35,007 nt of DNA from Pseudomonadota bacterium (GTDB lineage Bacteria; Pseudomonadota; Gammaproteobacteria; QQUJ01): positions 1 to 35,007 of the forward strand of contig QQUJ01000015.1 in NCBI GenBank assembly GCA_008501635.1, in the 5' to 3' direction. Positions 1-35,007 of this stretch are shown piece by piece. Numbering within the stretch: position 1 is the first letter of the stretch; every line of letters starts with the position of its first letter. A program made the position numbers and the translations under genes. Below the pieces are notes generated by a model. The model had not been told where the DNA came from. It worked only from the letters and a program-made list of their open reading frames with translations, and did no database searches.

Positions 1-71
1 ATGCCTTGTTTGTACTGAGTGCATTGACCAATCTGTACCTGGCGCGGCGACGATTGCGATGCCCGACATAG
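1..71 (+). CDS. IS5-family transposase, C-terminal end (partial)
   Basis: Codons in frame from base 3 read to a TAG at 69-71 and end in NLYLARRRLRCPT. This Asn-Leu-Tyr-Leu-Ala-Arg-Arg pattern is typical of the last helix of IS5-family DDE transposases, which commonly end in a 'LxNLYLxRxxL' stretch. Only 22 residues lie inside the window; the DDE catalytic core lies upstream of base 1. The stop is followed by about 150 bases without a gene before the IS terminus, a rather long tail for this family. The mirror copy is at 34937-35007 and encodes the same residues. Whether the full gene is intact cannot be judged from here. Confidence 0.75.
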   Translation, partial: ALFVLSALTNLYLARRRLRCPT

Positions 72-223
72 GATTGGTGCGCCTGATAAACCGCAACGGC
101 GCACAAAACGGCTAGAAAACGGCCCATGTTGAGCCGAATACTGCCTGCAAACGCTCCTTATGATGAAAAACACAAACATATTGAATCGGCCGTGCTGGTT
201 TGCATAACTTATTCAGACGTTCC
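1..223 (+). mobile_element. 3' end of an IS5-type insertion sequence (left copy)
   Basis: The first 223 bases are the reverse complement of the last 223 bases of the window, with one mismatch (A206 against G34802). The segment holds the last codons of a transposase, about 150 noncoding bases and a terminal end whose outward reading begins GGAACGTCTGAATAAG, which resembles the GGAAGG(T/C)..GAATAAG ends common in the IS5 family. The element extends leftwards out of the window, so its other end and its target duplication cannot be seen. The inner flank is TTTG, which does not fit the YTAR/TNA targets usual for IS5 elements. The family call rests on the transposase tail and the end sequence, not on a full element. 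Confidence 0.8.
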
Positions 224-303
224 TTTGCAATAGCCAGCTATTATCTGCGCTTCCCACCTTGAACTTGTGTCTTCTGACAATACACTCTTCTAACCAAACT
301 TAA

Positions 304-1143
304 TCAGAGGTTCCTAAGTTTTAACAAGTTAAATATATCTTCCGAGCGCTCGTGCACTGCCACATAATTTCCCATTCTATAATGTTCGTCTTTCACCCAA
401 TTATATTTTTTAAACATCACGCCATCTGGATACAGGCGCCCCACTTTATACTTTGAAGACTCTAGCAGTTCGTAAGCATCCTTTAGTAGTTTTCTGCTTC
501 TTATCCAAGTGTAACCGTACTCAAATTGAACTATCCTTATCACGCCCTTATTCAACGAATCTCTAAAGCCTTCCAGAACCATCATATCGTGGCCTTCCGT
601 ATCAATCTTTAATAGATCTATACGCTCTATACCTCTTTCTCCAACATAGCTATCACCCGTCGTCACTCTTACAGAACTTAAATATCCACCTTCCGTATCA
701 TATCGTGACTTCACATGCGCACGTTCGTCATTTTCGCTCTCGCACACCACATCGAGAGAGCCACTTTTATTGGATAACCCATAGTCACTAATTATTACGT
801 TCGACATACCTGAGAGCATCTTTCTCAAAGTTAGTCTTGTATCTGGTATAATCTCAAAACAGTGCACTATGCTGTTCGGTAAAACTGTGCTTGCTAATCT
901 CGCGTAATCACCTCTATTTGCTCCAATATCGAAGATAGTTACACCATTTCCTGTCTCTGTGCATGACTTCAAGTGCTCAAGGGGCAGCAACTCGCCATTC
1001 TTGCTCATGTCCCAATACTGTTGGTTCCAGTGACACGATAAATACCACTCGCAAGTTTGTGCTATTATCCTTGCCGCAGATGCCATATGTTTACGGCGAA
1101 TCGTCAGTCCGCACACACGAACAAAGCCATCTAGTATCGGCAT
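304..1143 (-). CDS. FkbM-family SAM-dependent methyltransferase
   Basis: The product is a 279-residue class I methyltransferase. An N-terminal segment of about 80 residues is followed by the SAM-binding loop IFDIGANRGDYA, then an acidic strand end (HCFEIIPD) and the FkbM hallmark DLLKIDTEGHDMMVLEGF, in which the Asp-Thr-Glu-Gly-His motif is diagnostic. FkbM enzymes O-methylate hydroxyls of sugars or small molecules, so here it probably caps or decorates a glycan. I chose ATG 1143 over the longer TTG-started frame (1170) because GGAG lies 4-5 bases before this ATG. The gene sits only 80 bp inside the left IS end, and its local base composition is more AT-rich than that of the centre of the window. 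The exact substrate is unknown. Confidence 0.88.
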   Translation of the reverse strand: MPILDGFVRVCGLTIRRKHMASAARIIAQTCEWYLSCHWNQQYWDMSKNGELLPLEHLKSCTETGNGVTIFDIGANRGDYARLASTVLPNSIVHCFEIIPDTRLTLRKMLSGMSNVIISDYGLSNKSGSLDVVCESENDERAHVKSRYDTEGGYLSSVRVTTGDSYVGERGIERIDLLKIDTEGHDMMVLEGFRDSLNKGVIRIVQFEYGYTWIRSRKLLKDAYELLESSKYKVGRLYPDGVMFKKYNWVKDEHYRMGNYVAVHERSEDIFNLLKLRNL

Positions 1144-1236
1144 TTTTCTCCGATCAGCAGCACGTTGCAAAAAAGCTCACTGCCAGAACAATAGTATCGA
1201 TGACCCCCGTTTTCCAGCATACCGCCCCGCTTCAAC

Positions 1237-2820
1237 CTATTGAGGTTCGACAGATACATTACCTGGGTGACTCGGCGCTGCCGTAATTAGTCCACCTCCC
1301 GTTCGCATTTCGCTCCCATGTGTCGTTACGTATTCGCTATATGCGGATGTTAGTGCGCCAGATGAATCAACAATGTTGTCACCGGGATACCCCGTAATAT
1401 TGTTAGAAACAATAATGCGTGACGGATCCGAAATCTCTTCCAGATAGATATGTGGAGCCGAGCCGGTACCAGAATCGTTATTAACTACTACGTTGTTATA
1501 TAAACGGAATGGGCCATCACTGGAATCGACACTGCGCACCCGGACTCGCCCAATAAATGTATTCCTATATATGTCAATTCTCTTTGCCTGACTATCTTGG
1601 TTTACATCCAAGGCAAATTGGCCAGACGGTTCATTAACTAAATTAAAAAGTATCTCTCCATGAGTCGTAAAGGAGTGCATATTTCCACCTATGGCTCTAC
1701 CGGGCGATCCATAATGTGTGTTCCCTCGGTACGTAAATTGTGGCATATCCGCCTTGATCTCGATCCCATAGTTTAGATCGTGAAAAACGTTGTCTTCTAT
1801 CAGGGACTTCCACAGTGAGTAAGTCTTGATGGCCAAATCAACTGGCGCATTATAGAACTCACAATCCTGGATTGCCGGGTATTGAGACCACGTACTCGCG
1901 TTGCCACCTGTATTAGAATTAGAATACGCTGAAGTCGTCATAATTAAAGATGCATTGGTACCCTCAAGGTTCGCCCGGACCATGTTTAGATCATGCATTT
2001 TCAATTGTCGAAATACTGCGTAATTACTACCTTCCCCGTCAGAAAGCTGAAATCCGATTACTCTGGTATTTCTGGCCTCGAATCCATCAACATAGATATT
2101 AGGACCAGCAAATCTGATTAACACCCCTGGATCAATTCCTGAACGGAAGCCAAAATCAATAACTGGCGCCTCGCCAGGATACGCTATCCAAGCGACGGGT
2201 TTATTACGATGCGTTGAGAACTCAATCCTCTCCCATGCACTACCGACACTTCCGCGTGGGATACCTTCTGCGTTATATACGCCGGTACGAAAGTAAACGA
2301 TGTCGCCAGCGGTTGCGCTGGATGCGTTGATAAGGTCACTAAGATTACGCCAGGGATTATCTATTGTCCCCGTACCCGCTGGATACGAACCGCCTCGAAT
2401 CGCATCAACAAACTTGAAACCTGAGCTGGTTACGTCGATTGTCCATGTTGACGATGCACTCGCACCCTCTGAGTCTGTAACAATTAACGTTGGCGACGCA
2501 TTTTGTTGCGGATTCTCCCATACTATGAGGCCAGTATTCTCATCAATTGTCATTCCTGACGGCGCATTCGTAAGGGCAAATTGGTACGGGTACGCACCAC
2601 CGACGACCACCGCGCGGATGTTGTACTCCAAACCTGGATAAGCTTTAAATACTCTATGGGTTTGGCTGATCGATGCATTACCAACTGCAGGCGCAGTTCC
2701 GGCAGCGCGTGGTGACACGAGTTCCAACGGGTAATTCGCAGAAAATGCTGGCAGCGTCCAAGCGAATACGGTCGCCACCACCAGACCAGTCATAAATCGG
2801 AAAAAACCGCGATCAATCAT
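1237..2820 (-). CDS. Secreted right-handed beta-helix protein with N-terminal Ig-like domain
   Basis: The 527-residue product begins with a clear Sec signal peptide: a charged MIDRGFFRF start, a hydrophobic core and an AFSA cleavage region. Residues of about 30-140 look like a putative Ig/cadherin-like domain ('GGAYPYQFALTNAPSGMTID', then a 'DSEGASASSTWTIDV' type strand). The rest has parallel beta-helix repeats with Asn-rich turns (EDNVFHDLNYGIEI, YRNTFIGRV, LYNNVVVNN, VSNNITG). Such folds occur in polysaccharide lyases, C5-epimerases and surface adhesins, and I see no motif that decides between them. ATG 2820 was chosen because GAGG lies 8 bases upstream and it starts the signal peptide directly; ATG 2859 would add 13 residues ahead of it. 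No PEP-CTERM or LPXTG sorting tail is present. A role in trimming or modifying the exported polymer is inferred from context. Confidence 0.75.
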   Translation of the reverse strand: MIDRGFFRFMTGLVVATVFAWTLPAFSANYPLELVSPRAAGTAPAVGNASISQTHRVFKAYPGLEYNIRAVVVGGAYPYQFALTNAPSGMTIDENTGLIVWENPQQNASPTLIVTDSEGASASSTWTIDVTSSGFKFVDAIRGGSYPAGTGTIDNPWRNLSDLINASSATAGDIVYFRTGVYNAEGIPRGSVGSAWERIEFSTHRNKPVAWIAYPGEAPVIDFGFRSGIDPGVLIRFAGPNIYVDGFEARNTRVIGFQLSDGEGSNYAVFRQLKMHDLNMVRANLEGTNASLIMTTSAYSNSNTGGNASTWSQYPAIQDCEFYNAPVDLAIKTYSLWKSLIEDNVFHDLNYGIEIKADMPQFTYRGNTHYGSPGRAIGGNMHSFTTHGEILFNLVNEPSGQFALDVNQDSQAKRIDIYRNTFIGRVRVRSVDSSDGPFRLYNNVVVNNDSGTGSAPHIYLEEISDPSRIIVSNNITGYPGDNIVDSSGALTSAYSEYVTTHGSEMRTGGGLITAAPSHPGNVSVEPQ

Positions 2821-2879
2821 CACAATATCCTCATATAATTCCGCGCCAATTGGCGGCATACCGGCTTAGCTTGGTATTT

Positions 2880-2908
2880 CCTACACGTACTTGATATCGC
2901 GTTGTCAA
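2880..2908 (-). promoter_or_regulatory. Possible promoter of the beta-helix gene
   Basis: On the minus strand a perfect TTGACA (2908-2903) lies 83 bases before the ATG at 2820. Seventeen bases further is TGTAGG, a poor match to the -10 consensus. The -35 element is good and the -10 weak, so this is only a candidate. The 2821-3102 interval, between the ends of a minus-strand glycosyltransferase and this gene, otherwise shows no convincing gene. Confidence 0.25.
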
Positions 2909-3102
2909 TGGGCTTCTTGAACAAGGAGATACTTGATCATATTCCCAGCAATATGGGTATCGTCAGATATGGATCCCTTGCCAGACGGATGCTCATTTGC
3001 AGGGATGATGTTAGTAAAAAAGGAATCTACGTTACCGTGAATGCGGTCACGACTAGTCAATTTCTTACGAATGCGCACCATGCGATAACACTGATTGCGG
3101 CG

Positions 3103-4440
3103 CTAAATCAATGAGTTACTCTGCACTTTACCGCGCCTGTTGGCTAGTATCAACTGATAATCAGCTTCAAAAACTGTTCTTTCTTCCTGGTTTTTGTAAG
3201 CAAGATTCGGCGCATTTACCTTTTCAGCTATGGCGTGCGAGTATTTGCCCCCCGCCTCGGTAACCGTAATTTTGATGACGTCACTGAGTTTTTTCGTTGC
3301 CATTTCGCTACCTGTATTCCGGACCGCCCATTCGCGAGCGGAGAACTGCTGATAGTGGTCCAACATGTAGACGATCTTATTGGGAAGATCATCCTCTGAA
3401 GAAAGCAAACCCGTATGCGTATTTATTCGACTACGCGCTCCTCCAATAGTCTTATCAAAGACGATTGCCGGAAGATCGGCAAACATAGCTTCTACTAACG
3501 CTTTGTTATCGCCCTCCTTGCGAGATAGAAACACAAAAATCCGACTCTCCTGGAGGTAACGAGCTAGAACGTTCTGGGGCACTCGCTCCACGATTTTTAT
3601 GTGTATATTAGCGGGTTTTCCCCTGTGCGCTTCTCGGCGTATATCTTCAGCCGTTCTCCCGCCCCACGGAAACCCAACCAACAATACCTGAATCTCCCGA
3701 TCTTTTATCTTCCTTAACGCCTGGAACAGAAGCGCATGTCGCTTATGGCGCGCCCAGTTCGCTACCATGACCAAATCGTAGTGTTTCGTGGTCGCTTCCT
3801 TAGGAGCAAACAAAACCGTATCCACCCAGTCTGCCGGCCCAAGCCGTACAGGCACGAAGGGAGGCCCAATCTCCTTGATAAATTGATAATCTTCGTCGGT
3901 GAACACCTGAATAAACACAGGGTGTCCCGGCGCAAAATACATGAGAATCGCTGGGTCACAATAACCCGCCCAGCACGGCTCCAAAACGAATTGATAACGC
4001 TCCATAAGAGCCCCAACATCGAAAATGGCGAACATCGCCTCAAATGTTCTCCCGTATTTAAGTAGGATTACACCCTTTTCGCCAGACGTTGGGCTCTTTA
4101 GTACTATGAGATCTCGAAATATCTCGTGAGGGCCGGTGCCACTAATTGAATATAGATCCGCGCATTTTTTCGATGCTGGCTCCGCAAGGTACGCGTCTAC
4201 CAGGAAGTTGTTGCCGGTCAACCTGATCTTGTTTACCGCTTGCATTACGGCACGGTACGCGAAATTTTGCAGAACTCCTTTGTGGGCAATCCGCACAACC
4301 CGGCACAGATCACACATGCTTGCGTATCGACGTCCGAGGACGGCAAACATTCCGCCACGAAGCAGCAAGACAATGGCTGCGAGCGATCTTACCAGCAGTG
4401 TATCAACCAAGGGCCGGCCTGTTGTGCCGCTCAAAGTCAT
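3103..4440 (-). CDS. Glycosyltransferase, GT-B fold, family 4-like
   Basis: The 445-residue product is longer than most GT4 enzymes. The C-terminal half has the family signatures: a strand-turn start (DLVMVANWARHKRHALLFQAL), a sugar-nucleotide loop region, and the donor-binding block SRKEGDNKALVEAMFADLPAI, in which two Glu residues (in KEGDN and VEAM) flank the nucleotide-binding helix in an EX7E-like arrangement. The N-terminal part has a basic hydrophobic segment (LLVRSLAAIVLLLRGGMF) that could bind the membrane surface, followed by a divergent acceptor domain. The start is ATG 4440, with GAGG 9 bases upstream. It is transcribed away from the hydrolase pair that starts at 4752. Donor and acceptor are unknown; transfer of a hexose to a lipid-linked repeat unit is the likely job. 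Confidence 0.8.
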   Translation of the reverse strand: MTLSGTTGRPLVDTLLVRSLAAIVLLLRGGMFAVLGRRYASMCDLCRVVRIAHKGVLQNFAYRAVMQAVNKIRLTGNNFLVDAYLAEPASKKCADLYSISGTGPHEIFRDLIVLKSPTSGEKGVILLKYGRTFEAMFAIFDVGALMERYQFVLEPCWAGYCDPAILMYFAPGHPVFIQVFTDEDYQFIKEIGPPFVPVRLGPADWVDTVLFAPKEATTKHYDLVMVANWARHKRHALLFQALRKIKDREIQVLLVGFPWGGRTAEDIRREAHRGKPANIHIKIVERVPQNVLARYLQESRIFVFLSRKEGDNKALVEAMFADLPAIVFDKTIGGARSRINTHTGLLSSEDDLPNKIVYMLDHYQQFSAREWAVRNTGSEMATKKLSDVIKITVTEAGGKYSHAIAEKVNAPNLAYKNQEERTVFEADYQLILANRRGKVQSNSLI

Positions 4441-4751
4441 TCTCGATATCCTCGAATATGGACGGTATGAAGCGCTGACAAACTACTTGCCCGAAGAGTT
4501 TGATCCGAGGTCAAAATGAAATTCAACATCGCTCTTAGGTAGCTCATCGTACGTTATTCATAGTGTAACAGCAGGCGTTTGTAGCTAAAATGCTTCTCCT
4601 ACATACCCAACCCGATACCATTTGGCGATGAAAAGTCGATACGCTATCTATTTGATTGATCTATTGTTTTACACCATACTCGAGATCTTCAACCGGTCTT
4701 TACTACCGCTGGAGGACTGTTGGCGCGCGCATCGCCTAGAGTTATTGAGTT
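4441..4751. other. Divergent intergenic region
   Basis: These 311 bases separate the minus-strand glycosyltransferase from the plus-strand hydrolase pair. I see no credible gene: the short frames crossing it are out-of-frame extensions from the neighbouring genes. The right half is AT-rich and holds the promoter candidate at 4652-4680. No strong hairpin terminator is apparent. Confidence 0.5.
4652..4680 (+). promoter_or_regulatory. Candidate sigma-70 promoter for the hydrolase pair
   Basis: TTGATT (4652-4657) is followed after exactly 17 bases by CATACT (4675-4680), each matching four or five of the six consensus bases. A transcript starting near 4687 would have a leader of about 65 bases before the ATG at 4752. 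Position, spacing and local AT-richness support it; there is no experimental evidence. Confidence 0.4.
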
Positions 4752-5597
4752 ATGGCAATGTCCGCTAGTGGCTTCAACGAGGTCCCATATTTTTTTGAAG
4801 TGGACGGAACAGCTCGTTTTGCTGTTCTTCATAGACCCCAGACCAACGTAAGAGGTAGATTTCTCTTCTGTCATCCACTATTCGAAGAAAAGCTCTGGGC
4901 GCATCGAGTATATGTCAGCTTCGCGCGGCGGTTGGCGCAGATCGGGTATTCCGTACTCCGAATGGATTTGCGTGGCACGGGAGACAGTGATGGTGAATTT
5001 GGAGAAGCAAGTCTTGATGACTATCTCATGGATTTAGAAGCAGGATGGCGCGAGCTATGCGATCAATCCTCCGGAGATGGCATCCAAGGGACATTTGGTC
5101 TACGTCTTGGCGGCACGATGGCTATCGCCCTTGCTCATCGAATCGAGGAGGTCAATACATCTCTAACCTGGGAACCTGTATTAGATACATCGCGTTACCT
5201 TCACGGGCTACTCAGAAGCAATTTGTCTGGTCAGATGGCAGCTCATGGCAAAGTCATCACTCCTCGTGAAGCACTGATCGCCAAAATGCGACAAGGGGAA
5301 CCGATAGATATAGAAGGCTATAATCTTACCGCCAAACTCTTCGATTCTTTGGACAATTTTTTGGTAGTTGGCACCAGGGGATACTCACACGTACCAAGCC
5401 ATGCACTAGTCGTACAAATCTGTAAATCACTCAGCCAACCTGTTAGAGAAGAATACAAGGCATGGGCGCAAAAATCTCCGGAATGGCTGACACTCACCGT
5501 AGTCGAAGAACCATTCTGGCGTGAGATCAAAACCTTCTACGGATCCGCTCCGAATCTTGAAAACGCCAGTATCGAATGGATGGAAGAGCTTACATGA
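4752..5597 (+). CDS. Alpha/beta-hydrolase-like protein, exosortase A-associated hydrolase 2 type
   Basis: The 281-residue product has an alpha/beta hydrolase core: FLFCHPLFEEKLWAHRVY, then YSVLRMDLRGTGDSDGEFG (the oxyanion-side RGxGDS motif), then the elbow FGLRLGGTMA near residues 115-123. The Ser expected at the elbow is Arg118, as I recall for the 'hydrolase 2' family found beside exosortase A loci (GLRLG). I see no obvious catalytic His near the C-terminus, so it may be a non-catalytic partner. The stop overlaps the next gene's start as ATGA, so translation is probably coupled and the two products may act together. Start: ATG 4752 or ATG 4758; both have weak ribosome sites. Its substrate is unknown; a role in acyl or thioester chemistry tied to the polysaccharide locus is inferred. 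Confidence 0.75.
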   Translation: MAMSASGFNEVPYFFEVDGTARFAVLHRPQTNVRGRFLFCHPLFEEKLWAHRVYVSFARRLAQIGYSVLRMDLRGTGDSDGEFGEASLDDYLMDLEAGWRELCDQSSGDGIQGTFGLRLGGTMAIALAHRIEEVNTSLTWEPVLDTSRYLHGLLRSNLSGQMAAHGKVITPREALIAKMRQGEPIDIEGYNLTAKLFDSLDNFLVVGTRGYSHVPSHALVVQICKSLSQPVREEYKAWAQKSPEWLTLTVVEEPFWREIKTFYGSAPNLENASIEWMEELT

Positions 5598-6553
5598 TTA
5601 AGCGAGAAGCCGTAATAATTGCGAATCGCCATAATGAAAAGCTAGTGGGTATCCTTGAATCACCAATCGCACCGCGAAAAGACGCCGTGGTTCTTCTATT
5701 GTCACCCGGCATCAAGATGCGTGTTGGACCAAATCAACTCTACCACACGCTAAGCAGGATCTTCACAGATCAAGGGTTCTGTGTACTGAGATTCGATTTT
5801 TCGGGATTGGGTGATTCCGGAGGCGAAATCCACGAGCAGCGCGTACTGAAGATCTACAACGCTATCCAAGACGGTTGTTATGTGGACGATACTGTAGCCG
5901 CAATTGACTGGATCGAAAGCCGATTGCATTGTAGCCGAATTATTGCTGCAGGCCTCTGCGGTGGAGCCATAACGGGGCTGCTTACGGCAGTCGAAGATCG
6001 CCGTATCGAGGGACTGGTAAGCTTGGGCATGCCTGTGAGCTTCGAAGGTGGAGAACAGGACTATTGGCGTTTCGTCACTGACGCGGAACTGAAAGGTCTG
6101 GAGAAGCGGTATTTTGGTAACCTACGCAGGTTTAATTCCTGGATTCGTTTCTTAACATTCCGAAGTGACTACCGGATTATCTTCAAAATGCTCTACCACT
6201 ATCTCCGCGAGATCACCGGACCTAAACCTCTACCCAAGCACGAGCCCGCACGCGAAAAACCCTCCAACGTCAACCCTAAGTTTCTACCCGCATTTCAACA
6301 CATGGCAAGTCAACGGCACCCGATATTGTTGATATTCGGTGGCCAAGATCGATGGACATTCGAATTCACCGAGAAGTTCCAGGAGCCCAATCGTGAAGTG
6401 CTCTCGCAATACGCCGATGTTTACAATGTTGTAGTGGTACCACATGCCAATCACATACTCTCGTCTCCAGCAGCACGCGGAAAATTGATTAAAACAATAG
6501 GTACATGGACGCGGAAGCAGTATGCAAGAAAAATACTGGGTGAAGCATCATAG
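5594..6553 (+). CDS. Alpha/beta hydrolase, exosortase A-associated hydrolase 1 type
   Basis: The 319-residue protein has the full alpha/beta hydrolase outline. It contains VLLLSPGIKMRVGPNQLY (an early loop typical of this group), FCVLRFDFSGLGDSGG, the nucleophile elbow AAGLCGGAI with Cys122 instead of Ser, an acid candidate Asp252 in LLIFGGQDRW, and His287 in PHANHILSS. A Cys elbow (GLC) is what I recall for the exosortase A-associated 'hydrolase 1' family. Start ATG 5594 overlaps the stop of the preceding gene (ATGA); the upstream in-frame ATG 5576 lies deep inside that gene. With a complete Cys-Asp-His set it is probably the active member of the pair. The reaction (thioesterase or acyl transfer) is not known to me. 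Confidence 0.8.
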   Translation: MIKREAVIIANRHNEKLVGILESPIAPRKDAVVLLLSPGIKMRVGPNQLYHTLSRIFTDQGFCVLRFDFSGLGDSGGEIHEQRVLKIYNAIQDGCYVDDTVAAIDWIESRLHCSRIIAAGLCGGAITGLLTAVEDRRIEGLVSLGMPVSFEGGEQDYWRFVTDAELKGLEKRYFGNLRRFNSWIRFLTFRSDYRIIFKMLYHYLREITGPKPLPKHEPAREKPSNVNPKFLPAFQHMASQRHPILLIFGGQDRWTFEFTEKFQEPNREVLSQYADVYNVVVVPHANHILSSPAARGKLIKTIGTWTRKQYARKILGEAS

Positions 6554-6793
6554 ATATAACTTCGCAATCGCAGTTTTTGCGCGATCTTGCCTGCTCCCGT
6601 CGATCCAGATCGCATTTACGAACCCCAGCCTCTTAGGGTCCGTAGGAAGCACAGAATGTGGTTTTCGGGACCCCTGCAGTTCCAGAGATGCACTCGATAG
6701 CAGGATGTGTGAATACACCCTACGTCGAAGTCGCATGTGCTGAGAGAATTCTTCGGCTGATTACATCTACATCAATACCAATAGGACTACTCC

Positions 6794-8260
6794 GTGCTAG
6801 TACGTGCTGCCAAGAAATTATTAAGGTTTGCTCTGTCGGATGACGGATCCGTAAAAACCCGCGTAATCAGATCCGGAATATGGGTCAGTTTGGGAGAAAT
6901 GGTCGTCACTGTAATTGCAGTCGTTAAATCGATATTTCTAGCCAGGCTTTTAACGCCAGATATGTTTGGGCTGATGGGTTTGTGCGGCATGGTCATTCGG
7001 ATCATGGAAACGTTCACACGCCCTGGAATTGGCCAAGCACTGATTCAAAGGCGTTCTTCCTTTGAAGAAGCGCGGGACACGGCGTTCACATTGCTTTTCG
7101 CGCGCGGTGTGTTGCTGGCAATCTCGCTGGCTACAATTGCTCCACTCGCTGCTTGGTTTTTCGAATCTGATGAGCTGGAACGCATGATCCAAGTGATGTC
7201 GATCTTGTTCATTATTGGCGGACTCCTCAACATCAATACCATTGCACGGCAGAAAGAACTTGACTTCCGGCGACTCTCCTACCTGAATCAGTCATCCGCT
7301 TTACTAGGTAGTATAATTACCATCGTTGCCGCAATTCTGCTCCGCAATGTCTGGGCGCTTGTCATCGGACAACTCGCCACCACAGCTGTCCATACAGCAT
7401 TATCTTACTATTTTGTTCAAGGAACTCCGCGAGTCACGATAGATTGGAGAATTGCGAGAGAGCTACTCTCCTACGGTAAATTCATCACTGCATCTTCAGC
7501 CATAATATTTGTAGCATCGACCTTCGATACTGCGGTTATTGGCAAAATTCTCGGCATAGAACAATTAGGCTACTACACGCTCGCACTCACCATTGCCAAT
7601 CTAGTCACTGCAAGTATTTCGAAGCTTGTTTCGGGCATCATGATGCCTGCATATAGTAGTCTTCAGGCTGATCATGCTGCTCTTCATCGCGCCTATTTAC
7701 GCACCTTACAGCTAGTACTGCGGGTAACACTGCCTGCGACGGTCGGCGTTTTGGTAACGGCGGCATCTATCATCCATGTTGTATACGGAGAAAAATGGCT
7801 CAATGCTGTCATTCCACTCCAGATACTTGTTATCTTTGGCCTGTTTCGCGCGCTGGCCAGCATTGACGGATACCTCTTCGAAGGGATTGGACGACCTCAG
7901 ATACCTCTTTATGTAGGTCTGATACGACTCGCAATACTTGTACCGTTAATCATTCCCGCAACTATTTATTACGGTCTATTAGGAGCCGCCGCAGGCGTCA
8001 CGTTGTCGATGGCAGTTCAGTGGTTAGGATTTATGTACTTTATTAAACGGGATGTTGGAGTGTCGATAACACAAATCATCCTCATTATCGCCGACCCTCT
8101 CTGGAAATCTGCCGTAATGGGTAGTGCGGTTTATGGGCTTAGCCTGATAATCGACGGCATGACAACTATCGGCTTGCTTGGAATGATTCTTTCCGGCATT
8201 GCCGTATACGCTTCTCTGAATGTGCGAGTGATAATTCAGATAAGGCGACACGGCCTCTGA
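6794..8260 (+). CDS. Wzx-like polysaccharide flippase (MOP superfamily)
   Basis: The 488-residue polytopic membrane protein has the usual Wzx length and about 12-14 hydrophobic segments. Typical features are an N-terminal GIWVSLGEMVVTVIAV helix, ARLLTPDMFGLMGLCGMV (the 'LxPxxFGLxxL' pattern of the polysaccharide-synthesis/flippase family), and a repeated pattern in the second half (GIEQLGYYTLALTIANL). It should move undecaprenyl-linked repeat units across the inner membrane. The start is GTG 6794, with AGGA 8 bases upstream. A 240-bp gap separates it from the hydrolases; I see no gene in it. It ends convergently with the minus-strand gene, 61 bp before that gene's end. The best alternative is another MOP-family lipid-sugar exporter, which would do the same job. 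Confidence 0.9.
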   Translation: MLVRAAKKLLRFALSDDGSVKTRVIRSGIWVSLGEMVVTVIAVVKSIFLARLLTPDMFGLMGLCGMVIRIMETFTRPGIGQALIQRRSSFEEARDTAFTLLFARGVLLAISLATIAPLAAWFFESDELERMIQVMSILFIIGGLLNINTIARQKELDFRRLSYLNQSSALLGSIITIVAAILLRNVWALVIGQLATTAVHTALSYYFVQGTPRVTIDWRIARELLSYGKFITASSAIIFVASTFDTAVIGKILGIEQLGYYTLALTIANLVTASISKLVSGIMMPAYSSLQADHAALHRAYLRTLQLVLRVTLPATVGVLVTAASIIHVVYGEKWLNAVIPLQILVIFGLFRALASIDGYLFEGIGRPQIPLYVGLIRLAILVPLIIPATIYYGLLGAAAGVTLSMAVQWLGFMYFIKRDVGVSITQIILIIADPLWKSAVMGSAVYGLSLIIDGMTTIGLLGMILSGIAVYASLNVRVIIQIRRHGL

Positions 8261-8321
8261 GAGATCTCAGGTTGTCAGATGAGCACAACACAATAGGTCC
8301 ATAAAATCTATCCATGACCGT

Positions 8322-9575
8322 TTAACTGCCCACGCCCACACGTTCTTCTAGGATATCAGTGTAAATGCGCTGCGTTTCACTCACATTTCTGTCCAATCCG
8401 AATTCATCGATAACTCTGCGTCGACTTGCTGCGCCCATTTCCATAGCCACACTCCTGTTGGTGAGCAATTGGTCAATCGCTTCAGCCAATGCGTCGTCAT
8501 CGCCTGGCGGGTAGGTCAAACCACACTCGGGCGCAATCAGTATCTCCGGCACAGCGCCAGCACCAGCGCCAACCACAGGTTTTCCCTGGCCCATTGCCTC
8601 AATTAAAACTCGACCGAACGGCTCAGGATCCACGGAAGCGTGAACTAACACGTCCATGATGCTTATGAAGTCGGCCACCTCCTTTTGATAGCCTGTAAAT
8701 ACCAAATTTTCTGCGACTGTTAGATCTACCGCTAACCGCTGAAGATACTCCTGATAGGGTCGGTCTGCTTCGGTCGCATCGCCGACAAATAGACAAATAA
8801 TTTCTGGGTAGCGTGCCTTCAAATGTCCTATCGCCTTTATCACGACATCCTGTCCCTTCCAACTGCGTATATTACCTACCATGCCGATTACTCGGGCACT
8901 CTCCGCGATTCGTAGTTCGCTTTTTAGCTCAATCGCTGATCTTGACGGTTGATATAAATCAGAATCGATACCGTTGTAAATAACAACCAGATTGTTCTTG
9001 CTCACACCATGCGTAATCAAATGGTCCCGCACAGCCTTCGAGATACATATCACCTTCGACAGTCGTGGTGCGAAATAGCGAGCCAGTCTTGAATAATGAG
9101 TATTGATACCACGCTCGTGAGTTATACAGGGGATGCCAATAAGGCGGGCTGCAAGCATCCAACTGTGGTTTCGAGTTACCGAATTGTTTAGATGAAGTAA
9201 ATCCACATTTCGATTGCGTAACCATCTGGCGATTTTCAAGGCATCCCAAACGAAAGTCCTGAACAAATTAATCGCTTTCCTAGCAAGTACCACAGGCAAC
9301 ATCCATTTCGAGCCCAGTCCTTCCGCTTGCTTCAGCCCCCAAGTAACCGGTTCGGGAGGTGGGATTATCTCAGTTTCGATGCCGGCCTCTTCGAACCTGT
9401 CCATCAACGCATGTTCACGGTGAAAAACCACGAATGGTATGAAACGCTTGCGGTCGAGCCTTGAGACAAGAAACAGAAGGCTGAAGTATGATCCGCCTAT
9501 GGTGCCGTCCACGTTCCCCTCGCAATAAGCGATTCTTAGAGGCCTCTCCGGCACATCCTCTGACACAACATTCAT
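8322..9575 (-). CDS. Glycosyltransferase family 4
   Basis: The 417-residue GT-B enzyme starts with LRIAYCEGNVDGTIGGSYFSL, a glycine-rich first loop, and contains the hinge motif VIYNGIDSDLYQP. Its donor-binding domain opens with IGMVGNIRSWKGQD and ends with EPFGRVLIEAMGQGKPVVG, which carries the two Glu residues of the EX7E signature. This is a retaining glycosyltransferase of the WcaL/RfaB type acting at the cytoplasmic face. It is the last gene of the minus-strand run that begins at 20332, 65 bp after the fusion gene. The start is ATG 9575, with no strong ribosome site. Its sugar donor cannot be assigned. Confidence 0.88.
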   Translation of the reverse strand: MNVVSEDVPERPLRIAYCEGNVDGTIGGSYFSLLFLVSRLDRKRFIPFVVFHREHALMDRFEEAGIETEIIPPPEPVTWGLKQAEGLGSKWMLPVVLARKAINLFRTFVWDALKIARWLRNRNVDLLHLNNSVTRNHSWMLAARLIGIPCITHERGINTHYSRLARYFAPRLSKVICISKAVRDHLITHGVSKNNLVVIYNGIDSDLYQPSRSAIELKSELRIAESARVIGMVGNIRSWKGQDVVIKAIGHLKARYPEIICLFVGDATEADRPYQEYLQRLAVDLTVAENLVFTGYQKEVADFISIMDVLVHASVDPEPFGRVLIEAMGQGKPVVGAGAGAVPEILIAPECGLTYPPGDDDALAEAIDQLLTNRSVAMEMGAASRRRVIDEFGLDRNVSETQRIYTDILEERVGVGS

Positions 9576-9640
9576 GAGGTTCTAGACAAGTAAGTTGTTT
9601 TCCGTCAATTTCGCCAACCAGACTTCAGCTGGTACGACAT

Positions 9641-11725
9641 CTATTCGGGTACCAGTTCTGGTGCTTTCTCCTGTTTTTTCACTTCCTCCGGACCGTCATC
9701 TTCGTAAGTATCTTCCCGCGATTTGCCAATAACCCTCTCCGCCAAGGTGGTGTCGTATTGCTCACTTGCAAATGCTGCATAGAGATCCAATGAGGACTTG
9801 TCAGATTTTAGCACTCTCAAAGCCAGCCTTAGTGTCCATCCCAACATCTTGATAATAGGAAACGGCAGCCATAAAAAGTGCAAATCCGGTCGGACAGTTC
9901 TGTACCTATCTACCAACTCGCGTCTCCGCGGGGGCGGTGCCTCCACGAGATTAACTACCGGCGGAGCCTCATCGAATCTCTCAACCAGATAACGAACAAC
10001 TTGTGCGGCCGTGGTCACATCGCACACGCTCAATTCGCTTCCCGGCATACCGGCCACTACGAAAAGTGGTCCCACTTCACGCCCTAAACGTCCAGGCGGG
10101 GTAAAACTGCGAAAATCCACCAGTGGCCCCAAGCGTACCGTCCGAGTCTCAAAACCGTGTTTCCTGCCAAGTTCGCGTCCCAACCGCTCTGCTTCCGCTT
10201 TGGCCCAGACGTAAGGACCGCGCGCCAAATTATCCATATCCACTGGATCGTCTTCCCGCAAGGGATGGCCCACCTCGCTGCTTGGCTTGTGCACCGCGAT
10301 GCTGCTGATGTCAATTACTTTTTGCACCCCTCGGCGACCCGCGATGTCGAGTACGTTGCGGGTTGCTTCAATGGTATTGCGTTCATGGGCCTCCTTGCCG
10401 CCGACAGTCTCGGCAGCAAGATGCACCACAGCCTCGATACCGTCGAACGCTTTCTCGGGAAGGTCATCCACCAAATCGGCCTCGATATACTCCACGCCAG
10501 GTACCCGCTGCGCGGAACCTGGCAGACGGCGAGCAAGCACTCTAATAGGCCAACCGCGACTCCTGAGCTCGGATACCACCTCCTTGCCAAGAAAACCCGT
10601 TCCGCCAGTTACCAGTACTGGTTTGTAATTCGGATGCGGCGATGCAAGATGTGCTTCTATTGTTTGAAGTGACTTTGCGGCAGCGGTCTCCGCTTTCTTT
10701 TCGGCTTCCAGCAACCGTTCGCCAATCTGTTCGCAGATCTTCACCGTCTGAAGGATGCTCGCGGCCGATACCGGTGCATCCCCTTGTCCATTGATGCTTG
10801 AGTAGAAACCTTCCAGCAACTCCGCCAATCCAGGGTAGCTCTTGTGACGGCGAAAGAACATTTTGAACAATGTACCTAGGGAGCCGAACGCCACCTGCCG
10901 TGCCTGGCTAAAGGGGCGCAGGACTACAGCAGGTGCCGAAGCCCCAGGTCCTGGCAGCTTGGTCACCCCGGCCAGGATGAAGTCAGCGTTTATGGATCCA
11001 TTGGTTCCGACAATTCGCAAATAGGACTCTATCGGACGTCCACGCAAAGTAACAACGAGTAGAGCGGTGCGCTTCGCTATGGTTACCATAGCGCGAACCT
11101 CCCCTTCCGGAGAAACATCGACAGAGCGCAATGCCATAGGTGGCGTATCATCGCCTTCAAAAGCAGAAAGCATCAGATAGACGGGATGGGGAAGAATATC
11201 GATTAGCTGTTCGACCGGTGTGATACTTCCCCTGCCATCAGCTCTACGCCGCACGGGCTTGAAGGAAAAATAGCTCTCGACGTGAACCACCTCTCCGATT
11301 AGATGAAGGTATTCGCGATACTTGCGTCCTGCATCCTGAAACAGCACTTGGTGAGCGGCACAAGCTTTGAGGCCTTTCGCTTCAGCCAGTTCGAGTACTT
11401 CTCTAGCCTCTGCCTCGGTTAACGCAAAGGGCTTTTCCACATAGACGTGGGCATTGTGCTCAAGGGCGAGTCGAGCAAGCTCGGCATGAGTTCCTGGCGG
11501 TGTCACCACATGCACAATGTCGGGCGCAACTTCCTTCAGGAGGGTTTTCGCGTCGCGAAAGATGGTGACTTCAGATCCAAATCTTGTCTTTAACTCGCCC
11601 TCGGGCACTACTGGATCTGCCACTGCCACCAGTCGCATGTTCCTCAAGGTAGTAATGGCTGCTGCATGCTGCCCTGCCATTTTACCGCCACCCAGTATCG
11701 CGATTTTCATCACCCTGTCAGTCAT
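9641..11725 (-). CDS. Fusion: Gfo/Idh/MocA oxidoreductase + extended SDR epimerase/dehydratase
   Basis: The 694-residue product joins two NAD-dependent sugar enzymes in one frame. Residues 1 to about 340 are Gfo/Idh/MocA: a Rossmann start ILGGGKMAGQHA and the EKP motif at 97-99 (VYVEKPF). A charged Ala-rich linker (about 338-366) leads to an extended SDR: GGTGFLG at 374-380, DISSIAVH with Ser474-Ser475, and the catalytic Tyr505-x3-Lys509 (YVWAK). The C-terminus is highly charged. One half could oxidise or reduce a nucleotide sugar that the other half epimerises or dehydrates. The start is ATG 11725, with a purine-rich CGGAAG just upstream. It lies between the asparagine-synthase-like gene and a glycosyltransferase in the same operon. 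The frame is open throughout, so this is a true fusion and not a sequencing join visible from here. The sugar is unknown. Confidence 0.88.
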   Translation of the reverse strand: MTDRVMKIAILGGGKMAGQHAAAITTLRNMRLVAVADPVVPEGELKTRFGSEVTIFRDAKTLLKEVAPDIVHVVTPPGTHAELARLALEHNAHVYVEKPFALTEAEAREVLELAEAKGLKACAAHQVLFQDAGRKYREYLHLIGEVVHVESYFSFKPVRRRADGRGSITPVEQLIDILPHPVYLMLSAFEGDDTPPMALRSVDVSPEGEVRAMVTIAKRTALLVVTLRGRPIESYLRIVGTNGSINADFILAGVTKLPGPGASAPAVVLRPFSQARQVAFGSLGTLFKMFFRRHKSYPGLAELLEGFYSSINGQGDAPVSAASILQTVKICEQIGERLLEAEKKAETAAAKSLQTIEAHLASPHPNYKPVLVTGGTGFLGKEVVSELRSRGWPIRVLARRLPGSAQRVPGVEYIEADLVDDLPEKAFDGIEAVVHLAAETVGGKEAHERNTIEATRNVLDIAGRRGVQKVIDISSIAVHKPSSEVGHPLREDDPVDMDNLARGPYVWAKAEAERLGRELGRKHGFETRTVRLGPLVDFRSFTPPGRLGREVGPLFVVAGMPGSELSVCDVTTAAQVVRYLVERFDEAPPVVNLVEAPPPRRRELVDRYRTVRPDLHFLWLPFPIIKMLGWTLRLALRVLKSDKSSLDLYAAFASEQYDTTLAERVIGKSREDTYEDDGPEEVKKQEKAPELVPE

Positions 11726-11931
11726 GCTTCCGTTTTCCTTGAGTTATGTATTCAATCTGCAGGACCCTGTTTCACTTATGTTTCGGGAATCGAAACGGGT
11801 CGTAACAATATTCAATCGCAGGCTAGCCGCCGGGCTACTGGACCGCCTTTCGAGAACCCGTGCACCGGGGTGCCTTGTGATAACCGTGCAACGGGATATC
11901 ATCAACTCGTACGGCTACAAGAGGCGTACCA

Positions 11932-13800
11932 CTAAGCTGCTGCTTTGAGACCGCCGTCTATACCAAACGCCTTACGCCAAAGTGCAAGATTCAATACTGC
12001 CCATAGAGCATCGGAATGGTCTGCCTTTCCCTGGCGATGTTCGTGATGCATAGCCCGCATATTCGTTGCACCAAATATCCCCACCACTAAATCATCTTCC
12101 AATGTATCTACCAATAACGCATCCAAACCATCCCCTGCTCGGAACCATGCGGCCAGCGGTACGCCAAAACCAGATTTTCGGCGCTTGATCACCTCCGCAG
12201 GCAAATACCGCAAGGCTAATGCCTTGACGACGCGCTTATTGTCCAGCCGACTCTGCTTGTATGCCGTAGGAAGTGAATTGGCGAAGCATACCAATCTTGG
12301 ATCGAGGAACGGCACACGTGATTCGATACTGGTCGCCATACTCATCTTGTCCTGACGATTGAGGATGGATACCAGGTAGGTCTGCTGGTCGAGAAGGGAC
12401 AATCTTCGGACCGCATCAGTGGTGGTCGCCGTTGCCTCATGGAGCGCCCTACGATAGGGTGTTATCGCCTGCGTGATGTATGAATCAGGTAGCCGAAGGC
12501 GTTCTGAGTCCGATGAAGCGGAATTCATTAGAATATCCCAGCCTTCTGGCAACAAACTAAAACGATCCAGTTTCTCGACACGATGATCTCCCAGTAATCG
12601 GGACACGGTTCGTAAAACTGAGCGGGCGGGTGCTGGTACACGTTGCCAGCGAGCGAGCAGACCCGGTATCTGGTAACGAGGGTAGCCACCGAATAGTTCG
12701 TCCGCCCCTTCCCCGGTGAGCACAACAGTCACATGCTTGCGCGCCAACTGACTGACTGCATGAATATGCACTGAATTCGGGAAGTGCAGTGGCTCATCGT
12801 TGTGCCAGATCAACTCTTCAAGTTGGTCGGCGAAATCGCGGTTGGACAACCGTATCTCATAATGGACAGTGCCGCAGTGCGCTGCGACTTTGCGTGCGTA
12901 AAGACTTTCATCGAAATCCGTTTCGTCAAAACCGACGGAGAATGTATTAATGGGTTCCGACGCGTGCTGGGTAGCGAGGGCCGTAATGAGGCTTGAATCG
13001 ACTCCCCCGCTGCAAAAAGTTCCAAGCGGCACGTCGCTAACCATCTGCATTCTTACAGCATCGTTTAGCAACCCATCCAGAGCATCCACCGCCGAATCGA
13101 AATTTCCTTGAAACGCTTCTTGATCCTCAGTGTGCAAATTCCAGTATCGATGAGTATGGTGATCGCCGCCTACCATTGAGAGTCGATGTCCCGGCAACAG
13201 GCGCCGAATGCCACGAAACATAGTGCGCTCGCCCGCCACATCCCGGAAAACCAGGTATTCAGGAAGCGCATCCGCCGCGAGTTCTGGTTCCACCAAACCG
13301 GTAGCCAACAGAGACTTTATCTCAGATGCAAACACCAAACCCCGCGAAGTCACTGCGTAGTAGAGAGGCTTGACTCCCATCTGGTCTCGAACGAGATGAA
13401 ATTCCCCTGTTCGCCTGTCCCAAATCGCGAATGCAAAGATGCCATTGAGGTGCTTAAAGCCCTTGCTCCCCTCCTCAAGATAAAGATGAAGAATTACCTC
13501 CGTGTCCGATGAGGTCCGAAATGTATGGCCCTTGCTCACCAGCGATGCGCGTAATTCCCTGAAATTGTAAATCTCACCGTTAAAGACGATCCATACATCG
13601 TTATTGGCGGCTGCCATAGGTTGATGACCACCCCCCAAATCAATGATGCTCAATCGGCGATGTCCAAGCATAACGTTTTCATCATGATAAAACCCGGCGT
13701 CATCCGGACCGCGATGATTCATAATATCGCGCGCGCGTAGGAACACCTCGCGGTCGATGCCTCGATTATCGCGACCCACGATTCCCAGTATTCCGCACAT
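11932..13800 (-). CDS. asnB: Asparagine synthase-type glutamine amidotransferase
   Basis: The 622-residue product has the class II glutaminase domain with Cys2 exposed after Met removal (MCGILGIVG) and the motifs HRRLSIIDL, FNGEIYN and SSDTEVILH. The synthetase domain follows, with the ATP pyrophosphatase loop FCSGGVDSSLI and the block VVLTGEGADELFGGYPRY. In polysaccharide and exosortase A loci such enzymes are usually not for free asparagine but amidate a carboxyl group, for example of a uronic acid; that is inference here. The start is ATG 13800, with GAGGAG about 11 bases upstream. A 146-bp gap upstream holds a small hairpin (13862-13877), and a 206-bp gap downstream shows no gene. Confidence 0.9.
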   Translation of the reverse strand: MCGILGIVGRDNRGIDREVFLRARDIMNHRGPDDAGFYHDENVMLGHRRLSIIDLGGGHQPMAAANNDVWIVFNGEIYNFRELRASLVSKGHTFRTSSDTEVILHLYLEEGSKGFKHLNGIFAFAIWDRRTGEFHLVRDQMGVKPLYYAVTSRGLVFASEIKSLLATGLVEPELAADALPEYLVFRDVAGERTMFRGIRRLLPGHRLSMVGGDHHTHRYWNLHTEDQEAFQGNFDSAVDALDGLLNDAVRMQMVSDVPLGTFCSGGVDSSLITALATQHASEPINTFSVGFDETDFDESLYARKVAAHCGTVHYEIRLSNRDFADQLEELIWHNDEPLHFPNSVHIHAVSQLARKHVTVVLTGEGADELFGGYPRYQIPGLLARWQRVPAPARSVLRTVSRLLGDHRVEKLDRFSLLPEGWDILMNSASSDSERLRLPDSYITQAITPYRRALHEATATTTDAVRRLSLLDQQTYLVSILNRQDKMSMATSIESRVPFLDPRLVCFANSLPTAYKQSRLDNKRVVKALALRYLPAEVIKRRKSGFGVPLAAWFRAGDGLDALLVDTLEDDLVVGIFGATNMRAMHHEHRQGKADHSDALWAVLNLALWRKAFGIDGGLKAAA

Positions 13801-13861
13801 TTGAAGTACCGCTCCTCATTAAACTACTTGCACCGTTTTCCGAGACGTCGAGGCGTGATAT

Positions 13862-13877
13862 CAACCCTCCGGGGTTG
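13862..13877. other. Short GC hairpin between the CapK-like and amidotransferase genes
   Basis: CAACCC and GGGTTG form a six-pair stem with a four-base loop. On the minus strand, in the direction of transcription, no run of T follows, so it is not a standard terminator. It could be an mRNA-processing or stabilising element within the operon leader of the amidotransferase gene, or chance. Confidence 0.25.
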
Positions 13878-13946
13878 TGTTATGGGTTACGACCCTGGAT
13901 CTGCATCGCGTTTGTTCTGTGAAAATCACATTGTATCCTGTCGTCA

Positions 13947-15368
13947 TCACATATCCGGTACTTGCACACCTCCGGAAACATGCGATATCACCCACTTGAA
14001 TTTCCCGCTTCGCGAACGCTCCAACTCCTTGACCTGCGTGACCCGTACATGCACTTCGTCGCCCAGACGTTGGTGGAACTCCCTTACTAGGTGTTGCGTA
14101 TCCGCTTCGCTGTATCCAACGCCTGGTACTACACGGATTTCGATACTATCGTAGTCGTCCTGCACGATCTGGCTTGCCTCAACCGTGTGCATGGGCTTGA
14201 ACGGATGGGTCAACACCGAAGGCGAGATCATTCGACCGTCAGACAGCGCTAGGATGTCCTCTGCCTTGGTTGTTACATCTTCCATCAGGGGTAGGCCGCG
14301 TCCGCACGAGCAAGTCTGGATCTTCATCGCAGAAACGTCATTGGTCACATATCGAATCAATGGCATCCCCCGATTGTGGAGCGTCGTACAGACCATCTTG
14401 CCTGACTGTCCATTAGGGACCAGGCGATTGTCGGTGTCGAGAAACTCCGTGATTCCGTACTCTTGGCACAAGTGATGCCCTTCATGTCGGTCGCACTCCG
14501 CACTGAATACCACCCGTTCTGCAGCGGCGAGATAGTCGAACACCTGACATCGAAATGCGGATTCGATCGCATCACGTTGAAAATCGTAGAGAGTTTCTGA
14601 GGCGGAAATAACAGCGCGTAGCGGCAATTCCTCTCCAGCGGACAACAGAAAACGCGCTAGAACATAAAGAGTCGAGGGATATCCATCCAGCGCCATCGGT
14701 TGGTAGCGGCGAATCTCCGCCACGTAATGCGGTAAATTCACTGCCGACATGTGGAATGCTGAGAGCAAAAGCTGACTGTGATAATGGTTGTACCGCCAGA
14801 ACGGCGGTTTGTGTTGTTCCAGAGGTACTATCACGTTACCGCGGAGCACTGCAACGCGATCCCCGCCATGCCCAAAGTGTATCCCCGCCCACCGGTACTG
14901 GCGGTCGAGCATGGCATAGGTGAGCTCCGTCGCGTCGGTATCGTACAGCACTTCCAGGGGTGAACCCGTAGTGCCGCTTGTGTGCCCGAGTTGCAGCGAA
15001 TTCCGGTTGACGTTCCTTGCAACCAGATCGCCGAAGTTGTCGACAATTTCCTTGCGCGTCAGTACGGGCAGTTTGTGTAGGTCATCCTGGGTTCGAATAT
15101 CCTGCGGATTGACGCCGTGCTCGGCGAAGCGCCGCTGATAATACGGAACCTCAGTGTAGGCGTGCTTGATGATACCGCTCAGACGTTCGTTCTGCCAATC
15201 CTTCAACTCGGACGGCGACCACCACTGGCTCTCTTCCAGAAACTCCTGATACTCTACAAATCGCCCGCTATAGCGGTTGCGGTCCAGCCACCAACCGAAA
15301 CCGCTTACCATAAGATTCTGAAGCCCTGATGGCAGCCTGTCATAAAGGCGCTTGGCAACGGGGTTCAT
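13947..15368 (-). CDS. CapK/PaaK-like AMP-forming ligase
   Basis: The 473-residue product belongs to the phenylacetate-CoA ligase-like branch of adenylate-forming enzymes. An N-terminal helical part carries the typical YTEVPYYQRRFAEHGVNP; the ATP loop LGHTSGTTGSPLEV is at about 127-140. These are followed by the Tyr-rich region ISASETLYDFQRDAIE and a CSCGRGLPLM Cys-Arg motif, and it ends with a Lys-bearing RSRSGKFKWV. Members in capsule and EPS loci are thought to activate a carboxylate, perhaps for acylation of a sugar. The start ATG 15368 overlaps the stop of the upstream glycosyltransferase (ATGA), with AAGGTGGA directly before it, so the two are translationally coupled. The substrate acid is unknown. 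Confidence 0.87.
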   Translation of the reverse strand: MNPVAKRLYDRLPSGLQNLMVSGFGWWLDRNRYSGRFVEYQEFLEESQWWSPSELKDWQNERLSGIIKHAYTEVPYYQRRFAEHGVNPQDIRTQDDLHKLPVLTRKEIVDNFGDLVARNVNRNSLQLGHTSGTTGSPLEVLYDTDATELTYAMLDRQYRWAGIHFGHGGDRVAVLRGNVIVPLEQHKPPFWRYNHYHSQLLLSAFHMSAVNLPHYVAEIRRYQPMALDGYPSTLYVLARFLLSAGEELPLRAVISASETLYDFQRDAIESAFRCQVFDYLAAAERVVFSAECDRHEGHHLCQEYGITEFLDTDNRLVPNGQSGKMVCTTLHNRGMPLIRYVTNDVSAMKIQTCSCGRGLPLMEDVTTKAEDILALSDGRMISPSVLTHPFKPMHTVEASQIVQDDYDSIEIRVVPGVGYSEADTQHLVREFHQRLGDEVHVRVTQVKELERSRSGKFKWVISHVSGGVQVPDM

Positions 15369-16606
15369 TCCACCTTCTCCCGGCGTCCTTTGCGTTTTGA
15401 TATCGCGTGTTCATACGCCGTTTCCAGGCGCTTTACGATCGGTCCCCACGCATAGTAGGATTCCGCCAAATGACGGGCATTATTACCCAGCTCCTGACGC
15501 CGCGGCGGATCGTTGAGCAGCGCAACTACACGAGCCGCAAATGCGTCAGCGTCATCCGCGAGTTCAATGTCGTGTCCTCCAGTAATCCGGATTCCCTCAC
15601 ACCCCACCGATGTCGAAACGATGGCCTTGCCCTGTGCCAGCGCATCCAAAACCTTAAGCCGAGTACCTCCTCCCACCCGTATCGGTACGACGTAGACCGC
15701 TGCCTTTCCGACGAGGGGCCGTATATCCTCGACATAACCATGTATATGCAGTCCGCTGTCTTTGCGGGCTTTGGCCAGTAGTTCCTGTGGGGGATCCTGC
15801 CCTACAATATCAAAACGTGCATCTGGACGCGCTTGCTTGATTAAGGGCCAGATTCGATCGACAAAATACATTACAGCATCGCGGTTAGCGAACATATTCA
15901 TGCCGCCCGTGTATATCATGGCGGCTTCCGGAGACTCTGTTCGCGGTGTGAAATACTCTACGTCAACACCATTAGGTACTACCGTAGTTTCCACACCCGG
16001 TGCTATCTTGCTGAGTGCCTGCTCATCCAGCCCAGACATCATGATGTTGACGTCGAAACATGGACTCATCGCAGCTTCATAGGCGATGAGTTTGCGAGTC
16101 TGCATGCCCAGATAGGCACAAGCCGGCCATCGTTCCACCGCTGCGCGGCGAGCCATCAGTTGGGACTCGATATTGTGGTGGGTCAATACAGATGCGAAGT
16201 CAGGAGCCGCTCTGCGAAATCGCGCCAGCGCGATCGTGTCATAGTGAATGACGTCTATGTCGCGTTCATTCCGCATTTCCCCAATTCGCCGTGCAAACTC
16301 GGGTGACCTGTGGGCGATGACGCTAAATGGCTCCGGCAGCGCCAGCCCCGCCCCGATGGCGGCCAAGCGATCAAGTCGGGAGCGCTTCGGCCATAGATCA
16401 AAATACTCAACTGAATGACAAAATCCTCCAAGCACCTGCCGGCTGTATTCGATTTCCACATCGGTCCGCAAGATATCCCGATGTAAAAATGCCATCAGAT
16501 GCAGTTCGTGATTGCGTGCGATCTCACGGACGATATTGAATCCCCTTTGGAGCACGCCGCCGTGCGGTGGGTACGGTACTATTTGGCTGAGAAACAGAAT
16601 CTTCAT
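15365..16606 (-). CDS. Glycosyltransferase family 4, resembling exosortase-associated sugar transferases
   Basis: The 413-residue GT-B enzyme starts MKILFLSQIVPYPPHGGVL, a beginning shared with sugar transferases of PEP-CTERM/EpsH loci. The N-terminal domain has THHNIESQLMARRA. The hinge is VVPNGVDVEYFTP, and the donor site is MIYTGGMNMFANRDAV followed by VVPIRVGGGTRLKVLDALAQGK, where the usual first Glu of the EX7E block is replaced by a Gly-Gly-Gly-Thr-Arg turn, as is common in this subgroup. It probably adds one sugar to the lipid-linked unit. Its stop overlaps the start of the CapK-like gene, and 70 bp separate it from the O-antigen ligase gene upstream. No good ribosome site precedes ATG 16606. 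Confidence 0.87.
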   Translation of the reverse strand: MKILFLSQIVPYPPHGGVLQRGFNIVREIARNHELHLMAFLHRDILRTDVEIEYSRQVLGGFCHSVEYFDLWPKRSRLDRLAAIGAGLALPEPFSVIAHRSPEFARRIGEMRNERDIDVIHYDTIALARFRRAAPDFASVLTHHNIESQLMARRAAVERWPACAYLGMQTRKLIAYEAAMSPCFDVNIMMSGLDEQALSKIAPGVETTVVPNGVDVEYFTPRTESPEAAMIYTGGMNMFANRDAVMYFVDRIWPLIKQARPDARFDIVGQDPPQELLAKARKDSGLHIHGYVEDIRPLVGKAAVYVVPIRVGGGTRLKVLDALAQGKAIVSTSVGCEGIRITGGHDIELADDADAFAARVVALLNDPPRRQELGNNARHLAESYYAWGPIVKRLETAYEHAISKRKGRREKVE

Positions 16607-16676
16607 GCAAGCAATACTGCACCATTCTCCACAACATGCCTCTTCGTTCCAACTATACCTGCGAAAAGGCTATTCA

Positions 16677-17957
16677 TCATGGTGAACGCCCATGGCGACT
16701 TATTTCATCCGGCACAGCGTTCACGCTTCCGCATTTCTCCACCTTTCTTGTCGATATACTCTCTTCACCCTTGGCGCAATCCAGTTCGTAAATACGCCAC
16801 ACCGCGAACGTGATCCCACAGATAACGTAGAGGTGGGGGTAATAAAGCACAGAGAGAAATGCGCCGCCTACAGCGAATGCGATTATGCTACCAGTTACAG
16901 CGATCAGCAGCCGCCGGTATTCGAGCCGCTCAGGTTCTGTATCTCGAGGGATAGACCTGATAATGCGTTGGCTGCCGCGAAACAAAGTCCATAACAACCA
17001 GAGAAACAGAAGCAAGCCCGGATAGCCCAACTCTCCGAGTGCCAAAAAATACATCGAATGCGCGGTCAACCACGGCCATCCTGGTGGTGCATAACGACTT
17101 CCGAATGCCACCGAGAAACATCCTGGTCCCATTCCTACCAGCGGTCGTTCATTCGCCATCTTGATCCCGCCCTTCCAGGCTTCGATCCGGCCCATAGCCG
17201 AACCATCTTCCTGATAGTGGGATATCGTCTGCATACGGGATATATATGTCTCCGACGCAACTGCCAGAACAACCAACAGACCAGACGCAATCACTACTAT
17301 CCCTTTGCCTTTATGCGGCGAGAGAGTCCACAAGTATAAAACCACCGCAATGATCGCTATAGCCGCTCCGCGCGACTGGGTACCCATTACAGCTCCTAGC
17401 AACACAATAGCCGCTAATACGTAGAAAACCTTTCCTGCCTTCGACTTTGTGGATTGGAACAGATAAAGAGACATCGGCAGTGCGACAGCTACCGAGAGGG
17501 AAAAGTCGTTACCGTCGCCCAGAAATGTAACATTTTCTACGTAGCTACGTAGGTTGGGATCAGTCAAAAGGGCTGGGTTCTGGAAGATAAGCAATAGGTG
17601 CATGCCTACTACGGTACGAAACAACCATGCTATCTTTTTGCGGTCATCACACAGCTTTGCCACCATAAAAAAGAGGAAGATATAACCAAGCAGCGCCCGC
17701 CATTTATCCCACGCCATATTCTTGTTAATAGCAAACAGTGCTGAAACACTAGCAATCAATAACAGCGCCAGCAGTAGCTTACCCGTTGTGGATTTGAGCA
17801 CCTCGGAATTTGGTGTACGGGTCGCCGAGACCAGAGTAACGAAAAACAATCCCAGCGGTAGTATTGAATAAAGTTTGAGCTGGGTGATAAACGGCAGAAA
17901 GTGATCAGGCCGTGTATATTCCAGTATGAAGACTAGAATCAGCCACGAGAAAAGCAT
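16677..17957 (-). CDS. O-antigen ligase / Wzy-type polymerase family membrane protein
   Basis: The 426-residue protein is mostly hydrophobic, with about ten to twelve membrane segments. It carries the Wzy_C/WaaL region GMGPGCFSVAFGSRYAPPG followed by AHSMYFLALGELGYPGLLLF, the periplasmic loop and following helix conserved in O-antigen ligases and polymerases; the His in AHSMY is typical. An upstream TQSRGAAIAI matches the usual 'SRG' segment of the family. It would polymerise or ligate flipped repeat units in the periplasm. It overlaps the upstream glycosyltransferase by 19 bases. It does not resemble the specialised exosortase 'O-glycosylation ligase' that I know. Polymerase and ligase roles cannot be told apart from sequence alone. 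Confidence 0.87.
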   Translation of the reverse strand: MLFSWLILVFILEYTRPDHFLPFITQLKLYSILPLGLFFVTLVSATRTPNSEVLKSTTGKLLLALLLIASVSALFAINKNMAWDKWRALLGYIFLFFMVAKLCDDRKKIAWLFRTVVGMHLLLIFQNPALLTDPNLRSYVENVTFLGDGNDFSLSVAVALPMSLYLFQSTKSKAGKVFYVLAAIVLLGAVMGTQSRGAAIAIIAVVLYLWTLSPHKGKGIVVIASGLLVVLAVASETYISRMQTISHYQEDGSAMGRIEAWKGGIKMANERPLVGMGPGCFSVAFGSRYAPPGWPWLTAHSMYFLALGELGYPGLLLFLWLLWTLFRGSQRIIRSIPRDTEPERLEYRRLLIAVTGSIIAFAVGGAFLSVLYYPHLYVICGITFAVWRIYELDCAKGEESISTRKVEKCGSVNAVPDEISRHGRSP

Positions 17958-19105
17958 CGATCAAACCTCGAGCGCCTGTTCAGTACCTGATCATACACAT
18001 CCCCAAGTTGCTCGAGCCGCCGCGCGTGATCGAAGCGAGCTTTAATGTCTTTCCTGCCTCTGATCGCTTTTGTCTTGAATGTCGAAGGATCTGAAAGATA
18101 TTCCTCCAATGCGTTCACCAACACTGAGTGATCATCCGATGGAATAAGCGTTCCAGTCACGCCGTTTTTCACTATCTCACGGGTACCCCCAACATCGGTC
18201 GCGATCACTGGCACCTCCATGAGCAGTGCCTCAAGCACTACGTTTGGCATTCCCTCGGTAACCGACGACTGCACCACCAAGTCCAACTCGTTGTAGATCT
18301 CAACCATGTCCGAACGATAACCAGCGAAAATTACCCGCTCTTGCATTCGGTGGGTGTTTACGAATTGCTCCAACTTCGGCCAATCCGGTCCAATCCCGAA
18401 CAATACAAACCGCAACCCACAATGTCGTTCCAGCAAATCGCGAGCTGCGTTGAGGAAAGGCATCTGCCCCTTTTCCGGACTGAGGCGACCGATATTGGCG
18501 ATTATCAATTCTGATTCGCTGATTCCATTGGCGGTGCGGAATGCACGCGCTGACCGTTTTGGGTGATAGCGCTCTATACGCAATGCGTTGGGAATAACGG
18601 TACATCGCTGCTTCGCTGCCCATGTGCCAAGCTGTGTGCGTGTCTGCTCGGAAACGGCAATGACATGATCTGCTGATCTTAAGATGATTTTGTCTAGAGC
18701 AGTGCTTATACGACCCCTAAAGTCATTGGCAATCCACCCATGCACGGTCGATATCATCGGGAGCCGTAACGCTCGGGCTGCGGCAAAGCCGAACAGGTCG
18801 GACCGGAAATCATGAGTATGAAGGATGTCTGCCTTGTGAGTTCGAGCGACTCTCATTATTTGATTTAAGACACCCGGGTCAAGAGATCGCCGCTCATGAA
18901 TTCGCTCCACCGTCAGGCCGCGCTTATGCGCCTCTCGCTCGTACGCTGTGCTATCGGCATTACCACCGTCAAATACACCGATTACGATGCGACAACGCGT
19001 AGGATCCATAGTCTCGGCGCAGTCCAAAACGGTTCTGCCAGGACCGTCGACCCAAGGTGAATCCCGCAAATCGAGAACAGTAATCAGATTCGATATCTTG
19101 GCCAT
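17939..19105 (-). CDS. Glycosyltransferase family 4
   Basis: The 388-residue GT-B protein has an N-terminal TVLDLRDSPWVDGPGRTVLD glycine turn and the pattern ADILHTHDFRSDLFGFAAA. The hinge is VIPNALRIERYHP, the donor loop IANIGRLSPEKGQ, and the EX7E block EGMPNVVLEALLMEVPVIATDVGG. These are strong, complete signatures of a retaining GT4 enzyme, so an active cytoplasmic sugar transferase is likely. It is co-transcribed with the O-antigen ligase (19-base overlap) and the GT2 gene upstream (96 bp away). It differs from the other GT4 proteins in the window throughout the N-terminal acceptor domain, suggesting a different acceptor. Confidence 0.9.
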   Translation of the reverse strand: MAKISNLITVLDLRDSPWVDGPGRTVLDCAETMDPTRCRIVIGVFDGGNADSTAYEREAHKRGLTVERIHERRSLDPGVLNQIMRVARTHKADILHTHDFRSDLFGFAAARALRLPMISTVHGWIANDFRGRISTALDKIILRSADHVIAVSEQTRTQLGTWAAKQRCTVIPNALRIERYHPKRSARAFRTANGISESELIIANIGRLSPEKGQMPFLNAARDLLERHCGLRFVLFGIGPDWPKLEQFVNTHRMQERVIFAGYRSDMVEIYNELDLVVQSSVTEGMPNVVLEALLMEVPVIATDVGGTREIVKNGVTGTLIPSDDHSVLVNALEEYLSDPSTFKTKAIRGRKDIKARFDHARRLEQLGDVYDQVLNRRSRFDRCFSRG

Positions 19106-19201
19106 GAATGAGATCTGCCCTAGTGATCAATCCGAGTTGATAGAATGGGAAATGATCAAGATGCCTCATCCATGTTCGCCTTATATGTTTTCCCTACCAT
19201 A

Positions 19202-20332
19202 TCATTTGCGCCGCGATGGTTCCCAAATTTCCTGCCGCGTCCCCAAGAGGAACTTGGCCCAAGCAACGGCCACTGCGAGGTTCGCGGCGCTGAAATAGAG
19301 CGGCACTTTCCCTAGAACCCGATCCTGCAGACCCGAGACACGACGCCAAGCCAGGACGGCGACACCATAAAACAGGCACTGCAACATCAGCATAACAAGG
19401 TAAAATGGATGCTTGGCGAGCGCCATACCGCTAAGGAGCAGCAACACTAAAAACAGTGGAACCAACCAGCGTATCACTTTATGAGATAACAGCACCCAAG
19501 CGAATCGACCATAGCGAAGCGGATTCAGGAGCATTCGTTTTTCCCACAACGTCGTCATACCGCGCAGCAAAGTCCGTACTTTCCTACTAAATTCTTCGCC
19601 GGGGTTTCTTACCGCGGACATGATCCCGAAGGCCGCCGGCTCGGTAACCGCACGGTAGCCTGCCTCAACCGTATTAAGGACCGATAAGAAATCGGGTGCC
19701 AATCCATCCACAAAGGGTTGGCACAAATCCCGTCGCTGGGCATAGAACGACCCACTGGCGCCAACGATTGAGCCGATGGCTGACTCCCGGTTGCGGAGAA
19801 ACAGTTCGTAACGCCCGTACAGCCCTTCTCCGCCCCCTTCTGGTATGTGATCTTCACCGCTCACACAGCCCACAGCCGGATCGCCAAATGGCACGACAAT
19901 AGCGCGCAGGGCGTTCGGATCAAGCATGATCGACGAATCGGAAAACACAACGATCTCACCTGTCGCCGCTGTTAACCCGACATTCAAGGCATTAGCCTTA
20001 CCGCGGCGCTCAGCGACCCGAATCAGGGTCAAACGCCCGTCATTGGCGGCAGCTTCCACCACGCTGTCTGTGGCATCCGTAGAACCGTCGGAAACGACGA
20101 TGATCTGCAGCCGTTCCAGGGGATATTCGAGGTTGAGCAGGTTTTCGAGCTTACGGCCGATGACGGTGGCTTCATTGTAGGCCGGTACGATGATCGTGAC
20201 CGAAGGCGTAAAACCAGGTGCAACTCGAACTATGGGCCGAGGCGCAAGTCTCTCTAAAGCCATTAGTATCAGCGGATATCCAAAGTAGGAATAGACTACC
20301 GCCAGCAGCGCAATCCAGAAGACATACTCCAT
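19202..20332 (-). CDS. Membrane glycosyltransferase family 2 (processive-type topology)
   Basis: The 376-residue product has an N-terminal transmembrane helix (about residues 4-25), then a GT-A domain: SVTIIVPAYNEATVIGRKLE, IIVVSDGSTDATD with the DG/D nucleotide site, RRGKANALNVGL and VFSDSSIML (DxS-type metal site). Three C-terminal hydrophobic segments follow (about 285-365). The usual QxxRW motif of processive synthases is replaced by a degenerate RTLLRGMTTLW, so it may add a single sugar rather than build a chain. The start is ATG 20332, with AGGTGA 7 bases upstream. It is the first gene of the minus-strand operon and faces the SGNH gene across the divergent control region. Confidence 0.87.
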   Translation of the reverse strand: MEYVFWIALLAVVYSYFGYPLILMALERLAPRPIVRVAPGFTPSVTIIVPAYNEATVIGRKLENLLNLEYPLERLQIIVVSDGSTDATDSVVEAAANDGRLTLIRVAERRGKANALNVGLTAATGEIVVFSDSSIMLDPNALRAIVVPFGDPAVGCVSGEDHIPEGGGEGLYGRYELFLRNRESAIGSIVGASGSFYAQRRDLCQPFVDGLAPDFLSVLNTVEAGYRAVTEPAAFGIMSAVRNPGEEFSRKVRTLLRGMTTLWEKRMLLNPLRYGRFAWVLLSHKVIRWLVPLFLVLLLLSGMALAKHPFYLVMLMLQCLFYGVAVLAWRRVSGLQDRVLGKVPLYFSAANLAVAVAWAKFLLGTRQEIWEPSRRK

Positions 20333-20481
20333 GGCTCATCACCTGCGAGCGAAACCGCACCACAGCTGCGTGGATCGAGGTAAACAAGGTTTTCGCGCTG
20401 CCTGGTAAATATTGAGCTCGATCCTGCGGTTATGCGGAGGGTGCGGCATTCCTTGATCGTCACCGGAGACAGAAGACAGGG

Positions 20482-20508
20482 ATTCAAGCTCAAGTTGAAT
20501 ATTATCAA
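20482..20508. repeat. Overlapping inverted repeats, possible operator
   Basis: ATTCAA (20482-20487) and TTGAAT (20495-20500) form an inverted repeat with a seven-base spacer. TTGAATATTATCAA (20495-20508) forms a second, imperfect palindrome sharing the TTGAAT half. Both lie in the middle of the divergent region, about 30 bases upstream of a perfect TATAAT. This is a plausible binding site for a dimeric regulator, but no regulator gene is in the window. Confidence 0.35.
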
Positions 20509-20537
20509 AATAAAGAATGACTTTCATCATGTTTTCG

Positions 20538-20543
20538 TATAAT
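20538..20543 (+). promoter_or_regulatory. Consensus -10 element upstream of the SGNH gene
   Basis: TATAAT matches the sigma-70 -10 consensus exactly and lies 43 bases before ATG 20587. At 17 bases upstream the hexamer is GAATGA, a poor -35, so the promoter may need an activator or use a different sigma factor. The inverted repeats at 20482-20508 lie just upstream. Confidence 0.45.
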
Positions 20544-20586
20544 TGAAATTAGGTTACGCTTCCGTCTTCTGCTTATCGGCCGAGCA

Positions 20587-21345
20587 ATGGATATAGTAAA
20601 GCTAATCGAGAAAACCCCTACCACGGAAGATCTGCGCGACGACCTGAAGCGGATCGCGAAGGCGCGGATCTTTTTCGCCCATCAGTCGGTGGGGGGCAAT
20701 GTTGTGGAAGGCCTCCGGGATCTGGCCCAAGTACAGGGTATCCCGCTCAAGATCTTCGAAACCGATCGACCGGGACCTGGCGAAATCCCCATCTTTTGCC
20801 ACACGCGGATCGGACGCAACAGGGACCCCGCGTCGAAGTTCGAACATTTCGCCCGGCTACTCAGGGATGGTATCGGTCAAGACGTCCAGATCGCGATATT
20901 CAAGCTTTGTTACGTGGATGTGACCGTAACTTGCGATAGCGGCGCCCTGAGCGATCGCTACCTGCAGGTATTCGATGATCTGGAGAATACCTATCCACGG
21001 TTGAAATTGGTGCATTGCACCGTGCCGCTGACCGCTCGGCGACGAGGGCTCAAGACTGTCCTGGCACGTGCCATGGGCCGCAGCGATTCGGCAATGGCTG
21101 ACAACCGGGTCCGCACGATATTCAACGACGTTCTGCGAGTCCGGTACGACAGTCACGCCAGCCTGTTCGATCTCGCATACGTGGAAACCGGCCGTGACAA
21201 ATGTCACCGCATTCAACCCGCTACGGAAGCCGAAATACCCGCCTTGAACCCCGCTTATACAGATGACGGTGGCCACCTCAATCGGCATGGACGTAAAATC
21301 GTATCAGAGGAGTTGGTTCGCACACTTGCACGGATCCTGCGGTAA
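20587..21345 (+). CDS. SGNH/GDSL hydrolase-like protein
   Basis: The 252-residue product has no signal peptide or membrane helix. Near the start, RIFFAHQSVGGNVVEGL offers Ser34 in a block I-like context (HQSVG, in place of GDS). Near the end, YTDDGGHLNRHGRKIVSE supplies the SGNH block V Asp227-x-x-His230. The central part has TVPLTARRR after a strand (LKLVHCTVPL). SGNH enzymes in polysaccharide loci add or remove O-acetyl groups or cleave esters; the lack of a signal peptide argues for cytoplasmic action on precursors. It is the first gene of the plus-strand operon, and the FemAB-like gene begins one base after its TAA. The assignment rests on the two end motifs, since the middle is divergent. 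Confidence 0.65.
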   Translation: MDIVKLIEKTPTTEDLRDDLKRIAKARIFFAHQSVGGNVVEGLRDLAQVQGIPLKIFETDRPGPGEIPIFCHTRIGRNRDPASKFEHFARLLRDGIGQDVQIAIFKLCYVDVTVTCDSGALSDRYLQVFDDLENTYPRLKLVHCTVPLTARRRGLKTVLARAMGRSDSAMADNRVRTIFNDVLRVRYDSHASLFDLAYVETGRDKCHRIQPATEAEIPALNPAYTDDGGHLNRHGRKIVSEELVRTLARILR

Positions 21346-21346
21346 T

Positions 21347-22444
21347 ATGCTCTCGCACACTATGGACAAGATGACGTCTGCCACGGAAGGGTTATCCAAC
21401 CCTCATTCCACGCCTGTTCGCGTCGAAACCTTCGACGATCCCCGCCCGGATCGATGGGATGCCTTTCTCGATGAGCACCCGGGAGGCTCCTTCTACCATC
21501 TCCATGGCTGGCAGAGTATCAACCAGAGCCACTTTGGCCACGAAACCTTTTACCTGATAGCGAAGCGTGGCGAGCTTACTCAAGGCGTTCTGCCGCTGGT
21601 GTTGCTGCGCAGCCGGCTGTTTGGCCGCATCCTCTGCTCTTTACCCTTCGTCAATTATGGTGGTGCTGTCGCCGTGGACGCCGAAACAGAGAGATGCCTG
21701 ATTGAGGAGGCCATCGCCATCAGCCAAAGGGTGCGAGCCGACTACCTGGAGGTCCGTTCACCCCATACGCTGGCGATGGATCTGCCGGTCGCTCGACACA
21801 AGGTCAGTATGACGCTGCATCTGGATGCCGATCCTGAGACGGTGTGGAAGGGATTCGCCAGCAAACACCGCACCAACATACGGCGCGTCTACAAACACGG
21901 CGTAGTCGTACAAGCGGGGGGGGCGGAGTTGTTGGGAGAATTCTATCAGGTGATTTCCGAAGCCTGGCGCTCGATGGGTACCCCGATATATCACCGACGT
22001 TATTTTCAGGAGATCATTAGCCACTATCCCAACCGCACACGCATATTCGTTTGCAGACAGGAAAACCGTCCAATTGCCGTTGCATTCAATGGTGAATTCA
22101 ACAAGGTTGTAGAGGGTCTTTGGCTAGGCTCGCGCCCCGAGGCACGGCACTTGCAGGCCAGTTACGTACTCTATTGGGAGATGATCAAGGACGCCTGTGA
22201 ACGCGGCCTTTCACGCTTTCACCTGGGGCGTTCCACAACCGAATCCGGCGGTGAGAGCTTTAAACGGAAATGGAACGCCGAATCACGGCCACTGCACTGG
22301 TACTATTACATGCCGCAGGGCGGACACATACCTCAACTCAACGTGAATAACCCTAAATATCGCCTGGCAATATCAACCTGGCGACGACTCCCGTTGTGGG
22401 TCACCACCCTGATCGGGCCATGGATCGCGCGGAGTATTCCCTAG
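21347..22444 (+). CDS. FemAB-like protein of the XrtA/PEP-CTERM-associated family (GNAT fold)
   Basis: The 365-residue product starts at ATG 21347, one base after the preceding stop. It reads GGSFYHLHGWQSINQSHFGHE, then QGVLPLVLLRSRLFGRILCSLPFVNYGG, and ends with LGRSTTESGGESFKRKWNAE, PLHWYYYMPQGGHIPQLNVNNPKYRL and RLPLWVTTLIGPWIARSIP. This order, especially the 'LGRST...FKRKW' and 'NNPKYRL...LIGP' parts, is what I know from FemAB-related proteins found with exosortase A loci. FemAB relatives transfer aminoacyl or acyl groups to amines; the true substrate in exosortase loci is not known. The longer frame from 21263 would overlap the SGNH gene by more than 80 bases and is rejected. It lies directly before the DegT aminotransferase gene, which could supply the amine. 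Confidence 0.85.
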   Translation: MLSHTMDKMTSATEGLSNPHSTPVRVETFDDPRPDRWDAFLDEHPGGSFYHLHGWQSINQSHFGHETFYLIAKRGELTQGVLPLVLLRSRLFGRILCSLPFVNYGGAVAVDAETERCLIEEAIAISQRVRADYLEVRSPHTLAMDLPVARHKVSMTLHLDADPETVWKGFASKHRTNIRRVYKHGVVVQAGGAELLGEFYQVISEAWRSMGTPIYHRRYFQEIISHYPNRTRIFVCRQENRPIAVAFNGEFNKVVEGLWLGSRPEARHLQASYVLYWEMIKDACERGLSRFHLGRSTTESGGESFKRKWNAESRPLHWYYYMPQGGHIPQLNVNNPKYRLAISTWRRLPLWVTTLIGPWIARSIP

Positions 22445-22460
22445 GAGACGGGCAGAACCG

Positions 22461-23669
22461 ATGAGCTATCTCGCACCCGCCGGCACGCCGATCAGCGCCT
22501 CGGACTTATGGCGTTGGTTGTACAGCCTCTCGGGCGCTACGAACGAGATGACACAGTTTCGCCAGACCCTGAGGCAGACGCTGCAACTTGCGGGCTGCGA
22601 GTTTGTCTCCTCGGGACGGGCCGGCATGACGTTGTTGCTCCGAACACTCCATCGAATTCGTGGCGAAACTCTACGCAATGAGGTCGTGGTACCCGGTTAC
22701 ACCTGCTACTCGGTTCCCGGATCAATAGAGAAAGCCGGACTCAAGGTGCGCGTCTGCGATATCGATCCTGTGTCACTCAGTTACGACCTGGAACAGTTGC
22801 GAAGCACCGATTTCTCGCGGGTACTGGCGATCGTCACTGCCAACCTCTACGGCATTCCCAATGACCTGCCCGCCATCGAGGCCATTGCGGCGAAACAGAA
22901 TGTCTTTCTGGTTGACGATGCGGCCCAGGCGCTTGGTGCGACCATGGCGGGGCGGTGGGTCGGCACCTTTGGCGACATCGGCCTGTTCAGCCTCGACAAG
23001 GGTAAAAACATCACCTCCCTGCAAGGCGGCATCCTCGTCACGAAACACCCCGCGATCGCTGAACCTCTGGCCGCAGCTGTCGGACGCCTTCCGCAGACCT
23101 CCAAGGTTACGACTCTCAGCTATGCAGCCAAGCTCCTGTTTTATGCTGCGCTGCTACATCCGACCCGTTATGGCATGGTGCGAAAGCTTCCCTTCCTCGA
23201 ACTGGGAAAAACTCCCTACACTACCGAGTATCCCCTTTGCGGTCTTAGTCCTGTACTGGGTGCGATGGCTCACCTGCTCTTCCAGCGCCTCGATGCTATT
23301 ACCGCGGCGCGGCGCGCAAACGGTCGCGCCCTTATAGAGGCACTTGCCGATTTACCCAACCTCCAACCAGTGATACCGCCACAGACCGCAGAACCTGTCT
23401 ACTTACGGCTGCCGATCCTTGCGGAGACTCCCCGTCAACGCGATTCCCTCCTGAATGCACTAGATGCGGCAGGAATTGGTGCCACTCCCTCCTATCCGGC
23501 TGCCGTGGCAGATATCCCGGATTTACAGGGCCGTCTGGCACCGGGGAGCTACGATACGCCCGCTGCACGCGACGTAGCCGCGCGTATCATCACCCTCCCC
23601 ACGCATCCCTATGTAACCTCCGACCATATCCGTCAAGTCCGTGGCTGCCTCAAACCCCTCCAGGCCTGA
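22461..23669 (+). CDS. DegT/DnrJ/EryC1/StrS family PLP aminotransferase
   Basis: The 402-residue product has the family pattern throughout. It contains FVSSGRAGMTLLL (phosphate-side Ser/Gly loop), VVVPGYTCYSVPGSI, NLYGIPNDLPAIEAIA, LVDDAAQALGA (the Asp that contacts the PLP ring), GDIGLFSLDKGKNITSLQGG (catalytic Lys182 by alignment with the 'KNLTTGEGG' motif) and a C-terminal small domain. Such enzymes place an amino group on a nucleotide keto sugar. RBS-like GGAG lies about 12 bases before ATG 22461. Its 3' end overlaps the start of the next GNAT gene by 29 bases. The local GC content is visibly higher than in the flanks of the window. The product sugar is unknown; the adjacent acyltransferases suggest it is then N-acylated. 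Confidence 0.88.
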   Translation: MSYLAPAGTPISASDLWRWLYSLSGATNEMTQFRQTLRQTLQLAGCEFVSSGRAGMTLLLRTLHRIRGETLRNEVVVPGYTCYSVPGSIEKAGLKVRVCDIDPVSLSYDLEQLRSTDFSRVLAIVTANLYGIPNDLPAIEAIAAKQNVFLVDDAAQALGATMAGRWVGTFGDIGLFSLDKGKNITSLQGGILVTKHPAIAEPLAAAVGRLPQTSKVTTLSYAAKLLFYAALLHPTRYGMVRKLPFLELGKTPYTTEYPLCGLSPVLGAMAHLLFQRLDAITAARRANGRALIEALADLPNLQPVIPPQTAEPVYLRLPILAETPRQRDSLLNALDAAGIGATPSYPAAVADIPDLQGRLAPGSYDTPAARDVAARIITLPTHPYVTSDHIRQVRGCLKPLQA

Positions 23670-24801
23670 GCGACCATCCGGTCACTCCATCGAGGCGTCA
23701 GCAGGGCTGCGCACCCACGTATCGCGGCGGCTGCCCGATATTCCGTTTACTCCCGAAGAGTGGAATCAACTCGCGGAGGGTTCATCCACAACGACCGTTT
23801 TTCAGACTTACGAATGGTTTGAAGGTTGGTGGAACAGCTTCGGACAAGACGGTCAGCTACTGCTGATTTCGGTATTTCGGGATGATGCACTGCTGGGCTT
23901 CGCACCACTCATGCGCCGCCCATCGTTTTTGAGTTTTGTTGCCGATACTCACTCCGACTACCTTGATTTCATCACTGGCGACAATGGGCCGTTGGTGCTT
24001 CGAGAGGTACTCAGGCATTTGATTCATCATGAGCGCTCCTGGTCGGAACTGCATCTCAGAAATATCCCTGCCTCAAGTCCTACTGTCGCGCTGCTCGAAT
24101 CGTTCTCAGTCAATGAGGATCTTTTGCTGCTGAGGGGAACCGATATGCCGTGTTTCTTGCTACAGGTTGACGGAAGTGAGGAAGACGTTCGACAGCGGGT
24201 AAGCAAGTACAGTCTCAGGCGCGCCAGCAACTATTTTAGCCGCCAAGGTCATCTCACCGTACGGACGGTTGATTCTGTTTCTGAGGGGCAGCAACTCCTA
24301 CCTGTTTTCTTCGATCAGCATATTCGGCGATGGTCGACGACGGGCACCCCCAGCCTGTTTCATGAAACGCAGAATCGGCATTTTTACAGTGAGTTGATCA
24401 CGCAGCTACTACCTCGCGGGTGGTTGCATCTATCCGTCGCCGAACTGGACGAACAACCCATCGCATTTCATTTTGGATTTGACCACGCGGGTACAATAAC
24501 CTGGTACAAACCCTCATTTGATCCCGATCACGCAGCACACTCACCGGGCAAACTCATACTGAGTCACCTCATGAACTGCGCTCTGGACAGCAATCGATCC
24601 AAGTTGGACTTTACGATCGGCGCAGAACCCTTCAAGGAGCGCTATTGCGATACGCAACGAGTCAACACTCAATACCGCGTATTCCGATCACGAATTGGGT
24701 ACTTCAATGCGCTGACGAGGGATCACGCTTATCGCAGCATACGTTGGATAGTACGAAGACTGAGACTTGCGCCTTGGCTGCATCATTGGAGACACGAATG
24801 A
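23641..24801 (+). CDS. GNAT/FemAB-like acyltransferase (BioF2-like)
   Basis: The 386-residue product contains FQTYEWFEGWWNSFGQDGQ, a helix-loop often found at the start of BioF2-like (Acetyltransf_6) proteins. It continues with RVSKYSLRRASNYFSRQG and the core acyl-CoA-binding region LHLSVAELDEQPIAFHFGF. The last part reads GKLILSHLMNCALDSNRSKLDFTIGAEPFKERYC, where 'DFTIGAEPFKERY' is a family signature. It starts at GTG 23641, inside the end of the aminotransferase gene, and its TGA overlaps the next ATG. It probably N-acylates an amino sugar. A neighbouring Met start is not available, so the exact N-terminus is uncertain. Confidence 0.8.
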   Translation: MAASNPSRPERPSGHSIEASAGLRTHVSRRLPDIPFTPEEWNQLAEGSSTTTVFQTYEWFEGWWNSFGQDGQLLLISVFRDDALLGFAPLMRRPSFLSFVADTHSDYLDFITGDNGPLVLREVLRHLIHHERSWSELHLRNIPASSPTVALLESFSVNEDLLLLRGTDMPCFLLQVDGSEEDVRQRVSKYSLRRASNYFSRQGHLTVRTVDSVSEGQQLLPVFFDQHIRRWSTTGTPSLFHETQNRHFYSELITQLLPRGWLHLSVAELDEQPIAFHFGFDHAGTITWYKPSFDPDHAAHSPGKLILSHLMNCALDSNRSKLDFTIGAEPFKERYCDTQRVNTQYRVFRSRIGYFNALTRDHAYRSIRWIVRRLRLAPWLHHWRHE

Positions 24802-25919
24802 AGGTATCGGTCGTTATACCGACCTACAATCGCGCCGACATGGTTGTGGGCGCTATTGATAGCGTGTTGACACAATCGATGGGCAGCCTGGAGATAATAG
24901 TGGTGGATGACGGTTCCACCGATAACACCACTCGGGCCCTGCTACCCTATAGAAATCGCATCAACTACATCTACACGAAGAATCAGGGTCCCGCCAGTGC
25001 CCGCAATCGTGGAATGCTTGCTGCCAAGGGCGAATACATCGCTTACCTGGATTCGGATGACATTTACCGCCCATTTAAACTTGCTTTGCAATGTGGCTTA
25101 CTGGATCAGCACCCGGACGTCGGTATGGTTTATACAGAGTTTTCAGGATTTGACGACGACGGTTACTATGACGAATGGCACCTACGCCACTATCACGCCT
25201 CCGCTTATAGCCGAGGCGGTATCACCTATGAAAAGATATTCAATGAAAGTGTACCCTTGATCGACACAGAATACGGTCGCAAGGCTCTGGCTGGAAGCGA
25301 CTCTGATTGGTTGAATCGGCGTGCGTGGTTCGGCCCACTCTACGATCAATACCTCTTTAACACCCTGGTATTTACCAACAGCATGGTATTCCGTCGATCA
25401 CTGCTGGAATCAGTAGGCCTACAGGAACCCAAATTCGGTATGTTTCACGACCTCGAGTTCGCCTTGCGTCTGTGCCGTGAGGCAACCGCCGCCTTTATCG
25501 ATGCACCCACTTACCTGTTGCGCTATCACCCCGGACAGATATCGGGAACACATAGTCACGATTTCGCCCGGCTAATGATTAACAAGCAACGGGATCTACT
25601 GCGGGTATTCCGCGCTCACACGCGATCCAGTTCCAAAGCGACGGCCATCGACCCATCTCGCACGGAACAACAGATTGCGCGTCTCTGCCGCGCTGTAGCC
25701 ATGCCGTTGCTGGCCTATGATCAAGGTGGGTCGCACGAAAATCGCTATTATCCGCGCCGTGCGCGACGATATCTTCAAGCCTGCACCCGCGCCGGCTACT
25801 CGGAACGCGCGCTTTGGGCGCTCTCTTTCATGCCGCATATCGTGCGGCGTGCAGGTTTCAAGCTCATGCGCATGACTGCCGCCGCACGGCAGCACCGCAC
25901 GCTCAGCCCGATGAAATGA
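24798..25919 (+). CDS. Glycosyltransferase family 2
   Basis: The 373-residue GT-A enzyme opens with MKVSVVIPTYNRADMVVGAID and continues with LEIIVVDDGSTDNTTRAL, NQGPASARNRGML and YIAYLDSDDIYRP (the DxD metal site). A conserved acceptor part follows, including FTNSMVFRRSLLESVG and FHDLEFALRL (the catalytic-base Glu/Asp region). The ATG at 24798 overlaps the preceding stop (ATGA), with GGAG about 8 bases upstream. The in-frame extension from 24645 lies inside the GNAT gene and is not needed. It ends with a basic tail. It probably adds one sugar to the repeat unit. Confidence 0.9.
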   Translation: MKVSVVIPTYNRADMVVGAIDSVLTQSMGSLEIIVVDDGSTDNTTRALLPYRNRINYIYTKNQGPASARNRGMLAAKGEYIAYLDSDDIYRPFKLALQCGLLDQHPDVGMVYTEFSGFDDDGYYDEWHLRHYHASAYSRGGITYEKIFNESVPLIDTEYGRKALAGSDSDWLNRRAWFGPLYDQYLFNTLVFTNSMVFRRSLLESVGLQEPKFGMFHDLEFALRLCREATAAFIDAPTYLLRYHPGQISGTHSHDFARLMINKQRDLLRVFRAHTRSSSKATAIDPSRTEQQIARLCRAVAMPLLAYDQGGSHENRYYPRRARRYLQACTRAGYSERALWALSFMPHIVRRAGFKLMRMTAAARQHRTLSPMK

Positions 25920-27085
25920 TGCAGATTGAACTAGTCAAAGCTCCTCTAGATCTGGCGCCCTTCGCGGCCGATTGGGAACAGCTTTTCAGAGCGAGGCCTC
26001 ATGAGCCTTCCCTATCTTTGGAGTGGACCAAGGCTCTGCTCGTGAATCATCTGAACCCTGCAGATGAGCCCAGCTTAGTGGTCTTCAGGCACAACGGGTC
26101 CATTTGTGCGCTACTGCCAATGGTTCAGGATACATCGTACCTTGCCGGGTTGCCTCTCTCCAGTCTGCGAGCGCTTTCGGAATGCTCTAACACCCACAGC
26201 GATCTGCTCTGTCGGCAATTGAACGAAGATTTTGTTACAGAGTTGCTCGAGGTATGTGGTACCCGTACCGCTGGCTGGGATGTCATGCGTTTCACCCGTA
26301 TCGTGGAAGATTCGGATCTGGATCGTGCCCTAAGTGGCGCCTTGTCCGTCGTAAAGTGCCGGAATCATATCAGGCTGGAGCCGCCGTCCTTCTTTCTTAC
26401 GCTGCCGGAAAGCTACGATACATACCTCAATGCCCGCAGCAGCAAATTCCGTAACTACCTTCGTCGAATGGAAAAAGGCTTACAACCACTAGGGCGGGTA
26501 CGTTTTCGCAGGACTGATTCACCCGAAGAACTCTTATCCGACTATGAAAATCTGCTCAGTGTGGAGCGGGCAAGCTGGAAACACAATCACGGCACCGCGA
26601 TCAGCGCTGTGCCTCACCAAGAGGCATTCTACGGGGAGATGGCCAAAGGCGCTCTAGAGGCTGGCCGGCTGCACCTGACGTTTCTCGATCTCGACAACAA
26701 GCCGGTTGCCTACAACTTTGGACTGGTCGCCCACGGGCGTTACTACTATTTAAAGACCAGTTTCCACGAAGCCTTCCGGCGGAACGGCGTCGCCACTGTA
26801 TCGAGAGCGTGGTTGATCCGTATGCTGATCGAGCAAGGAATACGCGAGTTCGACTTCCCAGGAGAGCCCTATCAGTGGGAGAACCAGTGGACCGACGAGC
26901 TGCGTTGGCACCGTTCCATAACTATCTTCAACGATACAGGTATGGGTCGCATATATCATTCCCTCACCCGTGTACGAGATCGGTATTTCCATCGCCAAGC
27001 TACAGCGCGAACCGTCACTTATCACAAAGCCAAATATTTGCAACCAAACAGGGGTGGTAGCAAGTGGCCAAAGTGGAAATACTGA
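25916..27085 (+). CDS. GNAT/FemAB-like acyltransferase
   Basis: The 389-residue protein begins MMQIELVKAPLDLAPFAADW, either at ATG 25916 or at the next ATG 25919; the first overlaps the glycosyltransferase stop as ATGA. It has RPHEPSLSLEWTKALL, FRNYLRRMEKGLQPLGRVRF (a basic helix typical of BioF2-like enzymes), GRLHLTFLDLDNKPVAYNFGL and DFPGEPYQWENQWTDE. This architecture matches the other GNAT genes of the cluster, though the sequence is only distantly similar. It probably acylates an amino sugar or an aminoacyl precursor. Its end overlaps the start of the next gene by 22 bases, as expected for a tightly packed operon. Confidence 0.78.
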   Translation: MMQIELVKAPLDLAPFAADWEQLFRARPHEPSLSLEWTKALLVNHLNPADEPSLVVFRHNGSICALLPMVQDTSYLAGLPLSSLRALSECSNTHSDLLCRQLNEDFVTELLEVCGTRTAGWDVMRFTRIVEDSDLDRALSGALSVVKCRNHIRLEPPSFFLTLPESYDTYLNARSSKFRNYLRRMEKGLQPLGRVRFRRTDSPEELLSDYENLLSVERASWKHNHGTAISAVPHQEAFYGEMAKGALEAGRLHLTFLDLDNKPVAYNFGLVAHGRYYYLKTSFHEAFRRNGVATVSRAWLIRMLIEQGIREFDFPGEPYQWENQWTDELRWHRSITIFNDTGMGRIYHSLTRVRDRYFHRQATARTVTYHKAKYLQPNRGGSKWPKWKY

Positions 27086-28110
27086 CCACTCTCGAAGATA
27101 TTCGTGCAATAGAACCGGCTTGGCGTGAGCTGGGACTGCATTTCCCGAATCCTCTGCTGCAGTACGAGTGGTTTATTACCTGCGCTGAGGTTCTCTATCG
27201 CCCGGAGGAAGTTCATGTTGTCGCCTTAAAACAAGCCAATAGGATCAGCGCCATAGCTCCTCTTGCGAAAATCCAGCGACGGTACTGCCAATGGCTCGAG
27301 ATTCTTGGATGTTCGCGATTATACGAACCGACAGACTTCTTGTACGAATCAGAGATTTCCCTGAGACAAACTCTCAGTGTGCTCATTCGACTCGGCTGTC
27401 CTCTCGAACTGGGCCGTATTCCTATCGCATCACCACTGATTGGGAAGCGATCGGTAGAAGTTGATCGACATGGAGTCCATGTTCGACGTCCCGGTGCTGA
27501 TTCTTGTACTTTATACTTGGACCAGGAATGGGGAGCACTGTGGAACCACATGCGTAAAAGCCGGCGCAGCGATTTCCGCCGTATTAAACGGAGAGCAGCC
27601 GACAACGGAGGGTTCCGCATGGAATGCATTCTACCAACGGTTAGCCAGGTGAAACCACTGATTGCAGAAGCCATGGAAATAGAAGCCTCCGGCTGGAAAG
27701 GTACAAAAGGACACTGTCTAAACAATGATCCTATGCTCCAGGATTTCTTCATTACATATTGCCGCCGAATGGCTGAATCCAAAGCACTATATATATTCTT
27801 ATTGAAACTCGGAGATGAGTCTGTCGCAGTGCATATAGCAGTGCGGTACGCAGAAGCACTTTGGATTCTCAAAATCGGATACAAAGAGCGTATGCGGCAT
27901 CTGTCTCCAGGTCTTTTTTTAACACTGGAGACAATTCGATTCGCAATCGAGGCGGGTCTCCGGCGATACGTATTCCTTGGATGCCATGAGGAATGGCAGA
28001 ATATCTGGCCTGTCGAATGCGGCCAGTTTGGAACTAAGATTTTTATGCCATTTTCCCTTAATGGGATCAAGGCAATCCGAGAATTAAGTACGCAATGGCT
28101 GCAGAAATAG
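27064..28110 (+). CDS. GNAT/FemAB-like acyltransferase
   Basis: The 348-residue product starts at GTG 27064, inside the end of the preceding gene. Motifs include AWRELGLHFPNPLLQYEWF, MRKSRRSDFRRIKRRAADNG (a basic helix aligned with those of its neighbours), ASGWKGTKGHCL, ALYIFLLKLGDESVAVHIAV and RRYVFLGCHEEWQNIWPV. The order is that of BioF2-like GNAT enzymes. A long frame on the opposite strand (27213-28172) is a shadow. This is the third GNAT in the operon after the FemAB-like gene; the set looks like divergent relatives that may act on different amino groups. Its acyl donor is unknown. Confidence 0.78.
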   Translation: MAKVEILTTLEDIRAIEPAWRELGLHFPNPLLQYEWFITCAEVLYRPEEVHVVALKQANRISAIAPLAKIQRRYCQWLEILGCSRLYEPTDFLYESEISLRQTLSVLIRLGCPLELGRIPIASPLIGKRSVEVDRHGVHVRRPGADSCTLYLDQEWGALWNHMRKSRRSDFRRIKRRAADNGGFRMECILPTVSQVKPLIAEAMEIEASGWKGTKGHCLNNDPMLQDFFITYCRRMAESKALYIFLLKLGDESVAVHIAVRYAEALWILKIGYKERMRHLSPGLFLTLETIRFAIEAGLRRYVFLGCHEEWQNIWPVECGQFGTKIFMPFSLNGIKAIRELSTQWLQK

Positions 28111-28191
28111 CACCCGGCACTGGAGTTCCCTGTCGTTTGTTCGAAGCCACCGCGCTTGTTGCTCGTTACCACTCAGAAAATAAAATACATA

Positions 28192-28197
28192 TATAAT
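28192..28197 (+). promoter_or_regulatory. Possible -10 element before the first deacetylase gene
   Basis: TATAAT lies in a very AT-rich stretch of the 116-bp gap before ATG 28227, only 30 bases upstream of the start codon. No good -35 hexamer is found 16-18 bases upstream. It could give a secondary promoter for the downstream genes of the operon. Confidence 0.3.
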
Positions 28198-28226
28198 ATG
28201 CTGAAATTCTGAGCACGATACCAAAA

Positions 28227-29249
28227 ATGTTTAAACTACTAATAAAGCAACTGGCTGCCCGCCTGTTATATAGTTCGGGGATGCTGTGGATCTTGATGCG
28301 CGTCAGGCTGCGCGGACGGGCTGTCGTCCTCATGTATCACCGGGTTCTGCCGGAGCCACTGTTTAGTGAGACCTTCTCACATCCTGGCATCATAGTGACC
28401 CCCGACACATTCGCGCGTCATCTTGAAGTATTACGCAGATACTTTCACCCACTCACACTTGAGGAATTCCAAGAGTGCATTGAGTTAGGACACCCCTTCC
28501 CGAGAGGCGCTTGCCTAATAACATTCGACGATGGATGGATAGATAACCACGAACATGCTCTGCCTCTGCTACGTGAACGGGGGATTCCTGCAGTTGTTTT
28601 CACGGCTACATCCTTTATCGATTCTACGAAGTGTTTTTGGCAAGAATATTTAGGATTGCTTCTTTATCACGCTATCCGTAACGGCATTCGGAGTTCTACG
28701 TTGGATGCGTACAATGTGTCACCCAGCCCAGATCAGTCGCCGTCGGACATACGTACTGTAGTTACCGGTGTTATTTCCCGTTTTCATAACGCGTCATATG
28801 AGGAAATAGACCGACTTATAGACGAATTAACTACCGAACTCCGATCCCAAGGAGATTTCACGGAAACACCATCCAAGGATCGATTCATGAACTGGGAACA
28901 GGTAGACGAAATGATATTGTCCGGCATTTCAATTGGTTCACATACTTGCAGTCATCGCGATCTTACGCGCTTGAACGACATCACAGTCATCCGTGAGTTT
29001 GAAGACTCCCGCGACCAGATCCAGAAGCACTCCGTCTGCCCCGTTTCGGCGGTCGCTTATCCCGGCGGCAAGTTCGATTTACGATCCCTCAAGGCTGCAC
29101 GGGCAAGCGGATATCGGCTCGGGTTTACAACGAAACGTGGTTTTGTCAGACCACGCGATGATCCGTTCACTATTCCTCGCTACAACATACACGAAGCGGC
29201 CACCAAAACATCCCCATTGTTCATTTGCCGCGCCTTGGGGATCTTTTAA
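28227..29249 (+). CDS. Polysaccharide deacetylase (NodB/CE4 family)
   Basis: The 340-residue protein has the CE4 motifs in order: VVLMYHRVLPE at about 33-43, the catalytic/metal pair in ITFDDGWID (Asp101-Asp102), the metal-binding His239-x3-His243 in IGSHTCSH, and VAYPGGKFDL plus RYNIHEA near the end. An N-terminal hydrophobic segment (about 1-28) could anchor it in the inner membrane. The family removes N-acetyl groups from hexosamines or peptidoglycan, and relatives are common in exosortase/EPS loci. Here it may act on the exported polymer or a precursor. The start is ATG 28227, with a weak ribosome site, 116 bases after the GNAT gene. Confidence 0.9.
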   Translation: MFKLLIKQLAARLLYSSGMLWILMRVRLRGRAVVLMYHRVLPEPLFSETFSHPGIIVTPDTFARHLEVLRRYFHPLTLEEFQECIELGHPFPRGACLITFDDGWIDNHEHALPLLRERGIPAVVFTATSFIDSTKCFWQEYLGLLLYHAIRNGIRSSTLDAYNVSPSPDQSPSDIRTVVTGVISRFHNASYEEIDRLIDELTTELRSQGDFTETPSKDRFMNWEQVDEMILSGISIGSHTCSHRDLTRLNDITVIREFEDSRDQIQKHSVCPVSAVAYPGGKFDLRSLKAARASGYRLGFTTKRGFVRPRDDPFTIPRYNIHEAATKTSPLFICRALGIF

Positions 29250-29258
29250 ATATAGGAC

Positions 29259-30467
29259 ATGACTATAGCCATGCAACGAATACTAGTTACCGACGCAGAC
29301 AGTCGGGCCGCATTGGCCATTACGCGATCTCTCGGTCGGGCAGGATTTTACGTTGGTGTTGCCCATCATACGGAATCCGGACTCGCATCGTCCTCAAAGT
29401 ATTGCCGCAAACGAATCCTCGTACCTGACGCGGTACAACATCCAGACTCTTTTGTCGACGCAGTCGACGATGCAACAAGGGCAGGAAGGTTTGATGCGGT
29501 CATTCCGGTTACCGATGTCACAACCCTTGCATTGAGCCAGGCTAGTGAAGAGGGTCGCTTCAACTGCAGGATGTGCATACCATCCCACAAAACTCTTGAA
29601 CTTGCGGCAGACAAGTACCGCATTCTGGAGATAGCTGCTAACCTCGATATCCCCGCCCCACGCAGCAGGCTTATCACCAATGCAGGTGATCTGCAAATCG
29701 ACACGGTTGATTTTCCTTTCCCTGTTGTCGTTAAGCCCACCCGATCAAGAGTGCGTAGTGGAGAACGGTGGATTTCTACTTCCGTGTTCTATGCAAATTC
29801 CTATGCCGAACTCGAACGCGAGCTCGGTTCGCTTGCTCCTGAATTCTTTCCGCTTCTCCTTCAGGAGCGAATCGTTGGATCGGGCGTCGGGGTGTTCGCA
29901 TGTTATGAGCATGGACGACCAATCGCTTTTTTCAGCCACAAACGCATCCGCGAAAAGCCTCCGTCCGGTGGCGTAAGCGTTCTTCGAGAATCAGTGCCTG
30001 TTGACCCGATCGCGGGGGAACATACCAGGAAGTTGCTCGATCACCTACAGTGGCATGGGGTTGCGATGGTTGAATATAAGCTGGATGAAAGAGATCGCAA
30101 ACTCAAGATCATGGAGGTTAACGGACGATTCTGGGGTTCCTTGCAGTTGGCCATCGACGCTGGCATGGACTTCCCTGTAATGGCTGCCGCTCTCGCTCTG
30201 GGCAATGAAGTAACCCCTATACGCTCCTATCGGACGGGTATACAAAGCCGTTGGCTCTGGGGAGACATCGACGCGCTACTCTCGTTGCTCTTCAAGTCAC
30301 CTAAAAATCTCAATTTACCACCACATCACCCAGGACGATGGGTCACGTTGCTCCATTTTTCTATACCTTGGTATCCCGGCTTAAGATATGAGGTGTTCTC
30401 AGTATCGGATTTTCGGCCATGGTTGCATGAAACCCGGCGCTGGCTATTTCCGGCACGTCGTCAATAG
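29259..30467 (+). CDS. ATP-grasp family ligase
   Basis: The 402-residue product starts RILVTDADSRAALAITRSLG, the usual pre-ATP-grasp N-terminal domain, with KYRILEIAANLDIPAPRS next. The ATP-grasp core shows PFPVVVKPTRSRVRSG and LLQERIVGSGVGVFACYEHG, and KIMEVNGRFWGSLQLAIDAG carries the Mg-binding Glu and Asn. Members make a carboxylate-amine or -thiol bond through an acyl phosphate. In this locus it could attach an amino acid to a sugar carboxyl or amino group (inference). ATG 29259 lies 10 bases after the deacetylase stop, and ATG 29271 is a possible alternative start. It is followed by a 569-bp gap. Confidence 0.83.
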   Translation: MTIAMQRILVTDADSRAALAITRSLGRAGFYVGVAHHTESGLASSSKYCRKRILVPDAVQHPDSFVDAVDDATRAGRFDAVIPVTDVTTLALSQASEEGRFNCRMCIPSHKTLELAADKYRILEIAANLDIPAPRSRLITNAGDLQIDTVDFPFPVVVKPTRSRVRSGERWISTSVFYANSYAELERELGSLAPEFFPLLLQERIVGSGVGVFACYEHGRPIAFFSHKRIREKPPSGGVSVLRESVPVDPIAGEHTRKLLDHLQWHGVAMVEYKLDERDRKLKIMEVNGRFWGSLQLAIDAGMDFPVMAAALALGNEVTPIRSYRTGIQSRWLWGDIDALLSLLFKSPKNLNLPPHHPGRWVTLLHFSIPWYPGLRYEVFSVSDFRPWLHETRRWLFPARRQ

Positions 30468-31036
30468 TCGATCACCTCACAAGAGTTGCTTCGATGTTGT
30501 TTGGCTCCGATCAACCTAACCCCGATGGTTTTCTCTGGCGCATAATCGAAATCCTATTCCATTAGTCGTATGGAGGTCCAAGACACCCATCATTACACCA
30601 AATTGGTGGGCGAAGAAGGCATTAAAACGCCACTTTTTCTGTCGTGGACATGCTGGTCTTCGACTAATGCTACAATCACAGAAAATGAACAAACAGTTGA
30701 CTGACAACTCATTAGTGTAAGTAATACGAACCCGCAAAGGTATGTATGGTAACACGGGGCTGATCAAGATAAGCAGTATTTAATGGGCATCCAATATGGA
30801 TACTACTCTCCCTAGTATCTCGCCATGCGTGCGTACTACTTGATAGGCAGAAGAGAATGTATTTTCCGAACCCCAACTGTGATGATCTACGATTTAGCAT
30901 CCTAGTCTGCGACCGGCATCAAGAAACGTGCACTAATCGTTTGTTTGTCAGCAAGTCATTGCGTTCCTAACGGTTAATGGATACGCGGGAGTGTACTTTC
31001 TTAGGTTGCGCTGCTCCAAAAAGGAATAGCTAATCT
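30468..31036. other. 569-bp gap between ATP-grasp and second deacetylase
   Basis: No recognisable gene was found in this unusually long interval. A plus-strand frame without a start is open from 30520 to 30720 (66 codons, with stretches such as ITPNWWAKKALKRHFF), but it matches nothing I know and could be chance. A TTGACT/TAATAC pair (30697-30727) might be a promoter for the downstream deacetylase and GT2 pair. The interval may hold a decayed gene or an excision scar. Confidence 0.4.
30697..30727 (+). promoter_or_regulatory. Weak candidate promoter in the 569-bp gap
   Basis: TTGACT (30697-30702) and TAATAC (30722-30727) match five of six and four of six consensus bases, but the spacer is 19 bases, longer than the optimum. 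The leader to ATG 31037 would be about 300 bases. If real, the second deacetylase and GT2 genes form their own unit. Confidence 0.22.
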
Positions 31037-32092
31037 ATGTTATGGCACGAGCATCTACGACGATCACTAAAGCTGCTTCTCATCAGCGGCCTGCAATACA
31101 GCGGACTACTCGACAGAAGACGGCGCGAAGCAATGCGCGACCACGCATTGATTCTAATGTATCACCGCGTCACTCCTAAAGGCGTCGGTGTCCCCGACTA
31201 TTCTCCGAACGGAATGTCGGTTAGACCGGATGAGTTCCGTATGCATATGAAGTTTCTTAAGCAGCACTATAATGTCGTTCCTCTATCCAGAATCGCGGCT
31301 GCCGTGCGGGGGGAGCAGTCTTTTTTAAGCACCATGTGTGCAGTCACCTTTGATGACGGTTGGCGTGATGTGTATCAATACGCCTTTCCCATTATGAAGG
31401 AACAGTCGATTCCAACGACAATATATCTCGCAACAGGCTTTATTGATGGATTGCCGTGGTTCTGGGAGGAGCGAGCTAAGTACCTTCTTGCATTACTTAA
31501 TAAGCGCGCCCGAATAGCTAGTTTCGAGACCTCCTTCAGAACCGCTACATCCGCGGACCTGTCGAGATTCGGCCTGGAGCGGATCTTGACTTTGAAACCG
31601 AGTCACTTACCCGGCTTCCTCTTGGAAAAAGGTCGCAAAATGAAGCAGTGGGAAACAAGTCGTAAAACTGCGATGATGGATATGCTCGAATCCGTGAATC
31701 GCGATCTTCTACTGGACACCGACCGCCCGTTCATGAATTGGGACGAAGTACGAGAAATGGCGCAAGCCGGTATCACCTTTGAGAACCATACCGTTAGCCA
31801 CGAAATTCTATCGGAGCTCACCCCATCGGAAGCGGAACGCACAATTCAGAGCGCCGCGACCCGTATCAGCCAAGTGCTTGGTCATACTCCGACCCATGTT
31901 GCTTATCCCTACGGCAAGTATGACGAACGGATACGTTCCCAAATGCGGCATCTAGGGGCATCTTCAGCAACAACTACACGCTCAGGTCTGGTAGGGCACA
32001 CGAGCGATCCGTACGCTTTAAATCGAGTGAATATCTGCAGTGAGATCGCAGGACCAAAGCCCTTATTTTCGTTCCTTATCCTTGGAAGCTAG
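31037..32092 (+). CDS. Polysaccharide deacetylase (NodB/CE4 family), second copy
   Basis: The 351-residue product has the same CE4 plan as the gene at 28227. It shows LILMYHRVTPK, VTFDDGWRDVYQYA with Asp106-Asp107, FENHTVSHEILSEL with His251 and His255, VAYPYGKYDERI, and a C-terminal RVNIC strand. Both have an N-terminal hydrophobic stretch, but the two proteins differ enough to be separate acquisitions or old duplicates. AAGGAA lies about 10 bases before ATG 31037. The neighbouring GT2 suggests action on the same polymer, perhaps on a different residue or in a different compartment. Confidence 0.9.
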   Translation: MLWHEHLRRSLKLLLISGLQYSGLLDRRRREAMRDHALILMYHRVTPKGVGVPDYSPNGMSVRPDEFRMHMKFLKQHYNVVPLSRIAAAVRGEQSFLSTMCAVTFDDGWRDVYQYAFPIMKEQSIPTTIYLATGFIDGLPWFWEERAKYLLALLNKRARIASFETSFRTATSADLSRFGLERILTLKPSHLPGFLLEKGRKMKQWETSRKTAMMDMLESVNRDLLLDTDRPFMNWDEVREMAQAGITFENHTVSHEILSELTPSEAERTIQSAATRISQVLGHTPTHVAYPYGKYDERIRSQMRHLGASSATTTRSGLVGHTSDPYALNRVNICSEIAGPKPLFSFLILGS

Positions 32093-32137
32093 AGCCGCCG
32101 CCAACCGTTATTTATTGTTGCAGAGGATCACAAGGGT

Positions 32138-33175
32138 ATGCCCTTTGTTTCTGTAATCATCCCAGCTTATAATTGCGCCCCCTATCTTCCAACCGCCATA
32201 GAGTCAGTGCTCAGCCAATCGCATGAGGACCTGGAACTCATCGTTGTAGATGATGGATCCACAGATACAACCTCATCTATATTGGAACCGTACGTAGGCC
32301 GGATCCGTCTATTGCGACAGAAGAACGCCGGTGCGGCTGCCGCGCGCAATTATGGCCTGGCTTTGGCCAAAGGAGAGTTAATAGCATTTCTTGATGCAGA
32401 CGACTGGTGGGAACCTTGCAAATTGGCTGCTCAGGTCACCGCATTCGAGGAGTTCCCCATGGCCGGACTCGTCTTCGCAGATTTCTTCGTGGCCGATGCT
32501 CAAGGTAAACTGCTAATGGAACGGGGTATACGGTGGAAGTACGGCATTGTAAGAAACGACAAAATCACACCGTGGAGCAAAGTGTTTGAGAAAAATCGAG
32601 CTATCGGACACGACAAATGTCTTAAACACCATCAGAACGTTGCGGCCTATGAGGGGCGGATCGCGACGTGGTTATTCCAGGGCAATATGATCAATACATG
32701 CTCCGTACTCATCCGCCGGGACGTTCTCGAAAAGGTAGGCGAATTCGATACATCATTGGAAACGGAAGAAGACTACGACTACTGGCTGCGTGTTGCTCAA
32801 TCTTGGCCCATTGTATATATAGACCTACCTTTGCTAACGTTCCGGCGCCGCCCGGGACAATTGACTCAGGCAGACAAAATTGACCGAGTCGTTAGTAACG
32901 TTGCGAAGGTACTTATGCGGGCCGCTGACCGGTTAGCGGATGAGCTTTCCCCTCGGGAGATCGACAGTCGCCTCGCACGCATTTACCTGGATCTTGGAGT
33001 GATCCATCTCAGACAAGGTCGAATTGTTGAGGCTCGAGAATCACTGATGGAAAGTCTGAAGCGTAGACCTCAGTCAGTTTCTTCCGTCCTTTTTTGGTTG
33101 CTTTCTTTCCTTCCCGTGAACATTCTGTCTATTCTAGAAACCGCTTGGCACCGTGTCCACAGGAAGCGAACTTAG
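32138..33175 (+). CDS. Glycosyltransferase family 2
   Basis: The 345-residue GT-A enzyme has the complete set of motifs: PFVSVIIPAYNCAPYLPTAI, ELIVVDDGSTDTTSSIL, NAGAAAARNYGL, LIAFLDADDWWEP (DxD) and TSLETEEDYDYWLRVAQ (catalytic base). The last 90 residues look helical, with a TPR-like pattern (ARIYLDLGVIHLRQGRIVEARESL), which might hold protein partners. AAGGGT lies just before ATG 32138, 45 bases after the deacetylase stop. It ends convergently with the minus-strand GT4, with 175 bases between; a 10-bp palindrome (33196-33205) is in that gap. Confidence 0.9.
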   Translation: MPFVSVIIPAYNCAPYLPTAIESVLSQSHEDLELIVVDDGSTDTTSSILEPYVGRIRLLRQKNAGAAAARNYGLALAKGELIAFLDADDWWEPCKLAAQVTAFEEFPMAGLVFADFFVADAQGKLLMERGIRWKYGIVRNDKITPWSKVFEKNRAIGHDKCLKHHQNVAAYEGRIATWLFQGNMINTCSVLIRRDVLEKVGEFDTSLETEEDYDYWLRVAQSWPIVYIDLPLLTFRRRPGQLTQADKIDRVVSNVAKVLMRAADRLADELSPREIDSRLARIYLDLGVIHLRQGRIVEARESLMESLKRRPQSVSSVLFWLLSFLPVNILSILETAWHRVHRKRT

Positions 33176-33195
33176 TGGATCCGACACTTAGCTAG

Positions 33196-33205
33196 AGTCG
33201 CGACT
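33196..33205. repeat. Perfect 10-bp palindrome in convergent gap
   Basis: AGTCGCGACT lies 21 bases after the stop of the GT2 gene, in the gap between convergent genes. No T-run follows on either strand, so it is not a standard rho-independent terminator. It may be incidental. Confidence 0.2.
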
Positions 33206-33350
33206 ACTACATCTTACTCTCAATCTTGCTTGTGGCTAATAATCTTCAGTCATATCCGTAATGCCTATCAGCCACGGAGCCGCATTTCATTCAAAATCGT
33301 TATACCTTCCCGTATTAGATACCCTCTATTCCAGCCGCCTAGTACTTATC

Positions 33351-34484
33351 CTACTGTCCTAATATTTCCAGGTAGAGTTCTTCATAGTCGGCACACATGC
33401 GCCTTGCCGTGTACTTCTTTTCGTAATCATTTCGCGACTCACGTGCCAGATGTTCGCGCAGCGATCGATCAGTGATCACTTTCCTCAAACTCGCGGCAAG
33501 CATGTCCGGCGATCCCGGCGGTACAAGTAATCCACTTTCAGCATCACGAATAATGTACGAGTTGTCACCTACCGTTGTCGCGACTATTGCGCAACCACTA
33601 GACATTGCCTCCAATATCACTATGGACATAGCTTCCCATAGCGAGCTTTGCACGAATACATCCACCCACGGAAGAACTCGCCTTGCCGCGTCATCGACCC
33701 AACCAACGAACTCAACGTACGCGTTGAGATCGAGTTCTTTGGCAAGCGATTCGAGCGAGGATCTGAGATATCCATCCCCAACCAACACGACACGGAAGCG
33801 AAGCGCCTCATCCGCGAGTATGCGGATCGCTCTGAGCAAGACATCGATTCCCTTTTGCGGAATGAGCGTGCTTATGCTGCCAATTACGATCTCCGCCCCA
33901 CGACGCACGCTATCTTGATCCTCAGTCGAACTTTCCGTCTTTACATCGGGCACCCCGTTTCGAATCAGCGCCAACCGTTCCACTGCAATATTGTACGTTT
34001 CCGCAATGCTCCGGCGCTGTGACTCCCCTACCGCCACCAATCGATTTGGAAAGCGCATAAACACACGCTCCAATGTTTGGTACCGTCGTGTTGGTCTTGG
34101 GTAGTTTCCATAGTGAAATGTTGTTGCATGGCGCAAACCAGGAACCGTCCACCCACACAATACCCCATCAACCATCGAATGTAGATCATGTGTGTGGATG
34201 AGATCAATGTCTAACTGGATGATAAGTCGACGCAGGCGAACGCTCGTAAAGAAATCCCTTTGACCACCATCAGTTAGGGCGATACGCACTACTTCATATC
34301 CCTCCGACTCCAATGCCTGAGCTATTGGACCATTCCCTTTCAGATGGGCTACAAACACATCGAACCGAGTTCTATCGATCTCGCGACAGAGCGTAGCTGT
34401 AACGTTCTCCGCACCCCCAATATACAGGGCTGAATTAACAATCAACACACGCGGTTTATGTGGTTCTCTCTGTTCCGATATCAC
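33351..34484 (-). CDS. Glycosyltransferase family 4
   Basis: The 377-residue GT-B enzyme starts PRVLIVNSALYIGGAENVTATL (glycine-rich first loop). It has DLIHTHDLHSMVDG, the hinge LIRNGVPDVK, the donor loop IGSISTLIPQKGIDVLLRAI, and the EX7E block EAMSIVILEAMSSGCAIVATTVGD. The sugar-transfer motifs are intact, so it is probably active. The start is GTG 34484; an AAGGA lies 12 bases upstream, a weak fit, and a GTG at 34448 is another possibility. It lies alone on the minus strand between the convergent plus-strand operon and the IS-truncated stump at 34571-34780, and may have belonged to the operon that the IS cut. Confidence 0.88.
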   Translation of the reverse strand: MISEQREPHKPRVLIVNSALYIGGAENVTATLCREIDRTRFDVFVAHLKGNGPIAQALESEGYEVVRIALTDGGQRDFFTSVRLRRLIIQLDIDLIHTHDLHSMVDGVLCGWTVPGLRHATTFHYGNYPRPTRRYQTLERVFMRFPNRLVAVGESQRRSIAETYNIAVERLALIRNGVPDVKTESSTEDQDSVRRGAEIVIGSISTLIPQKGIDVLLRAIRILADEALRFRVVLVGDGYLRSSLESLAKELDLNAYVEFVGWVDDAARRVLPWVDVFVQSSLWEAMSIVILEAMSSGCAIVATTVGDNSYIIRDAESGLLVPPGSPDMLAASLRKVITDRSLREHLARESRNDYEKKYTARRMCADYEELYLEILGQ

Positions 34485-34570
34485 AGGAGGAAATCCTTCG
34501 AAACATCTAGCAAACCGAACACGATGATACTATCCATGGGACATATCCTTGGGGGTGGAACCGACCCGCA

Positions 34571-34780
34571 TCACAAACCGCTCTCTGGCAACTTACGAAA
34601 GACGAGCAGATTTCCGTACGCAAATCGTCCAGTACGAATCCATGAAAACCACATAAAGTTTATCGCAGGTATTAAACTGGTTGGCACTGCATTCTTGGTC
34701 AACATGTACAATCCAGTAAATTGTCCGACGATACACCGTTCGGGGAGGAACTTGCGCCTTTCCAGTGCCTTGAGAAGAGC
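34571..34780 (-). pseudogene. 3' stump of a gene truncated by the right-hand IS
   Basis: On the minus strand a frame without a start codon is open from immediately inside the CTAA that borders the IS end (34781-34784) down to a TGA at 34571-34573. The 69 residues look protein-like (AVPTSLIPAINFMWFSWIR, RFAYGNLLVFRKLPESG), with hydrophobic and aromatic patches and a basic end, as at the C-terminus of a methyltransferase or glycosyltransferase. The frame has a TAG at the IS junction, so no N-terminal part is in view. The best reading is a gene whose 5' part was removed when the IS inserted. The family is not recognised, and a chance open frame cannot be excluded. It precedes the GT4 gene by about 90 bases on the same strand. 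Confidence 0.5.
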
Positions 34781-34784
34781 CTAA

Positions 34785-35007
34785 GGAACGTCTGAATAAG
34801 TGATGCAAACCAGCACGGCCGATTCAATATGTTTGTGTTTTTCATCATAAGGAGCGTTTGCAGGCAGTATTCGGCTCAACATGGGCCGTTTTCTAGCCGT
34901 TTTGTGCGCCGTTGCGGTTTATCAGGCGCACCAATCCTATGTCGGGCATCGCAATCGTCGCCGCGCCAGGTACAGATTGGTCAATGCACTCAGTACAAAC
35001 AAGGCAT
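34785..35007 (-). mobile_element. 3' end of an IS5-type insertion sequence (right copy)
   Basis: This is the inverted copy of bases 1-223. It begins with the terminal GGAACGTCTGAATAAG at its inner border and runs to the window edge. Both elements point their transposase 3' ends into the window. The inner border is CTAA, which fits the YTAR target preference of IS5 elements. The single difference from the left copy (34802) lies 17 bases inside the terminus. Full element length, outer end and target duplication lie beyond the window. Confidence 0.8.
34937..35007 (-). CDS. IS5-family transposase, C-terminal end (partial, right copy)
   Basis: The minus-strand codons are identical to those at 1-71 and end in NLYLARRRLRCPT before the TAG. 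The gene continues beyond the right edge of the window. Identical coding ends in both copies suggest recent duplication or exchange between them. Activity cannot be judged from this fragment. Confidence 0.75.
   Translation of the reverse strand, partial: ALFVLSALTNLYLARRRLRCPT

Follow-up and report, generated by a model that had tools for sequence, protein, structure and literature searches.

Why would a single operon carry four similar acyltransferase genes? In the window analyzed here, a stretch of 35,007 nucleotides that comprises an entire contig (C15) of a genome from the phylum Pseudomonadota, the original prediction singled out a FemAB-like gene and three genes for BioF2-like GNATs (G1, G2 and G3), interleaved with those for a DegT-type aminotransferase and a GT2 glycosyltransferase at positions 21347–28110. 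The multiplicity of the transferases was taken to suggest that several amino groups of a polysaccharide repeat unit receive different acyl or aminoacyl groups.

All these genes are present as described, and the six open reading frames are intact, with zero internal stop codons. In the order of their positions, all on the plus strand, they encode a FemAB-type transferase of the TIGR03019 family (21347–22444), a DegT-type PLP-dependent aminotransferase (22461–23669; PF01041, 165.2 bits), G1 (23641–24801), a GT2 glycosyltransferase (24798–25919; PF00535, 111 bits), G2 (25916–27085) and G3 (27064–28110). The predicted tight packing can be read directly from the sequence: the G1/GT2 and GT2/G2 junctions are ATGA, at 24798 and 25916, respectively, DegT and G1 overlap by 29 nucleotides (23641–23669), and G2 and G3 by 22 nucleotides (27064–27085), with both G1 and G3 starting at GTG. 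In the DegT protein, the PLP-binding Lys182, within the motif DKGKNIT, is invariant and aligns with that of a sugar aminotransferase of solved structure.

The operon begins at least one gene earlier than predicted, with a gene on the same strand (20587–21345) that opens the conserved block and encodes an SGNH-hydrolase-like protein; the ATG of FemAB, at 21347, lies one base past its stop codon. This protein has no match in Pfam or NCBIfam; it contains the motifs HQSVG and DGGH, and S34, D227 and H230 are invariant in the alignment. Downstream, the conserved block, as delineated by synteny with relatives, runs on into the genes for a polysaccharide deacetylase (28227–29249, plus strand; PF01522, 81.6 bits) and an ATP-grasp protein (29259–30467, plus strand; PF15632, 37 bits), and a second polysaccharide deacetylase is encoded at 31037–32092 on the same strand (PF01522, 95.7 bits). 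A promoter scan of the region yielded fewer sites than were found in shuffled sequence, and no promoter could be named.

The four transferases all match PF13480 (Acetyltransf_6) well above the gathering cut-off of 22 bits, FemAB with 67.8, G1 with 111, G2 with 101.3 and G3 with 86.1 bits. Because only 2 other matches to this profile were detected elsewhere in the whole 3.93 Mb genome, the presence of four such genes within 6.8 kb is far from chance. FemAB additionally matches PF02388 (FemAB, 65 bits) and, in a profile comparison, FemX of known structure, and scores 336.8 bits against TIGR03019 (FemAB, XrtA/PEP-CTERM-associated; curated cut-off 260.35). With this score and the exosortase-linked exopolysaccharide setting, it resembles the TIGR03019 family, the difference being the three further PF13480 transferases that come with it in the window. 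In the literature searched, we found neither a described activity or product of the FemAB proteins of this family or of exosortase loci, nor a paper describing the cassette.

The surroundings of the cassette are those of a polysaccharide locus. Glycosyltransferase and other genes of the window resemble the exosortase-system families TIGR03087, TIGR03088, TIGR03097, TIGR03100, TIGR03101 and TIGR03108, all with scores below the respective cut-offs. The window also encodes a MOP-type, Wzx-like flippase (6794–8260, plus strand; NF007773, 251 bits, just under the cut-off of 273), which presumably performs the export step, and a PaaK-like adenylate-forming ligase (13947–15368, minus strand; 139.5 bits against the NCBIfam PaaK-like model, below the cut-off) that might activate acyl groups. 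The main exosortase locus of the genome is located on a different contig, C30, where the models for PrsK, EpsB_2, the chain-length determinant and the deacetylase (4 of 4) score above their cut-offs. By its EpsI domain (88.6 bits; cut-off 42.8), a protein encoded in this locus is identified as an exosortase, one that scores below the cut-offs of both XrtA (153.9–156.6 bits against 208) and XrtW (161 against 425).

We scanned named genomes with the FemAB profile and obtained 80 loci, among which those closest to the window come from one metagenome-assembled genome of Ectothiorhodospiraceae and several Nitrospira. The complete series SGNH-FemAB-DegT-G1-GT2-G2-G3 recurs in identical order in three Nitrospirota genomes (L096, L173 and L174), with the GT2 gene in the same slot; the SGNH-like orthologs likewise occupy the same slot in the Nitrospirota loci. 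In L173 and L174, the full set, with DegT and G1 fused, is followed by one extra gene (of the TPR/VanZ type by Pfam in L174), a deacetylase gene and an ATP-grasp gene. Five other Nitrospira loci carry a shorter version, SGNH-FemAB-DegT-G1-GT-G3, and the Ectothiorhodospiraceae genome, that of a gammaproteobacterium, also has a shorter version of the cassette. A deacetylase gene is located close to the block in most of the Nitrospira relatives as well as in the gammaproteobacterial one. Other arrangements include FemAB-DegT without GNATs, in Thiodiazotropha and others, and a different array consisting of FemAB, three GNATs and a DegT-like gene, in a gammaproteobacterium (L075/L143). Among the 42 FemAB loci with enough flanking sequence, 29 have no extra GNAT, 6 have one, 5 have two and 2 have three; the extra GNATs are thus accessory, being absent from 29 of the 42. 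Its occurrence in another phylum gives the gene block the appearance of a functional kit for decoration that can be transferred, as opposed to a set of decayed copies.

The strongest single hint of function comes from the fusion in L173 and L174, which belong to the Nitrospira family. In each of these genomes, DegT and G1 form one stop-free frame of 766–768 residues, with the DegT domain at approximately residues 4–403 and G1 from approximately residue 406, and each fusion protein matches both PF01041 and PF13480. Because the two genomes are close and the fusion proteins are 88.6% alike, they represent one evolutionary event and are counted once. The fusion suggests amination followed by acylation.

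The block is most likely a module for N-acylation or aminoacylation of the repeat unit with non-redundant enzymes, and we consider it reasonably probable that, by the mechanism outlined here, it acts as the part of an exosortase-linked and Wzx-dependent exopolysaccharide locus that decorates amino sugars. DegT would install an amino group on a sugar, and G1 would acylate or aminoacylate this amine immediately, given that the two are parts of one polypeptide in some relatives. FemAB, G2 and G3 would then each add N-acyl or aminoacyl groups of their own, without being interchangeable, to the lipid-linked repeat unit, with other amino sugars or amines released by deacetylation as the acceptors. 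These transfers would precede export; we infer the cytoplasmic timing, as well as the substrates and the donor. Points that speak against this reading are the accessory status of the extra GNATs, the missing Fem lysine of G2 and G3 (see below) and the single origin of the fusion. Candidate donors are acyl or aminoacyl groups supplied through the carrier protein and AMP ligases that the exosortase locus encodes, as well as acyl-CoA and aminoacyl-tRNA.

With respect to the first of these candidates, the C30 locus encodes a 90-residue carrier-like protein flanked by two AMP ligases related to TIGR03098, and in another locus, L092, the region immediately upstream of the cassette encodes an exosortase that exceeds the XrtW cut-off, together with a carrier protein, a double AMP ligase and an NAD-synthase-like protein. 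In the window itself, no carrier-protein gene was recognized in the intervals searched (30468–31036 and 34485–35007). Loci with extra GNATs show no significant enrichment in ligase and carrier genes over FemAB loci lacking such GNATs (Fisher p 0.2–0.5), so a specific link between the two is unsupported, and we regard the sets in L092 and C30 as an available donor system rather than a specific one.

Parts of the proposed module have counterparts among known systems. QdtB and QdtC are a sugar aminotransferase and an N-acyltransferase that act as a pair in a nucleotide-sugar pathway. The DegT gene adjoining, or fused to, that of a predicted N-acyltransferase resembles such pairs; in these, however, the acyltransferase is a small GNAT or a left-handed beta-helix protein, whereas the enzymes in the window are of the Fem/PF13480 type and come in a series. 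In Caulobacter, HfsK, a tandem GNAT that has been compared with FemX, is suggested to share a pathway with HfsH, a deacetylase, in holdfast cohesion (PMC5362036). The combination of a FemX-like tandem GNAT with a polysaccharide deacetylase, which in Caulobacter modifies an adhesive polysaccharide, recurs in the window, but the Caulobacter system includes a single GNAT, HfsK, with a C-terminal extension linked to c-di-GMP, compared to four transferases, two deacetylases and DegT in the window.

The original prediction drew a line between FemAB and the BioF2-like GNATs, and as a distinction of fold, this line does not hold. Searching the PDB by sequence alone, we found nothing convincingly related to the SGNH-like protein, G1 or G3. 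The AlphaFold2 models of G1 (pLDDT 92.3, pTM 0.88) and G3 (pLDDT 92.6, pTM 0.91), in contrast, have FemX, FemA and Sbb17/Sba18 as their top matches of solved structure, with Z of approximately 20–23 (21.5–23.0 for the G1 model and 21.0–21.6 for the G3 model to the FemX entries); MprF-type proteins (Z approximately 16–18) and CoA-dependent tandem GNATs, such as mycothiol synthase (approximately 15), rank lower. We disregarded matches of the models to acetyltransferase effectors and N-myristoyltransferases, which come far lower in the ranking than those to Fem proteins. Both G1 and G3 are predicted to share the double-GNAT Fem fold, which by itself says nothing about the donor; among the top matches, Sbb17 and Sba18 are aminoacyl-tRNA-dependent synthases.

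The four transferases differ at the position of the Fem lysine, for which Lys305 of FemX serves as the reference (PMC12945691). The FK motif of FemAB aligns with that of Staphylococcus aureus FemX, and we infer from the motif alignment that Lys306 of FemAB and Lys332 of G1 are equivalent to Lys305. In an alignment of 59 proteins, G2 and G3 lack this FemABX lysine and have Glu322 and Gln312, respectively, in the same column. Among the G2 orthologs, Glu is invariant (4 of 4), and all G3 orthologs have Gln or Leu; the remaining homologs in the set keep Lys, with two exceptions, both in L079, namely, a G3-like protein (Gln) and a distant protein (Ser). We read the change as clade-fixed divergence of two lines rather than decay, and given that both lost the lysine clade-wide, G2 and G3 may catalyze a chemistry different from that of the Fem-lysine enzymes. 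Overall, the transferases of the window resemble the group that includes FemX of Weissella, FemA, Sbb17/Sba18 and DhpH-C, with which FemAB and G1 share the Lys305-type lysine, but enzymes of the FemX/FemA type act on peptidoglycan or antibiotic substrates, and G2 and G3 lack their lysine.

The Fem-like features of the cassette bring up a different scenario, in which the four enzymes act in turn at a single amine to assemble a short side chain of acyl-aminoacyl or peptide-like character, instead of modifying separate amines. FemX, FemA and FemB act successively to build the pentaglycine bridge of Staphylococcus aureus, and the window would fit such a scheme in that FemAB is Fem-like by family and G1 and G3 are so by predicted fold, and in that the genes are tightly packed and represent separate lines. 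Such sequential addition nevertheless appears rather unlikely, considering that there is no sign of a peptide product, that a fixed series is unneeded in most relatives, which have FemAB alone or with one or two GNATs, and that the differing residues at the lysine position suggest different chemistry. Comparably tentative is a broader proposal in which a transferable cassette would build amino-acid or peptide-like substituents on the exopolysaccharide repeat unit, with DegT providing the amine, G1 acting first and FemAB, G2 and G3 after it to extend or distribute the groups, and G2 and G3 constituting a lysine-less branch of the family with another donor, such as an acyl- or aminoacyl-S-carrier protein in place of tRNA.

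Part of the transferase set may be non-catalytic in the Fem way, given the missing lysine in G2 and G3. The stronger version of this idea, that only FemAB and G1 are catalytic whereas G2 and G3 are partners or regulators, draws on the same residue pattern, that is, Glu or Gln/Leu throughout the two lines against Lys in nearly all other homologs. We find it unlikely, because neither protein is shortened, the structure of G3 was modeled with high confidence, the motif around the lysine position is conserved, and the absence of the lysine may only mean a different donor.

The favored reading, an N-acylation or aminoacylation module with non-redundant enzymes, depends on the transferases being distinct, and the phylogeny called for in the original prediction indicates that they are. 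BLAST identity among the four proteins is about 19–24% over the main alignments, except for one short FemAB-G1 match (28.6% across 63 residues). In the maximum likelihood tree of the same 59 proteins, each of the four groups with its own positional orthologs from other phyla, and the support of these clades is 100/100 for FemAB, 98/90 for G1, 100/99 for G2 with L096 and 100/100 for G3. In pairs of closely related Nitrospira, dN/dS is 0.05–0.08 for FemAB, 0.17–0.35 for G1 and 0.145 for G3 (one pair), so these three genes are under purifying selection in the Nitrospira relatives. Redundant or decaying paralogs produced by local duplication, a scenario for which the adjacency of members of one superfamily in a single block, the long branch of the window G3 and its lower retention of clade-invariant residues (0.71) compared with the G3 orthologs could be cited, are highly improbable and were rejected in view of the low mutual identity, the separate clades across phyla, the intact frames and the purifying selection in relatives. 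The close paralogy with degraded active sites that would have signified redundancy or decay is thus not what we observe. The original interpretation is thus supported in part. It stands insofar as the four transferases are distinct and probably non-redundant, belong to a polysaccharide operon that is accompanied by deacetylases, and are tied to the aminotransferase through the fusion in relatives; the split between FemAB and GNAT folds is abandoned, and the distribution of different substituents over several amino groups is one option beside successive additions at a single amine.

The TIGR03019 FemAB is present in 62 of the 274 genomes sampled from the same class, where matches to the individual GNATs are weaker and scattered, and Fem-type proteins are accordingly common in exosortase-linked polysaccharide loci. 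With their clade-fixed substitutions of the lysine, G2 and G3 suggest a branch of Fem chemistry of which we found no description. The four-enzyme cassette shared across two phyla, together with the natural aminotransferase-acyltransferase fusion, offers a testable route to function, and bears on whether the polysaccharides of environmental biofilms carry amino-acid or unusual acyl groups.

The transferase block of the exopolysaccharide locus opens with a gene (20587-21345, plus strand) for an SGNH-like protein that contains HQSVG and DGGH motifs and has no match in Pfam, NCBIfam or PDB, the last searched by sequence; the slot of this gene is unchanged across phyla, and the protein is conserved there. 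In two Nitrospira-family genomes, the DegT aminotransferase and G1, the PF13480 transferase next to it, are joined in a single open frame (L174:7756-10056, plus strand, 766 residues; L173:8837-11143, minus strand, 768 residues). Elsewhere in the window, a 694-residue protein (9641-11725, minus strand) combines a Gfo/Idh/MocA oxidoreductase with an NAD-dependent epimerase domain.

The exosortase encoded on contig C30 of the same genome (L088:6446-8014, minus strand) falls under the curated cut-offs of both XrtA and XrtW. This contig also encodes a 90-residue acyl-carrier-like protein (L089:4684-4956, minus strand), flanked by two exosortase-type AMP ligases, that scores 57 bits against an NCBIfam carrier model, under its cut-off, and gave no match in Pfam. 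An NAD-synthase-like protein is encoded within the exosortase polysaccharide loci of both this genome (L089:1670-2683, minus strand) and a Nitrospira-family relative (L174:4618-5622, plus strand).

Along the transferase block (20587-28110), third-codon-position GC declines from about 0.65 in FemAB and DegT to 0.47 in G3, the last PF13480 transferase, which suggests that the block is of mosaic origin.
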